This document shows positions 1 through 64,000 of a stretch of DNA of 64,000 nt, one piece after another. Position numbers and translations under genes: made by a program. Below the pieces are notes generated by a model. The model was not told where the DNA came from. It did no database searches and saw only the letters and a program-made list of their open reading frames with translations. Position 1 is the first letter of the stretch; every line of letters starts with the position of its first letter. Source of the stretch: a virus; IMG/VR virus record IMGVR_UViG_3300010399_000039, positions 1-64,000 of that record; one strand, written 5' to 3'.

Positions 1-440
1 ACCTTCGGGCGATGTGGAAGTCGATCGACGACGGTCAGGTTAAGTGGGCTGATTACGTGGCCGCTGCAAACGATGGCGACAAGAAGCCGGAAACCAAAAA
101 GACGAACGGGGCGGCGAAGGGCACGCTCGACATGGACGACCTTAAGGCGGGAGCGAAAGAACCCGAAACCACGAAACAGGCCGCCGACGCCGATTCCAAG
201 CCAACTCGCGAACCCGGCGAAGAAGAGATCGAGCCAATAGATCGCAAGGCGGCGATCGCTCACATCGAGAAGCTGATTGCGGATATCACGGCTCACCCCA
301 ACTTCCCCGATGGCGGCAACGCCTACGACTTCGTTGAAAAGTATGCGGGCAAGGGTGTTCGAAAGGTTGCGAAGATTCCAGACGATAAGCTCGGGAACGT
401 GATCGACGGATTGACGATCGAGAAGGAAGGGCTGCAGTAA
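1..440 (+). CDS. C-terminal part of an unknown phage protein (5' end outside window)
   Basis: The reading frame is open from the window edge (codons in phase from base 3) to a TAA at 438-440, so only the C-terminal part is present. It contains a charged linker rich in Lys, Glu, Thr and Ala (about residues 20-75 of the visible part), then a compact 65-residue domain that starts around RKAAIAHIEKLIAD and has a helical look. A disordered linker plus a small C-terminal domain is common in phage DNA-binding and recombination proteins, but I see no diagnostic motif. Its position upstream of many tiny early genes suggests an early protein. Function unknown. Confidence 0.75.
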   Translation, partial: LRAMWKSIDDGQVKWADYVAAANDGDKKPETKKTNGAAKGTLDMDDLKAGAKEPETTKQAADADSKPTREPGEEEIEPIDRKAAIAHIEKLIADITAHPNFPDGGNAYDFVEKYAGKGVRKVAKIPDDKLGNVIDGLTIEKEGLQ

Positions 441-567
441 CGAGATTGCCCGCTGGGAGTCCTTTGGGCTCGGCGAATAAGGGATGATTTCTGCATCCCC
501 TTCACAACGGACAAGGGCTTTCGGAGAGAGGGATTCCAGCGGGCGATGATTCAAAGGAGTGAGGATT

Positions 568-747
568 ATGACGTGGGCAATGAAAACCGATCCAGAGGGC
601 GGCAAACGCGGCGCGTGTGCTGAATGCAAGCGTCCTGAAACCGTAGAACAGGTTCTGACAAGTGTCGCCGTAACCGGAATGATGGGGACCGCTGTCTGTG
701 CGCAGTGTGTGACGTTACAGAAATACGCGAAGCATCTGAAGGCGTGA
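568..747 (+). CDS. Small zinc-ribbon-like protein, 59 aa
   Basis: Start ATG 568 is chosen because AAGGAG lies 8 bases upstream (554-559); an upstream GTG at 559 is less likely. The protein has two CxxC pairs (CAEC and CAQC) about 30 residues apart, consistent with one structural zinc site. It is one of many tiny Cys-rich proteins in this early region. Specific role unknown. Confidence 0.7.
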   Translation: MTWAMKTDPEGGKRGACAECKRPETVEQVLTSVAVTGMMGTAVCAQCVTLQKYAKHLKA

Positions 748-761
748 AACAGGAGGGGTGA

Positions 762-1411
762 GTGGATTATCGAATCGTTCCAATGAACGGCAAGTGGCCG
801 GGAACTTCAGACGACCGGACACACTATTCCCGCGATAGCTTCAGCACGACTTACGCGCGCACGCTTGAGCATCTTGAACGCGAGGTTCGTTATCTTGAGG
901 GTTCGCACGTAGTCTTTCAGCTCGAAGTCTCCGAGTCCGCAATTCGCCAAGATGGGCGCTTGTACGCGCACCATGATCCCTATTTTCCGGGCATTGTTGT
1001 AACCTTCAATTCAAAGTACGGGCCTCTCAGCTACTACTCCCACGAATACGGGGACTGGCGTGCAAACCTTCGGGCAATCACGATCGCGCTTCAGTATCTC
1101 AGGCTGATTGACGAGCACGGCGTTAACAAGAAGGGTGCGCAATACGAAGGCTACAAGCGACTCCCGCCAGCCGGTGAATCGACAAACGGGCGCGAGCACA
1201 TCGCGACGCCAGAGGAAGCTGCGGCGTTCATCGAGAAGCACTTTCCCGAAGTCACGGCCAATCAAATTCTTTCATCCTCGCCGCTGTTCGAGACTGCTTA
1301 TATCGACAAGCTGCGCGAAAGCTGCATCCCGACAGTAATCCCGGTCACGATGATGAATGGATTGATCTTCAGGAAGCGGCGGCGATTCTCAAGAAGAAGC
1401 ACGGGGGATAG
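762..1411 (+). pseudogene. J-domain phage protein with an apparent frameshift near its 3' end
   Basis: GTG start at 762 follows AGGAGGGG. The N-terminal 150 residues match a widespread phage/actinobacterial family (a region running into GPLSYYSHEY, DWRANLRAI and a QYEGYKRLPP-type motif) that normally ends in a DnaJ-like J domain. In the starting frame the ORF runs on to 1448 with a meaningless Arg/Ser-rich tail. In another frame, around 1298-1411, the DNA encodes YRQAARKLHPDSNPG and an acidic helix ending at TAG 1409-1411, i.e. a J-domain helix II with the invariant HPD. The frame change falls near TATATCGACAA (about 1298-1310) and needs a 1-base insertion or 2-base deletion to restore. The next gene starts immediately after that TAG, which supports the restored end. 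This is either a real mutation or a sequence error. J-domain proteins stimulate DnaK ATPase. Confidence 0.75.
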
Positions 1412-1570
1412 ATGCTCGCTCAAGCATTCAAACTCTGGCTCAAGCTAACCTACGCCGCCTCGGAGCTTCCCGAATGTGAGCGGCGCGCGAGGTTGAACAG
1501 ATTGGCGGTTCGCGCTTTCAGGAGATGGAAGCGAAGGAACCTTGTAATCGGCTCTCAGAGCCACTTCTAA
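1412..1570 (+). CDS. Small basic hypothetical protein, 52 aa
   Basis: ATG 1412 directly abuts the TAG that ends the restored J-domain frame. The 52-residue product is basic and Arg-rich towards its C-terminus (RRARLNRLAVRAFRRWKRR), probably a single amphipathic helix. No recognisable family. The tight coupling to its neighbour and absence of an internal stop are the only support. Confidence 0.5.
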   Translation: MLAQAFKLWLKLTYAASELPECERRARLNRLAVRAFRRWKRRNLVIGSQSHF

Positions 1571-1585
1571 CAAAAAGGAGACCTA

Positions 1586-2062
1586 ATGGCATTCAGTGAA
1601 ACTACAAAAGCAGTAGAAGCGGCAAAGCGCCAACCAAAAGGCGGCGTCATCGGCGAAATCAACAGAAGGCTCGCAGAGAAGAAGAAGGACAACGGCAAGG
1701 GCGACGAAGTGGAAGTCACCGTTACGAGTGTCGGCGGGCGACGGACTGGCCCGAAGAATCCAAGCCGCGAAGTGCAGCCCGCGTTACCGGGCACGGAAGA
1801 AGGGCTGCCGAAGATCCCGGCTTCGATCAAACGCCTGCTACCCGGTCATCTTGAGACGATCCTTGAGCGCTCGCGTCTATCGAAACAAGAAGCCGACGAA
1901 CGCAAGACAATCGGCGACCTGATGATCAAGCACGAGGTCAAGAAAGTGCCGCTTGATAACGGCGCGTTCCTGGTGTTGCAGCATACCGAAGAAGACAAGA
2001 TTAAATATGTCCCGGCGAGAGAGAAGAAGGTCGCCGAAGACGCGGGCGCTGACGAAGAGTAA
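1586..2062 (+). CDS. Hypothetical charged protein, 158 aa
   Basis: ATG 1586 follows a strong AAAAAGGAG ribosome site. The first 75 residues are Lys/Arg/Glu-rich and probably disordered; residues from about 75 to 145 look like a folded helix-then-strand domain (IKRLLPGHLETILERSRLS then VPLDNGAFLVLQH). An acidic tail follows. Not recognised. It sits in the string of early genes. Confidence 0.7.
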   Translation: MAFSETTKAVEAAKRQPKGGVIGEINRRLAEKKKDNGKGDEVEVTVTSVGGRRTGPKNPSREVQPALPGTEEGLPKIPASIKRLLPGHLETILERSRLSKQEADERKTIGDLMIKHEVKKVPLDNGAFLVLQHTEEDKIKYVPAREKKVAEDAGADEE

Positions 2063-2153
2063 TCCAAGTTTCGTCGCCTTGTCTTCACACACTACACTGA
2101 GCTGATCTCTCTATGAGCGTGGTGGCAAGGCGGCGATGTTACAGGAGATGGAA

Positions 2154-2348
2154 ATGGCTAACAAGATCGAGAAGGGTGACATAGTACAGGTCAGCTTCAA
2201 CGGCGCACAGATAACTCTTTGTCACCGCGCAGAAGTCCTAAATGTCCCTGCCGCAACTGGCGAGAGTTGGATATTCGGAGACAAAGACACCGGTGCTTTG
2301 CATTACGTTTCCGAAGGCTGCACGGTCACGAAACCAGTACAGGACTAA
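2154..2348 (+). CDS. Small beta-rich hypothetical protein, 64 aa
   Basis: Start ATG 2154 is preferred over upstream in-frame ATGs (2136, 2148) because AGGAG lies about 7 bases before it. The product starts MANKIEKGDIVQV and looks like a small SH3-like beta barrel (IEKGDIVQVSFNG, then an ESWIFGDKDTG turn). Similar small barrels are common in phages. Function unknown. Confidence 0.65.
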   Translation: MANKIEKGDIVQVSFNGAQITLCHRAEVLNVPAATGESWIFGDKDTGALHYVSEGCTVTKPVQD

Positions 2349-2351
2349 ATC

Positions 2352-2651
2352 ATGGAACAAGCAACACGCAACGAACTCCGTAAGCTCAGTCAGGTCGTCA
2401 ATCGCAAGCGCATGAAAGGAGATGCCGTGATCAACCAATACCCGTTTGATTCTCACGTACCCCTGCGCAGGGTTGTACTGCGCGGAGTGTATCGGCAGCC
2501 GAAACGAATCGCAACTGCGCCGCTCACCGGCGAGGTACTGATGAGAGAGCTGAACCCGCCGTTACTCAGCGACGAAGAACGTGGACAGGGTGACTCGGTC
2601 AACGCGCGGCTGCATAGAATCCTTTATCCACAGAGACCGAGGGGAGGGTAA
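2352..2651 (+). CDS. Hypothetical basic protein, 99 aa
   Basis: ATG 2352 starts 3 bases after the previous stop. The product is basic, with an N-terminal helix (NELRKLSQVVNRKRMKG) and a Pro/Arg-rich C-terminal half (PPLLSDEERG). No recognised domain; part of the early gene string. Confidence 0.6.
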   Translation: MEQATRNELRKLSQVVNRKRMKGDAVINQYPFDSHVPLRRVVLRGVYRQPKRIATAPLTGEVLMRELNPPLLSDEERGQGDSVNARLHRILYPQRPRGG

Positions 2652-2655
2652 ACGG

Positions 2656-2796
2656 ATGAGCGGTCGATGGCTACTTCGCATTGACGAACGGTGGTTGTGG
2701 ATTATCGGTCTGTGGATGGTCTTGAATCTGATCGTCTATACCTACTTCGTGATAAGACGAAAGAGCAGAGGCGATGGCAAATACATCAGCAGATAG
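2656..2796 (+). CDS. Single-pass membrane protein, 46 aa
   Basis: ATG 2656 follows GGGGAGGG. The product has one hydrophobic segment (WLWIIGLWMVLNLIVYTYFV, about residues 13-32) followed by a basic tail, so it is predicted as an inner-membrane miniprotein with the C-terminus inside. It overlaps the next gene by 23 bases. Role unknown. Confidence 0.6.
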   Translation: MSGRWLLRIDERWLWIIGLWMVLNLIVYTYFVIRRKSRGDGKYISR

Positions 2797-3016
2797 CTTT
2801 TCCCTCGCGCGCGAATCCGACCTTCTCGTCTTCACTGCGCTGATGATGCTCGCCGGATTTCAGTGCGGCGCTTGTGGATTTGGTACGAGAGTAACGAGCA
2901 AGAAGTGGGCGCGTTGTAAGCGGTGCGGTACGCGAATGCAACGGCGAACGGTTAAAGAAGCTGGCGAGATACTGAAACGCGAAACTGGCTCTGGAAGCCA
3001 ATCACAAGGAGAGTAA
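2774..3016 (+). CDS. Zinc-ribbon protein, 80 aa
   Basis: The start overlaps the preceding gene by 23 bases. Two CxxC motifs (CGAC and CKRC, 18-20 residues apart) form a typical zinc ribbon, followed by a basic helical tail. The stop TAA shares its last base with the next ATG. Nucleic-acid binding is plausible but unproven. Confidence 0.65.
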   Translation: MANTSADSFSLARESDLLVFTALMMLAGFQCGACGFGTRVTSKKWARCKRCGTRMQRRTVKEAGEILKRETGSGSQSQGE

Positions 3017-3288
3017 TGGCTAAACCAAAACGCAACATCTATCGTGTCCTGCCGATTGTAGAACGGCATACGCTTATAGGCTGGAAGGTAACAGGGCCAG
3101 GCGGCTACACGGCAAGTTTCAAATGGTTTGACGATGTGTGCAAACAAGACGCCATCCGGCTAGCGCGTAGTCTGGCCACAGAGAACCAGCCATCGCAGGT
3201 ACTCGTATCGCGCAAGTCAAGAGCGACAGGTAAGTACCGCATCAAGGTTGAGTGGAGTTACGGAATCGATTCAAAGGCGAAGGGATGA
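3016..3288 (+). CDS. DUF2188-like small protein, 90 aa
   Basis: TAATG overlap with the previous gene. The pattern IYRVLPIVERHTLIGWKVTG, then a KQDAIRLARSLA helix, then SQVLVSRK and a final VEWSYGID, resembles DUF2188-type proteins (beta-beta-alpha-beta fold ending in an EWTYG-like motif). That family has no established biochemical role. It overlaps the next gene by 4 bases (ATGA). Confidence 0.65.
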   Translation: MAKPKRNIYRVLPIVERHTLIGWKVTGPGGYTASFKWFDDVCKQDAIRLARSLATENQPSQVLVSRKSRATGKYRIKVEWSYGIDSKAKG

Positions 3289-3641
3289 AGACTCGCGTTG
3301 TAATTGAAAGCCCACTGCGCGGCAGTGATGGCGACTACGAAGCCAACCGCGCCTACTCTCGGCGTTGCATGCGCGACAGTCTTAGGCGCGGCGAGGCTCC
3401 CTTTGCTTCTCACATCCTCTACGATCAGCCGGGCATTCTTGATGATCGCTACGGCAACGAGCGAGAGCGTGGAATGCAAGCGGGTTTCGCCTGGGGCGCG
3501 GTTGCGGAACTCTGCGCGGTCTATATCGATCTCGGAATAAGCGACGGCATGGCCGAAGGGATCGAGCGCGCGAAAGCGAACGGGATTCCAATCAGAAGGC
3601 GAAGGTTGAGCGACGGGAGCGATATCGAATGGAAGGACTGA
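3285..3641 (+). CDS. DUF7768-family protein, 118 aa
   Basis: ATGA-coupled to the preceding gene; an upstream in-frame start at 3252 lies inside that gene and is not used. The protein shows the DUF7768 signature: VVIESPLRG, NRAYSRRCMRDSLRRGEAPF, SHILYDQPGILDD, GMQAGFAWG and YIDLGISDGMAEGIERAK. The family has a Rossmann-like nucleoside 2-deoxyribosyltransferase-like look and is common in phages and actinobacterial mobile DNA. The substrate is unknown; action on a nucleotide or nucleotide-derived ligand is inference. Confidence 0.8.
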   Translation: MKTRVVIESPLRGSDGDYEANRAYSRRCMRDSLRRGEAPFASHILYDQPGILDDRYGNERERGMQAGFAWGAVAELCAVYIDLGISDGMAEGIERAKANGIPIRRRRLSDGSDIEWKD

Positions 3642-3841
3642 GTATTCTCATTCTCGCCCACGACAACACCTGCGCAGGCAATAGCGCCTGCACGTGTGAG
3701 CCGACGCGCAAGTTGATCAAGATGGGCGAGAACTACGTGACGAAGATGCGGCGCGATGAAGACGATGGATACGCGCTGATGGAGTTGGCTTCGTGGGGAA
3801 GGGGATTATATGAGCGCAACAAAAACCGACTACTCGTGTAG
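3629..3841 (+). CDS. Small hypothetical protein, 70 aa
   Basis: Overlaps the DUF7768-like gene by 13 bases and the next gene by 32. It has four residues that could bind metal (HDNTC, SACTC) near the N-terminus and a basic helical C-terminal half. Not recognised. Confidence 0.5.
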   Translation: MEGLSILILAHDNTCAGNSACTCEPTRKLIKMGENYVTKMRRDEDDGYALMELASWGRGLYERNKNRLLV

Positions 3842-3998
3842 GGAGTGCGGGGTTGAGTGTGATAGTGCCCCAGACCCGCCGGCGCGCGCAATCTGCCCAG
3901 ACTGCTGCGAAGATCACGACTACGAATATGAAAGGGAACTGCGTGGAAGGTTCTGTATTCACTGCGGCAACCCGCAGCCTTTCGATTGGGATTGCTGA
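3810..3998 (+). CDS. Triple CxxC zinc-binding protein, 62 aa
   Basis: Starts inside the end of the preceding gene. It contains CREC, CPDCC and CIHC motifs, enough for one or two structural zinc sites, with an acidic middle (DHDYEYEREL). It ends just before the helicase leader. Function unknown. Confidence 0.6.
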   Translation: MSATKTDYSCRECGVECDSAPDPPARAICPDCCEDHDYEYERELRGRFCIHCGNPQPFDWDC

Positions 3999-4034
3999 TA
4001 AGCGGTGAAGTGAGCGAGAGAACGAAGAAAATTC

Positions 4035-4063
4035 TTGCATTCACTAAGCGTCGGTGATAATAT
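4035..4063 (+). promoter_or_regulatory. Possible promoter upstream of the helicase
   Basis: TTGCAT (4035-4040), a 17-base gap and TAATAT (4058-4063) sit in the only real intergenic space of this stretch. The -35 is poor and the -10 moderate. It would give a leader of about 30 bases containing the GGAGG of the helicase gene. Confidence 0.3.
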
Positions 4064-4097
4064 GCCGCTACATTTTCCCGTAGCGGAGGATTGGCGA

Positions 4098-6056
4098 ATG
4101 GAAGCGCAAGAGATCGAGAAGCTGGCCGAATGGAGTAAGGGTAAAGAGGTCAGCACGAGAAATGGGCCTCGCCTGCTTCGGAAAGCAGTGCCAACCGAAG
4201 CGTTCAGCGCCTTGTGGAAGAACGGGACGAAAGAAGAACTGAAAGCGGCGGGCGCGACGTTCGGCAAGTCACAGGACGGCGACTGGGAGCTTTGCTGGTG
4301 GCAGCCCGTAGCGGCGACGGGCGAGGTTGCGAAAGAAACGGTCACGGCGCTGACGGTCGCACAAGAATCCAGGTTGTCCGCGATTGAAGCAAAGCTCCTG
4401 GGTTATCAGGTTGCAAGCGTGAGACAGCAAGCGATCGCTCTCTTGAACGGTGGGGCACTGGATGCGAGCGACACCGGCACGGGCAAGACCTTTGTTACGC
4501 TCGCGGTTTCGATCGTGCTCGACCGGCCAGTGTTCGTGACCTGTCCAAAAGCTGTGATTCCAAGCTGGAAACGTGCGGCGAAACATTTCGGCATCAAGCT
4601 CGCGGGGGTCGGTAACTATGAACTGCTGCGGCGCGGTAATGAGGCTGCGGTGAAAATGGTGGGGACCGGCAAGGATAAGCACTTCGAGTGGCAGCTCGAT
4701 AAGGGCGTTCTGTTGGTGTTCGACGAGTGTCACCGGATGAAGGACTACAAGACTTTGAACTGCGGCCTTGGGCTTGCGGCGCTTCGACAAGGATACGCGA
4801 CGGCGGGACTCTCCGCTACGGCAGCCGACAACCCAATGCAGATGAAATTCTCGGGCACGCTGACCGGCATCACGACCGAGAAAAGTTTCTACGGGTGGAT
4901 GCTCAAGAACGGGGTCGCGAAGAATCATTGGGGTCTGGAATTCGTTGGGGGCAAAAAGGAACTTGATCGAATTCACCAACAGATTTTCCCTGCTCACGGC
5001 ACGCGGTTGAGAATTGCCGACCTGGGTGATGCGTTCCCCGAGACTCAGATTTCAGCCGAAGCATACAGCGTCAACGGTGTCGCCGATGAGATCAACAGAA
5101 TCTACGAGCAGATGGCTAACGAGCTTGAGCGACTTGCGGCGAGTTCTGCGGCCGACAAGGGAGCCTGTATCCTGACCGAGATGTTGCGCGCGCGCCAGCG
5201 GGCCGAGACGCTGAAAGTTCCGGCGATCGCGGCGATGGTCGAGGACGCGGTAGCCGAAGGGCTATCTGTCGCGGTATTCGTTAACTTTGACGCTAGTGCG
5301 GACGCGCTTCAGGAGCGGCTCAAGACGGTTTGCTCAATTCGCGGTGGGCAGTCAGCGGAGACTCGAGAAAAGAACATCGAAGCCTTTCAAGCGGATCGCG
5401 AGCCGATAATTATTTGCAACATCCGGGCCGGCGGCGTTGGCGTGAGTTTACACGGCTCTCCGGTCTCGCGGCGAAGGCTCGCGATCATCTGTCCCACCTT
5501 TAGCGGCCAGGATCTCAAACAGGCGCTCGGGCGGGTATGGAGAGCAAACGGCGCCAAGTCGATCCAGAGAATTTTCTTCGCAGCCGACACGATCGAGGAA
5601 ACAATCTGCAAGCAGGTTCAGGCCAAGATCGACCGAATCGATGCGCTCAATGACGGTGATTTGACTGTGCGAGGCGAAGCAGCCGACATCGAAGAGACGG
5701 TTGAGATCGAAACTCTATATCATCACGAAGAATCACAGCCAGTCGCCGCCCACACACAGAAGCCTGGCGAAGTTGAGAGTCTAACCGATACCCAAGTTGA
5801 AGCGGTCCACGAAGCTCTTAAATTCTTGGCGGCACGCGACACTGACTATGCAAGCGAACAGAACGGTATCGGCTTCAATCAGATGCACGGCGTAATAGGC
5901 CATTCGCTCGCAGAAGCTGCCCGCTTGAGTCCGCGACAAGCGGCGGCGGGAAAGAAGATAGTGCTGCGATACCGAAACACGCAACTACCGACGGACCTGG
6001 TCAGCCGAATCATTGGAGGTGACGATCTTGGAGAGGACAGACGAGCTACGAATTAG
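4098..6056 (+). CDS. SF2 (SNF2/DEAD-type) helicase or translocase, 652 aa
   Basis: ATG 4098 is chosen because GGAGG lies 8 bases upstream; frames upstream to 4035 overlap the putative promoter. Motifs in order: motif I DTGTGKT (about 125-131), a DECH Walker B box (209-212), motif III LSATA (about 238), then a second RecA domain with CNIRAGGVGVSLHG and motif VI QALGRVWRANG (about 475-485). This is the layout of SNF2-like phage helicases that remodel or unwind DNA during replication and recombination. The 110-residue C-terminal extension is not recognised. It overlaps a small RHH gene at its 3' end and precedes the replication genes, suggesting a replisome role. Confidence 0.9.
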   Translation: MEAQEIEKLAEWSKGKEVSTRNGPRLLRKAVPTEAFSALWKNGTKEELKAAGATFGKSQDGDWELCWWQPVAATGEVAKETVTALTVAQESRLSAIEAKLLGYQVASVRQQAIALLNGGALDASDTGTGKTFVTLAVSIVLDRPVFVTCPKAVIPSWKRAAKHFGIKLAGVGNYELLRRGNEAAVKMVGTGKDKHFEWQLDKGVLLVFDECHRMKDYKTLNCGLGLAALRQGYATAGLSATAADNPMQMKFSGTLTGITTEKSFYGWMLKNGVAKNHWGLEFVGGKKELDRIHQQIFPAHGTRLRIADLGDAFPETQISAEAYSVNGVADEINRIYEQMANELERLAASSAADKGACILTEMLRARQRAETLKVPAIAAMVEDAVAEGLSVAVFVNFDASADALQERLKTVCSIRGGQSAETREKNIEAFQADREPIIICNIRAGGVGVSLHGSPVSRRRLAIICPTFSGQDLKQALGRVWRANGAKSIQRIFFAADTIEETICKQVQAKIDRIDALNDGDLTVRGEAADIEETVEIETLYHHEESQPVAAHTQKPGEVESLTDTQVEAVHEALKFLAARDTDYASEQNGIGFNQMHGVIGHSLAEAARLSPRQAAAGKKIVLRYRNTQLPTDLVSRIIGGDDLGEDRRATN

Positions 6057-6192
6057 GATCAGTAAGCAGGAACAAAAGGATTTGAAGCGCAAGGCTAAGC
6101 AGAAACGGATGGCACTCACGAGCTACGTCCGGCTCAAACTGGAACTGCCGCAGGCACAACGCGGGAGGCCGCGGAAGGAGACTGCGCTTTGA
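6028..6192 (+). CDS. Small ribbon-helix-helix-like protein, 54 aa (TTG start)
   Basis: TTG 6028 follows a strong GGAGGTGA site and the frame ends at TGA 6190-6192. The product begins with a beta strand (ELRIRIS) followed by KQEQKDLKRKAKQKRMALTS and YVRLKLEL, the beta-helix-helix layout of MobC/CopG-type ribbon-helix-helix proteins. It overlaps the helicase by 29 bases and the next gene by 4. Probable small DNA-binding regulator or accessory factor. Confidence 0.65.
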   Translation: MERTDELRIRISKQEQKDLKRKAKQKRMALTSYVRLKLELPQAQRGRPRKETAL

Positions 6193-7001
6193 GCGAAGAT
6201 TACCCGCCCGCTGGCTATTTCCTCCGTGTCAAAAACTGGGATGCTCACTTCGAACGCGCGCAGACTCGAAAGGTCAAATCACCCCTCGCTTGGGTAGCTC
6301 TTCCGTCTCGGTTTGACGGGTCAAAATTCCGCCGTTTGATGCACCGTCGTCGTGGCGTAATCGAGTTCGGAATCTTCACGTTGTTGATAGAAATCGGCGC
6401 GAGAATGCAAAATCGAGGCGAATTCAGACGCGATGATGGGACGATCTTGACATGTTTGGACTTCGAGGCGATCACGGGAGCGGATCGACGCACGTTTGAG
6501 GCGGCAATCAAAACGCTGTGTTTGCCTGAATTTGGCTGGCTCGAACTGGTAGCGGTCTCGGAGGACAAACCCGCCGTTCCGGTAGAACGGGACGACATGA
6601 GAGAAGAAGAGAATAGATTAGATAAGAAGAGAATAGATAATAGCGTCGCTCCCGCTCCGCAGCCCTCGAAGAAACCTCGGGATGCCCGGATAGACGAGCC
6701 GATTATCCAGGTCGTCAGGGACATCCTCGGCAAGTACCCAAACAAGAGCATCTGGGACGATATCGTCAAGGTCGGTGAAAAGAACTTTGATGAGGGCCGT
6801 CTGAGATACTGCGGCAAGGAGTGGGCGAAGGTCTCGGGGAACATGTTCAATCTGACCGTTTGGCTATTTGACTGGTACCCGAACGGAATACCACGGAGGG
6901 GAAATGGAACAGGTCGCAACGATTCTCACTCGTCCAACGATCGCGGAGATGATTCTGGCAGGCTCCAAAAACCTACGCCTGTCATCAGCTCCGAAACCTG
7001 A
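6189..7001 (+). CDS. Phage replication initiator / replisome organiser, 270 aa (TTG start)
   Basis: Coupled by overlap to the preceding TGA. Residues 10-125 match the winged-helix N-terminal domain of phage DnaD-like replication proteins (FLRVKNWDAHFE, SPLAWVALPSRFDG, GVIEFGIFTLLIEIGARM). A charged linker and a C-terminal domain with WDDIVKVGEKNFDEGRL and GNMFNLTVWLFDWYP follow. Such proteins bind the origin and recruit helicase via a DnaC-like loader, which is encoded next. The last 98 bases overlap the loader gene in another frame, so the Ser/Asn/Asp-rich tail may be non-essential. Confidence 0.8.
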   Translation: MSEDYPPAGYFLRVKNWDAHFERAQTRKVKSPLAWVALPSRFDGSKFRRLMHRRRGVIEFGIFTLLIEIGARMQNRGEFRRDDGTILTCLDFEAITGADRRTFEAAIKTLCLPEFGWLELVAVSEDKPAVPVERDDMREEENRLDKKRIDNSVAPAPQPSKKPRDARIDEPIIQVVRDILGKYPNKSIWDDIVKVGEKNFDEGRLRYCGKEWAKVSGNMFNLTVWLFDWYPNGIPRRGNGTGRNDSHSSNDRGDDSGRLQKPTPVISSET

Positions 7002-7638
7002 ATGCTGGCGATGCCAGGATACCCACTTCGAGTCCAAGATAGACGCCGAAGGGATCTCGCGCTGTCGGCTCTGTCGATGTCAGCGTGTTCGAATTCTCCG
7101 AAGCTCGCTGCGAATTCCGCCGGCGTTCGGCAAGCCCGTTCTTGGTCGGTTGAAACCGGAGGGCCACAAGCAACAGGCTCGAGTGATTGCGATGATTCAA
7201 CAGGAGCCCGCGGCATCGTACCTGTTCACGGGTCGCAACGGATCGGGGAAGACTCATTTCTGTTGGGCTCTCTGCCGAGCGGCGTTGATTCGAGGAAATC
7301 GAGTGCGAGGGTTGTTGCTGTCGGAACTGATCAGCCAATATCGGGATTGGGAAGTCGACGACAAAGCGCCGATGCCGAGTGTCCTACCGGAGCACCTGAA
7401 ATCATCGGCGAAGTACACGCTGTTTCTTGACGAGTTCGAAAAGGTGAACACGACGGAGTTTGCAAGCCGCAAGCTTTTCGAGTTGATGAACGCAGCGCGC
7501 GATTTCGAGCATCAGGTCTTGATTGCTAGCAACAAGGAGTGGTCGAGAGTGCGCGATATCTGGTCGAAGACGGACCCGGTTTATGGCGATTCGATTATGA
7601 AACGAGTTGAGCAGTGCAGACTTGTGGAGATGTTCTGA
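6904..7638 (+). CDS. DnaC-like AAA+ helicase loader, 244 aa
   Basis: ATG 6904 follows GGAGGGGAA; an upstream in-frame start at 6868 is rejected. An N-terminal zinc site (C34xxC37 with C54xxC57) precedes the AAA+ core: Walker A GRNGSGKT from residue 110, Walker B LFLDEFEK with D176, and sensor 1 LIASNKEW. Size and motifs fit phage DnaC/IstB-type loaders that place the replicative helicase on ssDNA. It overlaps the initiator gene by 98 bases, forming an initiator-loader pair. Confidence 0.85.
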   Translation: MEQVATILTRPTIAEMILAGSKNLRLSSAPKPECWRCQDTHFESKIDAEGISRCRLCRCQRVRILRSSLRIPPAFGKPVLGRLKPEGHKQQARVIAMIQQEPAASYLFTGRNGSGKTHFCWALCRAALIRGNRVRGLLLSELISQYRDWEVDDKAPMPSVLPEHLKSSAKYTLFLDEFEKVNTTEFASRKLFELMNAARDFEHQVLIASNKEWSRVRDIWSKTDPVYGDSIMKRVEQCRLVEMF

Positions 7639-7772
7639 TGCTTAAACCACCAACACGAAAACCAATGACTTGCATTCACTGTGGCGGCTTCGTCGGCCAG
7701 CGAAGAAAGAACTGCGACGACTGCCAGACGTGCGCGAGGAAGAAAGCGAAGGCGGCAAGGAAATCCCGATGA
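7638..7772 (+). CDS. Zinc-finger miniprotein, 44 aa
   Basis: TGATG overlap with the loader gene and ATGA overlap with the next gene. It carries CIHCGG and CDDCQTC motifs about 14 residues apart and a Lys/Arg-rich tail, so it may bind nucleic acid. Function not known. Confidence 0.6.
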   Translation: MLKPPTRKPMTCIHCGGFVGQRRKNCDDCQTCARKKAKAARKSR

Positions 7773-7996
7773 GACGACGGGCCGGTCGAGGCAGACAATA
7801 CGCGATCAAGCAAGACACGAGACCTCGCGGGCCGCGGAATTGTCCGTGGTGTAGAGGAACCGGATTTGTCCACGTCGATAACGCCGGTAATCGCCTGGAG
7901 TATTCTTCGCGCGCGGTCGAAGCGTATCTCTTCGCGGGTGTCGTTCGATGCGATCACCAAAACGCGCAGCCCCAGCGCCTTCCGTATGCGGATTGA
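7769..7996 (+). CDS. Small zinc-binding protein, 75 aa
   Basis: Start ATG 7769 is ATGA-coupled to the previous gene; the same frame extends further upstream but inside it. A basic N-terminus precedes CPWCRGTGFV, a DnaJ-type zinc-knuckle half-motif, and a later CDH pair. Unknown function. Confidence 0.6.
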   Translation: MRRRAGRGRQYAIKQDTRPRGPRNCPWCRGTGFVHVDNAGNRLEYSSRAVEAYLFAGVVRCDHQNAQPQRLPYAD

Positions 7997-7999
7997 ATT

Positions 8000-8218
8000 A
8001 TGAACACAACAGCCCCACTGACAATCTTCGCCCCGCTTCACCCTCGCACGTTGAAGCAGATGACGTTTCGCGAATGTGGGATGGATTTCGTTGACGTAGA
8101 CGAGCATTGCTCGGTTGGATTGACCGAAGCGCAACTCGATCAACGCTCGATTGAGATTGTAATTCCAATCTGCGTTGACCCTCGTTGTGGATGCAAGGCG
8201 GACGTGAGCGAGTGCTGA
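8000..8218 (+). CDS. Small hypothetical protein, 72 aa
   Basis: Starts 3 bases after the previous stop. Seven acidic residues and a Cys/Asp-rich C-terminus (CVDPRCGCKADVSEC) suggest metal binding. Not recognised. Confidence 0.55.
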   Translation: MNTTAPLTIFAPLHPRTLKQMTFRECGMDFVDVDEHCSVGLTEAQLDQRSIEIVIPICVDPRCGCKADVSEC

Positions 8219-8221
8219 GTT

Positions 8222-8836
8222 ATGAAGTATCGCACCATTCTAGCTGATCCCCCGTGGCATTTGCAGATGGCGGGCCAGTACAAACGCCGCAACGAAGGCC
8301 CGCGCATACTTCCGTATAGAACAATGCCGCTTGATGACATCAAGGCGTTGCCGGTCAACGACCTTTCTGAACGGGGTGCTCACATTTGGTTGTGGGTTAC
8401 CACAGGAAAGCTCATCGATGGTAAACCCGTTCTGCTCGCTGGGTTTGAGGTGTTGGCGGCTTGGGGCTTCACTTATTTACAATTGCTAACGTGGACGAAG
8501 CCGAGCGGATTTGGCAATTATTTTTTGAGCCTGACTGAGCATATCCTGTTTGGTTATAAAGAACGGTGTGAGTTTAACCGTGGGCGGTACATCAAGAACG
8601 CATATCGTGAACTGCCGGACGCATTGGAGCCAATAGATGAAAGTTACGCATGGGGCAGGGCAAAGGCAGGTGAGCACTCGCGCAAACCCGCGGCAAGTTA
8701 CGAACTAATCGAAAGCATCAGCGACGAACCGCGTCTTGAATTATTCGCTCGGCCAATCACGCCGATGTTTCCTAAGATCGATGGCTGGCATACGTTTGGA
8801 AATGAAGTTGAATGCGACGTTACTTTAGAAACCTAA
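8222..8836 (+). CDS. MT-A70-family adenine methyltransferase, 204 aa
   Basis: The N-terminus carries the catalytic motif DPPW (residues 9-12) after MKYRTILA, with later motifs typical of MT-A70-like DNA N6-adenine methylases (IWLWVTT, LTWTKPSGFGNYF, AGEHSRKPAASYELIE, LELFARP). These enzymes use S-adenosylmethionine and in phages usually modify phage DNA to evade restriction. It stands alone, with no partner nuclease, as expected for a protective orphan methylase. It is the last gene before the packaging module. Confidence 0.9.
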   Translation: MKYRTILADPPWHLQMAGQYKRRNEGPRILPYRTMPLDDIKALPVNDLSERGAHIWLWVTTGKLIDGKPVLLAGFEVLAAWGFTYLQLLTWTKPSGFGNYFLSLTEHILFGYKERCEFNRGRYIKNAYRELPDALEPIDESYAWGRAKAGEHSRKPAASYELIESISDEPRLELFARPITPMFPKIDGWHTFGNEVECDVTLET

Positions 8837-8908
8837 TCCTCAAAGCAGGGATTTGTCGTCCGAAGAAAAGTGTGAGAGTATCCGCACGATAAGAGAGAGC
8901 GAGCACTG

Positions 8909-9397
8909 ATGCCACAGCCTACCGAACAAATCTCTGAAAAGCAGAGGAGAATCCATAAGAATTCTATTGCTAACCTGAAACCGTTCGTGCGTGGTAAGTC
9001 GGGCAATCCTGGCGGTGTGAAGAAGGGCACGATCTTCATCAGCGAAGCCTACAAGCGGATGCTCGCGATGTCGCCGGAAGAACTCAAGCGCTACAAGCCC
9101 AAGAGTGTTGCCGAAGAGATTGCGATGAGGCAGGCCAAGGACGCACGAGGCGATCTCCCGTTGCAACCCTCATTACCGGCCGCAAGGGAAATCGCTGATC
9201 GAACCGAAGGCAAAGCGCCGCAGACCGTCAACGTAACCGGCGACGTCACGTTTGAAGCGAGCGAGACGCGCCGCGAATGGGCCGAGAAGAAACTCGACGA
9301 CCTGATGAAATCTCATCGGCTCCCTCGCGCCGCGATGATCAAAACTCTTAAAGCAACTGGGGCTACAAAACTTCTTGAGTTATTAGGGGAAGCGTGA
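8909..9397 (+). CDS. Probable terminase small subunit (DUF5681-like), 162 aa
   Basis: It directly precedes and overlaps the large terminase by 4 bases. The N-terminal KPFVRGKSGNPGG box is the signature of DUF5681-type proteins found immediately upstream of large terminase genes. Helical segments follow (FISEAYKRMLAM, SVAEEIAMRQAKDA) and a C-terminal helix. It would recognise the packaging site and bring DNA to the motor. The role rests on the box and gene order. Confidence 0.7.
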   Translation: MPQPTEQISEKQRRIHKNSIANLKPFVRGKSGNPGGVKKGTIFISEAYKRMLAMSPEELKRYKPKSVAEEIAMRQAKDARGDLPLQPSLPAAREIADRTEGKAPQTVNVTGDVTFEASETRREWAEKKLDDLMKSHRLPRAAMIKTLKATGATKLLELLGEA

Positions 9398-11193
9398 CGC
9401 CAAACCTCGTGCGCGAAATCGAAATCCTCGAACTTGAGGCTCAGGCCCAGGTACTCCCCCCGTCAAAGCAAGAACTCGAATTAGATTATCACCTCTGGCT
9501 CTCGTATCTTCTGCCGAGACACTTTCGTTCTGCCGGAGCCGAACAGTTCGCACCTCATCACGAGGATCTATGGGATTGGGGATGGCGCATTCAATTAGGC
9601 GAGATTGCAACGCCGCCAGCTTATCTCGCCGTGTGGCCTCGCGGGGGAAACAAATCAACAAGCGCCGAGGCTCTGGCGGTCGCGCTCGGTGCGCGCGAGC
9701 GGCGGAAGTTCGGTTTGTATGTGTGCCGAACTCAGCCACAAGCCGATGGGCACATTGGCTCGATCAGTTCGATGTTGCTCAGATCACAAATCGGGAAGTT
9801 CTATCCCGGAATGGCGAACCCGCAAATTATCGAGCTTGGCAATCGCAAGAAAGAGGGAACCTGGAATCGGTCGGCGCTGACAACCGGAACCGACTTCACG
9901 ATGCAGGGCTACGGGCTCGAGAGCGCGTTGCGCGGCGTGCGTGTTGAAGAATACAGACCCGACCTAATCATCATCAGCGACATTGACGACATCAACGACA
10001 AGCCAACATACGTCAAAAGCCTGCTCAACAGCTTGGCCGGTTCGGTGCTCGGTGCGGCGTCGAATGATTGCGTTGTGCTGTTTGAGCAAAACCTAATTCA
10101 TCACAACTCGATGATGAATCAGATTCTCACTCGTGAGGTAGACACGCTCGGCGATCGATTCGAGGGCGGTCCAATCCCCGCGCTCTACGATGCGCAGTAT
10201 GAACTCCGAGACAAGAAGTGGTTTATCGTTTCAGGAACCCCGTCGTGGGAAGGGCAAGGCATCGAAGCGTGTGAGAACAAGATCAACACCGAAGGCAAGG
10301 ATTACTTCGAGCGCGAATGCCAGCACGACGTAGACCGAATCCTCGGGCGGCCGCGCTTCAATCTTGAGGCGATCAAAGAATTCGAAGTTGTCGAGCCAAC
10401 GAACGGCGAGCTCGTGTTGAAGAAAGATCATCACCAAAAAGAGTCGGTGGTTTTCTATCCCTCCCCGAATGGCGCGCTTGCTATGTGGCACAAGCCGAAG
10501 CCTGGTCATCGGTACGCGGCCGGTGCTGATACCGCGGAGGGAATCGATGTAGCGGCAGGCATCTCATCTTCGACCGACCCGGATTTTTCAGTGCTGAACA
10601 TTCGCGACGTGGAGAGCGGCGAGCAGATGGCGAGACTGCGCGGCCGAATCACCGAAGGCCCATTCGGAGAGGCTGTGTATGCGTTGCTTCGCTGGTACAA
10701 CAACGCCTTCCTGGTGCCCGAAGTCAAAGGCGGCTACGGACGTGCGATGCTCAACAAGGTATTCGAGCTTGGCTATCCCGAGGAGCTGATTTGGAATCGA
10801 CACATGTACAACGAGATTGCTGGGCAACCGCAGCATCAGGGCAAGGTTGCTTATCACGATTTCGGTTGGAACACGAGCGCAACAAATCGACCGACGTTGA
10901 TTTCGTTTCTCGATGACGCGATCACCGGACACACGATTGAAACCTACGATCACGTGATGATTCAGGAGTATCGCCACTTCTGTTACGGCTCAAGTCAAGT
11001 CGAAGCCGAAGCAGGTTATCACGATGACTGCGTGATTGCCGATGCGCTTTGCGTGGTAGGCATCTGGCTCGTTAATCATCGCAGACCTCGGCGTTCTGGT
11101 CCGCCGGTTATCCGCTACGCTTCGACGGGCGAGCCCGTTGAAGATCCGCGCAAGGATCGCGATCGAGTCAAAGACTGGTACAAGCGAATGTGA
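9394..11193 (+). CDS. Terminase large subunit, 599 aa
   Basis: GTG start at 9394 overlaps the small subunit. The ATPase domain has a Walker A-like WPRGGNKST (from residue 81) and Walker B LIIISDIDD (from 191). The nuclease domain has GADTAEGID (377-385) and HDDCVIADAL (about 543), acidic residues that bind metal. It cuts concatemeric DNA and pumps it into the procapsid through the portal encoded just downstream. Length is normal. Confidence 0.92.
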   Translation: MTPNLVREIEILELEAQAQVLPPSKQELELDYHLWLSYLLPRHFRSAGAEQFAPHHEDLWDWGWRIQLGEIATPPAYLAVWPRGGNKSTSAEALAVALGARERRKFGLYVCRTQPQADGHIGSISSMLLRSQIGKFYPGMANPQIIELGNRKKEGTWNRSALTTGTDFTMQGYGLESALRGVRVEEYRPDLIIISDIDDINDKPTYVKSLLNSLAGSVLGAASNDCVVLFEQNLIHHNSMMNQILTREVDTLGDRFEGGPIPALYDAQYELRDKKWFIVSGTPSWEGQGIEACENKINTEGKDYFERECQHDVDRILGRPRFNLEAIKEFEVVEPTNGELVLKKDHHQKESVVFYPSPNGALAMWHKPKPGHRYAAGADTAEGIDVAAGISSSTDPDFSVLNIRDVESGEQMARLRGRITEGPFGEAVYALLRWYNNAFLVPEVKGGYGRAMLNKVFELGYPEELIWNRHMYNEIAGQPQHQGKVAYHDFGWNTSATNRPTLISFLDDAITGHTIETYDHVMIQEYRHFCYGSSQVEAEAGYHDDCVIADALCVVGIWLVNHRRPRRSGPPVIRYASTGEPVEDPRKDRDRVKDWYKRM

Positions 11194-11233
11194 CGCTCGC
11201 CCACCCACGAACCCCCTTAGAGAATTAAAGCAC

Positions 11234-11263
11234 TTGCAATCGTTCCCACTCTGGGAGTACTCT
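11234..11263 (+). promoter_or_regulatory. Possible promoter before the first GNAT-like gene
   Basis: TTGCAA (11234-11239), an 18-base gap and TACTCT (11258-11263) sit in an 84-base gap. The predicted start would lie about 7 bases before ATG 11278, so the mRNA would have almost no leader. Match is moderate. Confidence 0.35.
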
Positions 11264-11277
11264 CGCGGGCGAACACA

Positions 11278-11769
11278 ATGCCCGACTACGAACTCATCAG
11301 CCCGTTTCCTGAAGCAGACCTCCCCTCTGTATTTTTGTGGACTGAACCATACCGATACAAAACCGAATTCTTCGACCTAACCGAAGACGAATTCGTTGGA
11401 CTCAAGCGCGAGAAGCAAGACCGCGTGATGACGTGGGGAATCAGTCGCGATGGCGAGCTTGGTGGGTACATCGAGTTTGAAGCCCAGGGCGAGCGCGTAG
11501 GGTTTATGAGCGCGTTGTGCAAGTCGCACTTCTTTCGCTTCGACCGGCAGAGCTTGATCATCCCCGCGATGGGTGACGCAATCACAAACGTGTTTAAAGC
11601 CGGAGCCGCGTTGATTCTGTTTGATCCACTGGCGAGCAACACGCAGATGGTTCGATTGCTTCGACAGCTTGGCGCTCGCGATGCGGGCTCGACATTGGCG
11701 AACGGGATTCCTGAGAAGCGAGTGATGGCGATCGGGAGCGGGGATTGGAAACCTCGCGAGCAAGTATGA
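11278..11769 (+). CDS. GNAT-like (T7 gp13-like) phage protein, 163 aa
   Basis: It starts MPDYELISPFPEADLPSVF and contains RVMTWGISRDGELGGYIEF, the beta-strand pair of a GNAT fold, then an AGAALILFDPLASNTQMVRLL helix-strand unit and a final RVMAIG strand. Phage proteins of this kind (T7 gp13-like, DUF2833-like) sit in structural operons and are thought to be degenerate acetyltransferases. A longer relative at 42080 shares PFPEAD and TWG-x-x-x-DG-x-x-G-Y-x-E. It lies between terminase and portal and overlaps the portal start by 4 bases. Confidence 0.65.
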   Translation: MPDYELISPFPEADLPSVFLWTEPYRYKTEFFDLTEDEFVGLKREKQDRVMTWGISRDGELGGYIEFEAQGERVGFMSALCKSHFFRFDRQSLIIPAMGDAITNVFKAGAALILFDPLASNTQMVRLLRQLGARDAGSTLANGIPEKRVMAIGSGDWKPREQV

Positions 11770-14231
11770 GTTTTATTCCACCAGCAATTCGCAATCTATT
11801 CTCGAAGGGTTCAGACATGAACCCTCACGAACCCCCGCCTCTGCCCGATGAAGAAGAACCCGTCGAAGAACAAGACGAGCCGATGGGCGACCAGATTCAA
11901 TTCGACGACGAAGAGCGGCGCTTGATCTCTGTCCAGGTCGAGGCCGACATCGAAGCAGCTAAGATTACCAATCGAATTCGGGCCGATAAGAACGCGGTAT
12001 TCCAAGACTCGTGGCGCAATCAAGCCGGGCTCCCAAAGAAAACAGACGGAACACCAAACTTCGAGTATCCCCTGATTCAAATTCAAGTCCTGCAGAAGAT
12101 GGCAACCGAGAATCAAACGCTCTTCGGCGAAGACGCGAATGTAACGGCGATTGCAACGAGGCCAACCGATGCCGAGCGCGTCGCCAAGGCCGGAAGCTAT
12201 ATGCGTTGGGTTGCTTTCAACGCAATGGATTTGATTTGGCGTTGGACCGTGTTCAGCTATCGCCGGCTGATGTTCGGCCGCGCATTCGCGATCCTGAGCT
12301 ATTCGAAGAAGTATTACGATCACCCAACAAAGGGCCGCGTAAAGTACGCCGAGTGCCCCGAGTTTCAGTTGCTCGACGCGGACGACGTATTCGTGCCCGG
12401 CGAAGACGCAGAGAGCGCACAGGATTTCAGCTTCTTCGCGTATCGCTATTACGCAACGCCCGATGAGTTGCTGCTAGGCGAACAAGAATCGGAAATCTAC
12501 CAGGGGATCGAAGAGAACTGGGACGAGATTCTGAGAGTTGCACGCGACACGAGTCAGCGCGATCAAAGTGGCACGGGACAGCAAGGAGTCAAAGAGGCGA
12601 AGGATCGCGCGGCTGGCGTCGACGTGTCGAACAGGTCATATCAAAACAAAGAATTCATCGAAGTGTTCGCGTGGCTCGGTCGCTGGCGGATGAAACTCGA
12701 AAGTGATTCAGCGGAGACGGGGGCCTCGGCCGAGTCGCCATCTGAGCTCCCTCCAGGCCCAGCTTCGAACGACATCGCCAGCGACCAAGCCGCGCCGAAC
12801 GAAGTGCTCGTCAGCGACGAACAGCATTCATCCGATCCGAACCGCGAGAAGCGTCAGACCGACATCGTGATCCGATGGGCGCCGAAACTGCGCGGTGTCG
12901 GGAATCTCAACGGCATCATCGGCGGACAGAAGCTCGCAGAGCTCTACCCCGATACTCCGACCAAGCGCCCGATCTACGAAGCTGCACTTGGACAAACCGG
13001 CGAGTATTGGCCGATGGGCTTGCCTGAGATGCTCTGGTCGATCAAAGAAGAACTCAGCATCAACGAGAACCTTGCAACCAAAGGGGGCGAGATGTCGGTT
13101 GGCCCATTTGGAGGCTACCGTCCCGCATCGAACGCCAATCCAGATTTACTCAAGATTCAGCCAGGCATCCTGATTCCAAGCAACAATCCCAAAGAGGACA
13201 TCGCGCTATACAACATCCGTTACGACCCAACGTTCCCGACGATAAAACAGAACACGATGCTGTCGATCGTTGAGAAGCTGTTGGGCAACATGGATTTCTC
13301 AACGGGACGAGAAGGCGGCAGACCTAACGCCCCGCGCACAGCAAGAGGAACACTGGCGCTTCTGTCTCGCGGTGATCTTCGTGTGAACTTCGATACGAGC
13401 TTTTTGTTGCTCGATTTCGGAAAGCTGCTGAAGCGTCTCTGGGAGCTCTGCGCGATGTACGCGCCGCCCTCGCAATTCTTCCGAGTGACCGGGGAAGACG
13501 CCGAAGGTTTGCTCAAGAAGGAAGTTCAGAACGGCTTCGCAGCGATGACCGCGGAAGAGTTCGGCGGTGAGTTTGACTTCGAGTTGAAACCAGCGACCGG
13601 GATTCACGCCAAAGAAGCCGCGAAGGATGATTTGCTCCAGGCGTTCGCACTCGCGTTACAGCTTCCGATAATTCAGATGAACGCGAATGCGCAGTGGCGG
13701 CTCACGCGAATGGCGTTGAAGCCGTTCGGCATTCAACTCGAGAAAATCATGCCCGAGCCGCAGCCACCCGAGCTGTCGGTTGACCCGAAGGAAGAATGGC
13801 TTTCGATGCTGCGCGGCGAAGAGGTTCCTGTTCAGCCAAGCGACGACGATCAAAAGCATTTGATTCGGCACAATCATGACTTCGAGAAAATGGCCGATGG
13901 TCCGGATGACGAAGTTGACGAGGACGCGCTGTTCAGACTCCACAGCCACATTCAAGAGCACATCCAACAGATCGCGGCCAAGCAGCAACAGCAAGCTCAG
14001 ATGGCCGCAGTACTGCAACACGTCACAGCTCTTGCGGCAGCGGCTCACGCAAGCGATGCGATGGCAGCAGGATCAAACGGCAGCAAGAAGTCCAAGGGTA
14101 AGAATTCGTCACAAGGCGGCTCGGCTGCGCCGATGATTCCAATGCCTCAAGTGGCTGCGCCCGACGCGATGATGAGCGAGACGATGGGGTCGCAGGCGGG
14201 ACCGGGAATAGGGCCGGTCGGAGCTCAGTAA
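11766..14231 (+). CDS. Portal protein, 821 aa
   Basis: ATG 11766 overlaps the previous TGA; an upstream in-frame ATG at 11745 is less likely. Support: position directly after terminase, size, and portal-like features (FSYRRLMFGRAFAILSYSKK, ECPEFQLLDADDVFVPGED, LNGIIGGQKLAELYPDTPT, a long C-terminal helical and Gln-rich tail). It forms the dodecameric ring at the capsid vertex. Residues 280-350 are a low-complexity insertion. The C-terminal 60 residues are Ala/Ser/Met-rich and probably disordered. Confidence 0.85.
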   Translation: MSFIPPAIRNLFSKGSDMNPHEPPPLPDEEEPVEEQDEPMGDQIQFDDEERRLISVQVEADIEAAKITNRIRADKNAVFQDSWRNQAGLPKKTDGTPNFEYPLIQIQVLQKMATENQTLFGEDANVTAIATRPTDAERVAKAGSYMRWVAFNAMDLIWRWTVFSYRRLMFGRAFAILSYSKKYYDHPTKGRVKYAECPEFQLLDADDVFVPGEDAESAQDFSFFAYRYYATPDELLLGEQESEIYQGIEENWDEILRVARDTSQRDQSGTGQQGVKEAKDRAAGVDVSNRSYQNKEFIEVFAWLGRWRMKLESDSAETGASAESPSELPPGPASNDIASDQAAPNEVLVSDEQHSSDPNREKRQTDIVIRWAPKLRGVGNLNGIIGGQKLAELYPDTPTKRPIYEAALGQTGEYWPMGLPEMLWSIKEELSINENLATKGGEMSVGPFGGYRPASNANPDLLKIQPGILIPSNNPKEDIALYNIRYDPTFPTIKQNTMLSIVEKLLGNMDFSTGREGGRPNAPRTARGTLALLSRGDLRVNFDTSFLLLDFGKLLKRLWELCAMYAPPSQFFRVTGEDAEGLLKKEVQNGFAAMTAEEFGGEFDFELKPATGIHAKEAAKDDLLQAFALALQLPIIQMNANAQWRLTRMALKPFGIQLEKIMPEPQPPELSVDPKEEWLSMLRGEEVPVQPSDDDQKHLIRHNHDFEKMADGPDDEVDEDALFRLHSHIQEHIQQIAAKQQQQAQMAAVLQHVTALAAAAHASDAMAAGSNGSKKSKGKNSSQGGSAAPMIPMPQVAAPDAMMSETMGSQAGPGIGPVGAQ

Positions 14232-14494
14232 TGCCAAGCCCAGAAGACCTACAAATCGAACTTGGTCGATTGAAGACGAGCCCCGCTTATCTGCGGCTTC
14301 GCGAGAAGCACCTGTATGAGTATCGGCGCGCGACTGAAGAATTGCAGTCGGCAAATCTCGCGGACGTGCCCGGACTTCAAGCGCGCATCAAGGCGTTGTG
14401 CGAAGTGCTGGAGCTCCCAAACCAACTCTACCGGCAAGCAGGCGGCAACGGCGAAGTGTTTGAGCCCGTCGCGAAATCTTACGTCAACGAATGA
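14231..14494 (+). CDS. Small helical protein, 87 aa
   Basis: TAATG overlap with the portal gene. Mostly helical with a coiled-coil-like centre (LREKHLYEYRRATEELQSAN, LQARIKALCEVLELP). No family recognised; position suggests a head-assembly accessory. Confidence 0.6.
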   Translation: MPSPEDLQIELGRLKTSPAYLRLREKHLYEYRRATEELQSANLADVPGLQARIKALCEVLELPNQLYRQAGGNGEVFEPVAKSYVNE

Positions 14495-14904
14495 GCACAA
14501 CACCTCACAGCGCGGCGATCATCGACTCCGTAACCTGCAACGGCTGCACGAAGCTGATCGCGCTATCCGAAGTTCGCAAGTACGGACTCGGTAATCAGGC
14601 GGACGGCTATCGCTGTTTGGAATGCCGCACGCTGTTTATCAAGGCGCGCGATGCGATGCAGGACGGCTTGAGCTTGATGCTTTCAGATCGTCCCGTCGAA
14701 GAAGTGAAGTGTCGGAGCTGTCAAAAAACCTACGAGCAACTCTACTGGGAGACCAACGGAACGTGCCGATGGTTTTGTCACATCAAAGATCAGGAATTTG
14801 CCTTGATATGCGGCGCGTGTTCCGATGCTTATGCGAGGAAGGCCACAGCGCTTTATCGCAATACCAAGTTCGAGCATAAAGCGAAGCTGAGAGGCAGCAA
14901 GTGA
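14491..14904 (+). CDS. Multi-zinc-ribbon protein, 137 aa
   Basis: ATGA overlap with the preceding gene. It has five CxxC-type elements (CNGC, CLEC, CRSC, a C-x-W-x-C pair, CGAC), suggesting two zinc ribbons. Such a protein in a head operon is unusual; a regulator or an assembly factor are both possible. Confidence 0.6.
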   Translation: MSTTPHSAAIIDSVTCNGCTKLIALSEVRKYGLGNQADGYRCLECRTLFIKARDAMQDGLSLMLSDRPVEEVKCRSCQKTYEQLYWETNGTCRWFCHIKDQEFALICGACSDAYARKATALYRNTKFEHKAKLRGSK

Positions 14905-14935
14905 CAGCTCTCACCAAAAAAGCTTCTCCAGGCAC

Positions 14936-14964
14936 TTGACAATCTCCACAGAAGCGAGTACACA
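14936..14964 (+). promoter_or_regulatory. Probable promoter before the scaffold-capsid genes
   Basis: TTGACA (14936-14941), a 17-base gap and TACACA (14959-14964) in the 144-base gap before the scaffold gene. The same TTGAC-N18-TACAC layout recurs at 54365-54393. The remaining gap up to 15048 holds the AAGGAG site of the scaffold gene and nothing else I recognise. Confidence 0.5.
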
Positions 14965-15048
14965 CTTGTACCCGAAGTGATCAATTCAACGAACATCACA
15001 AACGAGACCGGCCGGCTGGAGCCCTAACCAGCACTAAGGAGACTTCCT

Positions 15049-15924
15049 TTGGCAGACGAAAACGACGACTTGATCGACGACATCGATCCCACCAAACCGC
15101 TCGACGATCAGCCAACAGCTGACGACTCCGAGCTAGAAACTCCACCCGAAGAGCCAGCAGCGAAGGCCGAATTCTACGCGAAGAAGTACGAAGCGGAAGC
15201 GGCCCGAACTCGCGAGCTTCAACAGGACAACAAGAGACTAAAAGGGAGAGTCGAGGAAGAGGCGAGTACCAAACAGTTTCATTTCGACGATGCGAAGAAG
15301 CTCCGAGAAGAACTTCGTCGCACCCACGCTGGCCCCGAGAAACAACAGAAGCCCGAGCCCGAAGATGAAGATCTGAACATCGATCTTGCGGAACTTGCGA
15401 CAGCCGACGACGGCGGCAAGCGCTTAGCGAGAATCATCGATGAGCGTGCAACGAAGATTGCAGCACGCGCGGCCCAGGGAGCGATTCAAAACACGCTCAA
15501 CGAGCTTGGAGCCTTCAACGGAGTCAACAGCCAGTATCCCGAACTCGCCAAACCTGAATCAGAGTTTGCCAAAGCCACCTTCGCCGAAGTCGCAAAGCTC
15601 AAAGAAAACGAGTTGTATGCGAAAACACCGGAAGCCGTTCTGACTGAGATTGCAGCCAAGAATGTCGAGTTGAACCTTCTCCGAGAAGGCAAGACTCGCG
15701 AGGGCAAAGATGCCGCCGCTGCGAGAGCAGAAGAAGCGCGTGATGCTCGAATCCGTCGGCAGTCGCAGCCAAACGGTAAGGGCAAGCCGAGCGGCGACAA
15801 AGGTGCGAAGGTTGAAGTCGATCCCAGGTTAGCCCGACAAGCGGAAGCGAGGGGCTTGACAGCTAAGGAAATCGCAGAAGCCTACGATCCGAAATCGATA
15901 GTCGGCTGGCAACCGGGCGCGTAA
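15049..15924 (+). CDS. Probable scaffolding protein, 291 aa (TTG start)
   Basis: TTG 15049 follows AAGGAG. The product is highly charged: acidic N-terminus, long coiled coil (KYEAEAARTRELQQDNKRL), Ala-rich helical centre and a basic C-terminus, the usual composition of phage scaffolds that guide capsid assembly. Position between portal and major capsid supports this. No protease domain is seen. Confidence 0.7.
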   Translation: MADENDDLIDDIDPTKPLDDQPTADDSELETPPEEPAAKAEFYAKKYEAEAARTRELQQDNKRLKGRVEEEASTKQFHFDDAKKLREELRRTHAGPEKQQKPEPEDEDLNIDLAELATADDGGKRLARIIDERATKIAARAAQGAIQNTLNELGAFNGVNSQYPELAKPESEFAKATFAEVAKLKENELYAKTPEAVLTEIAAKNVELNLLREGKTREGKDAAAARAEEARDARIRRQSQPNGKGKPSGDKGAKVEVDPRLARQAEARGLTAKEIAEAYDPKSIVGWQPGA

Positions 15925-15988
15925 AACTCTGACTCGTTAGTACCCTCCTAAATAAGTCTCTCTCGTTGGTCCCAACGGGAGTTTCCCA

Positions 15989-16708
15989 ATGAGTTCCAAG
16001 CCGCAGAAGGCCCGAACGGGTTCTAAGCCCGAGGTCCACGCTCTTTCTCCGATCGAAGACACGGAGACGCTTTCTCCACAAGAAATCAAACGTCTGAACT
16101 TTCTCGGCTACAAGCAGGCCGACATCGCAGCGCTCTCGGTTGAAGAAGCGCGCTATCGGCTTGAGAACAAGAAAGCGAAACCGGGCAGCAAAGCATTCCT
16201 GAAAAACGCGGTCAGTCCGCTGACCGGCGTCAAGGGCTCAAGCCCAATCGCAGGACACTTCGACAATGAAGCAATCGAGACACGCAACGCCGGCAAAGAT
16301 CGTGCGCTCGTGATTCAAGACGAGTGGGAAGGCAAAGGGCTCCAAGCCGCGGGCCTTCTCTTTGATCAGCTCGACAAGCCTTATCGCGACGCGAATCCGG
16401 GCATGGTGTTCCGATGGCTGCACCCTGACACCGTGAAGCTGCTGGGCAGCGACGGCTTCCAGGACGTGCACGACGGAAACGGACAGCGCGTGATGTGTGC
16501 CGATCACTGGCTCGCTTTCAAGCCCCGCGAGGTTCAAGAGCAACAGGACGCGCGATTCGCAGAGGAAGTGAACGCGCCGTTCCAGGACGTGGGCGGACCC
16601 CAAGGCGTCGACCTTGGCTCCGTCAAGGGCGGGCGACCAGTTCCAACGCGCGAAAGCACGCTCAGACGCGGAGATGAAATGCCGCATTACGTCCCTCTCG
16701 ATTCATAA
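15989..16708 (+). CDS. Hypothetical head-region protein, 239 aa
   Basis: It lies between scaffold and decoration-like protein. It contains ETLSPQEIKRLNFLGYKQAD (a helical hook) and a central domain ending in MVFRWLHPDT and VMCADHWLAFKPRE. This central part is seen in phage head operons of unknown function. I cannot assign a role. Confidence 0.6.
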   Translation: MSSKPQKARTGSKPEVHALSPIEDTETLSPQEIKRLNFLGYKQADIAALSVEEARYRLENKKAKPGSKAFLKNAVSPLTGVKGSSPIAGHFDNEAIETRNAGKDRALVIQDEWEGKGLQAAGLLFDQLDKPYRDANPGMVFRWLHPDTVKLLGSDGFQDVHDGNGQRVMCADHWLAFKPREVQEQQDARFAEEVNAPFQDVGGPQGVDLGSVKGGRPVPTRESTLRRGDEMPHYVPLDS

Positions 16709-16744
16709 GAGGGAATTCCGAGTTCCAGTTAAGGAGAAATAGTC

Positions 16745-17284
16745 ATGGCAAACGTTGACAATCCACACGGCCTCGCGGTGCTTCGCAGACGCGGCGGCGG
16801 TCCGCTCGAAACCAGGGTCTTCAAAAAGCTCGCAGCCTTTGGAACCGCAATCTTCAAGAACGATGTCGTCATGCAGAAGGCGGGCGATGCAACGAGCGGC
16901 CCCGTCATCGAGCCGGGACTGACCACGCCGGGCACAACGCTTCCCTCGGGGATCGCGGTCAATCACGGAGCCGTCTCGACGCTGACCGATCAGTGGGTCT
17001 TCACCGACTGGGATGTCGTCTTCGAGGCTCAGGACAACAACGACACCGACGGATTCACGGCGGCGAACTGCGGGCTCAACGGAAACATCGAGTGCAACGC
17101 CGGGAACGCAACAACGAAGCTATCCGGGCACGAACTGGATGAGTCCACCTTTGCAGCTTCGGGCAGCACTGACGTGACGCTGATCGACAAGTTCCCGGAT
17201 GTGACCAACAACTACGGTTCGTGGTGTCGCGTGGAGTGCGTGTTCACGCATCATCGCGAAACGCCAGGAGCAGCCGGCGTCTAA
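16745..17284 (+). CDS. Probable capsid decoration protein, 179 aa
   Basis: ATG follows AAGGAG. The start MANVDNPHGLAVLRR is a hallmark of small proteins encoded just before phage major capsid genes. The rest is beta-rich (VFKNDVVMQKAG-like strand pattern, SGIAVNHGAV, VVFEAQDNNDTDG). Head decoration or head-stabilising role is inferred from position and this N-terminal motif. Confidence 0.65.
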   Translation: MANVDNPHGLAVLRRRGGGPLETRVFKKLAAFGTAIFKNDVVMQKAGDATSGPVIEPGLTTPGTTLPSGIAVNHGAVSTLTDQWVFTDWDVVFEAQDNNDTDGFTAANCGLNGNIECNAGNATTKLSGHELDESTFAASGSTDVTLIDKFPDVTNNYGSWCRVECVFTHHRETPGAAGV

Positions 17285-17326
17285 GGCGTCGCAGAAAGAT
17301 TGGAGTTTCGTTAAGGAGAAACTGTT

Positions 17327-18262
17327 ATGCCAGTCGAAATCAGAGTGCAGTACCCGGAGCTTTACCTCGCAAGCCAGTTGCCGGCGCTCAACAAGCTCAC
17401 GAACAAGGAATACGACCTGTTCCCGACTCAGTACACCCGCTACTTCAACGTGATGAGTTCATCCCGCTCGATTGAGCAAGACACCGGCGTTGGTGACATC
17501 GGGTTGTTGGTGCAGGTGGCTGAGAACGGGAAGGTTCAATACGACACCTTGCAGCCGAGCTTTCCGAAGACCTACGTGCATCTCGACTACAACCGCGGAT
17601 ACGCGCTGTCGCATCAGTTGCAGCGCGACGACAAATTTGGGTTGGCCGATGCGCACGCAAAAGGTCTGGGACGTTCGGGCAGGATCACACCGGAGATCAT
17701 CACCGCGAGCCACTTCCTGAACGGGTTCTCGGCGAGCTTCCCCGGACCGGACGGCAAGGCACTGTTTGCTACCGATCACCCGAAAGAGAGCGGCGGAACT
17801 CAATCGAACCGGCCTGCGTCGGGAGTGGACCTTTCGATCTTTGCTCTTGAGCAGGCGATCATCGCAATGCGCGGACTGACCAGCGATAAGGGCAAGCTGT
17901 TGATGTTGCCGCCCGAAGAGTTGATTGTGCCGCCGTCGCTGATGTTTCGCGCGGCTGAAATCCTGCGCGGGACGATGAGAAGCGACACGGCCAACAACAC
18001 CATCAACGCCTTCCGCTCGATCTCCGACATGGGTTCATTCCAGAACTTCAGCGTCTGGGATTACGTCGCGGCTGCGCCTCGCGCGTGGTATCTGACCGCC
18101 AAGACCTCGCTGACCGGGTTGAAGTATTACTGGCGCGAGCGACCGGCGCTGTTGACTCACTTCGAGTTTGAGTCGAGAGCGGCGAAGTCGGCCCTGTGGA
18201 TGGCGTGCTCGAGCGGATGGAGCTTCTGGCAAGGAACGTATGGTTCCCCAGGTGGAGCATAG
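17327..18262 (+). CDS. Major capsid protein (Mu gpT-like), 311 aa
   Basis: ATG follows AAGGAG. Features of the Mu gpT-like HK97-fold family: FNVMSSSRSIEQDTGVGDIG, HLDYNRGYALSHQLQRDD, HFLNGFSASFPGPDGKALF, THPKESGG-like loop (ATDHPKESGG), LMLPPEELIVPPSLMFRAAE and a final SGWSFWQGTYG. It ends with TAG, showing that TAG is a true stop in this genome. Forms the capsid shell. Confidence 0.88.
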   Translation: MPVEIRVQYPELYLASQLPALNKLTNKEYDLFPTQYTRYFNVMSSSRSIEQDTGVGDIGLLVQVAENGKVQYDTLQPSFPKTYVHLDYNRGYALSHQLQRDDKFGLADAHAKGLGRSGRITPEIITASHFLNGFSASFPGPDGKALFATDHPKESGGTQSNRPASGVDLSIFALEQAIIAMRGLTSDKGKLLMLPPEELIVPPSLMFRAAEILRGTMRSDTANNTINAFRSISDMGSFQNFSVWDYVAAAPRAWYLTAKTSLTGLKYYWRERPALLTHFEFESRAAKSALWMACSSGWSFWQGTYGSPGGA

Positions 18263-18363
18263 AAATTTATTGTAACCACTGAGCAATCAGCGGTGATTTA
18301 GACGAGGTCCGCTTTTCTCCGGGCCGGGAAAATAGATTCACCGCAAAGGATGGAGAAAGCAAA

Positions 18364-19278
18364 ATGGCAATCACAAGCTTCGATCAGGTTCAAGCGAACT
18401 CGTTCATCGGCGCAATGCCGGAAGCGAGCCCGTTCAACAGCGTGCGCTACGTTGACGGAACAAACGGAAGCGACGGAAATCCAGGCACCTCGCCATCTCA
18501 GGCGGGTGCGACGCTTGCTGCGGCCATTGCTAACGGCGCAGCTGGCGACACGATCATCATCGCCAGTGGCACATACACGCTGACGGCATCGCTCGTTCCA
18601 AAGGCTCGCCAGGTCTTTAGAGCCGCAGTTATCAACGGACGAAAGCCTCGGGTAATAATCAAGTCGAGCGCGATCGCAGACTTGATTCAGGTCGATGTCG
18701 ATAACGTTGAATTCCACGGCATTGAGTTTCAAGCCGGAGACGACACCTGCGACAATCTGGTTGACTACGCAGATGGCGCAGCGTCCGCCGGACTGACCTT
18801 CAACAAGTGCGTCTTCAACGGCGCGGACAAGGTAAGCGTCGTCGGCATCAACGACAACGACGCCACGTTCGCCGGGACAAACCTTACAGTTGTCAACTGT
18901 CTGTTCCGCGATCTGACCGGAACCTGCATTAGGATCGGCGTGCTCGGGTTCGCCTATTCCTACATCGGGTACAACCAGTTCGCGCTCGACGTGAACTCAG
19001 GTGTTGGAATCTCGCTCGCGGACACGACTGCGTTTGCAACCGGCAAGGGCTACGTCATCGAACACAACGATGTAACCGGCTTCGACGCCACCGCAGACGA
19101 AGTATTCATCACGATTGCGGGAACCGAAGACACGACCGGAGCGGGAATCATCCGCAACAACTATGGAGCCTATGTCGCGGCCGCGATGATTACGATCGAC
19201 AAGCTCAGCAAGTCGGAAGTGAACAACTACTACGGTGATGCGGCGACCGGCGGGACACTTGTTGATCCGGGCACCTAA
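18364..19278 (+). CDS. Right-handed beta-helix protein next to the capsid gene, 304 aa
   Basis: RBS GGATGGAGA. The N-terminal RYVDGTNGSDGNPGTSPSQA is the entry motif of right-handed parallel beta-helix proteins, followed by regular strands (DTIIIASGTYTL, VEFHGIEFQAG, LTFNKCVFNGA, LTVVNCLFRDLTGT, YVIEHNDVTGFD, GIIRNNYGAY). No lyase catalytic motif is evident. Its place between major capsid and adaptor suggests a virion surface (head fibre or decoration) protein. Confidence 0.7.
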   Translation: MAITSFDQVQANSFIGAMPEASPFNSVRYVDGTNGSDGNPGTSPSQAGATLAAAIANGAAGDTIIIASGTYTLTASLVPKARQVFRAAVINGRKPRVIIKSSAIADLIQVDVDNVEFHGIEFQAGDDTCDNLVDYADGAASAGLTFNKCVFNGADKVSVVGINDNDATFAGTNLTVVNCLFRDLTGTCIRIGVLGFAYSYIGYNQFALDVNSGVGISLADTTAFATGKGYVIEHNDVTGFDATADEVFITIAGTEDTTGAGIIRNNYGAYVAAAMITIDKLSKSEVNNYYGDAATGGTLVDPGT

Positions 19279-19344
19279 GCCACCGTGGACGTAGCTTGAA
19301 AAGTGAAAGACGTTATCCGTATCGGAGACTAAAGGAGAGCGCTC

Positions 19345-19734
19345 ATGGCCGAAGATAAGCAGACCAACGAAGTTGAACACGCAGCAATCACGAATATCCG
19401 AGTTGTCAGCGATGGTGGCAGCGCGGCCCGTCTCGAATTCGAGCTTGCAGGCGGGGGCAAGGCAGTCGTCTCGGCATCCATGGAGCAGCCACCTCCCAAA
19501 GACGAACCTGCGGGCGACGTCGGCGCCGTCGAACAGAAGGGCAAACTTCCCGATGGCTTCCCCTCGAAGGGGGAACTTGAAGCCGCAGGCATCACGACAT
19601 TCACGCAGCTTCGCAAAAAGATCGCGAGCGGAACCGAGGATGCCCCGTGGTATGCGGACATTACCGGAGTTGCCGAGGGCAAGGCAGGAAAGATTGAGGA
19701 AGCGCTTGCCGCTGGTTCGGCCGAAGAAGCCTAA
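19345..19734 (+). CDS. Small head protein with helix-hairpin-helix-like C-terminus, 129 aa
   Basis: AAAGGAG site. An N-terminal beta unit (ITNIRVVSDGGSAARLEFEL) is followed by a Pro-rich linker and FPSKGELEAAGITTFTQLRK ... ITGVAEGKAGKIEEAL, resembling short helix-hairpin-helix repeats seen in phage head-completion proteins. Role not established. Confidence 0.6.
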   Translation: MAEDKQTNEVEHAAITNIRVVSDGGSAARLEFELAGGGKAVVSASMEQPPPKDEPAGDVGAVEQKGKLPDGFPSKGELEAAGITTFTQLRKKIASGTEDAPWYADITGVAEGKAGKIEEALAAGSAEEA

Positions 19735-19752
19735 CTTTAGCAGAGGAAGTAA

Positions 19753-20676
19753 GTGGGTGAACAATACGGCAAATTCAAAATGGACCTCGCGCAGCTTCCA
19801 CACGGAAACGGCGTGCATCCTGATTTGCTCGATCGCTACATCAACAATCGTCTTCAACAAATGTTGTCGTCCTTCCCGTGGACCCGCCTTAGTGTAACTT
19901 CCATCCTCCAGGTGCCGGCCGCATACACGACCGGCACCATTTCTATTCTCAACGGCGCCACCACCGGAGTTCTCACTGGGGGAACTTTCACCGCCGATAT
20001 GCAGGGCAGGCGCATCAGAATTGCGGCTGGTCCTGAGTTCTACGTCTTCAATTTCGTTGACGCGACTAACTTCTCAATCGATCGGGAGTATGAAGGCGAC
20101 GACGTGACGGATGCCGGGTTTCGAATCTGGCAAGCGATATTCACGTTGCCAACTCCCGTCGACATCTTTCGCTCGGTTGCGGTGCCGCGGCTCGGAATCG
20201 AGCTCGAGCAGAAAAGCAAAGCCTGGCTGGACGCGCGCGACCCAAGCAGGACCGCTGACACCGGAGGCCCGTTTCTGTTTGTCCCCGCAGACGACTCAGT
20301 AGACGGCTTTCCTCAGATAGAGCTTTATCCGGGAGCGGACACCGCCGAAGGGCTCCCGATTGACTATCGAATGAAGGTCAACCGAATGAGCGACGCAAAG
20401 GAAGAGTTCCTTGATTGGATTGACACTGAGGTCATCTTCGCTGGGGTTGAAGCGGATCTGTACGCGCTCAAGGGGAACGGCGCGATGAAGCAAATGAAAG
20501 AAGCGGAGTTTCAGAACGGGCTCAAGGGAATGCAGGATCAGGACGTGCAACGAATGTCGGCGGGCGTGCTCCAAATGGACCCGGCGTGGACTCAGCATCG
20601 AATCGAGCGAGCGGCTGGCGGTGCGGGTAAATCGGCTTCGTGGAATCAAAATAGCCGATGGGGAGGCTTGGACTAA
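19753..20676 (+). CDS. Probable head-to-tail adaptor/connector protein, 307 aa (GTG start)
   Basis: The N-terminal helices (LLDRYINNRLQQMLSSFPWTRL) and C-terminal helices flank a beta insertion (TADMQGRRIRIAAGPEFYVF, SIDREYEGDD) that is typical of P22 gp4-like adaptor relatives in podoviruses. It follows the head genes. It would extend the portal ring and attach the tail. TAATG overlap with the next gene. Confidence 0.6.
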   Translation: MGEQYGKFKMDLAQLPHGNGVHPDLLDRYINNRLQQMLSSFPWTRLSVTSILQVPAAYTTGTISILNGATTGVLTGGTFTADMQGRRIRIAAGPEFYVFNFVDATNFSIDREYEGDDVTDAGFRIWQAIFTLPTPVDIFRSVAVPRLGIELEQKSKAWLDARDPSRTADTGGPFLFVPADDSVDGFPQIELYPGADTAEGLPIDYRMKVNRMSDAKEEFLDWIDTEVIFAGVEADLYALKGNGAMKQMKEAEFQNGLKGMQDQDVQRMSAGVLQMDPAWTQHRIERAAGGAGKSASWNQNSRWGGLD

Positions 20677-21005
20677 TGAGAAACGAAGCGCTCTATTCCG
20701 TCGATGAATGCCTCATCGCCAACGGCGGCACGGTTAGCGACGCGATCAGCTTCCAACCTTTCGCGCAAGGCGGATTCGTTCTGCCAGCGGCATTCACCGG
20801 AACCGCCGTGAGCTTTCAGGTGAGTGCTGATGGAGTGACCTACGTTGCTCTGTATGACGCTACGAACACGCTTGTCTCCATCGCCGTGACACAGGGGCGA
20901 GGCTATGCATTCCCAATCGCTCTGTTCGCCTTTGGGTTTGTGAAGATCGTCTCGAACGGCGCAGAAGGCGGCGCGCGAACGATTCAACTCGGCCTGAAAT
21001 ACTAA
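20676..21005 (+). CDS. Small beta-rich virion-like protein, 109 aa
   Basis: Start ATG 20676 overlaps the adaptor stop. Strands such as GFVLPAAFTGTAVSFQVSAD and a final GGARTIQLGLKY form a jelly-roll-like pattern often found in phage head or tail accessory proteins. Unassigned. Confidence 0.6.
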   Translation: MRNEALYSVDECLIANGGTVSDAISFQPFAQGGFVLPAAFTGTAVSFQVSADGVTYVALYDATNTLVSIAVTQGRGYAFPIALFAFGFVKIVSNGAEGGARTIQLGLKY

Positions 21006-21009
21006 CGCG

Positions 21010-21144
21010 ATGAATCCTTGGGAACTGATCACGATGTTTCAAGATGCAGAAGGTAGCGCAGCGCCACCGTCAGGCACTCCGCTAGTGACCGAAGACGGCA
21101 CGGCGTTAGTCAGCGAGGACGGGACACCCCTAGTAACTGAGTGA
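21010..21144 (+). CDS. Repeat-containing 44-aa protein
   Basis: ATG 21010, stop TGA 21142-21144, overlapping the next gene by 4 bases. The C-terminal half is three near-copies of an LVTEDGT unit (PLVTEDGTALVSEDGTPLVT). Tiny proteins with such repeats occur near phage neck genes. Function unknown. Confidence 0.55.
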   Translation: MNPWELITMFQDAEGSAAPPSGTPLVTEDGTALVSEDGTPLVTE

Positions 21145-24100
21145 AAGCCATGATGAGCAATAGAAAACTTCGGATTGCCGCCGCGATTATAGCGTGTCTT
21201 GCTTTCTGGTCCTTGTGCGCGTTCGTGGCCGCACAAGTCAAAGTCTCAGCTTTACCGGCCGCAACAGCGGTCACGACTGACGACCTTTTGCTGATAGTGG
21301 ACGATCCAGCCGGCACAGCGGCTTCGAAGAAGATCACCGTCGCGAATTTTAAGACATCGATCTTCGCGAGTCCGACTCTGGTCACGCCGACATTGGGAGT
21401 GGCGACAGCGACCTCAATCAATAAAGTGGCCTTCACTGCGCCCGCTACATCCGCAACACTCACCTTGATCAACGGCACGACCGTCACCGGCCCTTCCGCA
21501 ACTACAACGCTGCCCGGCCTCTCCCTTGGAAACCTATTCACGACGGGGCAAGCCGTTCAACCTATAACGGACGTGATTTCACTGACAGTCAGACGGAATG
21601 GCGCATCGCAGACCTCGAACGTCGTCGAGTTCCAGACTGAAGGGAACGCGCTGCTCGCGGGCGTCGATAAGACTGGCGCTATCTTCGCTCCTAAGTTCGG
21701 GGTGAACGGGTCGAATCTGAATACGGTGCCGACCGTCAACGGCGATATCTTTGCTCTGTTGGCAGCAACACAGACCTTCACTAACAAGACTTACGACACT
21801 GCTGGAACTGGGAATGTCTTCAAAATCAACGGGAGCCAGTTCACAAGCATCGGCAGTGGGTTGGATTTAACGGCGGGCGTACTGACCGCGCCTGGCGGTG
21901 GTGGTGGGTCGGGCACGGTTAATTCAGGAACTCAGTATCGGCTTGCCTACTACGCAACGACCGGAACGGCGGTCAGTGGTAATTCGGGCATCGTCACGAA
22001 CGCCAACAACGATCTGCTATTGAGCAATAATCTCTCGCTCGGGTCGTTGACCAACGAAGGACAGGGAATCTATCTCGCATCGTGTTTCACCAACACATCG
22101 GCGCTGTATCTGGTCGCCTCAAACGACGGCAAAACTTTCAACTTCTTAAACAGCAATGATCCGACGACGGGCGCGGTCTATACGCCGGTCAGTCCCTCGA
22201 TTGTGCGTGATCCTTCAATTATGAAAAGCGGCAACCTGTATTGGGTTGCCCATACGAACAACTTTGGCGGTACGACCTTCGACGTGATCAGTTCTCCCGA
22301 CCTCTCCAACTGGACGCTCGTTCAGAGCGTTGATATGTCGGCAGTGACGGGTGTCAATCGGGTCTACGCGCCTGAGTGGTTTGTAGATACCGATGCCTCG
22401 ATCCACATTTTTGTAACAACCAGCATTGACACTGGGGTTTCATATCAAATCTACGAGGTTCATCCGACTAATGCCGCGATGACAACTTGGAGCACCCCGG
22501 TTGCCATAACCGGCAGCGGAGTTCCGGTCAGCGCAATCGATCCGTTCGTTATCAAGATCGGTGCGAACTATCTGCTTTGGTTGAGCAATCAACCTACTGA
22601 CTCGTTCATCGAGGTCTTGACCTCAACCAGCTTGACCAGCGGCTACACCGCGCTCCATACGGGCGATTGGAATTCGTGGGGCAACACGATTGAGGGGCCG
22701 AACATCGTTCAGACCGGAACGAACTCTTATCGACTCTACGTTGATCACTTCCCCTCGCTCGGAATCAAGTATGCTGACTCAACCGATGGCGGCGTGACAT
22801 GGAGCGCCCTATCAGCCATCACCGTTCCCGGCGTGATTGTTCATCCGACCGTCATCAGAATCAGGGACATTGACGCACTGCGAAACATGACTGGCCTGTT
22901 CATGGCCCGGAATGCAAGTGTCAACGGTCCCTTTACGGCTTCAGCGGTCACAACTACGAACGGCTCAGTTGTTTCGGCTTCGCACGTTATCTCAGGAGCG
23001 AACCTTTATCTCGGAACTGGGGCCGATGCTTACCTGATACTTGGTGCTACTTCAACAGACACAATCATTGGCCGGGCGGCGGCGGATAATTTCAGGCTTG
23101 GAAAGCTCGCAGCGAATCCTCCGATTGCTCAGACATTGAGCATGCAGAACGCCAGCGGAACCAACATCGCGGGCGCGGACTTTACGCTTGACGCTTCGCA
23201 GGGAACAGGAACGGGTGCGGGTGGATCGCTGATCCTCAAGGTTGCCCCGGCAGGCTCTACCGGCTCATCATTGAACGCGCTAGCGGCAGCTTTCACAATT
23301 CTTTCAACCAAGAAGGCTACGTTCGCAGACGATCTAACCGTGAGCGGACTGCTCAAGACGGGTTCAGGGCCAACTACGCTGACCGACTCGGCGGGCAAGA
23401 TTCTTTCGGCTGCGTTGAATACCGTAGGGGTAGCACAGGGCGGGACAAGCCAAACTAGCTTCACTAAGGGCGACATCCTCGCGGCGGCAGGCTCTACTAC
23501 GCTGAACAAACTCGCAGTTGGAACAGACGGACAAGTGCTGACCGCTGACGCCGCCTCAACCAATGGAGTGAAGTGGGCTACTGCATCGGGTGGTGGTTCT
23601 GGAACGGTCAATAGCGGCACTCAGTATCGAGTGGCTTACTACGCGACCACGGGCACTGCGGTCAGCGGAAATGGTTCATTGGTCACGGACGCGAGCGATA
23701 ACTGGACCCTCTCCAACAAGCTCGGCGTCGGCATAGCCCCATCGACTAATCGAGCAATGACGCTGATGGATATGTCAGGCGGGGCCACGTACTTCCAGTT
23801 CAAACAGGCCAGCACTGCCGAAACGACCATCGGCGTGGAGAGCAGTTCAAAGCAATTCCTGATCTTCAAAGAAAGCAACAGCACCTACATGTTCATGATC
23901 GATCCCGCTAACAACGTGAAAATAGCGGGAACCGCCGCTCGCGCGACAACCGAAGGAACTAACACGCTGGATATTTTCGATGGAACGGCCCCGGTCGGCA
24001 CGCTGGCTAACGGCATCTCGCTCTATTCAACCTCTGGTGAGTTACGGGTAATGGACGCAGCCGGGAACGCAACGTTGCTCTCACCCCATGACCTTACTTC

Positions 24101-24236
24101 AAACGAATGGATATTTCTGAGCAAGAACACCGTCACCGGCAAGGTTCTCCGCATCGACATGGAGCGGCTGATGAAAGCCATCGACGCGAAACTTGGTGGC
24201 GGGTTCGTTCGGGAATACGTCGAAAAAGTACAGTAA
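21141..24236 (+). CDS. Fibre-like protein with signal peptide and GH43-like beta-propeller, 1031 aa
   Basis: GTG start overlaps the preceding stop. An N-terminal hydrophobic segment (IAAAIIACLAFWSLCAFVAAQ) looks like a cleavable Sec signal. Beta-rich fibre repeats follow, then residues about 300-600 resemble a five-bladed GH43/GH117-type propeller. Its three acidic residues would be D357 (RDPSI), D467 (IDPFV) and E518 (EGPNI), the expected base, modulator and acid spacing. The C-terminal part returns to fibre-like sequence and ends in helical VLRIDMERLMKAIDAKLGG. A 138-bp repeat unit occurs on both sides of the propeller. Probable polysaccharide-degrading or glycan-binding fibre; the signal peptide is unexpected. 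Confidence 0.7.
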   Translation: MKAMMSNRKLRIAAAIIACLAFWSLCAFVAAQVKVSALPAATAVTTDDLLLIVDDPAGTAASKKITVANFKTSIFASPTLVTPTLGVATATSINKVAFTAPATSATLTLINGTTVTGPSATTTLPGLSLGNLFTTGQAVQPITDVISLTVRRNGASQTSNVVEFQTEGNALLAGVDKTGAIFAPKFGVNGSNLNTVPTVNGDIFALLAATQTFTNKTYDTAGTGNVFKINGSQFTSIGSGLDLTAGVLTAPGGGGGSGTVNSGTQYRLAYYATTGTAVSGNSGIVTNANNDLLLSNNLSLGSLTNEGQGIYLASCFTNTSALYLVASNDGKTFNFLNSNDPTTGAVYTPVSPSIVRDPSIMKSGNLYWVAHTNNFGGTTFDVISSPDLSNWTLVQSVDMSAVTGVNRVYAPEWFVDTDASIHIFVTTSIDTGVSYQIYEVHPTNAAMTTWSTPVAITGSGVPVSAIDPFVIKIGANYLLWLSNQPTDSFIEVLTSTSLTSGYTALHTGDWNSWGNTIEGPNIVQTGTNSYRLYVDHFPSLGIKYADSTDGGVTWSALSAITVPGVIVHPTVIRIRDIDALRNMTGLFMARNASVNGPFTASAVTTTNGSVVSASHVISGANLYLGTGADAYLILGATSTDTIIGRAAADNFRLGKLAANPPIAQTLSMQNASGTNIAGADFTLDASQGTGTGAGGSLILKVAPAGSTGSSLNALAAAFTILSTKKATFADDLTVSGLLKTGSGPTTLTDSAGKILSAALNTVGVAQGGTSQTSFTKGDILAAAGSTTLNKLAVGTDGQVLTADAASTNGVKWATASGGGSGTVNSGTQYRVAYYATTGTAVSGNGSLVTDASDNWTLSNKLGVGIAPSTNRAMTLMDMSGGATYFQFKQASTAETTIGVESSSKQFLIFKESNSTYMFMIDPANNVKIAGTAARATTEGTNTLDIFDGTAPVGTLANGISLYSTSGELRVMDAAGNATLLSPHDLTSNEWIFLSKNTVTGKVLRIDMERLMKAIDAKLGGGFVREYVEKVQ
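21903..22040 (+). repeat. Fibre repeat unit, copy 1 (before the propeller)
   Basis: Encodes GGSGTVNSGTQYRLAYYATT, TGTAVSGNSG and a Asn/Leu-rich strand (residues about 255-300). Copy 2 lies at 23592-23729 in the same frame with about 70 percent amino-acid identity by eye. Confidence 0.75.
23592..23729 (+). repeat. Fibre repeat unit, copy 2 (after the propeller)
   Basis: Encodes GGSGTVNSGTQYRVAYYATT, TGTAVSGNGS and a Trp/Leu strand (residues about 818-863). Same unit as at 21903; the GH43-like domain lies between the two. Confidence 0.75.
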
Positions 24237-24757
24237 TGAGAAAAGCCTTACTGACAATTACTGTGCTCTTGATCGCGCTTGGCGGCTACTTCGTCGCCCA
24301 TTCTCAGATCGCGTCTCATGCATCTTTTCGTGGGGAGACTTGCTTTCTCGCCGCGGATCAGACGGTCAGCAGCACGACTCTCGCCAGTCTCACCGGCTGC
24401 TCTCGCACCTTCTACAGTGGGCATAAGTATGCGGGAATGGTCGTTCTGTTGGTGTCGGATTCAGTTGCGGCCGAAGGCGTCAAGCTGGACTTCAACGGCG
24501 GCTCTGCAACGGTCACGAACTTCCGCGCCCACGCGGACGGTCTCGATTCAGCGCTGACGATCAATACGCAAGTCACGGCTATCTCGACCGCGATCACAGC
24601 GGCGACCTTCACGGGCTCAGGGCGAATAACGGTGTACTTCACCTTTGAGCCGAGTGCGGACGGAACGCTGATTCCACGAGTGGCCCAGAATTCACACGTG
24701 ACAGGCACGCTGACGGTGTTCAGGGGCAGTTATATGACGGCGGTCGAATGCTTATGA
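24236..24757 (+). CDS. Exported fibre-associated protein, 173 aa
   Basis: TAATG overlap with the fibre gene. Signal-like N-terminus MRKALLTITVLLIALGGYFV. Beta-rich remainder with two Cys pairs (ETCFLAADQT, LTGCSRTFY) and a final TAVECL. An accessory of the fibre or a secreted cargo protein; not recognised. Confidence 0.6.
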   Translation: MRKALLTITVLLIALGGYFVAHSQIASHASFRGETCFLAADQTVSSTTLASLTGCSRTFYSGHKYAGMVVLLVSDSVAAEGVKLDFNGGSATVTNFRAHADGLDSALTINTQVTAISTAITAATFTGSGRITVYFTFEPSADGTLIPRVAQNSHVTGTLTVFRGSYMTAVECL

Positions 24758-26184
24758 AACGACTCGCTCTATCTACTATCCTCGTTTTGATTCTTCTCCT
24801 GTCTGCATCCGCGCAGACGCCGCAGAATACCAAACGGGTCATCGTCTCGGGCTTGCCGGCCGCCGCCGACAATACAGGAAAGACCTATGTCGTGACCGAT
24901 TCTTCGACGACCTCGGACTGTACGGTTGGCGGTGGCTCGCTAAAGGTTCGATGCACGAGCGATGGCACGAATTGGGTCAGCGATACAGCCGACTATGTGC
25001 CAAAGACTTTGCAGGTTGCATCGAACGCACTCAACGGCGACATCAGCACGGCGACGTTGAAAAGCTCGCTGTCGCTGAATAATGTAGATAACACCGCCGA
25101 CACCGCAAAGCCCGTCAGTACCGCTCAACAGACAGCACTTGACCTGAAGGCCAATCTTGCGGGACCAACCTTCACGGGCACGCCCACACTCCCAACCGGC
25201 ACGATTACATCGGGTAGTTTTCTGACGACCGCGATCACGGCTCCCGGTACTCCCGCTGCGGGCAAAGGATCAATCTACGTCGATTCGACCAGCAAGAACC
25301 TCTCAGTCAAAGATGATGCCGGGGTAGTTAAGCATGGCGTCCGCACAAAGGCGGCAGTCTCTAATAGCTTTGTCACGGCGATTGATGATGACGGAACGGT
25401 AACGGTTGTCCAGCCCGCCTTCTCGAATCTCTCGGGCACGGCAACCGCCGCGCAGATTCCCGCCGCGCTCAGTAGTACAACCTCCGTCAATGCAACTACG
25501 ATTCCGGCCAGCAAAACCTTGATGGCAACGGACACTTCCGTGCTGGCCGCACAGATGCCCGCGCTTACTGGGGACGTGACGACTTCGGCGGGCGCGGTAG
25601 CAACAACAATCGCCAACAGCGCCGTTACTCGAGGCAAAGCCGACAGCACGGTCAACGGCATCGGTGTAGTCTCGACGGTCTCAGTGAACGGAGTCGCCGC
25701 TACCGACACTCAGCTACTTGAAGTCACGCTTCCAGCGGCTTACCTGAATCGCTCGTCGGCGGTCCTGGACATCAAAGCAAGCGGCACCTGGACCACCGGC
25801 ACGACCCAGACCCCAACGCAAACTTTCAAGGTCAAACTCTGCACAGTGTCGGGCTGTGGCTCAGGTACGGTACTGACACTCGTGAGTTGGACGAGCGCGG
25901 CGGCGACGGCCAGCACGACCCAAACGTGGCTAACAATCTCAACGCTCGGCACCGTAACGACAGGGTCGAGCGGAACCGTGATAGCCCACGGCTTCGCCGA
26001 CCTTCCGGTGGGCGCATCGGCCAACACCGCATTCGCGGGTTTCCACGATGTCAACACGGCGGCAAGTTCCGGCATCGACCTGACGGCACAGTTGTTCTTG
26101 AATCTCATGTGGAACGTCAGCACTCAGAGCGGAACAAAGAACAGTGCGATAGGCCACATGCTCAGCATTAAATCGAGGGACTGA
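24754..26184 (+). CDS. Fibre-like protein with signal peptide, 476 aa
   Basis: ATG 24754 is ATGA-coupled (an in-frame ATG at 24748 is the alternative). Signal MKRLALSTILVLILLLSASA with likely cleavage before QTPQ. The body is Thr/Ser/Ala-rich with tail-fibre features (AAGKGSIYVDSTSKNLSVKD, LSGTATAAQIPAAL, LTGDVTTSAGAVATTIA). The C-terminal 150 residues form a beta-sandwich-like domain. Probable fibre or adhesin; same signal oddity as its neighbour. Confidence 0.65.
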   Translation: MKRLALSTILVLILLLSASAQTPQNTKRVIVSGLPAAADNTGKTYVVTDSSTTSDCTVGGGSLKVRCTSDGTNWVSDTADYVPKTLQVASNALNGDISTATLKSSLSLNNVDNTADTAKPVSTAQQTALDLKANLAGPTFTGTPTLPTGTITSGSFLTTAITAPGTPAAGKGSIYVDSTSKNLSVKDDAGVVKHGVRTKAAVSNSFVTAIDDDGTVTVVQPAFSNLSGTATAAQIPAALSSTTSVNATTIPASKTLMATDTSVLAAQMPALTGDVTTSAGAVATTIANSAVTRGKADSTVNGIGVVSTVSVNGVAATDTQLLEVTLPAAYLNRSSAVLDIKASGTWTTGTTQTPTQTFKVKLCTVSGCGSGTVLTLVSWTSAAATASTTQTWLTISTLGTVTTGSSGTVIAHGFADLPVGASANTAFAGFHDVNTAASSGIDLTAQLFLNLMWNVSTQSGTKNSAIGHMLSIKSRD

Positions 26185-26384
26185 TGAAAACACGACTAAT
26201 ACTCATCGCTGTCTTAAGCCTGCTTGTTCTGACTGCGGCATTCAGACCGGTCCCAACCTGCGAGAGCAGATGTGAGATACTCTACAACGGATGTTTGGCG
26301 GGCTATCCCTCGAGCGTCTGTGAGAACTCATACTGCAACTGCATGCTGCGTTGCACGTCAGAGCCCAATTGCGTACTGCCTTAA
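26184..26384 (+). CDS. Secreted Cys-rich peptide, 66 aa
   Basis: TGATG overlap with the fibre gene. Signal peptide (MKTRLILIAVLSLLVLTAAF) then about 42 residues with 8 cysteines in the spacing CX3C-X6-C-X8-C-X4-CXC-X3-C-X5-C, which would allow four disulfides. The two CX3C units (CESRC, CMLRC) recall helical-hairpin toxins or inhibitors, but this is only a pattern resemblance. It is exported and oxidised outside the cytoplasm if expressed. Confidence 0.65.
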   Translation: MKTRLILIAVLSLLVLTAAFRPVPTCESRCEILYNGCLAGYPSSVCENSYCNCMLRCTSEPNCVLP

Positions 26385-26407
26385 ACGCAAAAAGGGAAAG
26401 CAGAAGC

Positions 26408-26830
26408 ATGGATAAAAGCGTCTGTAAACAGCGGTCCACTTATGATTGTATGCTCGCCTGCGTCGCGATGGCGGTGCAGAAGCCCTATGACGACTTGTGG
26501 CCCGAAGAATTTAGAAAGAAAGTAGAGGACGCGCATGGCACGCATGGTGCAGTCTGCCGGGAAGCCCTTGAGATTGCTGGTCTCAGTATTGATAAGGACT
26601 ATTGGATTGTCCGATTGCCAATGGAATGGGCGGCTCATAGTAGTCTCCGACAGCTTCTAAACGGCCGCCGTGCCTTGTTGCAGGTTCCCTCGTTAAACAA
26701 TTTTGGTGAACAGCACATTGTGTTTTGGTCAGGCGCAACTTTGCACGACCCGAGCAACAAACAAATCTACAAATGGATTGAGCAGTGCTCAATTCAGAAT
26801 GTATGGATTTTCAAGGAGATGGAGAGTTGA
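26408..26830 (+). CDS. C39-like papain-fold peptidase or relative, 140 aa
   Basis: ATG 26408 is chosen; upstream frame overlaps the previous gene. The order of motifs is that of C39/papain-like enzymes: KQRSTYDCMLACVAMA (Q, then catalytic C), GEQHIVFWSG (H) and LHDPSN (D). There is no membrane segment and no transporter gene. C39 peptidases cleave leader peptides after double glycine; this one could instead cleave or bind another substrate. It directly follows the Cys-rich secreted peptide. Confidence 0.6.
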   Translation: MDKSVCKQRSTYDCMLACVAMAVQKPYDDLWPEEFRKKVEDAHGTHGAVCREALEIAGLSIDKDYWIVRLPMEWAAHSSLRQLLNGRRALLQVPSLNNFGEQHIVFWSGATLHDPSNKQIYKWIEQCSIQNVWIFKEMES

Positions 26831-26852
26831 ATAATTCTCCTAAGGGGATTTT

Positions 26853-27098
26853 ATGTTCAACCGAAGACGCATTCTCGCCGCAATCTCACTACTGTTCGGC
26901 GGTTCTGTCTCCGTATTTGCCCAAAGGCGAAAGAGCGGCCCGCCCGATGATGGCGAGGATATTCTACTCGGGCGAAAGACAAGAGAAGTCTGCCCAGTGT
27001 GCGGAGACGACGCGCCACAGAAGGATCACCGCATTGACGGCCTTGTATTCAAGGTCTGTCGTGAATGTGGAACCTTCTACGAGAAGGTGAAGAGATGA
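26853..27098 (+). CDS. Exported zinc-ribbon protein, 81 aa
   Basis: N-terminus MFNRRRILAAISLLFGGSVSVFAQ is a Sec or Tat-like signal (twin-Arg-like NRRRIL). The mature part has CPVCGDD and CRECG pairs, a zinc ribbon, which is unusual for an exported protein. ATGA overlap with the next gene. Confidence 0.6.
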   Translation: MFNRRRILAAISLLFGGSVSVFAQRRKSGPPDDGEDILLGRKTREVCPVCGDDAPQKDHRIDGLVFKVCRECGTFYEKVKR

Positions 27099-27448
27099 GG
27101 ATCATTCAGATAGTGCTCGTTCTACTCTTTCTCGCACTCACGACAGGTGCGCAGGACGGGCCGGTCTATACAATTGAGTTCACTGGCATCACTGCTGACT
27201 CGGTAAAGTTCGATGGATTCTATGACGGGCCGGATCAGGTTGAGCATAAGATCAAGGGCACGCAGAAACTGCCCTACGTTCTTTCTCTCCCGGCCAGTTC
27301 GCATATCTTTCTCGATCTCAAGCCGAACAAGAAGACCTATATGGTTCGTGTCTTTTACAGATCAGGTGAGACGGCGCAATTGCGCAGCACGACTGAGAGT
27401 AGGACGAACGAAGGGATTCACTTCAATGTTGAGCCTTATGAGCAATGA
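27095..27448 (+). CDS. Exported beta-rich protein, 117 aa
   Basis: ATG 27095 is ATGA-coupled. Signal MRIIQIVLVLLFLALTTGAQ with likely A-Q cleavage, then an Ig-like/beta-sandwich pattern (YTIEFTGITADSVKFDGFY, KTYMVRVFYRSGETAQL). Fourth consecutive small gene in a cluster where three products are exported. Function unknown. Confidence 0.6.
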   Translation: MRIIQIVLVLLFLALTTGAQDGPVYTIEFTGITADSVKFDGFYDGPDQVEHKIKGTQKLPYVLSLPASSHIFLDLKPNKKTYMVRVFYRSGETAQLRSTTESRTNEGIHFNVEPYEQ

Positions 27449-27665
27449 CAGCTCTCAAAACGAAGACGCCCTGCGCCAGCTTCTCGCTGAGTCGCGGGCT
27501 GAGATCGGCTTAGCGGTGGGGCGTAAGCAAGAGAAGGCAACGGCGATGCTGTTCGCGGCGAGAGTCGAGCAGATTTGCTTGAAGGGATTAGGTGGAAACC
27601 ATGACAATCTATTTCGTGATGATCGAGAAAGGCAGGCCCGTAGGCGTGGCGCGAGAAGATCGTGA
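27438..27665 (+). CDS. Hypothetical protein, 75 aa
   Basis: ATG 27438 overlaps the preceding gene by 11 bases. The N-terminal 45 residues form a helix (SQNEDALRQLLAESRAEIGL); the Arg-rich last 25 residues overlap a second gene starting at 27601 in another frame and may be spurious. Confidence is moderate. Confidence 0.5.
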   Translation: MSNDSSQNEDALRQLLAESRAEIGLAVGRKQEKATAMLFAARVEQICLKGLGGNHDNLFRDDRERQARRRGARRS

Positions 27666-27735
27666 ATCCGCAGTCCGGGAATGGGAGCGGCAAGCAGCAG
27701 GGCGCGAAGTGGTGATAGTGGAAGAATGCAGGTAG
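27601..27735 (+). CDS. Small hypothetical protein, 44 aa
   Basis: ATG 27601 to TAG 27733-27735, overlapping the preceding frame by 65 bases. It reads MTIYFVMIEKGRPVGVARED then a helix and a final EVVIVEECR strand, a compact ferredoxin-like half-fold. Its good codon pattern suggests it is real. Confidence 0.5.
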   Translation: MTIYFVMIEKGRPVGVAREDRESAVREWERQAAGREVVIVEECR

Positions 27736-27738
27736 GCT

Positions 27739-28020
27739 ATGTTTCATTTGAAGGATAACATCTTTTGGGGTCGATTGCGGAACGGCAGCGTTCGTGTATT
27801 TCAGTTAAAATCACCGCCGTCTGATTTCCCCGAGGCGAACACTTCGCTCCATACTGCGAATGTCGTATTTGATCTCGTGATTGACCCGGATGGGTGGGCG
27901 TCCATAGTTGCATCTGTCAGCGCGGGTGGTGAGGGTGACTTACGATTCTTTGCTGCGCGAGAGTTTCACGATAGCACCGGTGAAGTTTCTGTAGTCCAGA
28001 AAGGCGCACCCAATGAGTGA
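27739..28020 (+). CDS. Hypothetical protein, 93 aa
   Basis: Begins 3 bases after the previous stop and overlaps the next gene by 8. Beta-strand-rich (NIFWGRLRNGSVRVFQL, NVVFDLVIDPDGWASIVASV). No family recognised. Confidence 0.55.
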   Translation: MFHLKDNIFWGRLRNGSVRVFQLKSPPSDFPEANTSLHTANVVFDLVIDPDGWASIVASVSAGGEGDLRFFAAREFHDSTGEVSVVQKGAPNE

Positions 28021-28210
28021 CAGCAGCCCTCGATCCGGCGACTGGGACAACATAATGCGCGGCGTGTACGTTGCCGGGGCGTGCGTTATCATCGGCGTCT
28101 TTTTGTTCGTGCTGTTCGTGACCGGCCACGCTGTAGCGGCGATGTGGATCATTATCTCGATCAGTCTGGGCTCACTTGCGGTGTGGGCGCTGCAAGGCAA
28201 TAAGGATTGA
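28013..28210 (+). CDS. Two-segment membrane protein (holin-like size), 65 aa
   Basis: Two hydrophobic helices (about residues 17-37 and 42-60: VAGACVIIGVFLFVLFVTGH; MWIIISISLGSLAVWAL) with a short turn. Size and topology fit a class II holin, but many phage miniproteins look alike and no endolysin is adjacent. Membrane protein is sure; holin role is inference. Confidence 0.6.
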   Translation: MSDSSPRSGDWDNIMRGVYVAGACVIIGVFLFVLFVTGHAVAAMWIIISISLGSLAVWALQGNKD

Positions 28211-28212
28211 CG

Positions 28213-28278
28213 ATGGCGAAGACAAAGAAGCCCAAAAAGAAGAGGCCACCGAAGAAGATCAGGTGGTCGAATAAGTAG
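28213..28278 (+). CDS. Tiny Lys-rich peptide, 21 aa
   Basis: ATG 28213 to TAG 28276-28278. Encodes MAKTKKPKKKRPPKKIRWSN plus one residue, almost entirely basic. Similar MAKxKK openings occur at 29122 and 29839, so it may be real or a degenerate copy. Confidence 0.4.
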   Translation: MAKTKKPKKKRPPKKIRWSNK

Positions 28279-28345
28279 AAGGGTGAGAAGCTCTCAATGC
28301 GCCTGTGGATGACTTGCGGACCTCTGGGAGATAGGATGAAAGCTA

Positions 28346-28870
28346 ATGGCAACCGACATTTCAAGGTTCGGTAATAGATATGGAGAACGACGCGCCGATA
28401 ATGCCAATCTGACCCCTAACGAGGAAAGTGACAAACCTCGCATTGAGGCTAAATTGACCAGACAAATCAAAGAGATTGGGCTCGGACCGATTCTAGCAGC
28501 GATCTCTATTTTGATCGCCGCGATTACCCTGACCATTACGTTTACGGAGAAGGCTAATCAGCGCGGATTGATAGACGGGACGGTTCAACAGGCTTTGAAG
28601 AATACTGAGTCAAACCGGGCCGATGATAAGAAGCTCGTTGAGGACGATAAGAAGGCTTTGCTCGATGCGATTCAGAGCATTAAAGGGGATATCGGGCAGG
28701 CTCTTGATATCGCCAAACAGACACGTGCCGATGTGAACACGATGCGCCAGAGTTCGGATCAGCAGATGATCGAGCTTCGACAGCAGGCTCAGGCAAATTG
28801 GGCTTGGAGCGGTAAACTTGAAAGCAGAATCGCGTCGCTGGAAGTGAAGATCGATCGTGCGACACGATAG
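28346..28870 (+). CDS. Membrane-anchored coiled-coil protein, 174 aa
   Basis: A charged N-terminus, one transmembrane helix (about residues 47-66: GPILAAISILIAAITLTITF) and a long coiled coil to the C-terminus (LRQQAQANWAWSGKLESRIA). Spanin-like or stator-like topology, but no lipoprotein partner adjoins it. Ends in TAG. Confidence 0.55.
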   Translation: MATDISRFGNRYGERRADNANLTPNEESDKPRIEAKLTRQIKEIGLGPILAAISILIAAITLTITFTEKANQRGLIDGTVQQALKNTESNRADDKKLVEDDKKALLDAIQSIKGDIGQALDIAKQTRADVNTMRQSSDQQMIELRQQAQANWAWSGKLESRIASLEVKIDRATR

Positions 28871-28881
28871 GAGAAGCGATT

Positions 28882-29106
28882 ATGTCCCCAGGCTTGCTTG
28901 ATGACGTTATCCTGAAACGCAAGATTTTAACAGGATACTTTAAGGCCGCGCAGCACGAAGCTGAACAGGCTGAGAAACACGGGATGCTCAAAGACGTGGC
29001 CGACCTCGATGCCGAGCTTCACGACGCCTACCTTGTCTTCAAGGCGAAACTTGAATACGTGGTAGATGAGACGAAGAACCGCGTGACGAAGAAGGTCATT
29101 CCGTAG
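28882..29106 (+). CDS. Small helical hypothetical protein, 74 aa
   Basis: RBS AGGAGAAG. Predominantly helical with an acidic centre (KDVADLDAELHDAY). Unknown; in the small-protein run between fibres and GIY-YIG gene. Confidence 0.55.
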   Translation: MSPGLLDDVILKRKILTGYFKAAQHEAEQAEKHGMLKDVADLDAELHDAYLVFKAKLEYVVDETKNRVTKKVIP

Positions 29107-29121
29107 CAGGAGCCGATGTGA

Positions 29122-29160
29122 ATGGCGAAGCGGAAAAAGCGCAAACCACAGGAGCGGTAA
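29122..29160 (+). CDS. Possible 12-aa basic peptide
   Basis: ATG 29122 to TAA 29158-29160 encodes MAKRKKRKPQER. Too short to be certain; noted because it repeats the MAK-plus-Lys/Arg opening of 28213 and 29839. Confidence 0.2.
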   Translation: MAKRKKRKPQER

Positions 29161-29171
29161 CGTCTTTGATG

Positions 29172-29180
29172 TGATATAAT
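29172..29180 (+). promoter_or_regulatory. Extended -10 promoter of the GIY-YIG gene
   Basis: TGATATAAT at 29172-29180 is an extended -10 with a perfect TATAAT. No good -35 precedes it. The start would fall at about 29187, one base before ATG 29188, so the mRNA would be leaderless. Confidence 0.55.
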
Positions 29181-29187
29181 TAAAGGT

Positions 29188-29829
29188 ATGACTGGTATCT
29201 ACGAGATTGCGAACCGGCTGAACGGCAAGCGTTATATCGGCTCTGCTGTATGTTTCAACAAACGGTGGGCTGAACACCGCTCGCTACTGGGGCGTGACAG
29301 TCACCATAGCAAGATACTACAACAGGCATGGAATAAATACGGTGCGCAGGCATTTGTCTTTCGCGTATTACTGATATGCGCAAAAGAGAACTTACTAATG
29401 TTTGAACAGGCATGCTTTGACGGATTGCATCCTGAATATAATATCTCACCTACCGCCGGATCGTTACTTGGATATAAGACCTCGGATGAAACTAAGCTGA
29501 AGCTATCCAAGAGCTTGGCTGGCCGTAAGCGCAGTCCTGAGATATGTGCAAAAATCGGCAACGGACACAGAGGTAAAACTATTAGCGCTGAGGCGCGCGC
29601 TAAAATATCGGCTGCGAAGATCGGTAAAAAGCTAAGCGCGAAGGCGCGGGCAAACATGGCACGTTCCGTCAGAGCCAGAGGCCCGGAGTATCATGCGAAG
29701 CTATCTGCGGCCAGAATGGGTAACAAGAACTCTCTAGGCAGAAAGCATCCACCTGACGTGATTGCAAAGATCTCTGCTGCAAGTAAGGCAATGTGGGCCG
29801 CAAGACGTGCGTGCAGCAAGGCGGCATAA
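29188..29829 (+). CDS. GIY-YIG homing endonuclease with NUMOD-type repeats, 213 aa
   Basis: The catalytic domain has GIYEI (3-7) and KRYIGSA (about 14-20) plus CFNKRWAEHRS and an E in the helix. The C-terminal half carries NUMOD3-like repeats (TSDETKLKLSKS, SPEICAKIGNGHRGKT, SAEARAKISAAKIGKK, SAKARANMARS) that bind DNA. Homing endonucleases are selfish elements inserting between phage genes. It has its own promoter and sits apart from the operon, consistent with an independent insertion. No intron was seen. Confidence 0.88.
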   Translation: MTGIYEIANRLNGKRYIGSAVCFNKRWAEHRSLLGRDSHHSKILQQAWNKYGAQAFVFRVLLICAKENLLMFEQACFDGLHPEYNISPTAGSLLGYKTSDETKLKLSKSLAGRKRSPEICAKIGNGHRGKTISAEARAKISAAKIGKKLSAKARANMARSVRARGPEYHAKLSAARMGNKNSLGRKHPPDVIAKISAASKAMWAARRACSKAA

Positions 29830-29838
29830 TGAGCAAAG

Positions 29839-30486
29839 ATGGCGAAGAAACGCAGAGCACGGAATGGACGTATGCCGGGGCTTGGTGTAGACGCGTTTGG
29901 AGGCAGCGTCATTGATCCCTCAAAGAACGTTAGACAGCTCGCGAAACATGACAGCATCCGTCAAGATGATCTTCGTAAAGCCGAACGTCGATATGTAGGC
30001 TCAGAGATTGCGCGCGTGCGGGAGGTCGCAAACCTCAAGGCTGACCATGTTAAAGAAATCACAGTTATCCATCAGGTTCACGATTACGCGCTGCACAAGG
30101 CAGAGGCCGGGCGGCTGGATGCTCTTAGAAGCAACGACCGGGAAGACCTGAGGGTTCTGGCAGCGGCGACTACCGCGAAGGCGGAGGCGCTTCAGGTTCA
30201 GGTAGCGGCATCGGCAAAGGCATTGGCCGACACGTTTCAGCAGCAGATGTCGGACGTAATTAAGCGGCTCTCGGCTCTAGAGTTAAGTTCATCTGAGGGC
30301 AAAGGAAAGGCAACGGTTGAATCGCCAATGATGGCTGAGATGGTATCCGAGCTAAAGGCACTACGCCGAGAGCAGTCTGTTGGATCAGGGCAAAAGCAAG
30401 GCGCTCTTTCCGTTCGCGAGATGATTAGCTGGGTACTTCTCACGCTGATAACGCTCTATGCGCTCTATAAGTCGATGAAGCCATGA
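29839..30486 (+). CDS. Coiled-coil protein with C-terminal membrane anchor, 215 aa
   Basis: Basic N-terminus (MAKKRRARNGRM), a long helical body (about residues 40-150) and a C-terminal transmembrane helix (MISWVLLTLITLYALYKS). Tail-anchored topology with the bulk in the cytoplasm. It overlaps the next gene (ATGA). Role unknown. Confidence 0.55.
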   Translation: MAKKRRARNGRMPGLGVDAFGGSVIDPSKNVRQLAKHDSIRQDDLRKAERRYVGSEIARVREVANLKADHVKEITVIHQVHDYALHKAEAGRLDALRSNDREDLRVLAAATTAKAEALQVQVAASAKALADTFQQQMSDVIKRLSALELSSSEGKGKATVESPMMAEMVSELKALRREQSVGSGQKQGALSVREMISWVLLTLITLYALYKSMKP

Positions 30487-30938
30487 GACACACCATAGGT
30501 TTCACTCAAAAATTCACTGAGCAGGTCGATAGATTTCTTGCCCTGCTTGAAAGATTCGTCAAGGCCAACGAACGGCCCAAAACAACAGGAGCGTTAATCA
30601 TGTTCAAAGTTAAGGCAGATAATCCCGACGTGGTGGCGTCGTTCAGCGAAACCGTGACGGATTCGGAAGGCCACGCGATTAAGGATCAGGCCGTACTCGA
30701 TTCACTCGTCAAATCTTTCACATCCGACAACGCGGACGCGGTAGCAATCACGAAAAACGATGATGGCAGCTACGGCGTCAAGTTCGGTAATCCCGGCGTC
30801 GCCGCGCTGAATATCAGCATTGCACTTGGAGACGGGACGGTGCTCGGCTCCGGCGTGTTCGGTGTGACCGTAGTCGAAGGTGATCCCGCTGCGGTGACGG
30901 ACATCAAGTTGAAGCTCGGCGATCTTGTCGAGGCGTAA
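30483..30938 (+). CDS. Ig-like beta-sandwich protein, 151 aa (or 113 aa from 30600)
   Basis: The frame is ATGA-coupled at 30483, but a better ribosome site (AGGAG) precedes ATG 30600 (MFKVKADNPD), which would remove a 39-residue helical N-terminus. The folded part is Ig-like (VVASFSETVTDSEGHAI, GVAALNISIALGDGTVLGSG, VFGVTVVEGD). Such domains decorate phage virions. Start uncertain. Confidence 0.55.
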   Translation: MRHTIGFTQKFTEQVDRFLALLERFVKANERPKTTGALIMFKVKADNPDVVASFSETVTDSEGHAIKDQAVLDSLVKSFTSDNADAVAITKNDDGSYGVKFGNPGVAALNISIALGDGTVLGSGVFGVTVVEGDPAAVTDIKLKLGDLVEA

Positions 30939-30983
30939 CCAATCAGGGGCGGCGTAGAAGTCGCCCTGTTTCAAAGGAACGTT

Positions 30984-31196
30984 ATGACCATACCTCTTTT
31001 GATGCTCGCGGCCCCGGCATTGCCCGCCGTTCTGGTCTTGCTTTTGAAGATCGTGATCGCTGGCCTGATAGCCTATGCGCTGTTCTGGGCACTCGGAAGG
31101 ATCGGGCTACCGGAGCCGTTCAATAAGATTGCCCTAGTGGTCATCGTCCTCGCGATTGCCTACTACGTCATCACGTTACTGCTGGCTTTTGCGTAA
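30984..31196 (+). CDS. Holin-like two-TM protein, 70 aa
   Basis: Two hydrophobic helices (LKIVIAGLIAYALFWAL; KIALVVIVLAIAYYVITLLL) and almost no charged residues. Topology and size fit a holin, though no endolysin is identified nearby. Alternatively a small conserved membrane protein. Confidence 0.55.
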   Translation: MTIPLLMLAAPALPAVLVLLLKIVIAGLIAYALFWALGRIGLPEPFNKIALVVIVLAIAYYVITLLLAFA

Positions 31197-31226
31197 CGAG
31201 AAAGGACCGTCGCCGGTCATGCTGCG

Positions 31227-31259
31227 ATCAGAGGCGGGCGTCCTGCACCTGCCTCTGAT
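31227..31259 (+). terminator. 9-bp perfect hairpin (possible terminator or processing site)
   Basis: ATCAGAGGC (31227-31235) pairs with GCCTCTGAT (31251-31259) across a 15-base loop, within a 126-base gene-free gap. It is followed only by TACTTTCC, so a weak T-tract makes intrinsic termination uncertain. Confidence 0.4.
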
Positions 31260-31322
31260 TACTTTCCAAGTGTCCGGCGGCGGCCCCCTATTCGAACGTG
31301 GCGAAGCTGAGAGAAAAGGGTA

Positions 31323-31661
31323 ATGGATAAGGCAGCAATCAAGATCGCTCTGACGACCATTGCAAGACAGGCGCTGTCGGCACTGGCGGGCGGCTTAAGC
31401 GTCTGGACTTCGAAACGAGGCCTTGATCTCGGCGGCGAGTTCGCGCTGCTGGCCGGCGCGGTAGCGATCTTCGTGGTGAATACGCTTTGGGGCATCGGAG
31501 AACGTTTGCTTCAGAAGTGGAAGACTAACGCGGCACGGCTCGCCGATCCGAACATGACCCACAAAGAATTGGACGCAGTCGCATCCGAGGTTCCCAAGAC
31601 GCAACGCATACTGGAAGCGCTCACCGAACCTAAAACCGAATCGAGCGGGATAGCACGATGA
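31323..31661 (+). CDS. Small membrane protein, 112 aa
   Basis: One or two hydrophobic helices (FALLAGAVAIFVVNTLWGIG, about residues 39-58) and a cytoplasmic charged C-terminal half. Preceded by AGAGAAAAGGG. It overlaps the next gene by 4 bases. Possible holin-like role, unproven. Confidence 0.5.
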   Translation: MDKAAIKIALTTIARQALSALAGGLSVWTSKRGLDLGGEFALLAGAVAIFVVNTLWGIGERLLQKWKTNAARLADPNMTHKELDAVASEVPKTQRILEALTEPKTESSGIAR

Positions 31662-32407
31662 CCCTTCAAGACGCACTCGACAGAATAACCGAACGGCTCG
31701 ACGAAGAGACCACGCCGATCTACTGGACTTCGCAGGAATTTGTCGATGCCCTGAACTATGTTCTGCGACTCTTCGCCCTGCTCACGCTCTGGAAAGAAGT
31801 TACTGCGAACTTCACTCTCGTAGCATCGCAATGTTTTCACAATATTCTTTCGCACCCAAGCACGCCGCTCGCGGATTTCATCGTGCCCTTGCGGTTCACC
31901 GTTGGTGGGAAGAGGCTCAAGACCGCAAGCGTTCATCAACTGAATCTGCTGAATCCGTTCTGGACGGTGACGCCAGAAACGGCGGTCCTTGATCTCACCA
32001 ACACGCTTTCGATCGTGCCTGAATATTACGCGGTGCTCGGCTGTGATTTGTTGGCGGTCTATCCCCAAGATGACGCAGGAGTAACAGCGCGGCTTACCTA
32101 TGCGGCTTCCCCGACGCCGCTTTCACTCTCGAGCTTATCCGCGGTTCTGGACGCGCCACTGGCCTATCACGCTTGCTGTTTGGACTTTGCAATTTTGGTG
32201 CTGATGCAGAAGGTAGGCGGGCAGGAATTCGCCAACGAGATTCCGCGGCTGAAAGTATTTCTGGAAGAGGCGGGAAGACTGGCGGGTATCGTGAGAACGC
32301 GGATGATTGCTCAAGGATACGAACGCGTGCCGTTCGATCTGACCGCATACGATCAATCAGCGCTGTTCAAGATTCGATTGGCACAGCAGCCGAAGATGGC
32401 CGCTTGA
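31658..32407 (+). CDS. Adaptor-like phage protein, 249 aa
   Basis: N-terminal helical unit (DALDRITERLDEETTPIYW, TSQEFVDALNYVLRLFALLT), a beta domain (IVPLRFTVGGKRLK, LDLTNTLSIVPEYYAV) and C-terminal helices. This helix-beta-helix pattern is shared with the product at 35722 and with gp4/gp6-like adaptors. A second adaptor-like protein in one phage is not typical; one may be a paralogue with another use. Confidence 0.5.
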   Translation: MTLQDALDRITERLDEETTPIYWTSQEFVDALNYVLRLFALLTLWKEVTANFTLVASQCFHNILSHPSTPLADFIVPLRFTVGGKRLKTASVHQLNLLNPFWTVTPETAVLDLTNTLSIVPEYYAVLGCDLLAVYPQDDAGVTARLTYAASPTPLSLSSLSAVLDAPLAYHACCLDFAILVLMQKVGGQEFANEIPRLKVFLEEAGRLAGIVRTRMIAQGYERVPFDLTAYDQSALFKIRLAQQPKMAA

Positions 32408-32483
32408 AGTTGTGTTTTCGAGCGAGTTGGATTATCCTCGCGGTCAGGTCAGCAAAGAACTTCAGGAGGGAATCGAGGAACTT

Positions 32484-32912
32484 ATGAACCAAGCACTTCA
32501 ATTTGTGGTCGCAGCCTTCAACAGAAACCGCACGCTGTTTCTCAGCGTCGTATTTGTCGTTCTGATCGGTGCAGTAATAGTCGTTTGGACGGTCGGCGCT
32601 GCGCGTGCCGCATCAACAGCCGCCGCAGCGGTCGAAGAAATCGTACCAGCGCCAGACCAACAGAAGCCGATCAAGGATCTACTCGCAGAGCAGGCCCAAT
32701 CTAATCAGGGCTACCAAAACAAAATCGATGGCGCGATCCGCACGCTCATGGCACTCACTAAGAATCCGGTGACTGGCGAGATGGGGCTTAAGCCTACGGA
32801 ATGGCAAGCGACCAGTGACGGCAAGGACGGCTTGAAGTTCGTCGCAGTAAAGAAACAACCGAACATCTCAACTGGGGCCGCAACTCAACCGGGAACTCAA
32901 CCCGACAAATAA
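32484..32912 (+). CDS. Membrane-anchored protein with coiled region, 142 aa
   Basis: ATG 32484 is preferred (GAGG 6 bases upstream); the frame is open from a GTG at 32412. One transmembrane helix (LFLSVVFVVLIGAVIVVWTV) with a Gln/Pro-rich periplasmic part (PAPDQQKPIKDLLAEQAQSN). Function unknown; precedes a fibre-like gene. Confidence 0.55.
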   Translation: MNQALQFVVAAFNRNRTLFLSVVFVVLIGAVIVVWTVGAARAASTAAAAVEEIVPAPDQQKPIKDLLAEQAQSNQGYQNKIDGAIRTLMALTKNPVTGEMGLKPTEWQATSDGKDGLKFVAVKKQPNISTGAATQPGTQPDK

Positions 32913-32927
32913 CACGGAGGCGCTTTG

Positions 32928-35273
32928 ATGCGAAAACTCCTGTTGCTTCTCGCGGTCCTTGTGGTCGCCTCCGCTTCCTTGCTTACGGCGAGCCGCGCGC
33001 GCACGGCTACACCGACCCTTTCAACCTGCACTTGTTCGACGACAATTTTCGGCACTCAAGGCAACCCGCTTCCCGGCGTTAAGTTCTTCGTTAAGGTTCA
33101 TTCCTCGGTTGTCAGCGGCCAACTTGTCCAGCCAGCCAGCTTTAACGTCTCGACAGACGCCGCCGGTATTGCGCGAATCAAGATTGTGCAGGGTGCGAAA
33201 GTAACGATATCGAGCGAACACCCTGCGTTTGCGACGCCAGTCACTCGAACCTGGCCCGCCACTTCGACCTGTAGCTTAACGACTCTTTTTGATGTTCCTT
33301 TGCCTGCCGCGGTGTTTGGTCCAGGCACCGTCACGGACAACACGATTCCCAGATGGGACGGGACGACCGGCGCGCTACTTCAGAGCTCAACGGGCGTGAT
33401 CAGTGACGATGGCGCTTTAAGCGGAGTCACTATTGCAGGCTCGTTGATTACGTCGGGAACGGTCGCGGCAGCACGGCTTGGCCTGATGACGGGTGACACG
33501 GGCGCTGGCGGGGCAAGTGGCGCTGTACCAACGCCAGCCGCGGGTGACGCCGCGGCAAGCAAGTTCCTTAAAGCTGACGGCACCTGGCAAGTGGTCAGCA
33601 CGGGCTCTTTTGTAGACCTGACGACCAATCAAGCCGTTGCTGGCAACAAAACGTTGACCGGGATCACTACTCTCGGCACAGGCACGCACACTGGCGGCAG
33701 CATCTTCACTCCTGTCTCGACCCCGGAGTTCGTCAGTATCGCTTCTGGCACTTCCGCTACCCCGAGTACAAATGTCGCTCCCGCGATGACCGTGTCGAAG
33801 ATTTGGAACGGTGCTGCGGCTGGCGGGGTAGGACTCGTCGCCACGTTCTACGGGACACACGCGGGTGGCGCGGGCGCCGCGGAGATGGTGGACATCTGGG
33901 CGCGTCAGACAACAGCGGGTTCGATCTCGGGGATGTACGTCCGAGCGGTTGGCGCGATTGCCGGTGCGGGGCAGAGTCACTTCGCCGCAGCGTTCTCGAT
34001 GGAGCAAGACATCACGAACGTGGATCGCTCGGTCGCGGAATTCAATATCAACAATCAGACGGGATTCGACGCGGGCGGGGATTACGGCACCGCAGGGAAC
34101 CGGGCCAATGGGATTGGGATTGTCGCGGTTGGAGATAAGAAGAGCACCGTTGCCGTCTATATCGACACACACGGCGGAACGGTTGGAAATTTCTTCACTG
34201 GAATAGATTTCAGACCGGGTTCGGTTGACGCGACAACGCAGAGAGCTATTCGTATTCCCTCACAGACAAGTCTAGTGAGTTGGGCGGTCGGGAACAGCAA
34301 CGATATCCCTCTCATTCAGGGCAGCACCGATGGCGTGAATGATACAGTCCGGGTAAGCCCCGCCGGGCGATCAATCGTGCTCGGCAACGGATTTCTGGGA
34401 ACGACCGGCACGACCGGCTTTCTGTACATGATGGGCATGGCGGGAGCGCCGAGCGGAGTACCTGTCGCCATAACGGGCGAAGTGCCGATGGTGTACGACA
34501 CCGTTAATGACTCGTTGAAGGTCTACAACGGTGGCTCATGGAAAAACGTGGGTACTGGCGGAAGCGGGAACCTAACGGTAGGGACGACCAGTATTACGAG
34601 CGGCACGACAACTCGCGTGTTGTTCGATAACGCAGGAGCCCTTGGAGAATATTCGATTTCAGGAACCGGCAACGTCGCAATGACAGCAGCCCCGAGCTTC
34701 ACGTCTGGGATGACGCTTACACAAGCGCAGGATGGAATCACCAGCCTCACGATCAGCAACACTTCTACGGGCGTGACGGCGGTCGCGGCCATCCTGCTCA
34801 CCAACAACGCGGGGGCGAATGCTGGATTTTTCGGCCTCGCCGGAAGCAACTACACACCTGTTCCGATCTTGCTTGGGCGTCTGTTCTTCGACGCGAACCC
34901 GACAACGCAGGGCATCGCTATCAACACCGAGAGCGCGCAGCCGATCGTGTTTGGGGTGAGCAGCGCCGAGCGGGGCAGGTTCTCGATACTTGGAGTTTTC
35001 AACTCTTTCAAGGGCGGCAACGTGCTTTCTGCCGCCACGATCGCGATCACCGGGAATACTTTTCACGTCACCGGCACAACGAACATCACAAGCGTTTCAG
35101 GCACGAGCGTCGAAGCGGGAACGGTTATCACGATCATCTTTGACGATGCGCTGACCTTCACTGACGGATCAAACTTGAAGCTGGCGGGCAACTTCGTGAC
35201 GACCGCTGACGATACAATTACGCTGGTCTACGATGGCTCGAACTGGTATGAGAAGTCGAGGTCGGTGAACTAA
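32928..35273 (+). CDS. Fibre-like protein with signal peptide, 781 aa
   Basis: ATG 32928 follows GGAGG. Signal-like MRKLLLLLAVLVVASASLLT is followed by a short Ig-like/carboxypeptidase-regulatory-like domain (LPGVKFFVKVHSSVVSGQLV, ATPVTRTWPATSTC). Fibre repeats follow (FLKADGTWQVVSTG, LTTNQAVAGNKTLTG, NDSLKVYNGGSWKNVG) and a C-terminal region with FGVSSAERGRFSILG and GNTFHVTGTTN that resembles short-tail-fibre tips. Probable receptor-binding fibre, third with a Sec-type signal. Confidence 0.68.
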   Translation: MRKLLLLLAVLVVASASLLTASRARTATPTLSTCTCSTTIFGTQGNPLPGVKFFVKVHSSVVSGQLVQPASFNVSTDAAGIARIKIVQGAKVTISSEHPAFATPVTRTWPATSTCSLTTLFDVPLPAAVFGPGTVTDNTIPRWDGTTGALLQSSTGVISDDGALSGVTIAGSLITSGTVAAARLGLMTGDTGAGGASGAVPTPAAGDAAASKFLKADGTWQVVSTGSFVDLTTNQAVAGNKTLTGITTLGTGTHTGGSIFTPVSTPEFVSIASGTSATPSTNVAPAMTVSKIWNGAAAGGVGLVATFYGTHAGGAGAAEMVDIWARQTTAGSISGMYVRAVGAIAGAGQSHFAAAFSMEQDITNVDRSVAEFNINNQTGFDAGGDYGTAGNRANGIGIVAVGDKKSTVAVYIDTHGGTVGNFFTGIDFRPGSVDATTQRAIRIPSQTSLVSWAVGNSNDIPLIQGSTDGVNDTVRVSPAGRSIVLGNGFLGTTGTTGFLYMMGMAGAPSGVPVAITGEVPMVYDTVNDSLKVYNGGSWKNVGTGGSGNLTVGTTSITSGTTTRVLFDNAGALGEYSISGTGNVAMTAAPSFTSGMTLTQAQDGITSLTISNTSTGVTAVAAILLTNNAGANAGFFGLAGSNYTPVPILLGRLFFDANPTTQGIAINTESAQPIVFGVSSAERGRFSILGVFNSFKGGNVLSAATIAITGNTFHVTGTTNITSVSGTSVEAGTVITIIFDDALTFTDGSNLKLAGNFVTTADDTITLVYDGSNWYEKSRSVN

Positions 35274-35284
35274 AGGAGATTCCA

Positions 35285-35500
35285 ATGAAAGAACGCGTTC
35301 TACTAATTCTGTTAGGGCTAATCATTCTTGGCGCACTCGTCTATGTATGGGTCGCGTTCTTGTACGAACCTAATCCTTGGAGCATCGTGCTGATCATCGA
35401 ATTTATTCCTACCGGCTTTGTATTCTTTGTTGGTTTCTGCCTCATCTATGGAGGACTTTTCGGCGGTTCGGATAGACAACTGCAACGGGGGCTTAGATGA
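35285..35500 (+). CDS. Two-TM small membrane protein, 71 aa
   Basis: AAAGGAG site. Two hydrophobic helices (VLLILLGLIILGALVYVWVA; FIPTGFVFFVGFCLIYGGLF). Overlaps the next gene by 4 bases. Unknown role. Confidence 0.6.
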   Translation: MKERVLLILLGLIILGALVYVWVAFLYEPNPWSIVLIIEFIPTGFVFFVGFCLIYGGLFGGSDRQLQRGLR

Positions 35501-35721
35501 AAAGGCATTTCGTTCTACGAAAGAGTTCAGACGGTAGTGCGTTCTTTGGCCTTCTCTATCGCCCCTCCGATCCCTGGAATTGGCATTACCGGGTTATCTT
35601 CCAGTGGCGTCCTTGGTATCTTGGTCCTTTGTTTGTGCCGGTGCTCATCCTGGGCAGCGAATATGTAGTTGCGGGTGTCATCGCAATCGCCACATTTCTC
35701 TTTCTTGCCGGTTGGCTCTGA
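35497..35721 (+). CDS. Small membrane protein, 74 aa
   Basis: A Trp/Tyr-rich amphipathic N-terminus (PWNWHYRVIFQWRPWYLGPL) and one long C-terminal hydrophobic stretch (VVAGVIAIATFLFLAGWL). Follows the preceding membrane protein in the same unit. Not recognised. Confidence 0.55.
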   Translation: MKRHFVLRKSSDGSAFFGLLYRPSDPWNWHYRVIFQWRPWYLGPLFVPVLILGSEYVVAGVIAIATFLFLAGWL

Positions 35722-36339
35722 ATGGATGTCACGACCATCACTACGCGCATCGTCCCTCAACTTCACTCCGACACGGTGAACAATCTTGCCTTCTGGACTG
35801 CCTGCGAAATTACAACCTGGCTCGATGAAGCCGCAAAACGTCTCGCCCGCACAACAGGCATCTTCACCGTTCGCGACATTTCAACGGTGCTCGTTGAAGG
35901 ACAGGCGCTTTACGCTCTTCCCGCTCGTCACATAAGAACGCTGTTCGTATTTCACGACAACCAGCCGCTTATTCCAACACCCATCGACAAGCTGGAACTG
36001 ATCGATCCGGGCTTCAAAGAGATCGCCAAGACGCCGCTGCGTTGGTGTGAGGACAAGGAAGGCATCGGAGACTTGAGGCTGTGGCCTGCGCCCGATGGTG
36101 ATGCGGCAATGAAGGAACTGGCGATCATCTTCGTTGAGTCACGCGAGACGCTAGACTGTCCGGGCGTTACGACAACAATGGTGATGCCCAAACCCGTCGA
36201 GGACTATCTTGAGACGTTTGCACTCGGCAAAGCGTGGAACAAAGAGAGTGATGCTCGCTTGCCGGAAGTGGGAAATCATCTTGCAGAGAGAGCGCGGCTG
36301 ATGGGGCAAGTCATCGCGCAATACTGGGGGATTGAATGA
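35722..36339 (+). CDS. Phage adaptor-like protein, 205 aa
   Basis: Starts immediately after the previous stop. Helical N-terminus (FWTACEITTWLDEAAKRLAR), beta middle (YALPARHIRTLFVFHDNQPL, LRWCEDKEGIGDLRLWPAPD) and C-terminal helices (KPVEDYLETFALGKAWNKES) correspond to phage adaptor proteins found before gp10/gp12-like tail genes. It probably bridges portal ring and tail tube. Confidence 0.65.
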   Translation: MDVTTITTRIVPQLHSDTVNNLAFWTACEITTWLDEAAKRLARTTGIFTVRDISTVLVEGQALYALPARHIRTLFVFHDNQPLIPTPIDKLELIDPGFKEIAKTPLRWCEDKEGIGDLRLWPAPDGDAAMKELAIIFVESRETLDCPGVTTTMVMPKPVEDYLETFALGKAWNKESDARLPEVGNHLAERARLMGQVIAQYWGIE

Positions 36340-36797
36340 GTATCGTAGTTTTCGATGGCAAGACACTTGCCGCTGACTGCTTGGCGGTGAACAGCGGTCT
36401 ACGAATGAAGGTAAACAAAATCTTTCGCGAGCCGAACGGGACACTGCTCGCATTCACCGGCCAACTCGACGCCGGGTTGATTATGGTGTAGTGGTTTCAG
36501 GACGGAGCGGACCTCGCGTGCTATCCGCCCTTTCAAGCAAAAGAAGATTGGACGCGATTGATTGTAGTTCATCCGACCGGCGAAGTCGTCGTCTACGAAC
36601 AGCACCCCGTTGGTTATCGAGAAGAGAGGAGCTACGCCGCATGGGGATGTGGCCGCGACTTCGCGATGGGCGCTCTGGCGATGGGCGCAGACGCACGGCG
36701 CGCAGTGGAGATCACAAACGAACTCTCGGAAGGCTGCGGGTTCGGGATCGAAGCGTTTGATCTTCGACCTCTCGAATTAGTAAAAACTGGCGACTGA
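36336..36797 (+). pseudogene. HslV/proteasome-like Ntn-hydrolase homologue with in-frame amber codon
   Basis: ATGA-coupled start. Reads MSIVVFDGKTLAAD (a T/S-type strand motif of phage HslV-like proteins), VNKIFREPNGTLLAFTG, then TAG at codon 52 (36489-36491), then continues in frame with WFQDGADL, TRLIVVHPTGEVVVYEQHPV, AAWGCGRDFAMGALAMGADA and EAFDLRPLEL to TGA 36795-36797. The flanking sequence matches the family on both sides, so the amber interrupts one gene. Family members are thought to be virion or head-maturation proteases in some phages. The ATG at 36558 could give a truncated C-terminal product. Confidence 0.75.
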
Positions 36798-39700
36798 TGG
36801 CTTACGATCTCAAGCAACAAAGGGCACTCGGCAACGGGTTGAATTGGCTCGTCCCTTCCGACTTGATCGACGACGACGAAGCGATCGAGTTGTCGAATCT
36901 TCGCGTCGATGAATTCGGCGGTATCCGCACTCGTCCCGGCCATTCGCTCGTCGCTTCGGCGCTCGGCGCTGTCAACTCCCTCATACGGGCCAACGGTATT
37001 CGCTACTCGGGCGATGGGACTTCCCTTCACCGTGCGCTTGCTGGTGGTGCCATCGCTGGAGGCTTCGACGGCAATCCTCTGGGTATGGTGTCTTGGAAGG
37101 GCTTTCTTCTGGTCACGAATAAGAACAGCCCGACCGGCTTCACTTCTCCTGTAAAAGACAATGGCTCGACAGTAACCCGAATGATCCCGGCTGCTCCCGT
37201 TGCCGCGCCGGTCGTCACCAAAGGCGCGGAGAAGGTAACGGTTGTTTCCACGATGGACGATTCGGAGACGTGGACTGAGAGTGCGGGAACGAAGAGCTTT
37301 GATGCGGCTGACAAGAAGGCAGGCACCCACTCGTTGAAGCTGGTCACAGCGGACCCCGGCCTCTACACGTTGACTCGAACCACGACGCCAAACCTCGACT
37401 CGGTTGGTGGGCAGACCGGCACCGACGACGATAAGCACCGCATCTGGATCAAGGTTGACGATTTCACACAGACCGGCGATATCAATTTGCTTGTTGATGT
37501 CTCCGCTGCGGCAGACTTTTCGGATTACTATCGCGCGCGCATCCCGCGAAAGAAACTCCGTAAAGCGCACGGCGGCTGGGTGCAGTTTGAGATCCGGCGA
37601 GCTTCAACGGTTCAGGATGTGCTCGTTGCTGACCCCGGTTCAGTAGGGCTGTTGGAAAGCATCAGCCATCAAGACTTCAGCCCACGCGAGGGCGTAAGTT
37701 TTCAAGATCACGATGCCGCGACTCGCGCATTGATTTCGGCGGAAGCGCTGACCTTCGAACGTATCGGCAACGACGATACTCGCACCTGGGCCAATGCTAC
37801 GCAGATCAGAATCGAGATTGAAGTCTTCGGTGTGACAACGCTTCGCTTTGACGAGTGGGAAGTGTTCGGCTCGATAATCGGTTCGCTCGAAGGAAAGAAC
37901 ATTGTCCATTACTACACCTACGTCACGGCAAACGGCAGTGAGTCAAACCCGAGTCCTGGCAGCATCCCAGCGAAATTCAACCGCCGGGCCGCGGCTGTCG
38001 CGCTAATTGCATCCACCGACCCCCAAGTGACGGGCATCAACGTCTTCCGTGGCGGGGGAACACTTGGCGAGACCTATCGCGTGAACGGAACGACTCCGAT
38101 CGCGAACGCGACTGCGAGTTATGCTGATATCAATAGCGACGAAACGTTGTTCACTGACAACTTCTTGTTGGAGTTCGATCACGACGATCCGCCGGCAGCA
38201 GCGATCTTTGCCGGTCCCTACAACAGCAGAATTATCGCCGCGTCGTCGACGGCCAATCCGAATCGCTACTGGTGGTCAGCGGTCAATCAACTGTACTTCC
38301 CAGGAGCAGCAGACGCTGCGGGAAACTGGAACGACGTAGGCGGCTCGGGTGAGGCGATAGTCGCGATCACGGTTCACGAAGGATATCTCCTGATCTGGAA
38401 ATCGAACTCCATCTGGCGAGTTATCGGAGATCCCGATGATAGCGGCGGGCAGTACGAATTTGTTGGCGTGAAGCATGGCGTTGTTGGACCGAAGGCTTTA
38501 GTCACCGGCGATCAGGGCGTCTACTTCTGCGACACCGAAGGCGTGTATCTGTTTGCGGGCCGAACCGCTCAAAAGCTTTCCCAGAAGATTGCTCCGATCT
38601 TCAGGGGCCAGACGGTTACGCTTGCAAGCGGAGTGACAATTCCGCCGATCAGTTCATCGGCGCGCTCGAAGATTTGTCTCGAACTGGTTAACGGGCGGCT
38701 TTATATGAGCTACCCCGAAAGCGGCCAAAGCTCTAACAACGTGACGATTGTTTATCACGTCGAAACTCAGCGGTGGTATCGGGACTCTCGAGCATTCTCG
38801 GCTTTCTACAACGAAGCGAACACGCTGCTGGCTGGAACCTCGGGCGGCACCGTGCTTGCGCTTGAAACCGGGTCTTCGGATGCGACGGTTGCGATCCCTA
38901 TTGCCTACCAGTCGAAGTATTACGACCTGGGCGCGCCGGATGCCGAAAAGACACTGAACGATTTTGAGATTGAATACAGTTCCCCGGTCGCGCTGACCGT
39001 CACGGCCTTCTTGAACAACGGGGCAGCGATGGCCCTCGGGACCGTCCCGGCCTCGGCAAGTCTTCAAAAGAAAACCTTGCAGTTCAACGAAGAAGACGGC
39101 CAGAAGGCTTTCAACTGTTCAATCAGGATCACCGGGAGCGCGGACACCGAAATCTACATTAAGGGACTGTGGCTTCACTACTACCTTGAAGCGCGAAAGG
39201 GTTCGAGTTTCGATACCGACGAATCCGATTTTGGAGTTCCCGGCGTGAAAGAGTATCGACAGATCGAACTCGATATCGATTGCGTTGCGGCAACCGAACT
39301 GAAGGTCCTGACCGATCTCCCGAGCAATGCGATGACGTTGCGCGAGGCGCTTGCGATTCCGCTCACTGCTGGAAGGCGTATAGTGCCGAAGATGCTGACC
39401 TCGCGAGAGCGTGGTTATCTAAGCCGACTCACGATCGATGATTCCAGCGCACAGTTTCAGCTTTACGGCGGCAGGGTCGAATACAAAGTCATCGGCGATT
39501 GGGTTGTTGCGGGCGAGACCTGGGATTCGGACGAATTGAACTTCGGCAGCGAGAAGGTGAAAGAAGCGCGGTCGCTGAAAATCGAACTTGAGAACGTGGC
39601 GGATGTGACCATGACGATCCTTTCAGACATTCCCGGCGGTGCGCTCGTACAGCGAGGCTCACCGTTGACGATCAACGCGAACGCAGCGCGGCGTGTTGTA

Positions 39701-40282
39701 GAGATTCCATTCGCGGCTGGCGCGTTCTATCGCGGGCGCAACTTCAGAATCAAGATGACCTCGACGAGCGACTGGGCACTGTACGGCGCGGAGTTGGAGA
39801 TGCGCGTTATCGGGGAATATGTCTTTGGGAGCAGCGGCAAGATTTGGGACAGCGGAGAGATCGACTGGCAGACCGAAAGAGTGAAGTGGGCGAAGGAATT
39901 GGAATTCGACTACGAGAGCAGCGCGACAATCACGATTGCTTGTCTGGCGGATATTCCCGGCGGCGTGTTGGCCGTGCGGTTGTCGCCGACGCTTGCGACC
40001 AGCGCGGGCGTGCGCCAGACAAAGAAGATTCGACTGCCTTCGACGTTTCAGGGGCGGCTTCATCGATTCAAAGCGAGCACAGCCTCGACCGATTTCATTC
40101 TGTATGCTGGACGTGAGCGAATCAAAATGGTCGGTGAGCCGGGCGCGACACCTTGGATTTGGCGCGATCTGCCGATTGCCCAAACAGCCGAGGGGCAATG
40201 GGGCTGGGGCAAACTCCCGGTTGTGCCGAGTGGAAGTAATGAATGGCGCTGGCACGCGCTTCAAGTTGATCGCGCAGCGTAG
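36797..40282 (+). CDS. Tail-tube/stabilisation protein (P22 gp10/T7 gp12-like), 1161 aa
   Basis: TGATG overlap. Beta-propeller features: DDDEAIELSNLRVDEFGGIR, SWKGFLLVTNKNS, NSRIIAASSTANPNRYWWSA, EGYLLIWKSNSIWRVIGDPD, GVVGPKALVTGDQGVYFCDT. Such proteins form the distal tail. The C-terminal 320 residues consist of three tandem copies of about 107 residues (see repeat entry). Long for the family because of this appendage, which may bind the fibres or host surface. Confidence 0.78.
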   Translation: MAYDLKQQRALGNGLNWLVPSDLIDDDEAIELSNLRVDEFGGIRTRPGHSLVASALGAVNSLIRANGIRYSGDGTSLHRALAGGAIAGGFDGNPLGMVSWKGFLLVTNKNSPTGFTSPVKDNGSTVTRMIPAAPVAAPVVTKGAEKVTVVSTMDDSETWTESAGTKSFDAADKKAGTHSLKLVTADPGLYTLTRTTTPNLDSVGGQTGTDDDKHRIWIKVDDFTQTGDINLLVDVSAAADFSDYYRARIPRKKLRKAHGGWVQFEIRRASTVQDVLVADPGSVGLLESISHQDFSPREGVSFQDHDAATRALISAEALTFERIGNDDTRTWANATQIRIEIEVFGVTTLRFDEWEVFGSIIGSLEGKNIVHYYTYVTANGSESNPSPGSIPAKFNRRAAAVALIASTDPQVTGINVFRGGGTLGETYRVNGTTPIANATASYADINSDETLFTDNFLLEFDHDDPPAAAIFAGPYNSRIIAASSTANPNRYWWSAVNQLYFPGAADAAGNWNDVGGSGEAIVAITVHEGYLLIWKSNSIWRVIGDPDDSGGQYEFVGVKHGVVGPKALVTGDQGVYFCDTEGVYLFAGRTAQKLSQKIAPIFRGQTVTLASGVTIPPISSSARSKICLELVNGRLYMSYPESGQSSNNVTIVYHVETQRWYRDSRAFSAFYNEANTLLAGTSGGTVLALETGSSDATVAIPIAYQSKYYDLGAPDAEKTLNDFEIEYSSPVALTVTAFLNNGAAMALGTVPASASLQKKTLQFNEEDGQKAFNCSIRITGSADTEIYIKGLWLHYYLEARKGSSFDTDESDFGVPGVKEYRQIELDIDCVAATELKVLTDLPSNAMTLREALAIPLTAGRRIVPKMLTSRERGYLSRLTIDDSSAQFQLYGGRVEYKVIGDWVVAGETWDSDELNFGSEKVKEARSLKIELENVADVTMTILSDIPGGALVQRGSPLTINANAARRVVEIPFAAGAFYRGRNFRIKMTSTSDWALYGAELEMRVIGEYVFGSSGKIWDSGEIDWQTERVKWAKELEFDYESSATITIACLADIPGGVLAVRLSPTLATSAGVRQTKKIRLPSTFQGRLHRFKASTASTDFILYAGRERIKMVGEPGATPWIWRDLPIAQTAEGQWGWGKLPVVPSGSNEWRWHALQVDRAA
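39205..40150 (+). repeat. Three tandem ~107-residue repeats in the tail-tube protein
   Basis: Copies start at about 39205 (FDTDESDFGVPGVKEYRQIE), 39522 (WDSDELNFGSEKVKEARSLK) and 39843 (WDSGEIDWQTERVKWAKELE), each followed by strand motifs such as LTDLPS, LSDIPGG and LADIPGG. By eye identity is modest but periodicity is clear. Likely beta-sandwich adhesion domains. Confidence 0.65.
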
Positions 40283-40291
40283 GTTTTCAAA

Positions 40292-42025
40292 ATGCCCGAT
40301 CAGGTCACATCAAAACCAAAGAACCTCGCGGTGCCGTGGCTCGCAATCGAGCGCTCACTACCTCAGCGCGTTGAAGACATCATACCGTTTCTGCAAGACC
40401 TCATCGCCGATCTCAACGAGAACCATCAGAAGATTGCCGACTCCCTAAAGAACGCGGCCGGCCACGGCGGACAGGATGTAGGCTTTGGAGGCGACATTGA
40501 TCTCCAGGGCCACGTCATCAAGAACAGCGGGAAGCCAAAAAATAAGACCTCGATTCCTACTCTTGAACAGGTAGGGCAGATTGCAAGTTTTTCAGCGGGT
40601 GCGGCATTGAATCAGGCGCTCGGCGCGATCGATATCACTCAGATTGATGGCGGCGAAGATTTGCTCGATCTCGACATCCCGGCAGTTGTTACAGACCTCA
40701 CTCTGGAATGGGCGCGGAAAGTTGGTTTTCTTGCCCGCGTATCCCCGCCGGTCAACGTCAAACGCACGCGCGGATACTACTTCGCCTTCTTCAACGATGA
40801 CTCGGGCGTCGTCTGGATGAATCCAACGACCGGCCAGGTAGCGGCCGACGAAGCGGAGGCCACGACGCCGCTAATTGATGCCACGCACTTCTCGACCAAT
40901 CTAGCTGTCAGCGATCTCGCTGAACCGTTCGCCACAACAGGCGTCAAGGTGCGCGTGCGCGCCGAGGTACGAATCAAAGGGAAAGGTATCGTTAAAGGCA
41001 AACCGCTCGACTACCCAACGCTCGTACCACCCGGCGGTGATCCGGGACTCGGTTCGACCGCTTTCACTGGAACCGCAGTGCCCGAACTTTATATGGGCAT
41101 CGAGCGCTCAGATACCGGCGCGGCGTCACCCGTCAACACGACTACAACGTATTATCTGGACGCGGCGGCTTCCGCGATTGCGAACCACTACGTCGGAAGC
41201 GCCGAGCGAGATTTCTACATCGAGATTGATTCGATGGCAAGCGCGGACCTGTTTCGCAAGATCACCGCTTACGATGAAGTGGCCAAAAAGGTCACAGTGA
41301 GTCCCGCTTGGTCAGCCGCTCCCGCCAGCGGAGCGGGGTTCATCATTCACCGCGGCCTCGTGACCGGCGGCAAGTCTGGCACAGGGCACGGCACAACGAC
41401 GTTCGTTGGGGCCAGCACGGACTCATCGGTCGATGGTCATTACAAAGGAATGATGCTTTACATCCTTGAGGCGGCAGCGGGCCAGCAGATTCAGAAGATC
41501 ACGGGCTACACTGGGGCGACCAGAACCTACACGATCGAGCCTGCGCCGGGACACGTTGCGCTTGCGGGCGCCCCGACGAACAACGCAGGCTACCTTGTCT
41601 CGAAGGGCAGCTTCGGTTATGCGTTCAGCAATCAGACTGGGTTGATTACGGCGGTTCCGTTCAGAGTCTGGTTGGATGCCGATCTCGTGAAGAACGTCGT
41701 TGAGCCGATCCCGCCCGATGATGCGAACTCATACTTTCTAACTAAGGGCTACGCGCAGATGAGCAGGGCCAGCACCGGCAAGATCAAGTATCAGAAAAAG
41801 CTTGAGCCGGACTCGAATCACGAGATCAACGCGCCGAGCGGATTTTTGCCGATGATCGCGATGAAATGGAGAAATCTGTTTCGCGGGGGCGGAAGTGACG
41901 GATGGAGCGAACTCACCTATTACGTCCCAGGATATAAGTCAGCGGACACGCCGACTGTCTATTCTCCGACAGACTTCCCACCAACGGAAGTGGATTATCA
42001 GTCGGTGTTTCCGATAGGGCTGTGA
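40292..42025 (+). CDS. Tail fibre / tail-associated protein, 577 aa
   Basis: N-terminal helices (ERSLPQRVEDIIPFLQDLIA) with GFGGDIDLQGHVIKN, a common fibre-anchor pattern. The centre holds two tandem beta units of about 70 residues (YYLDAAASAIANHYVGSAER ... and GASTDSSVDGHYKGMMLY ...), each containing a KIT-x-Y motif. The C-terminus (FLPMIAMKWRNLFRGGG) resembles head-binding or attachment pieces. It follows the tail-tube gene. Confidence 0.62.
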   Translation: MPDQVTSKPKNLAVPWLAIERSLPQRVEDIIPFLQDLIADLNENHQKIADSLKNAAGHGGQDVGFGGDIDLQGHVIKNSGKPKNKTSIPTLEQVGQIASFSAGAALNQALGAIDITQIDGGEDLLDLDIPAVVTDLTLEWARKVGFLARVSPPVNVKRTRGYYFAFFNDDSGVVWMNPTTGQVAADEAEATTPLIDATHFSTNLAVSDLAEPFATTGVKVRVRAEVRIKGKGIVKGKPLDYPTLVPPGGDPGLGSTAFTGTAVPELYMGIERSDTGAASPVNTTTTYYLDAAASAIANHYVGSAERDFYIEIDSMASADLFRKITAYDEVAKKVTVSPAWSAAPASGAGFIIHRGLVTGGKSGTGHGTTTFVGASTDSSVDGHYKGMMLYILEAAAGQQIQKITGYTGATRTYTIEPAPGHVALAGAPTNNAGYLVSKGSFGYAFSNQTGLITAVPFRVWLDADLVKNVVEPIPPDDANSYFLTKGYAQMSRASTGKIKYQKKLEPDSNHEINAPSGFLPMIAMKWRNLFRGGGSDGWSELTYYVPGYKSADTPTVYSPTDFPPTEVDYQSVFPIGL

Positions 42026-42031
42026 TTTTGA

Positions 42032-42060
42032 TTGGTTGAAAGCGTGAGCGGTGCTATAGT
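42032..42060 (+). promoter_or_regulatory. Probable promoter before the second GNAT-like gene
   Basis: TTGGTT (42032-42037), a 17-base gap and TATAGT (42055-42060). Start would be near 42066, about 14 bases before ATG 42080. It lies in the gap after the fibre gene; the -10 is strong and the -35 is weak. Confidence 0.45.
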
Positions 42061-42079
42061 TGCGCGAGAAAGAACAGTA

Positions 42080-42766
42080 ATGGAGAAAGCGATCACCTAC
42101 AACGCGCACGTAACGGTTTCAAAGCCATTCCCAGAAGCAGACTTTCCGCTTTTATGGTCGTGGATCGAAAAGAGCAAACATCACGTCTCTTGTGACCAGT
42201 CTCCCCAGAGCCTTGAAGACTTCATTGCGTATCAAATCGCCAGAACGCAGTCGATGCAGATCATCACGTGGGGGGTCTATCTTGACGGCGCACTTTCGGG
42301 CTACCTCGAAATGATGCCGCACTTTCTCGGGGTTCCTGCTGAATCAGACGATCCTTGCCTTGTTCCCGCGCTCGATAAGATCGCGGATGGCCACGGGATA
42401 TTCAAACGTGAGATGTACGGGCGAGACAAGACGACAACCGCAATCAATCTTGTGCTTCAGGAAATCTTCGCGAGTGGGATCGAGGTAATGCAGTTCTCAT
42501 TGTTCAGCCACAACCGGCTAATGATCGCGTTGCACGGATCGCTTGGCGGGCACTTCGGCGGTTCACTTGGAGAGCCGGTCACGCAGGAAGGGAACGCGGT
42601 CGCGATGGAGATGTGGGTGTTGACGAAGGTCGAGTGGGTGAAGGCGAATGCGGAGTGGATCCAGGAGTATGAGAATCACACAAGGCAAGCGAAGGCGTTC
42701 GCCGCAGCATACGAGCTGGGTTATCCCGATTACGAAACGGTCGAGAAGATACTGCTAGGAGCGTAA
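42080..42766 (+). CDS. GNAT-like (T7 gp13-like) phage protein, 228 aa
   Basis: ATG 42080 is chosen because the longer frame from TTG 42032 includes the promoter. N-terminal YNAHVTVSKPFPEADFPLL, then MQIITWGVYLDGALSGYLEM, a central helix (KTTTAINLVLQEIFASG), EVMQFSLFSHNRLMIALHGS and FGGSLGEPV. It shares PFPEAD and the TWG-DG-GYxE core with the gene at 11278. Degenerate acetyltransferase fold; may be an internal virion or host-modifying protein. Followed by three virion genes. Confidence 0.65.
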   Translation: MEKAITYNAHVTVSKPFPEADFPLLWSWIEKSKHHVSCDQSPQSLEDFIAYQIARTQSMQIITWGVYLDGALSGYLEMMPHFLGVPAESDDPCLVPALDKIADGHGIFKREMYGRDKTTTAINLVLQEIFASGIEVMQFSLFSHNRLMIALHGSLGGHFGGSLGEPVTQEGNAVAMEMWVLTKVEWVKANAEWIQEYENHTRQAKAFAAAYELGYPDYETVEKILLGA

Positions 42767-42770
42767 GTCT

Positions 42771-43028
42771 ATGCCAGTCATCAAAGCTGAAGAGATACTA
42801 ATCACGCCTCAACCGAAGCGTGGCTTGCTCCGGCCTTCCGTTGTTTTTAGTTTGCCAAACGGCATCACTTTCGAGATGGATACCGTCGAGGCCGGTGCGT
42901 TCTGGTCAGAGATCGTTTTCAATATCGGGAAGGCCGAGAGCGACGATGGAGGCCGAAGCTTAGATCTAGGCAGGCAGCAGGCTCGCGCACTATGGGATCA
43001 GCATAATTCAGCCCCCGCGAAGAGGTAA
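42771..43028 (+). CDS. Hypothetical protein, 85 aa
   Basis: Starts 4 bases after the GNAT stop. Beta-rich N-terminal half (VVFSLPNGITFEMDTVEAGA) and helical C-terminus. Not recognised; between GNAT-like and internal virion protein genes. Confidence 0.55.
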   Translation: MPVIKAEEILITPQPKRGLLRPSVVFSLPNGITFEMDTVEAGAFWSEIVFNIGKAESDDGGRSLDLGRQQARALWDQHNSAPAKR

Positions 43029-43032
43029 ACCA

Positions 43033-43626
43033 ATGCCTGTCATTCCGTTCATCCCAGCAATCATCAGCGGCGTCGGTGCAATCGCCAGCGCAAAGGGTAA
43101 GAAGTCAACTTCGACCTCAACAACCAGCGCCAACTACGACCCCGCACAGGCCGCGATTCATGCGCAACTTGCGGACATCTTCAAGAACATTCTCGCGAAC
43201 GGCCCAAGCGTTCCCGGCTGGCAAAAGAACCAGATGGCGACTCAGGTTAATAGCGGATATGCCGGAATAGTGCCGAAGCTCGAACAGCAACTTGCGTCGC
43301 GAGGCTTTGGGGAATCCGGGAAACTTGGCACTACGCTTCGCGGCGTCGAAATTGGGCGAGTCAACGCATTGAGTCAAGGCCAGCAGGCTTTAAGCGCGGC
43401 AGCACAACAGCGATACGATGAGATGCTGAGACTCGCGCAGAGCTTTACGAATCCAACGAGTCAGACCACCACCGGGAGCGTCACCGGCCCGAGCAATTAC
43501 GGCGGGGCGTTCTCTCAAATCGGCGGCGATCTTGCCAGTATGTTAATGCTGCGCAAGATGTTTGGGAACGCGGGCGGCAGCGGCGGTGGTGGTGGATTCG
43601 ATGACGGCTTTACCGGACAGGTTTAG
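43033..43626 (+). CDS. Probable internal virion protein, 197 aa
   Basis: AGAGGTAA site. An N-terminal membrane-active hydrophobic segment (VIPFIPAIISGVGAIASA) is followed by a Ser/Thr linker, a helical body (QAAIHAQLADIFKNILANG, LAQSFTNPTSQTTTGS) and a Gly-rich end. This layout resembles small internal proteins ejected by podoviruses, similar in place to T7 gp14 or P22 gp7. Ends with TAG. Confidence 0.6.
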   Translation: MPVIPFIPAIISGVGAIASAKGKKSTSTSTTSANYDPAQAAIHAQLADIFKNILANGPSVPGWQKNQMATQVNSGYAGIVPKLEQQLASRGFGESGKLGTTLRGVEIGRVNALSQGQQALSAAAQQRYDEMLRLAQSFTNPTSQTTTGSVTGPSNYGGAFSQIGGDLASMLMLRKMFGNAGGSGGGGGFDDGFTGQV

Positions 43627-43632
43627 AAACCG

Positions 43633-44865
43633 ATGGGCAGTTACCCCCCAGATCAAAATACGTCGGGCATTGATCCTCGACAAGATAAAGGATTCGGCTT
43701 CGGTCTCGGTTCAAGCTTCGACTCAATGAATACGTGGCAGAAAGCCGCGCTCCTGAGTAATCCGAGAGCCCTACAAATCATGCAGTACGTGCAGCAACTC
43801 GGCGCGCAGAAAGAGGAACGTGATCGAAGGCGGCAGATTTTTCAGATGGACCTCGAAGATCGCCAGCGTCAGCGAGCGCATGAGGATTTGGCAACCGCAA
43901 TCACACTACATGGCGCAGGATTAATGCCGTCACCAGCAACGACACCAGAAGCCGATCTTAAGGTTAGACAAGCCTTCAATATGGACCCGTCTGTTTACCG
44001 CGAGCCGATTCAAGTCGGAGGTAAAACCTATCGCTTCCCAAGCCAATCGGATCAGGAGGAGCGTGCGCTCGAAAAGCAACAGACCGCAGCGGCGGGCGAA
44101 TACCAGAAGGCCTATTCAACCGCAAAAGGAAGAGCGGCTGGTGAAGACGCGACTGCGGTAGAGATGGATTTTGGGGACGCAGGAAAGATAAAAGTGCCAA
44201 GAACCCAGTTCATCTCGGCTTTGCGACTACAGCAGGACTTGAAGGCGAATAAGTATTCCGCGCACACGTTTCAAAAAGACGACAACGGCAACACAACATT
44301 TGTGGGAATACCTCAGAACGGCGGTGAGCCGGTCAAGGTTTCGCTTGGAGCTATCGGGACGACGAAGACGGTGAAGACCAATAGCGGCGGCATAATGACA
44401 CCGCGCGCCGAAAGAGCCTTCAACGAGGCGCAAGGGGCTATCGATCTCGCGAAGGCTGGCCCGAAAGCTACGAAGCAAGAGAGCTTTGACGAGAAAATCA
44501 AAAGAGAGATGGTCGGCGGTGATGCACCCGATCAGGTTCGCGAGAAGGAAGCCCAACGACTATGGAAGATTGCAGAGGATAAAGTCGCAAAAGCGGTGGC
44601 TGCGCATCCCGACGAACTCGAAGGCGGCAAGGGTGACGGTGGCTTCCCGTTCATTGTGCCAAAACAGAATAAGTCAGGCGTGACAACGATACCGCCGCCA
44701 ACCGCGAATGTCGCCGATCAAATCAAGCGTGCGGTTGCTAATCAGCAAAGCAAGAAACTTCCCTTCCTCAAGAAGAATGCGCTGATCGTCGCTCAAAAGC
44801 TCGGACTTTCATTCGAAGAGTTTTCGCGGCAGTGGCACGCGGCGGGGGGAATCATCACCCCATAA
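43633..44865 (+). CDS. Probable internal virion protein, 410 aa
   Basis: Precedes the giant ejection protein by 9 bases. N-terminal Gly-rich segment (FGFGLGSSFDSMNTWQKAAL), long helical middle (RRRQIFQMDLEDRQRQRAHE) and Lys/Glu-rich remainder. Comparable in place to T7 gp15/P22 gp20-type ejected proteins. No enzymatic motif seen. Confidence 0.58.
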   Translation: MGSYPPDQNTSGIDPRQDKGFGFGLGSSFDSMNTWQKAALLSNPRALQIMQYVQQLGAQKEERDRRRQIFQMDLEDRQRQRAHEDLATAITLHGAGLMPSPATTPEADLKVRQAFNMDPSVYREPIQVGGKTYRFPSQSDQEERALEKQQTAAAGEYQKAYSTAKGRAAGEDATAVEMDFGDAGKIKVPRTQFISALRLQQDLKANKYSAHTFQKDDNGNTTFVGIPQNGGEPVKVSLGAIGTTKTVKTNSGGIMTPRAERAFNEAQGAIDLAKAGPKATKQESFDEKIKREMVGGDAPDQVREKEAQRLWKIAEDKVAKAVAAHPDELEGGKGDGGFPFIVPKQNKSGVTTIPPPTANVADQIKRAVANQQSKKLPFLKKNALIVAQKLGLSFEEFSRQWHAAGGIITP

Positions 44866-44874
44866 CCACATGGA

Positions 44875-47800
44875 ATGGCCGAAACCGACTTTCGTATTGA
44901 AGACTTCTTAGGCGACTCGCCTTCTCCCGCTGGCGGCTCATATCCCGCCGACCCCGAATACGATCCAATCCCAGGTGACGACAGATCACAGAACCGAGCA
45001 TACGCGCGCAAGGAAGCAGCCAAGCGCCGCCTCGATCCTGATTTCGTTGATCGGCTTTTCAAACAGGAATCCGGCTATAACCGAAAGGCCGTCAGCAACA
45101 ACGGTGCGCTGGGCATAGGCCAGTTGCTTCCAGAAACCGCCAAACGCTACGGAGTGACTGATCCTTTCGACGCAAAGCAGAACATCGATGCCAGCTTGAG
45201 CCACATCGAGGATCTTCATCGTCGCTTCAACGGCGACACCAGAAAGGTTGCAGCCGGATACTTCGCGGGTGAGGGTGCAGCAGAGAAGGCACTGGCGAAC
45301 CCAAGAGGCAATCCAAAGACGAAAGCCTATGCTGATCAGATAGCCGGACGAGCGCCGTCATTCCAGATTGAAGACTACTTCGGCGACGGCCCTCAGAGCC
45401 CCGTAGCCGCGCCGCAGGTTCAGGTGTCAGCTAAGCCCTTCCAGATCGAAGATTATTTCGGAGACACGCCCACGGCTTCACCGGGGCTACCAGAAACGAA
45501 CGTGGTCGCGGAGGCACCACCAGCGGTCATAGAGGCACCTGCGCAAGCTCCCAATCTTCGACCACCGACCACGCCGAAGATCGCCCCTCAAGGCCCAACT
45601 GGCGTTGAAATCAACCTGACCGAGCATCTTCGTTCTGGGCAGACCCCAACCCCGCAAGATATTGGCAAACTCAGCTATCAGGGACTCGGGTTCACCGACG
45701 AAGAAGCGGCAGACTTTGCCAAAGCGGTTCTTAGCAAGCCGCATGTGAGCCAACAGGACATCGCGAGCGTCTTCTATCAACCCGCCGATGAGGGTTCGAC
45801 AAAGGTGTTGCTCGCTCGCGCAGCGCAGGACGAAGGCGGGCGAGTCATTCTCCCTGACCTGGAGGCGCACAACTCGGATGCGAAGCGGTCGTGGCTCCAG
45901 CACTACCGGGCAGAGAAGGGCAAACAGGCCACGAGTGATAAACGCAGCGCTGAGATCGAACGGCTTGCTGCGCTTCCAGAATCCAAACGCGAAGATGCCG
46001 CAACGAAATTCGCACTGGCTCAGGAGAAAGCAGGCACGCCGCTGACGCCAGAAGAACGAAAGAGACTTGGCGGCGGGCCGCTTCCGATGGGCGGTGCGGT
46101 ACTGACCGATCTCGGCTCCATCATCAGAGGTGCAGGCGAAGGATTTGTTGCGCCTACAATCAAGGGAGTGGGTCGATTATTTGGAAGCGAGAAGACAAAA
46201 GAATTCGGCGCCTGGATTGAGCAGACCGCGAGAGAACGTGAGGCTCTTTATGGTCGACAGGGTTCGATAGGAGAGGCTGAAAGAACGGTCGGAGCGATCG
46301 CACCCGCGCTCGCAACCGGATCGGTCGGCGCAATGGCGTCACTTGGAGCGCTTGGCTCTTACGGACAAGGGAAATCCGCACCCGTCGCGGCGGCCGAAGG
46401 GGCGTTGACCTATCTCGGGCTCAAAGGTGTGGGTCAGATGATGAGATACATCAAAGCTCCGAATTTGTTCCGTGGGCTCCAGGCGTTGACCGATGACGAG
46501 ATCAAAGCCCTCGACGAAGCTGTGACGACCGGCAAGATGAAACCGGCGGATGCGGCAGCGGCAGCGGAAGCCGAAACCGCACGGCGCATCCTCGAAGCCT
46601 CGAAGTTCTTCTCGGCCGACAAAGCGCCAACCGGACTTAGCAGGGGCGATCTCGAATCCCTGCAAAGTTGGATAGCGTCTGGCCGCATCACCGAAACGCA
46701 AGCAGAACGACTCGCTCAGAAAGTCGTCAGCGAGCAAGTAAAAGCGGGTGCGGCTGTGCCGACGTTGACCGAGGGGCAGAGCATCAGCCCGACTCTCGAA
46801 AAAGTGCTTGGCGGTGCGTTTCTCGCGACGGTTCCAACGTTGGTCGAAACGGCGGCTGGCAATCCGCCTACCTCGGAATCAATGTTCCACAATCTTGTCT
46901 TGGCGGCGCTCGCAGAAGGAAGCGGAGCACTGAAAGGCAAAGCCGAAACAAAACCAGAACGCGGCAAGATCGAAGAAGTATCGAGAGAAGAAGTTGGAAC
47001 AAAGCAAGGCGAACCTCTCGTTGCGAACAAAACCGACGAGGTTCCCTTGGGAACGAAAGCCGTATGGCGATCAGCGGATGGTGACATCCCCGTAATTGTC
47101 ACAGGCGATCTCGGAGTGAAGAACGGACGGCGCTTTGTTCAGGTCGCGGAATCGAAAGCCGGTATTCCCGTCGACGAACTCGCAGGAGCGCCAAAGGAGA
47201 ATCTCAGTGATAGCGATAAGGGACCAGTTCCCACAACAGTACAAGGAAAGCCAACTGCCAGCGCTGAAGAAGCAGCCGGTGAAACAGCGCCCAGCCCCGA
47301 AGCCAAGCCCGAAGGGAAAGTAACGACCACAACGAAAGGAGAATCAGATGCCGAAGCAATACGAAGAGATCAAGAAAAGCTACGAGAAGCGCGGAGTGCC
47401 GGAACCGAAAGCAAAGGAACTAGCAGCGCGGACGTTCATCAAGAAGGGGTCGGGCGGCAACCCGTCGAGCCGAGCGAAGTCACTGCACGCGGACAAGCCG
47501 AAGAGCAAGTAACCGAGAAGGGTGCAGAAACTCCCACTGCGCCCGTCCGTAAACTCGCGCATGAACGATTCGGCGAGGTCACGGTTGCTGAGAATCAAGA
47601 CGGAGTGGAAGCCGGGCATCTTCGCGTGAAGGATAGCACGGGCGATGAGCATGTGATTCAGAATCCGAGATTGCACGGGAACCAGCTTGCGGCGTTTGTG
47701 AAACCGGAGCCTGTTCAGCCAGTAGCGGAGACACCGCCAGCCGCGCCGACGCCGCTACAACCTCCAAGTAAACCGGCCATACCTCTAAGTAAACAGCCCG

Positions 47801-50800
47801 CAGCTCCAAGTAAGCCCTCGGTCGCTGCGCCAAAGCCCCAAGTTCCAGCAGCCGATGCCTTCTCTCAAGCTCTCTCTGTCCGCCTCGAAGAGAAGCGCCA
47901 ATCAGCAGCCGAGCAGTTCAAGCAGCGGGTCCGCGAGTCTCGCGGGGCACCGAAGCTCTATCAGGAACCGGGAAGCCAGCGGATTGGGATTTTCAACAAG
48001 GACGGAAAGCTCGTAGGAACCGCTTCGCTCAGCGAGTCGAGCGATCCTCAGAAGTGGGTGAATCGGAACTATCCCAAAGATCATACCTGGGGACCACTCA
48101 CGATGGAGGGCGAGGGTAAGAAGCAGATTGCGAGCGGCAGAGAGAAACAGGCGAACATCTTGGCGCAGACGAAGACTCCCCAAGCCTACGAAGACATCGA
48201 GCTCCCCGACGAGGTAAAGCGCCCGCTGCTTGAAATCGCACAGTCCTTCATGGCCGAAGGCGAAGCGGATTACTCAAAACTCGTCGCGAACTTCGAAAAG
48301 CTGCTCGGTGGAGACTTCGAATACGTTGTCGATGTGCTCCCAACTGTAGTTGCTCACGCAGAGAAGCTTCAACGCCTCAGAAGCGCGCCTTCAGACAAGA
48401 TCGACCTCGCGCCCGGCGAAGCGAAAGAGAAGGCAGCAGTCATCGGCAAACCTTCTCGCGTTGTCACGCCTCGCGGCATCGAAGCGCAGACTCGTTTTGC
48501 GCTGTTTGAATCCGATCAGCCGATCACAAGCCATGATGTCGAGCTTCGCCCGAATCCTCACTTCCCTGAAGGCGTGCAGAATCGCGACCGCGCCAAGGTG
48601 TCGAGCGAAGACGATCTGCAGCAAAAGATAAAACGCTTCGAACCTGAATATCTGGGGAAGAGCATCGAGGCTGGACGCGGCGCTCCAATCGTCGGACCCG
48701 ACATGGCGGTTGAGTCGGGCAACGGGCGAGTGATTATGCTTCGCCGAATCTATCGCGATCACCCGGAACAAGCAGCGAAGTACAGAGCATGGCTGAAAGA
48801 GAACGCTGCGAAGTTCGGAATGACACCGGCCCAAGTCGAAGCGATGAAGCAACCGATCCTTGCTCAGATCAGAGCAACAGAATTCAGCCCCGCCGAAAGG
48901 ATTCAATTCGCGGAACAAGCCAACGAAGACACGCAGTTGAAGCTTTCGCCAGTCGAAGTAGCACGTGGCGATGCAAGAAAACTCAGCGCCGGATTGATTG
49001 CGCAATTCAAGCCAAGCGAAGACGGCGACATTCTTGCGGCCAGTAACCGAGAGTTCGTGAAAGGCTTTCTCGATCAAGTAGTCGGGCCATCCCGCGGCGA
49101 TCTTCTGACAAGCGATGGCTCGCTGAACCAGACCGGTGTCGATCGTGTTCGCAACGCGATATTCGCCAGAGCCTACGCTGACACCGATGCCGGGATCTCC
49201 GCGCTCGAGAAACTTGCTGAAGAGACCGACGTGAACACAAAGCGCGTGATCAACGCAATGGTTACGGTGGCGCCGCGCTTCGTTGAATTAAAGCAGATGA
49301 TTACCGGCGGCGGTCGCTACGCGCTGGATCTGTCGCCGGACCTTGCGGAAGCCGCGAAGCAACTTGCGCTGGTCAGAGAGTCGGGAATCACGGTTGATGA
49401 GTTTCTTCGACAGGGCCAGCTTTTCGGCGAGAATCTAAGTCGGGTTCAAAAGAAACTGCTCTGGACCTTGAATGAGAACGCGCGTTCGGCGACTAAGCTT
49501 TCCCAGGTGTTGACAAACTATCTGGATGCGGTTGATGCTATCGGTGATCCAAGGCAGCAATCGTTCTTCAGTCAGAACGTGCCGACGAAGGAAGAGATTC
49601 TGGAAGCGGCCGTAAGGCGAACCCAAGATGCTGACCAATCAAACATTGCAACGGCTGCGGAACAAGCTATCGGTGGCGCACGTGAGGGCTTATTTACCGA
49701 AAGGCAAAGCGCCGCGGCTGCCGGAACGCAAGCCGCGCCCGCCGGTAGTAGCAAGAGCGCTGATGTTGCTCCGAAGAAAACAGAAGTCAAACCTGCCGTC
49801 ACCGCCACCGACCGGCAATCCTTCCGACGAGCTCTAATCGAACAGTGGGGATACTCCGAAGAAGTCGCGCATAGAACCTCTGAGGTAATGGAGGCGCTGG
49901 CGCAGAGCTACGTTTACGATCTCAAGCAAAGCGATCCGAAGACTGACGCCGCGAAGGTGAAGCGCGCGTTCTACGAAACGGTGAGGATTGCGCCGGCGGT
50001 AAAGTCGGTCTTCAACCGAGGCACGTTCGACCCGAACGACCCGAATATCTTAAAGCAAGGGGAGCTTGCCTCAACCGAATTCACTCAAACAGGCGAAGCC
50101 ATCATCCGCGCCGGTCAGAACCCAAATGCTTCTTCCGCGATCCACGAAATCTTTCATGGCTCGCTTCCGATCCTTGCGCGGCTCGCCAATCAGCCAACAG
50201 CACCCGCTACCTTGAAATCGGCCATAGGAGCCATTCTTGAGCATTCCGGTTTTGAAGGCATTCCCGAATATCTACGTCAGCATCAAGGATGGGTAGATGG
50301 TTCCGCAACGCAGGCTGATCGAGACAGCTATCGCGCCGGGTCGGAGAAAGGTGCACGAGCCTGGGAGGGCTACTTCAGAGAAGGCAACGCGCCAACCTCC
50401 GCGCTCAAAGCCGCGTTCGACAAATTCAAGGAATGGCTCTCACGAATCTATCAACGCATTCGTCCCGACATGGAGATGTCGGACAGCGTTCGCCGTGCGT
50501 TTGATCGAATCCTCGGCGGCGAACGCGAACAGGCCGCGCTCAAGATCAAGGAAGCTGATCACTGGAACTTCCGCCGCTCATCGTTCGCATCGCCCGAAAC
50601 TGAAGCAAAGTTTCGCGACATCGTGCGACAAGCCGCCGTTGAAAGCGGCGGGGAACACAAAGCGCCGGTCTCTCGCGAGCAACACCTTGAGCGAGTCGCG
50701 GAACTCGAACCCGATCTTATCAAAGAGGTCAAAAGTCTCAGACAAATTCAAATCGCGTCTCGTGAAGTTTTCACGGCAGCGGCCCAATACGCCCAGACTC

Positions 50801-53800
50801 TCACGAATCAAGCGCAGCAACTCAGAGCGCAGATCACGCCAGCTACCTTGCCGCACGAGCAACTTGAACTCGAAGACAAGATCGCGGCGCTCGAACATGA
50901 CGCCACCGAGATCATGGCTCACACGATTGGCGTGCGTTCAGAATTTGGCCGTAATCTCGCGCTGCTTGCCGCTCAAAAGACCGATCAGCTCGCGCCCGAG
51001 AAGGTGTTGGCGTTTGGCAAGAAGCTCGCCGCGCAGAAAGGGCTCGATCAGAACTCGCGAACGTGGCGCACGGCGGCTCAGAAGCTCGTCGGGTTGAGCA
51101 ACGAGATTCAGGGCGCACAGACCGAGAAGAATCGGATTCAGAAAGAGCGCAAGGCCGTTCAGGACGGGACCGCGACGAAAGCAACAAAGCGTGCGCCGTG
51201 GCAAAGCGTGATGCTTGGAAACCTGAAAGCGCAGGCTAACGAAGCAAGCGCGAGACTTCAGGAACTCTACGGCAAAAAGCTCTATCAAGAAGGCTCACTG
51301 ACTGCCGATGAAATGGATCGCGTCAAGGCGAAGTTTGAATTCTTGAAAGCGGAAGCAAAGAAGACCAGCCAGCCTCTCAGGACCGCAGTGGACGATTACA
51401 TTCGGCAGGGCGGGCTATTCGGAGCCGAACTCTCGCCTGCGCAGCAAGGCGCGCTCATGGAGATGGCGAACCCAACCAGACGCGCCGCGCTGAAGACAGA
51501 ACAAGCTTCGCTGTTTGAAACCTCGCCCACTTTGGAATCTCGCCGGGAACAATCGCAGATCGACAAGGCGGGGCCGTCAAATCTTCTGTTCCAAGAAGAC
51601 GACATCCCATCAGTGGCGCACGACATCGCAACGATCCTTGCTGCTCGTGTAGCCGAAGAGTCGCAAACCAAGAAAGGGCTCCCGCTTGATCGAATCCTCG
51701 AAGAGATGCGGGCCAGCTTCCCCGACATAATCGGCGAGTATGAAGAGCAGATCAAAGCGACCGCTGACAGCTTGCTCAAGGATGCCCGGCGCCAAGCGCT
51801 TGTCTCCGCTGCGCGCAATCCCGAACAGGCGATGAGCGCACGGGCGGAACTTGCTCGGGACATCGCCGATGCGCGGCGCGCCGTGAAGGAAGCGGAGAAA
51901 GCCGCAGCCAAGAAGAAAGCCCAGATGGATGCTGCCTGGGAAGCCGACAATGTGAAAGCTCAGAAGGAAGCGGCGCGGCTTTGGGATAAATCGAACGCGG
52001 AATGGCGCAAGGCATCGGAAGAAGCAGAGACCCAACTGCCCAAGGCTGAGATTCAAGCGCAACGAGTGTTTGAGCGCCAACAGCGTGCGGCGGTGATCGA
52101 AGAGGCGAAGCGCGAAACCGAGGCCGCGAAGATTCAGGAACAGGCTCGTCTCGAAGAGGTCGCTGATGCTGCGCGGGAAGAACTGAAGCGAGCGCGAGAA
52201 GCCGCGATGGAGTCGATCAAGAGCAACGTGGCTGCTCCGGCGAGAGAGCGAAAAGCAGCGGAACGTAAAGCGGCGGCAGCTTCCCGAAAGTGGAACGCGC
52301 CGATTATCCAAGCGGCATCAGAAGCGCGCGCCAGAATCACTCAACCCGATTACGTACCGACCATCGATGATCTCGCAGCGATCGCGGCCGACAAGACTTT
52401 CGAGCCGGGCATGACCGGCGCACAGCTTCACGCCGAGATGCAGCAATACGGGAAGCCGTACACGAAGAACATTCCGCAGATTCGTCACGCAGCCGCAGAA
52501 CTGAAATCCAATGCGAGCAAGGCGGCGATTCAACGTAGGCTTGAAGCAAAGGCGGCGGGCCGGGCGGAAGGGTTAACGAAACCCGCAGAGCAACAGCAGG
52601 CGCGCGAGGATTACGCAAAGTGGCAACAGGAAGAACTCGCGAGACTGGCCGCCGAGGAGGCATGGCAGACCAAGCGCGTGCAAACCGCGAAGCGGGATCT
52701 TGCGAAAGAATTTGCAAAGCTACAGAAGCCGTCGAAGCTGGACGTTACGCTTGATTTGTTGGGCCTGCCGATCTCGTTGGCTTCATCAGTTGACTTACCG
52801 CATCTTCGCCAGGGCATCCCCACGCTGATGAATCACCCGCGGGCTTGGTTCGAGTCTCTGATGAAAAGCTTTAGCACTTGGACCGAAGGGCAGATGGAAA
52901 CCCGGCTAAACGAATTGGAGCGATCGCCACTCGCGGAGCTGGCGCACCTTTCGGGGCTGAAACAATCGGGTCTCGAAGCCCGTCGTAATCCACTCTCGAG
53001 ACTTGCTCGCGAAGAACAGTTTCAAAACCGCATCGCTCAGATGGTGCCCCACGTCAGAGTTAGCGAACGCCAATACACGACCGGAATGGACGTGATGCGC
53101 TACAAAGTCTTCGAACTGCATGCCGAGAAGATGCTGAACAAATTCCCGCCGGCGCTTCATCCTGAAATGTATTCGGAGATTGCGCGGATCGTGAACATAA
53201 TGACCGGCGTCGGCGATCTCGGTTCTTTCACGCATTACGCGCCGTTCCTGAATCGCTTCGTGCTGTATGCGACGCGCTATCTCGTCTCTCGATTCCAACT
53301 GCTCGGGATGCTTCGCTCGCCCGCGTTCTATAGAGGCCAGCCGTGGGAAGTCAGAAAGATTGCCGCGAAGGAAGCTTATGGCTACGTCGGCAAGATGGCG
53401 CTCTTGTTCGGCGCACTGGCGGCGGTCGGGCTGACGAGTCTCGATGTCGACGATGACGATTTTCTAAAACTGCGCGTCCCGAAGACAAATCAGAAGTGGG
53501 ATTTGACCGGCGGCATGGGCGGGTATGTAAAGACGCTATTCAAGCTGGCACGTTCTGCTTACCGCAAGAGCACCGGCCAGCGAGAATTCGCGGGCGATTC
53601 TGCCGGAGACACCATACAGCAATTCGTCAGATCGAAGCTCGCACCGGCACCCGCGACGTTGTGGGATTGGAAAACCGGAAAGACCTATACGGGCGAACCT
53701 TTCACTTGGGGCGGCAAGGTCGGCGAACTCGTGACGCCAATGGTGGCGCGGGATATCTTCGACGCGATCAAAACGGATGGCGCACGAGGCGCGGTTATGA

Positions 53801-54363
53801 TTCCGTTTGGACTGCTCGGTGGGAATGTCTCCACTTACCGATCGCGCAAAATGCCAGATCGAACACAATCGGAAGCCGAGCGCTACGCTACGGGATTCTT
53901 ACGTGAGAACATGGGCCAGACCTCAGAGAACCCAGCCGACTACAAACGCCGCACGCTGATTACCGAACTCGCCGCAGCGAAGAAAGCCGGAAAGCCAACG
54001 GATCGCATTGAGCGCGATCTTGCGGCGGCGGGCGGGCCTTTGAGTCCGAAGGAACAAGAGCGTGTCACCGAGCGCGTCGCCCAGACCCCACTTGAACATG
54101 CATATCCGCATCTGCACGAAGATCAAAAGGCGGAAGTGCTTAAGGTCGCAACCGATGCCGAAAAGCAAATGATCGAACCTCACTATCGAAAGATTGAAGA
54201 ATTGCAGGACAGATTTGTGAACGCACTGAAAGCGCAGCCGGGCTTCGCGGACAAGTCACCCCAGGAACAGAAAGAGGCCATCAAGAAGGCGCTTTCTTAC
54301 GCAAGAACACTCGTCCATAAAGCGGCGAAGCGAAGCCGCGCCAGCATTCCCGCTCCACAATAG
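44875..54363 (+). CDS. Giant polyvalent ejection protein with lytic transglycosylase, ParB-like and metallopeptidase modules, 3162 aa
   Basis: One uninterrupted frame of 9.5 kb ending in TAG. Modules seen: residues 40-155, an SLT lytic transglycosylase (KQESGYNRKAV with catalytic E65, GALGIGQLLPETAKRYG, AAGYFAGEGA); three FxIEDYFGD motifs at about 6, 163 and 189; residues about 1215-1330, a DdrB/ParB-like polyvalent domain (SHDVELRPNPHFPEG, VESGNGRVIMLRRIY); about residue 1757, an HEIFH zinc metallopeptidase motif in a context typical of phage polyvalent proteins (GARAWEGYFREG as possible third ligand region); long coiled-coil segments at about 1900-2600; a C-terminal segment with one hydrophobic helix near 2841-2858 (MALLFGALAAVGLTSL). 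Such proteins are ejected ahead of DNA to cut peptidoglycan and protect the genome. No RNA polymerase motif is visible. No good ribosome site precedes ATG 44875, so translation may be coupled to upstream genes. Confidence 0.85.
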   Translation: MAETDFRIEDFLGDSPSPAGGSYPADPEYDPIPGDDRSQNRAYARKEAAKRRLDPDFVDRLFKQESGYNRKAVSNNGALGIGQLLPETAKRYGVTDPFDAKQNIDASLSHIEDLHRRFNGDTRKVAAGYFAGEGAAEKALANPRGNPKTKAYADQIAGRAPSFQIEDYFGDGPQSPVAAPQVQVSAKPFQIEDYFGDTPTASPGLPETNVVAEAPPAVIEAPAQAPNLRPPTTPKIAPQGPTGVEINLTEHLRSGQTPTPQDIGKLSYQGLGFTDEEAADFAKAVLSKPHVSQQDIASVFYQPADEGSTKVLLARAAQDEGGRVILPDLEAHNSDAKRSWLQHYRAEKGKQATSDKRSAEIERLAALPESKREDAATKFALAQEKAGTPLTPEERKRLGGGPLPMGGAVLTDLGSIIRGAGEGFVAPTIKGVGRLFGSEKTKEFGAWIEQTAREREALYGRQGSIGEAERTVGAIAPALATGSVGAMASLGALGSYGQGKSAPVAAAEGALTYLGLKGVGQMMRYIKAPNLFRGLQALTDDEIKALDEAVTTGKMKPADAAAAAEAETARRILEASKFFSADKAPTGLSRGDLESLQSWIASGRITETQAERLAQKVVSEQVKAGAAVPTLTEGQSISPTLEKVLGGAFLATVPTLVETAAGNPPTSESMFHNLVLAALAEGSGALKGKAETKPERGKIEEVSREEVGTKQGEPLVANKTDEVPLGTKAVWRSADGDIPVIVTGDLGVKNGRRFVQVAESKAGIPVDELAGAPKENLSDSDKGPVPTTVQGKPTASAEEAAGETAPSPEAKPEGKVTTTTKGESDAEAIRRDQEKLREARSAGTESKGTSSADVHQEGVGRQPVEPSEVTARGQAEEQVTEKGAETPTAPVRKLAHERFGEVTVAENQDGVEAGHLRVKDSTGDEHVIQNPRLHGNQLAAFVKPEPVQPVAETPPAAPTPLQPPSKPAIPLSKQPAAPSKPSVAAPKPQVPAADAFSQALSVRLEEKRQSAAEQFKQRVRESRGAPKLYQEPGSQRIGIFNKDGKLVGTASLSESSDPQKWVNRNYPKDHTWGPLTMEGEGKKQIASGREKQANILAQTKTPQAYEDIELPDEVKRPLLEIAQSFMAEGEADYSKLVANFEKLLGGDFEYVVDVLPTVVAHAEKLQRLRSAPSDKIDLAPGEAKEKAAVIGKPSRVVTPRGIEAQTRFALFESDQPITSHDVELRPNPHFPEGVQNRDRAKVSSEDDLQQKIKRFEPEYLGKSIEAGRGAPIVGPDMAVESGNGRVIMLRRIYRDHPEQAAKYRAWLKENAAKFGMTPAQVEAMKQPILAQIRATEFSPAERIQFAEQANEDTQLKLSPVEVARGDARKLSAGLIAQFKPSEDGDILAASNREFVKGFLDQVVGPSRGDLLTSDGSLNQTGVDRVRNAIFARAYADTDAGISALEKLAEETDVNTKRVINAMVTVAPRFVELKQMITGGGRYALDLSPDLAEAAKQLALVRESGITVDEFLRQGQLFGENLSRVQKKLLWTLNENARSATKLSQVLTNYLDAVDAIGDPRQQSFFSQNVPTKEEILEAAVRRTQDADQSNIATAAEQAIGGAREGLFTERQSAAAAGTQAAPAGSSKSADVAPKKTEVKPAVTATDRQSFRRALIEQWGYSEEVAHRTSEVMEALAQSYVYDLKQSDPKTDAAKVKRAFYETVRIAPAVKSVFNRGTFDPNDPNILKQGELASTEFTQTGEAIIRAGQNPNASSAIHEIFHGSLPILARLANQPTAPATLKSAIGAILEHSGFEGIPEYLRQHQGWVDGSATQADRDSYRAGSEKGARAWEGYFREGNAPTSALKAAFDKFKEWLSRIYQRIRPDMEMSDSVRRAFDRILGGEREQAALKIKEADHWNFRRSSFASPETEAKFRDIVRQAAVESGGEHKAPVSREQHLERVAELEPDLIKEVKSLRQIQIASREVFTAAAQYAQTLTNQAQQLRAQITPATLPHEQLELEDKIAALEHDATEIMAHTIGVRSEFGRNLALLAAQKTDQLAPEKVLAFGKKLAAQKGLDQNSRTWRTAAQKLVGLSNEIQGAQTEKNRIQKERKAVQDGTATKATKRAPWQSVMLGNLKAQANEASARLQELYGKKLYQEGSLTADEMDRVKAKFEFLKAEAKKTSQPLRTAVDDYIRQGGLFGAELSPAQQGALMEMANPTRRAALKTEQASLFETSPTLESRREQSQIDKAGPSNLLFQEDDIPSVAHDIATILAARVAEESQTKKGLPLDRILEEMRASFPDIIGEYEEQIKATADSLLKDARRQALVSAARNPEQAMSARAELARDIADARRAVKEAEKAAAKKKAQMDAAWEADNVKAQKEAARLWDKSNAEWRKASEEAETQLPKAEIQAQRVFERQQRAAVIEEAKRETEAAKIQEQARLEEVADAAREELKRAREAAMESIKSNVAAPARERKAAERKAAAASRKWNAPIIQAASEARARITQPDYVPTIDDLAAIAADKTFEPGMTGAQLHAEMQQYGKPYTKNIPQIRHAAAELKSNASKAAIQRRLEAKAAGRAEGLTKPAEQQQAREDYAKWQQEELARLAAEEAWQTKRVQTAKRDLAKEFAKLQKPSKLDVTLDLLGLPISLASSVDLPHLRQGIPTLMNHPRAWFESLMKSFSTWTEGQMETRLNELERSPLAELAHLSGLKQSGLEARRNPLSRLAREEQFQNRIAQMVPHVRVSERQYTTGMDVMRYKVFELHAEKMLNKFPPALHPEMYSEIARIVNIMTGVGDLGSFTHYAPFLNRFVLYATRYLVSRFQLLGMLRSPAFYRGQPWEVRKIAAKEAYGYVGKMALLFGALAAVGLTSLDVDDDDFLKLRVPKTNQKWDLTGGMGGYVKTLFKLARSAYRKSTGQREFAGDSAGDTIQQFVRSKLAPAPATLWDWKTGKTYTGEPFTWGGKVGELVTPMVARDIFDAIKTDGARGAVMIPFGLLGGNVSTYRSRKMPDRTQSEAERYATGFLRENMGQTSENPADYKRRTLITELAAAKKAGKPTDRIERDLAAAGGPLSPKEQERVTERVAQTPLEHAYPHLHEDQKAEVLKVATDAEKQMIEPHYRKIEELQDRFVNALKAQPGFADKSPQEQKEAIKKALSYARTLVHKAAKRSRASIPAPQ

Positions 54364-54364
54364 C

Positions 54365-54393
54365 TTGACCAGTCCCGTGCCTCGGCGTACACT
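54365..54393 (+). promoter_or_regulatory. Probable promoter after the giant gene
   Basis: TTGACC (54365-54370), a 17-base gap and TACACT (54388-54393), starting 2 bases after the giant gene stop. Predicted start about 14 bases before ATG 54414. Layout matches 14936-14964. Confidence 0.55.
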
Positions 54394-54413
54394 CGCGGTG
54401 AAATGAATCACCG

Positions 54414-55223
54414 ATGACACTCGACAAGATTAAGACTATCGCCATCGTCCTCGTCTGCGTCCTTGCGATCCTCGTGCTCGGCGAGAGCGCCTACACGATT
54501 CACGTCCTTCGCCCGAAGGCCATCGAAACCGTTTCCAATCTGAACGACACAACCGGCGACGTGAAGGAATACGTTCACGAACAACTCGCGATTGTCAGAA
54601 GCCCCGCTTTTCAGAAGAACATCGAACATTCATCAGAGGTCGGGGACATCACCGCCAAAACAATCGCGCAGATCGCGCGGCGCACGCTTCCACGGGTTGA
54701 TAGGGCAATCGACGAACTGACGGCGAGGCTTGTGACTCTGGATACGGTGCTGGTCAGCGTGAGAGGCGTAAGCGACGAAGCTCGCGTCCAGGTCAAACAC
54801 AACGGTGACGAAGCTACAAAGACTCTCGCATCACTCAACCGAACGATCTCGGACGTCGACACCCGATTCAGCAAGATACTCGATGACGGCGCATTGATGC
54901 TTGAGACCGCGAACCCAAAGCTGCAGGAACTTCTCGATCACACAAGCGCCGTGATGATCGACGCGGACGGCACGATAAAATCCTTCCAGCCGGTAGGCGT
55001 CAATCTGGCGGGTATCACGGCAGACTTCAACGCAATGACGACGGATTCAAGGAACAAATTGCATGAGATTCTGTTTCCGGCGCCGAAGCACGGATGGGCG
55101 CGCGTAGGTCAGGTTGCCACGTACCTGCTACGGCCCGTCTTTGAAGGAGCGCGGCTTTATTTCCAACTAACCGCTTTGCCGGTGCGGATCACTCAGCCAG
55201 TGCCATTACCGAAGGCACCATAA
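54414..55223 (+). CDS. Membrane-anchored coiled-coil protein, 269 aa
   Basis: N-terminal transmembrane helix (IKTIAIVLVCVLAILVLGES, about 6-25), then a long helical region of methyl-accepting-receptor/DUF948-like character (ETVSNLNDTTGDVKEYVHEQ, ARVQVKHNGDEATKTLASLN). Periplasmic coiled coil is predicted. Could be an inner-membrane spanin-like part of the cassette that ends with the lipoprotein at 56604, but this is inference. Confidence 0.58.
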   Translation: MTLDKIKTIAIVLVCVLAILVLGESAYTIHVLRPKAIETVSNLNDTTGDVKEYVHEQLAIVRSPAFQKNIEHSSEVGDITAKTIAQIARRTLPRVDRAIDELTARLVTLDTVLVSVRGVSDEARVQVKHNGDEATKTLASLNRTISDVDTRFSKILDDGALMLETANPKLQELLDHTSAVMIDADGTIKSFQPVGVNLAGITADFNAMTTDSRNKLHEILFPAPKHGWARVGQVATYLLRPVFEGARLYFQLTALPVRITQPVPLPKAP

Positions 55224-55233
55224 GGAGCGGCTA

Positions 55234-55554
55234 ATGGACGATCTGCTAACGGAACAACTCACGCTGAAACTCGAAGCCGTCCTGACCGACCTTAGAGCGG
55301 GCAAGCCGTTTTCGGTTGGCACCCATCCCGAATTGCTCGTCTTGATGCTCGGGATGTCGAGTGCGGACGCGGTGGACGTACCGGACAACAATTCGTGGCG
55401 CGAACTCGGGCAAGGATTAGCTGCGACTCTGGCGGAACTGTTTGCGAGCGTCGAACAAAGCCACTTGAAAGCTTTGGCTGTTCGGTACGTGAAGGAATAT
55501 CGAGAATTTCTCGCGCGGCGTGAAAGCATGATCGCGCAGGCAGGAACATCATAG
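55234..55554 (+). CDS. Small helical protein, 106 aa
   Basis: GGAG site (AAGGAG) upstream. Helical, mostly hydrophobic-acidic with ELFASVEQSHLKALAVRYV and a basic C-terminus. Not recognised; in the 54.4-57.3 kb unit. Confidence 0.55.
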   Translation: MDDLLTEQLTLKLEAVLTDLRAGKPFSVGTHPELLVLMLGMSSADAVDVPDNNSWRELGQGLAATLAELFASVEQSHLKALAVRYVKEYREFLARRESMIAQAGTS

Positions 55555-55562
55555 GAGGCTCG

Positions 55563-56129
55563 ATGAAAACAAAACTTGGATTGTCGTTACTGGTCATTCT
55601 CGCATGCTTAGTCGCCGCGCCCGCGCAGCGCCATCATCTCGCGAAGACCGGCAATTCAACGGAGATGCAGAACCGAATCGCGAAAGCAGCCAAGGGGCTG
55701 AGTTGGGAAAGCGAGGGTTCTGACAACCTGCGCATTTTCTTCTTACAGGCTGCTCCGATACATCCTGCTCATCCTGACGGAACATTCGACGCTGAACTCG
55801 TTCGAGACATCGAGGATCAGCTAAGAGACTGGGCAAAGAAGCTGCCCGGAACCTATAAGCCGGTTGGTTACAAAACCATCGAGACTGAGACGATAGAAGA
55901 CCTGCTTGATAATTTGTTGAACCCGGAACCCGGATCGAACGGTGAAGTGGATAAAGACGAAGCCTTCGCGTCAGCAAAGTGGGCAGTGCTGAAAGACGTT
56001 GTGAATGAGTTGGTGGACACGCAGGTCTACTGGCTCGGGAGCGAAGAAAATTATCAGCTTATCGTGGTCTGTGGAGTGGATAAGCAAGGAAGCCTCGTTG
56101 GGTTCTGGATGAGACATTGGAGTTCATAA
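55563..56129 (+). CDS. Exported NuiA-like putative nuclease inhibitor, 188 aa
   Basis: AGGAGG site. Signal peptide MKTKLGLSLLVILACLVAAP with likely cleavage before QRHH. The mature part has the pattern of the nuclease A inhibitor (NuiA)-like family: AAKGLSWESEGSDNLRIFFL (family: GL-x-SE-x-D with hydrophobic strand), a TIEDLLDNLLNPEP loop, ELVDTQVYWLGSEENYQLIV (family: VKVYRVG then hydrophobic strand) and GVDKQGSLVGFWM at the end (family: G-x-DG-x-x-G). NuiA binds and blocks the secreted nuclease NucA. A phage version with a Sec signal would act outside the cytoplasm. Assignment is by pattern only. Confidence 0.6.
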   Translation: MKTKLGLSLLVILACLVAAPAQRHHLAKTGNSTEMQNRIAKAAKGLSWESEGSDNLRIFFLQAAPIHPAHPDGTFDAELVRDIEDQLRDWAKKLPGTYKPVGYKTIETETIEDLLDNLLNPEPGSNGEVDKDEAFASAKWAVLKDVVNELVDTQVYWLGSEENYQLIVVCGVDKQGSLVGFWMRHWSS

Positions 56130-56130
56130 A

Positions 56131-56400
56131 ATGAAGCCAGAAATCTCTAGCGGTGTCGGTGCTGTCCTCTCAAACGATGACCCGAGGATGATCGAGTGGG
56201 AACAATTCAAAGCGCGCGGCGAATACGCGAACGCTGTGAACTGGGCCACCTACCCTTCTGTGAGCGTAGAGATGTCAGAGGATGGTAAGGGCGAAGTCGG
56301 AATCACGCTGCACTACGATCATATCGAGGGCTCGATGTGGGCTGCGTTCTGTGCTGGATTCAATGCCGCAATAGCACAAGAAAACCGAAAGGCGGAATAG
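56131..56400 (+). CDS. Hypothetical protein, 89 aa
   Basis: Starts just after the previous stop. Contains GMVEWEQF-like strand pattern (MIEWEQFKARGEYANAVNW), a VSVEMSEDGKGEVGITLHY beta hairpin and a helical end (MWAAFCAGFNAAIAQ). No family recognised. Confidence 0.55.
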   Translation: MKPEISSGVGAVLSNDDPRMIEWEQFKARGEYANAVNWATYPSVSVEMSEDGKGEVGITLHYDHIEGSMWAAFCAGFNAAIAQENRKAE

Positions 56401-56403
56401 TTC

Positions 56404-56607
56404 ATGCGCGCCAGCGACGCTCAATCGCCAAACTCCACGTTAATCCTTCGCGCCTACAACGGTCGTATTACCGGCGCTGCTCCCGGCGAGCCCGAGCGTG
56501 ATCTCGTAGACGGTGAGGTTGAACCTGCACAGCAGCTTTTGTCTGTCTTTGCGGGTGAACAGACAATGAGACAAAACCGGACAGAATCAAAAAAGGAGAC
56601 TCAATGA
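56404..56607 (+). CDS. Hypothetical protein, 67 aa
   Basis: Short, Pro/Glu-rich (GAAPGEPERDLVDGEVEPAQ) with a basic C-terminus; overlaps the lipoprotein gene by 4 bases. Unknown. Confidence 0.45.
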   Translation: MRASDAQSPNSTLILRAYNGRITGAAPGEPERDLVDGEVEPAQQLLSVFAGEQTMRQNRTESKKETQ

Positions 56608-57062
56608 GAATCAGACCACTAATCTTAACCATCCTTGCTTTCTCGCTGACAGCCTGCGTGAAGCAGACCGCCGATCAGCCACCGGGAACGGCGATCATCA
56701 CCAACTTGAAGTCAGCGCTTCACGTCGCGCAGGTAGCAACTGCCAGCGCCAAGGATGCGCTACCGGCGTTGATGCCGAATGCGGACGCGGAAGACATCGC
56801 CACAGCAAACGCGATTCTTAAAGACGTAGATACCGCGCTTGGCGTGCTGAATACGAAGATCGCGCCCTACTCATCCTTTGACACCAGCAATCAGGCGCAA
56901 ATCAAGCAGGCCGTCGTGGACACGCTGGATACGCTCAAGGCTTTGCAGTCCGCGCAGGTGACGCATATCAAGAACGCGAAGTTGCGGGATCGGGTGAATC
57001 TTGGGTTGAATCTGGCGAGCGGGGCACTGTCGCTGTGGAACCCGCCAGCTCCGAGTGCGTGA
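56604..57062 (+). CDS. Lipoprotein, 152 aa
   Basis: Signal MRIRPLILTILAFSLTAC with a lipobox (LTAC) and Cys at residue 18. Mature part helical (LKSALHVAQVATASAKDALP, DVDTALGVLNTKIAPYSSFD). It would be lipid-anchored in the periplasm, possibly the outer-membrane partner of the protein at 54414 or a superinfection-exclusion lipoprotein. Confidence 0.68.
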   Translation: MRIRPLILTILAFSLTACVKQTADQPPGTAIITNLKSALHVAQVATASAKDALPALMPNADAEDIATANAILKDVDTALGVLNTKIAPYSSFDTSNQAQIKQAVVDTLDTLKALQSAQVTHIKNAKLRDRVNLGLNLASGALSLWNPPAPSA

Positions 57063-57333
57063 TGGGCCGAAAGATGACCACAAAAGAGATTTGGGAGCTA
57101 CCAAAAAAGAACGGCGGCTGGATGCCTTTATCGAGCGATACCTCGACCTCGATGAAACGACGGGCAATAGGACGCTTGCAGAAAGACATGAAATGCAGGA
57201 GATCGCAGAGGCGATACTTCCAACGCTGATCCGATATCGACAAGAAGTAAGAAGTAGAATCTGCTCTGGTTTGAGACACGATGAGTGCGTAAGATGCCAG
57301 CCATCGACTTCCCCTATCTCGGCGATCCCGTAA
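57055..57333 (+). CDS. Hypothetical protein, 92 aa (GTG start)
   Basis: GTG 57055 overlaps the lipoprotein end by 8 bases. Helical, charged (KERRLDAFIERYLDLDETTG, AERHEMQEIAEAILPTLIRY). The last 25 residues look random. Last gene of the rightward cluster; the facing operon ends at 57386. Confidence 0.5.
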   Translation: MRDGPKDDHKRDLGATKKERRLDAFIERYLDLDETTGNRTLAERHEMQEIAEAILPTLIRYRQEVRSRICSGLRHDECVRCQPSTSPISAIP

Positions 57334-57385
57334 CCGTGCCCGACAAGCGAAGCCCTGTCCACAACATTCCCTACAACTCGAACGG

Positions 57386-57865
57386 CTACGACGAACCAAT
57401 CAGCGCGAGGCGCAATCGTTCCTCAATTTCAATCGGCAACGCCCATAATCCGAATCCATTAGGACCGTCAGCGCCCAGCAGTGCTGCTTGTACGTCTTTC
57501 ATTAGCCCGACCAACACCGCCCGCTCCCTGCTCTGTGATTCGAGGGCGGCGAGCAGCTTACGATACTCTGCCTCCATTTCAGCATGGGTATCATGCGACG
57601 GATAGCCACGATAGAAGTGGTCCAGTGCCCACCATATCCTCTCAACTGCGCGCTTTGCATCAATCAACCCCGCTACGTCATCGGGCAGAGGCGGGGTAGC
57701 TCGGCGGTTCCAAGATGCCAGCGCTACGTGATAATAGCTGGACGGACAACCCGACGTTAGACACATCACCGCTGTATACGGTTCCGATTCCACACGGCCA
57801 ACGTACTTTGTATCTACGTCCGGTTTGCTGCCACAGAACGGACAGTTCAATACTTGCTCGCTCAT
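57386..57865 (-). CDS. Lar-family restriction-alleviation-like protein, 159 aa
   Basis: ATG 57865 follows GGAGG 7 bases upstream; an upstream TTG is rejected. LNCPFCGSKPDVD with SGCPSSYYHVALASWNRR is the Lar/Ral-type zinc-ribbon signature (CPFCG, C, and terminal WNRR). Lar proteins relieve type I restriction. Residues 60-159 are helical and not usual for the family. Last gene of the leftward operon. Confidence 0.78.
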   Translation of the reverse strand: MSEQVLNCPFCGSKPDVDTKYVGRVESEPYTAVMCLTSGCPSSYYHVALASWNRRATPPLPDDVAGLIDAKRAVERIWWALDHFYRGYPSHDTHAEMEAEYRKLLAALESQSRERAVLVGLMKDVQAALLGADGPNGFGLWALPIEIEERLRLALIGSS

Positions 57866-57866
57866 T

Positions 57867-58080
57867 TCATCCTCCAAACCAGTCTCGCGACATCAGTAGT
57901 CCCATAATGACCCCCATGACTAGGCTCGCGATGCACGCAATCAAAATCACCATAACGACCACCTGATCTGGCGTCATTGTTGGGATGTTCTTTTCGTGAA
58001 TTATCGCACGCAAGATGAAGCCGACAAGCAAGGCCGACCAAAATGAATAGAACCGGAAGCCCAGGTAATAGCTTGCTCAT
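57867..58080 (-). pseudogene. Small membrane protein, apparently frameshifted
   Basis: ATG 58080 has a perfect GGAGG ribosome site. The first 20 residues (MSKLLPGLPVLFILVG) are hydrophobic; the same frame then turns into a His/Asn/Gly-rich unlikely sequence. The next frame reads LLVGFILRAII then TPDQVVVMVILIACIASLVM and ends MSRDWFGG* at 57867, a clean second transmembrane helix. A one-base slip at about 58022-58035 would join them. Either a mutation or a sequence error. Confidence 0.5.
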
Positions 58081-58099
58081 CTCAAATCCTCCAAAATCA

Positions 58100-58336
58100 T
58101 TAACCGCCTAGTGTGGGCAATGGCTTACCTTCTTTCAATGCCACACAGGAAACCGACACAAAGGCCGTAGCGATATATTCGACGGTCGGCTGTTTATCGA
58201 TCTCCTGTCCGGCCCGGTAATGCTTCCAAATCAAATCTTGAACCGCCTTCGGCACCATTCGCCAATGCGCTAAACACATATGCATCTTAGGAGGCACTAG
58301 GACATCGCACTCAACGGCATGGCATCTATGTTCCAT
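58100..58336 (-). CDS. Small Cys/His-rich phage protein, 78 aa
   Basis: ATG 58336 follows GGAGG. It reads MEHRCHAVECDVLVPPKMHM with a CLAHWRMVPKAVQDLIWKHY helix and RAGQEID, a pattern I recognise from hypothetical proteins in many phages. Zinc binding through C/H pairs is likely. Role unknown. Confidence 0.65.
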   Translation of the reverse strand: MEHRCHAVECDVLVPPKMHMCLAHWRMVPKAVQDLIWKHYRAGQEIDKQPTVEYIATAFVSVSCVALKEGKPLPTLGG

Positions 58337-58393
58337 CTCAAATCCTCCAATCATCCCGGTCAATTCGGTTGGCTTGAATTGCGCGGGGAATCT

Positions 58394-58555
58394 TCACCGA
58401 AACATCTTCGGGTTGTTCCTTACAAACTCCCTCATCGCACGCCGGACTAATTGGCTGAGCGATCCCTTTTCGATTTTCGCGGCGGCACGCTCGAATCGCT
58501 GCTTGTCGGCCTTTTCAAGAAGCACCTGTGAGCGGACTAGCTGTTGTTTTTGCAT
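58394..58555 (-). CDS. Ribbon-helix-helix-like protein, 53 aa
   Basis: ATG 58555 follows AGAGGATCG. LVRSQVLLEKADKQRFERAA then GSLSQLVRRAMREFVRN is the beta-helix-helix pattern of CopG/Arc-type regulators. It overlaps the 3' end of the ASCH-like gene by 19 bases and may regulate the leftward operon. Confidence 0.7.
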   Translation of the reverse strand: MQKQQLVRSQVLLEKADKQRFERAAAKIEKGSLSQLVRRAMREFVRNNPKMFR

Positions 58556-59203
58556 TCGATCCTCTTGAAGGTTATTACCCAGACCCACGGGTTCTTTTCC
58601 CATCCGTAGCCGCGCTTCGCATTCAACCCGTCCCATCCGAGCCGAAACTTGCGGACCGGATCGAAAGAGAGGCTTTCCTTGCTACTGTAAAATTCGCGCA
58701 TCTGCCCGTCCCATCCGCCGCGCAGACCGAGGGACTCCATCCCTTCCGCTTTTGCGTCTTCTTCGCTGATATCCCGAAGCCGCTCAACGCGAATGTCGGT
58801 TGTCTCAAGCGTGATACGCGAGGCCCATCGGGGCATATGGATTGAAGGACGCCAGCGATTGAGTTTATCTTCTTCATTGGCCTGCAAGAAGTCACGCCAG
58901 CGTGCGTCTGGGTCCTGAAACTCTTGAAACGTTCGCTGTGCGAGGTCGGCTCGGTACTGGAACCCGCCTTCTGGTCCGGCACCGTTTCTAGTGCGCCCGA
59001 ACCACTGCCAGCCTTCACGCACCCATAGACGGTCGCCGGGCATGCCGAACCGAGACTGCGTGGCTCGCTTCGATACCCACCCTTTGTGAGTCGCGGCGTG
59101 GATGTAGTTCTTGTCGCCAGGAAGTAAGAGCTTTGCTACCCGGCGTGTCTGAGTCTTGCGCCCTTCAAGAATCGTGTTGATCATGGGACCGCTGAATAAA
59201 ATT
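58537..59203 (-). pseudogene. ASCH-like phage protein, 3' part (gene split by the IS)
   Basis: The coding frame runs from the IS junction to TAG 58537-58539. It reads FSGPMINTILEGRKTQTRRV just downstream of the junction, LGIP-like MPRWASRITLETTDIRVERL and VWVITFKRIE at the end, the hallmarks of phage ASCH/PUA-like proteins. The first intact start left is ATG 59184 (M of MINTIL), preceded by an in-frame TAG inside the IS end. The 5' part lies at 61266-61314; together they restore a 235-residue protein in frame. Such proteins probably bind RNA or modified nucleotides. Confidence 0.85.
59196..59203. repeat. 8-bp target-site duplication, left copy
   Basis: ATAAAATT, identical to 61266-61273. Eight bases is the duplication length known for IS1595-family elements. 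Confidence 0.9.
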
Positions 59204-59247
59204 GGGAACTATATAGATGACTCCATGTACTCATAAGAATCACCAGG

Positions 59248-59388
59248 TTAGCGCTTCGCCTTCCGTGTCTTCTTTTTCGGCCTGGCGCGTGACTTCCGCT
59301 TGCGCGGTTCTTTCTCTTTCTCGACCGGGCGATAGGCCAGAACCACGTCAACAACCCGGTCTAGAATCTCAGGAGTCTGGCCGCTCAT
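59248..59388 (-). CDS. Small basic IS-encoded protein, 46 aa
   Basis: ATGA overlap with the transposase stop (ATG 59388-59386). N-terminal helix (SGQTPEILDRVVDVVLAYRP) and a Lys/Arg-rich tail (RKRKSRARPKKKTRKAKR). Translational coupling and position inside the IS suggest an accessory of transposition, but no function is known to me. Confidence 0.5.
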   Translation of the reverse strand: MSGQTPEILDRVVDVVLAYRPVEKEKEPRKRKSRARPKKKTRKAKR

Positions 59389-60314
59389 TTGGTCAGCTCC
59401 TTGAACGTCAGGCGCTTGCCCGCCGTGCCAGCGATAAAGCTATCGAGCCGCTTCAAGCTGTGAATCTTCACGTTCCCTTCGTTCAGGCGAAACGTGAACT
59501 CATCGACGTAGCGGTGCAGGTGCTTTTTGCTTGTCGAGTGATAGACACCGTGTATGCCGCGCTTCATCACAGCCCACACGCTCTCTATGCTGTTCGTGTT
59601 GACCGGGCCGCGCCCGAAGACACCCGCGCTATGGTTGACGGTGCGATGCTTGAACAGGAGCCCGTCAAGGCCGCTATAGCTTCCGTGCTCATCGGTGTAG
59701 ATCGTGGAGCCAACTTCGATGTTATCGAAGATCGCTTGTTGAACGGTGCCAAGATCGTTGCCCTCAATCGTGAACGCTTTTGTGTTGCCGCCCCGCTCGC
59801 GCATCCCAAGAACGGAGATTTTCCCAACGGAGCCCCGGCCTTGTTTCAGCTTCTTATTGTCGTGCTTGTTGATTTCCTTTCCGCCTACGAAAGTTTCGTC
59901 TATCTCAACCGTGCCGCGAAGCATTTCAAGATTGCCGCCACACGCCTCGCGCAATCTGTGCAGGAGAAACCACGCCGTCTTTTGTGTGACTCCGATTTCT
60001 TTTGCAAGCTGCATCGACGCAAACCCCTTGCGAGCGGTCACAAGCAAATACATTGCATAGAGCCATTTGTGGAGTGGGATTTTCGAGCGCTCCATAACGG
60101 TGCCAGTGCGGACGGTGAAATCAAGCTGACAGGGATAACAGCGGTAGAAACCGGTCTTGCCCTTGCCCTTGAGCGCTGCGATGTTCTCCCGGCTCTTGCA
60201 CGTCGGACACGTCACGCCGTTAGGCCAGAGCCGCGACTCAAGATAGATTCGAGCGGCTTCCTGATTCGGAAACATCTCGAAGAGTTGAAAGGTGCTGATA
60301 GTCGATCTACTCAT
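59385..60314 (-). CDS. IS1595-family transposase, 309 aa
   Basis: ATG 60314 follows GAGAGGATT; an upstream frame to 60371 is not needed. N-terminal zinc ribbon CPTC (36-39) and CYPC (59-62) with FTVRTGTVMERSKIPLHKW, then a DDE-type nuclease core with EIDETFVGG (D139), YTDEHGSY (D208) and NSIESVWAVMKRG (E244 or N241). Length and motifs are normal for the family. Inserts the element with 8-bp duplication. All motifs are intact, so it may be active. Confidence 0.92.
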   Translation of the reverse strand: MSRSTISTFQLFEMFPNQEAARIYLESRLWPNGVTCPTCKSRENIAALKGKGKTGFYRCYPCQLDFTVRTGTVMERSKIPLHKWLYAMYLLVTARKGFASMQLAKEIGVTQKTAWFLLHRLREACGGNLEMLRGTVEIDETFVGGKEINKHDNKKLKQGRGSVGKISVLGMRERGGNTKAFTIEGNDLGTVQQAIFDNIEVGSTIYTDEHGSYSGLDGLLFKHRTVNHSAGVFGRGPVNTNSIESVWAVMKRGIHGVYHSTSKKHLHRYVDEFTFRLNEGNVKIHSLKRLDSFIAGTAGKRLTFKELTK

Positions 60315-60398
60315 AAATCCTCTCGAAGCGGGCGGCCCGCCACGATTGCCCCTTGCGGAGATACGAATCACCGCGAGGAACCGCAGCGGGCCATAATC

Positions 60399-61094
60399 CT
60401 ATCTGGGAAAGCCAACGATCTGACGGATAGGCTCTACGGTGTCTTGCAGTTCCGCAGCCCACGCTTTTGCCTGCCCCGAAGGTTGCGGCGTCTGCGTATT
60501 GTGCATCTGGTTAGCGAGCCTACCAAGGCGCTTGATCGCTTCGCGGCTTGGTTCCAGTATTTCGGATATGCGAGTCACGGCCTGTTCCGCCGTTATAGCT
60601 TTACCTCGATAGGCTTCCAAGCAGCCGTAAACCGACGTGTACCATTCAGGGTCAACGGAACTGACTGCGTTAGCTGGCCCGTTCAAGCCGTCAACGATCT
60701 CGGGATACGTGCGCTCGTAATGCTCCTTCGCGGCCTTGAGCGAAAAGGTGCTCAGCCACGAAGGTCCGAAGGAGTTTCTGACTTGCTGGAGAAGGTTGGC
60801 TTTTTGGGTGCCGGAATATCGAGGATAGCGCCCTGTTTGCCAACAGTCGCGAAGAGCGGATTTCCATGTCCGGCCATTTGCGTCTGCAAATTCAATAAGG
60901 GCTTCGATCTGGGAGTCGTTTGGCTGGCTCGGTTCTACGGAAAGCGCGAGGCGCTCTACAACCGCGCTCTCCGCGTCTGTTACCAAGTTAGTGATCGGTT
61001 CTTGCTTCGCGAAACAATCGACGCAGATGTCGCCGACGAAGTTCGATTTCTCTTGTCCGCAGTCAGTGCAGCGATTGAATACCCGTATGCTCAT
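60399..61094 (-). CDS. IS passenger protein with zinc ribbon, 231 aa
   Basis: ATG 61094 follows AAGGAG 8 bases upstream; a longer frame to 61250 runs into the terminal repeat. N-terminal CTDC and CVDC zinc ribbon, then a central helix-rich part with ADANGRTWKSALRDCWQTGR and LLQQVRNSFGPSWLSTF, a pattern also seen in phage and plasmid hypothetical proteins. It lies between the right terminal repeat and the transposase. Passenger cargo of unknown benefit. Confidence 0.7.
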   Translation of the reverse strand: MSIRVFNRCTDCGQEKSNFVGDICVDCFAKQEPITNLVTDAESAVVERLALSVEPSQPNDSQIEALIEFADANGRTWKSALRDCWQTGRYPRYSGTQKANLLQQVRNSFGPSWLSTFSLKAAKEHYERTYPEIVDGLNGPANAVSSVDPEWYTSVYGCLEAYRGKAITAEQAVTRISEILEPSREAIKRLGRLANQMHNTQTPQPSGQAKAWAAELQDTVEPIRQIVGFPR

Positions 61095-61265
61095 TTCGTA
61101 TCTCCTTGGTTCGGAAGTTGCCCCAGCGGTTCGCCGCTGATTCGCTCGGTCTGTATCGACCGTGATAAGAATATACGCGCATTCGGGGATGGAGTCAAGT
61201 ACATAATGCGGATTCCTCAAACTATTTTTCAGGGAGCTACATGGAGTCAAGTATATATAGTTCCC

Positions 61266-61273
61266 ATAAAATT
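61266..61273. repeat. 8-bp target-site duplication, right copy
   Basis: ATAAAATT, identical to 59196-59203, directly after the IS right end. Confidence 0.9.
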
Positions 61274-61314
61274 GGGTGTTCTGCGATTGCTTTTACTGTC
61301 TTTGCGCTCATCAT
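61266..61314 (-). pseudogene. ASCH-like phage protein, 5' part beyond the IS
   Basis: Encodes MMSAKTVKAIAEHPIL and one base, cut by the element. Removing the element and one duplication copy joins this in frame to FSGPMINTIL on the other side. It has no ribosome site; its start lies at the predicted transcription start, so translation would be leaderless. Confidence 0.85.
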
Positions 61315-61320
61315 GCAGCG

Positions 61321-61349
61321 AGTATACACAACGCATACACACGTGTCAA
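61321..61349 (-). promoter_or_regulatory. Strong leftward early promoter
   Basis: On the minus strand TTGACA (61349-61344), a 17-base gap and TATACT (61326-61321): near-consensus sigma70. Start would be about 61314, the first base of the ASCH-like ATG. It now reads into the IS on the same strand. Direct GTGTATxC repeats in the spacer may serve a repressor. Confidence 0.8.
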
Positions 61350-61392
61350 TAGGCGCACAAGAAAAGTTCGCCGATTCACAAGCGGGAGTTCT

Positions 61393-61557
61393 CTAGCGGC
61401 GGCGTTTCTGAGGATACAAAATCTCCGCAATCTTCCTCGTTGCTTCGGATTGCATGGTGGGTGTGACGTGGGAATAAGTGTCAAGGGTGAGGCCGACTCC
61501 TGAATGTCCCAATCGCTCGCTCACGATCTTCGGGCTCTCGCGAAGTGAAGTTAGAGA
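61393..61557 (-). pseudogene. Truncated tyrosine integrase (C-terminal remnant, about 54 aa)
   Basis: On the minus strand the frame from 61557 to TAG 61393-61395 encodes SPKIVSERLGHSGVGLTLDT followed by YSHVTPTMQ and EILYPQKRRR. This is the end of a phage tyrosine recombinase: box II GH motif and the catalytic Tyr in DTYSH. The upstream Arg-x-x-His and the whole N-terminal and core-binding domains are absent, and a stop lies just upstream (TGA at 61560-61558). Hence no integration function remains here. Confidence 0.88.
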
Positions 61558-61604
61558 TCAACTAAAATCGACATACCACGATCCGCGAGATTGTAGAAAA
61601 TTAG

Positions 61605-61647
61605 AGCCGCCAACGCCCAGACTCGACACCTGCGAATGTTGGCGGCT
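61605..61647. terminator. 10-bp hairpin between integrase remnant and repressor
   Basis: AGCCGCCAAC (61605-61614) pairs with GTTGGCGGCT (61638-61647) across 23 bases; extends by wobble pairs. It is followed by TTTGATTTT rightwards. Neither neighbour is transcribed into it, so its job is unclear: perhaps a leftover terminator from the deleted part of the integrase region. Confidence 0.45.
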
Positions 61648-61726
61648 TTGATTTTCCCCAGCGAAGAAAATTCGTCGGCCAGTCAACGACTTAGCCCGTG
61701 TGCCCGATATAGCAAGCAAAAATAGG

Positions 61727-61755
61727 TTGACTCCCGTTGTAATTCGTGTTCTAAT
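61727..61755 (+). promoter_or_regulatory. Strong promoter of the repressor gene
   Basis: TTGACT (61727-61732), a 17-base gap, TCTAAT (61750-61755). Predicted start is about 61762-61763, one or two bases before ATG 61764, so the transcript would be leaderless, as known for lambda cI from PRM. Confidence 0.75.
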
Positions 61756-61763
61756 CCCCGGCG

Positions 61764-61997
61764 ATGGCTAACCACAGCAAGCAACCGAATCGCAAACTTG
61801 TTAGCTTTATCCGAGCGGAGATGAAGCGGCGCGGGCTCACCTTACGGGCCGTAGAGACGGCAAGCGATGGCGGTATCTCAAACGCCTACCTTTCGCAATT
61901 GTTGACCGGTAAGAAAGACAAACTTGGCATTGAGAAACTGCGGGCAATCGCAAAGGGGCTTGGGGTAGAGCTATCGGAACTGACGGAGAGACTATAA
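61764..61997 (+). CDS. XRE/Cro-C1-type repressor, 77 aa
   Basis: Residues 10-70 form a helix-turn-helix domain (LVSFIRAEMKRRGLTLRAVE, GISNAYLSQLLTGKKDKLGI, LRAIAKGLGVELSELTERL). It lacks a C-terminal cleavage or dimer domain, so it is Cro-like in size. Divergent from the leftward operon and next to the integrase remnant, the normal place for a lysogeny switch. No ribosome site; leaderless start. Confidence 0.85.
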   Translation: MANHSKQPNRKLVSFIRAEMKRRGLTLRAVETASDGGISNAYLSQLLTGKKDKLGIEKLRAIAKGLGVELSELTERL

Positions 61998-62013
61998 GGT
62001 TTATGCCGCGTCG

Positions 62014-62047
62014 CCCACGGGTAACGGGCGGGCCGTGGGAGCCACGG
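62014..62047 (+). promoter_or_regulatory. Mutually exclusive hairpins after the repressor
   Basis: CCCACGG (62014-62020) can pair with CCGTGGG (62033-62039), or CCGTGG (62033-62038) can pair with CCACGG (62042-62047). The shared middle arm makes the two stems exclusive, as in attenuators. No T-tract follows, so a translational effect on the gene at 62067 is as likely as termination. Confidence 0.35.
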
Positions 62048-62066
62048 GGAACGGGGGGAATACGAG

Positions 62067-62306
62067 ATGAAGGGCACTGCCGATGAAGACTACGCAGTCA
62101 TCAGGGTTCAAAAGGACTTGATTCCTCGCGGCGGAAAGCTAGTTGAGGCTTACGAGACCGAGAGAGAAATTATCGTAATTGGCGAGCCGGAGCACGAACC
62201 CGACGAGCATGACGATTCTTGGTATGACACCGCACACAATTGCGATGCGATGGGTTGTGGCACCCTGAGCCACGTTCTGTATCGATTCGGCAAAAACCAA
62301 AAATGA
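62067..62306 (+). CDS. Hypothetical protein, 79 aa
   Basis: Beta strands then an acidic stretch (REIIVIGEPEHEPDEHDDSW) and a Cys/His-containing end (AHNCDAMGCGTLSHVLYRFG). ATGA overlap with the next gene. Unknown. Confidence 0.6.
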   Translation: MKGTADEDYAVIRVQKDLIPRGGKLVEAYETEREIIVIGEPEHEPDEHDDSWYDTAHNCDAMGCGTLSHVLYRFGKNQK

Positions 62307-62401
62307 ACCAACGACTCAAAACGATTCTCTCGGTAATCCTGACCATAGTGCTTGCGCTGTGTCTCACGAAGATCATCGAGGCGGCGCTGGAGGGCAAATA
62401 G
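62303..62401 (+). CDS. Single-pass membrane miniprotein, 32 aa
   Basis: ATG 62303 overlaps the previous TGA; stop TAG 62399-62401. One helix (LKTILSVILTIVLALCLTKI) with a short charged end. Likely an inner-membrane miniprotein. Confidence 0.5.
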   Translation: MNQRLKTILSVILTIVLALCLTKIIEAALEGK

Positions 62402-62403
62402 AA

Positions 62404-62670
62404 ATGCCACTTTTAGTCGATTTACCGGGCACGTCCGGCGACAAAGAGGCCGACCTCTTCTATAGCGCCACTGCTGCCGTGAACTCATTGCGGGCCGGTC
62501 GTGCTGCGACCGCAGCGGGCGACAACGGCGCGATCAACGTGTGGAAGGATGACGCCGGAAACTATCGCGTTGAGTTGATGCGTTACCGCAGCACGGTAAT
62601 GTCGGCCTCTTTATCTACGTTGCGGGCCGTGCGTGCTCACGTAAAGGAATATCTTGCGCTGATTCAGTAA
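62404..62670 (+). CDS. Hypothetical protein, 88 aa
   Basis: ATG 62404 is preferred over an overlapping upstream start. Helical first half and a beta hairpin (GAINVWKDDAGNYRVELMRY) ending in a helix. Not recognised. Confidence 0.6.
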   Translation: MPLLVDLPGTSGDKEADLFYSATAAVNSLRAGRAATAAGDNGAINVWKDDAGNYRVELMRYRSTVMSASLSTLRAVRAHVKEYLALIQ

Positions 62671-62678
62671 GGAATCAA

Positions 62679-63056
62679 ATGAAAACCAAACTTCAAAAGC
62701 TCAACGAGCAAATCGACAACATCGAAGCCGCGATCAAGGTCACAATCGGGTCTCGCCGCGCCAAGCTGCAAGCGCAGAGAACGATGCTTATCGAGAAGCG
62801 GCGAAAGCTCTTGCTCAAGAAACCCGCAGTCGAGACGCACGACAAGGCGCTGCTAATCATCGCCCTGATGATCATGGGATTCGCCGGTTACATCTTTTGG
62901 GCGACGGGGACGGATCGCTGTCAATCAACGCAGACGTGGACGGGGTTGCCGTGTCCAAGAGCGGCGAGGCCGGATCGGTTTTGTTCCACTCATGAACCTC
63001 TTGAAAAGCTTCGGATTGGAAAACTGCAACGGGAATTGATTGAGAGGTCAAAGTGA
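62679..63056 (+). CDS. Coiled-coil membrane protein, 125 aa
   Basis: N-terminal coiled coil (residues 3-55), one transmembrane helix (ALLIIALMIMGFAGYIFWAT) and a Cys-containing exterior part (DRCQSTQTWTGLPCPR). ATG after TAAGGAATC. Overlaps the next gene by 1 base. Confidence 0.6.
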   Translation: MKTKLQKLNEQIDNIEAAIKVTIGSRRAKLQAQRTMLIEKRRKLLLKKPAVETHDKALLIIALMIMGFAGYIFWATGTDRCQSTQTWTGLPCPRAARPDRFCSTHEPLEKLRIGKLQRELIERSK

Positions 63057-63328
63057 TGGCAACCGAAGAGGTTCGAAGAAACATATTGAAGTCGATTCTT
63101 GAGGTCGCAGAAATCGCGCTCGAAGCCAAGGAGCCGGATCTTGCAGCCGTCCTGGTTCAAGTGATCGCGATCGCGGAGTATCGCCGGGAGATGTTGGGAA
63201 TGGCGGCTCTTAACGATGCGGTAATCCTCGCGCGCAAGATTGGGTTTCCCGGCCCTCGTGAGGCAATTATTGCCGAGGCTGATGCGCTGCTTGAGCGGAT
63301 CAAAACAGAGTGGGGTAACAAGGTATGA
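63056..63328 (+). CDS. Hypothetical helical protein, 90 aa
   Basis: ATG 63056 overlaps the preceding TGA. Almost fully helical (RNILKSILEVAEIALEAKEP, ALNDAVILARKIGFPG). ATGA overlap with the next gene. Unknown role. Confidence 0.6.
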   Translation: MATEEVRRNILKSILEVAEIALEAKEPDLAAVLVQVIAIAEYRREMLGMAALNDAVILARKIGFPGPREAIIAEADALLERIKTEWGNKV

Positions 63329-63678
63329 CAGCCGGTCCAAACGTCGCACCACAACCAATCTGCGGCCCCTGCTCACGTGATCGAGCCGATGCGGTACGTC
63401 ACGCGAACCCCTGCGAGGAGTCGGTCTACGAGATACGGCTTCGTCGCGTACAGACGGGCCTCGCGAATCTGCAAGAAGATTTGCGGGCTTGCATCACAGA
63501 GGCCAGGGCAACGAATCGAGTAAACGCTGCGCAGCTACTGGCGGAAGTGCTTGCGAATATCGAACAGGAAGCGCGAGCGGTACTTCTCATTGGGGACGGT
63601 TTCTCCTTGGCGGCTAGAGAGGGGGCGGAAGAGGACGCCGTTTCCTCTCATTTTTTAGAACAGGAGGTCGGTTTATGA
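63325..63678 (+). CDS. Hypothetical protein, 117 aa
   Basis: A short Cys motif (CGPCSRDRAD) is followed by a helical body and an acidic end. ATGA overlap on both sides. Not recognised. Confidence 0.55.
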   Translation: MTAGPNVAPQPICGPCSRDRADAVRHANPCEESVYEIRLRRVQTGLANLQEDLRACITEARATNRVNAAQLLAEVLANIEQEARAVLLIGDGFSLAAREGAEEDAVSSHFLEQEVGL

Positions 63679-63869
63679 AGCTATCAGAGTTGCGCTGTTG
63701 TCATCCAGACTGCGATAAGGTTCCTGCTTGGGTGATTACCGAGCAAGGCGCTTCCGTCGCGGACTCAACGCAAGGATGCACGGATCATGTTGGCTATCTG
63801 CTACCCGGCGATTTCAACGACGTGGCTACAATTGGGAGCATTCTTACTACTGAAGAAATGGCAGGGTAG
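63675..63869 (+). CDS. Small Cys-containing protein, 64 aa
   Basis: CCHPDC near the N-terminus and a later C-x-x-H suggest a zinc knuckle. The ATG is overlapped with the previous stop. Unknown. Confidence 0.55.
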   Translation: MKLSELRCCHPDCDKVPAWVITEQGASVADSTQGCTDHVGYLLPGDFNDVATIGSILTTEEMAG

Positions 63870-63875
63870 ATCGCT

Positions 63876-64000
63876 TTGCCACCTTTAGACCTTTTCACCC
63901 ACCAACTCCCCTCGATGCCGCTCCCGCGCATTGAGAAGGTGCTGGAAAGCCTCAAGGGTTCGGTTGGAGGTGGGATGAAGGGGGTCGTGGAAGGCTTGGT
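63876..64000 (+). CDS. Partial ORF at the window end
   Basis: An open frame from TTG 63876 (AGGG 8 bases upstream) encodes LPPLDLFTHQLPSMPLPRIE and on, without a stop to the window edge. A Pro-rich start with helical continuation suggests a real early gene; start is provisional. Confidence 0.4.
   Translation, partial: MPPLDLFTHQLPSMPLPRIEKVLESLKGSVGGGMKGVVEGL

Follow-up and report, generated by a model that had tools for sequence, protein, structure and literature searches.

Does a phage gene encode an exported, NuiA-like inhibitor of nucleases? A sequence-only reading of this locus had proposed that it does, quoting three protein motifs. The stretch analysed here (the window) comprises 64,000 nucleotides, positions 1 to 64,000, of IMG/VR virus record IMGVR_UViG_3300010399_000039, which has 71,219 bases. 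The phage setting is right, since the record encodes a terminase large subunit, a major head protein and tail proteins. The ORF at 55563-56129 on the plus strand runs from an ATG start codon to a TAA stop codon, specifies 188 amino acids plus the stop and was confirmed as real. All three quoted motifs were found in its translation: GLSWESEGSDNLRIFFL at residues 45 to 61, TQVYWLGSEENYQLIV at residues 153 to 168 and GVDKQGSLVG at residues 171 to 180. The gene has the following parts.

55553..55558, plus strand: Shine-Dalgarno sequence AGGAGG, 4 bases ahead of the start codon, read directly.
55563..55625, plus strand: putative Sec signal peptide, residues 1 to 21, with an APA|Q cleavage site placed by eye; based on hydropathy and on a homologue of the same design.
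55626..56126, plus strand: mature NuiA-like domain, residues 22 to 188; based on profile comparison, shuffles, HMM, predicted structure and fold match.

A search of 2.9 million viral contigs revealed one homologue of the window protein, in IMGVR_UViG_3300005549_000012, and several query sets returned no relatives in viral contigs beyond this second phage. Close relatives were not found in bacterial genomes, nor was the protein found in annotated phages and plasmids. The mature parts of the two phage proteins share 149 of 158 residues, the other 9 being changed. The two genes differ at 58 of 474 bases, with 44 of the 58 differences at third codon positions, and because the homologue differs mainly at such positions 55563-56129 is truly coding. 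The mature NuiA-like domain is under strong purifying selection, with dN/dS values of 0.03/0.70 (NG86) and 0.034/0.44 (YN00), i.e. approximately 0.04 to 0.08.

Likeness to NuiA was assessed by several sequence comparisons. The curated cut-off of the Pfam NuiA family (PF07924) is 22.1 bits; the window protein was not listed for this family, while its homologue scored 14.1 bits (E 0.058), under the cut-off. At genome level PF07924 gave no match, and none was obtained in control genomes either. The only Pfam family listed for the window protein, GATase_5 (E 0.046), was rejected as a candidate: the match is below cut-off and partial, and none of the listed fold matches is to this family. When the two phage sequences were aligned with six NuiA proteins by hhalign, the probability was 91% and the E-value about 1e-6, colinear over residues 33 to 181. 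In a column-shuffle control of this profile-profile comparison (n=300), the maximum score was 24.7 against 44.3 observed. An HMM built from NuiA proteins only listed just the window ORF (E 0.0014) and its homologue (E 0.0036) among 1129 stop-to-stop ORFs, taken from the window and from the retrieved portion of the second phage's contig. With the window protein as query against 177,635 distinct PDB sequences, NuiA was the sole match at E<=10 (E 0.82, in two colinear pieces), and hmmsearch of the PDB with the two-sequence phage profile returned nothing. Identity between the phage protein and NuiA is 17 to 25%.

The likeness to NuiA claimed from the sequence stood up to profile-profile comparison, the NuiA-only HMM and the predicted fold, and fell short at the curated cut-off, for which reason the phage protein is not filed as a member of PF07924. 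Profile-profile comparison, the NuiA-only HMM, the PDB sequence match and the predicted fold support the window protein as a homologue of NuiA, the homology being a remote one. We are highly confident that the phage protein has the NuiA family and fold.

The fold was predicted with AlphaFold2 from an alignment of the two phage proteins and 24 cyanobacterial NuiA proteins, giving a model with a pLDDT of 73.9 and a pTM of 0.70. In a Foldseek search this model had a sole match under 0.001, to 2o3b_B (NuiA complexed with NucA; E 2.5e-6). Superposition on NuiA, suggested as a check by the sequence-only reading, bore out the resemblance: VIA-align overlaid the model on 2o3b_B with a Z of 14.1 and an rmsd of 2.9 Å over 132 of 135 residues, a match that is partly circular and not independent because NuiA sequences sat in the model's alignment. 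The best unrelated entry for the same model was Maf1 (Z 6.2). When only the two phage sequences were used as input, the resulting model was of poor quality (pLDDT 43). Its top structural match was also 2o3b_B, with a Z of 6.5 over 114 residues; this modelled match is independent of NuiA input and too low alone to prove the fold. A fold search of BFVD gave nothing under E 0.08.

Three codons of the phage gene correspond to key positions in NuiA.

55713..55715, plus strand: Glu51 codon, aligned with NuiA Glu24, which is invariant in 24 of 24 NuiA sequences.
55932..55934, plus strand: Gly124 codon, at the position of the invariant NuiA Trp76.
56124..56126, plus strand: codon of the C-terminal Ser188, aligned with the C-terminal Thr135 of NuiA (T or S in 24 of 24).

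The invariant Ser23-Glu24 of NuiA corresponds to Ser50-Glu51 in the phage protein; past this Ser-Glu, the conserved NuiA motif SES-[ED]YP is mostly lost. At the other end the register is exact, Gly176-Ser188 of the phage protein equalling Gly123-Thr135 of NuiA after G-x-L-x-G, and a Ser at position 135 occurs in 2 of the 24 NuiA proteins. The invariant NuiA Glu134 is replaced by Ser187. A NuiA protein from Deinococcus is likewise without Trp76. The phage protein also has two insertions, of about 7 and 14 residues, which lie after the first strand and ahead of the middle helix. Apart from residue 24, the NuiA contact residues are assigned from conservation. Residues 24 and 121 of 2O3B are in contact (PMC5374557). 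Our own reading of this contact is NuiA Glu24 with NucA Asp121, since position 121 of NuiA is a Pro (confirmed in its sequence), and it would put Glu24 in the active site of the nuclease. According to PMC5758888, NuiA inhibits competitively, its binding site overlapping with the DNA site.

The proposed Sec signal gained support from hydropathy and from an N-terminus of the same design in the homologue. The N-terminus of the window protein reads MKTKLGLSLLVILACLVAAPA|QRHH and that of the second phage MRKLLLVTLLLILPVSVLA|QRKK; each begins with basic residues, continues into a hydrophobic core and reaches an AxA-type site just ahead of Gln-Arg, and in both the best 12-residue mean hydropathy is 3.1. 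The NuiA-like ORF ranks 8th in N-terminal hydropathy among the 309 window ORFs of at least 60 amino acids. DNA similarity to the second phage starts at 55648 (residue 29), and the signal peptides have diverged far more than the mature domain. As the comparison of the two phages brings out, selection for export would leave a near-invariant domain behind a signal whose letters drift while its character stays constant. Judged from these sequences, the phage NuiA-like protein is very probably exported. A soluble exported protein is likelier than a lipoprotein, because ILAC in the window protein is far from a good lipobox and Cys is missing at that place in the homologue.

The genes around the NuiA-like ORF are as follows.

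54414..55223, plus strand: neighbouring gene for a 269-aa protein with an N-terminal membrane segment.
55234..55554, plus strand: neighbouring 106-aa ORF, function unassigned.
56131..56400, plus strand: 89-aa ORF separating the NuiA-like gene from the 67-aa ORF; the second phage has no counterpart there.
56404..56607, plus strand: 67-aa companion ORF, common to both phages with the NuiA-like gene, 89% identity.
56604..57062, plus strand: neighbouring gene for a 152-aa lipoprotein with an LTAC lipobox, predicted from sequence; no Pfam family.

An envelope setting had been read from this neighbourhood, and the membrane-anchored product of 54414-55223 and the predicted lipoprotein of 56604-57062 sustain it. 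The two phages carrying the NuiA-like gene are otherwise unrelated. When the window was compared with 15.4 kb of the second phage's contig, the only strong DNA matches were the NuiA-like gene and the 67-aa ORF; at protein level there were two more, weak matches, one of 24% over 205 aa with the window terminase and one of a 53-residue stretch. In the second phage the gene pair lies directly before a 737-aa ORF at 7070 (the ORF with the weak terminase match); in the window the pair is positioned downstream of structural genes. Because the pair alone matches strongly between the phages, at different positions and without the 89-aa ORF in the second, it has the appearance of a small cassette that has moved from one phage to another, unrelated one, as we infer from the sequences. 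No close phage relatives were found via the terminase.

Further genes of the window may be recorded here. Upstream, the gene at 44875-54363 specifies 3162 amino acids, with an SLT transglycosylase domain close to the N-terminus and, in addition, a ddrB-like ParB domain; the product is likely to be a polyvalent protein that is ejected. The 1031-aa product of 21141-24236, in the structural region, starts with a hydrophobic stretch that resembles a signal and ends in AQ; it contains a glycosyl hydrolase family 43 domain (PF04616, E 1.3e-11) and is assigned by PHROGs as a tail protein. More signal-type N-termini (SASAQ, TTGAQ and similar) occur at 24748-26184, 27065-27448 and 32925-35273, one of these proteins being weakly tail-fibre-like; several exported proteins within one phage is unusual. 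A GIY-YIG homing-type endonuclease with a NUMOD3 motif is encoded at 29188-29829, and two ORFs, 31658-32407 and 35722-36339, have matches to one family, the SU10 adaptor protein (PF24175). On the minus strand, the 163-aa ORF at 57386-57877 shows weak, sub-threshold similarity to Lar, a restriction alleviation protein (PF14354, E 4.4e-4), and a transposase gene of the IS1595 family, with zinc ribbon and DDE domains, lies within the phage genome at 59385-60371.

What, then, might the protein act upon? Cyanobacterial NuiA genes, including those on plasmids, commonly adjoin a gene for a DNA/RNA non-specific endonuclease, which ties the NuiA fold to nuclease inhibition. No nuclease of the phage's own was found as a cognate partner, neither phage record having a match to PF01223 or PF04231, the two families searched. 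The target, if any, therefore probably belongs to the host. The same fold as NuiA does not show the same function, and we put the chance that the phage protein inhibits a nuclease at about even. Our preferred reading, to which we give a probability of about 0.5, is an exported and highly diverged inhibitor of the NuiA type, directed against a beta-beta-alpha-metal nuclease that the host exports.

Computation supplied the gene, its conservation, remote homology and fold, the kept Glu and C-terminal register, the export-type N-terminus and the sharing by two phages; nuclease binding, the type of target, timing and benefit are what we infer beyond these. Cleavage of the signal near residue 21 would yield a soluble NuiA-fold domain of ~167 residues in the host periplasm or the medium. 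The Glu51 face and the free C-terminus (Ser188) would then block the catalytic site of a non-specific nuclease of the NucA/Serratia type that the host exports, by analogy with NuiA, Glu51 being equated to Glu24 and Ser188 to Thr135. Phage DNA would thereby probably be protected from a nuclease that the host secretes or keeps in its envelope, at the late stage of infection at which the inner membrane gives way and DNA not yet packaged lies open to attack. Alternatively, the inhibitor may enable sister phages to infect the same cell, or may be packaged in the virion. The sequence-only reading had proposed that phage DNA would be protected during entry or after lysis. Protection of the phage's own incoming DNA is doubtful and was the weakest part of that proposal: the protein is made after the genome has arrived, and could act at entry only if carried in the virion. 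According to a review (PMC10975011), the DNA of tailed phages probably passes into the cell through a conduit in which it is shielded already. Late DNA protection, co-infecting sister phages or virion packaging would fit better than protection at entry.

The main rival to a nuclease inhibitor keeps the exported NuiA fold and gives it another envelope target, nuclease inhibition having gone; such a repurposed protein might be a superinfection-exclusion, lysis-timing or virion factor. Loss of Trp76 and Glu134 despite strong purifying selection points this way, as do the position of the gene among membrane and lipoprotein genes and the small conserved ORF that accompanies it. However, the counterpart of Glu24 and the exact C-terminal register with its terminal Thr/Ser have been retained, and we entertain a repurposed fold as a possibility to be held tentatively.

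Two further explanations dispense with export or with NuiA altogether. The protein might be a cytoplasmic NuiA-like inhibitor of an intracellular nuclease (of host defence or phage-induced), its N-terminus serving as an anchor or going unused; known cyanobacterial NuiA proteins have no signal peptide, and the title of 2o3b calls NuiA an intracellular inhibitor. Against this, the two phages retain signal-type N-termini with little common sequence and an AxA-type site at the same place before Gln-Arg, and similar N-termini are found on other window proteins, making a cytoplasmic role very unlikely. It is likewise highly improbable that this is an unrelated exported phage protein whose resemblance to NuiA is coincidental. 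No curated family cut-off was reached, that of GATase_5 included, and the model without NuiA sequences is of low pLDDT, both of which speak for a coincidence; yet NuiA is indicated by the shuffles, the HMM ranking, the sole PDB match and the first fold rank of either model.

The statement that no phage protein of this kind had been described is consistent with searches of phage records, BFVD, viral contigs and the literature. Phage records held no match to NuiA and none to the Deinococcus NuiA member, no canonical NuiA was found in viral contigs by the patterns used, and the phrase nuclease A inhibitor was not found together with phage in the papers searched. To our knowledge, all known phage anti-nuclease proteins act intracellularly. 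Periplasmic and secreted nucleases are usually seen as nutritional or biofilm enzymes; an exported anti-nuclease would suggest that they cost phages, and would offer a simple handle for testing this. More broadly, and with less assurance, we suggest an extracytoplasmic phage counter-defence in which a Sec-exported inhibitor of the NuiA type, travelling between unrelated phages together with a small partner gene, would disarm non-specific nucleases that the host secretes or holds in its envelope. If true, such nucleases would hinder phages enough for their inhibition to pay. Cleavage of phage DNA during injection by a nuclease bound to the membrane was recently shown (PMC13190303), making inhibitors that act in the envelope a timely question.

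Among known systems, NuiA itself (Anabaena, inhibitor of NucA; PF07924; PDB 2o3b, 1j57, 1ktu) has the same fold and the same order of secondary structure as the phage protein. Common to both are the G-L-x-x-x-S-E motif with Glu24, the [QK]-V-Y-x-[LV]-G strand and the C-terminal register ending in Thr/Ser; unlike NuiA, the phage protein is phage-borne, has a signal peptide and extra loops of ~7 and ~14 residues, and has no adjacent nuclease gene. Exported NuiA proteins are not unique to phages: a plasmid lipoprotein of Deinococcus sp. QL22 (WP_249396815.1, nuclease A inhibitor family) likewise carries its NuiA domain after an export signal and is encoded on a mobile element. It differs from the phage protein in its lipobox (SAC), its canonical C-terminal VET and its non-phage origin, and pairwise BLAST of the two revealed no similarity. 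Its gene (2854-3387 of the plasmid stretch compared) lies near an integrase. Lambda Gam resembles the proposed role in being a phage protein that disarms a host nuclease, whereas it is intracellular (cytoplasmic), targets RecBCD and has a different fold from the phage NuiA-like protein. Gam is a named host-nuclease inhibitor (PMC10695390). Nin (PDB 4MQD), the inhibitor of Bacillus NucA/NucB, has no meaningful sequence homology and little structural homology with NuiA (PMC5758888). Its target is nonetheless an exported beta-beta-alpha-metal nuclease, as is proposed here for the phage protein.
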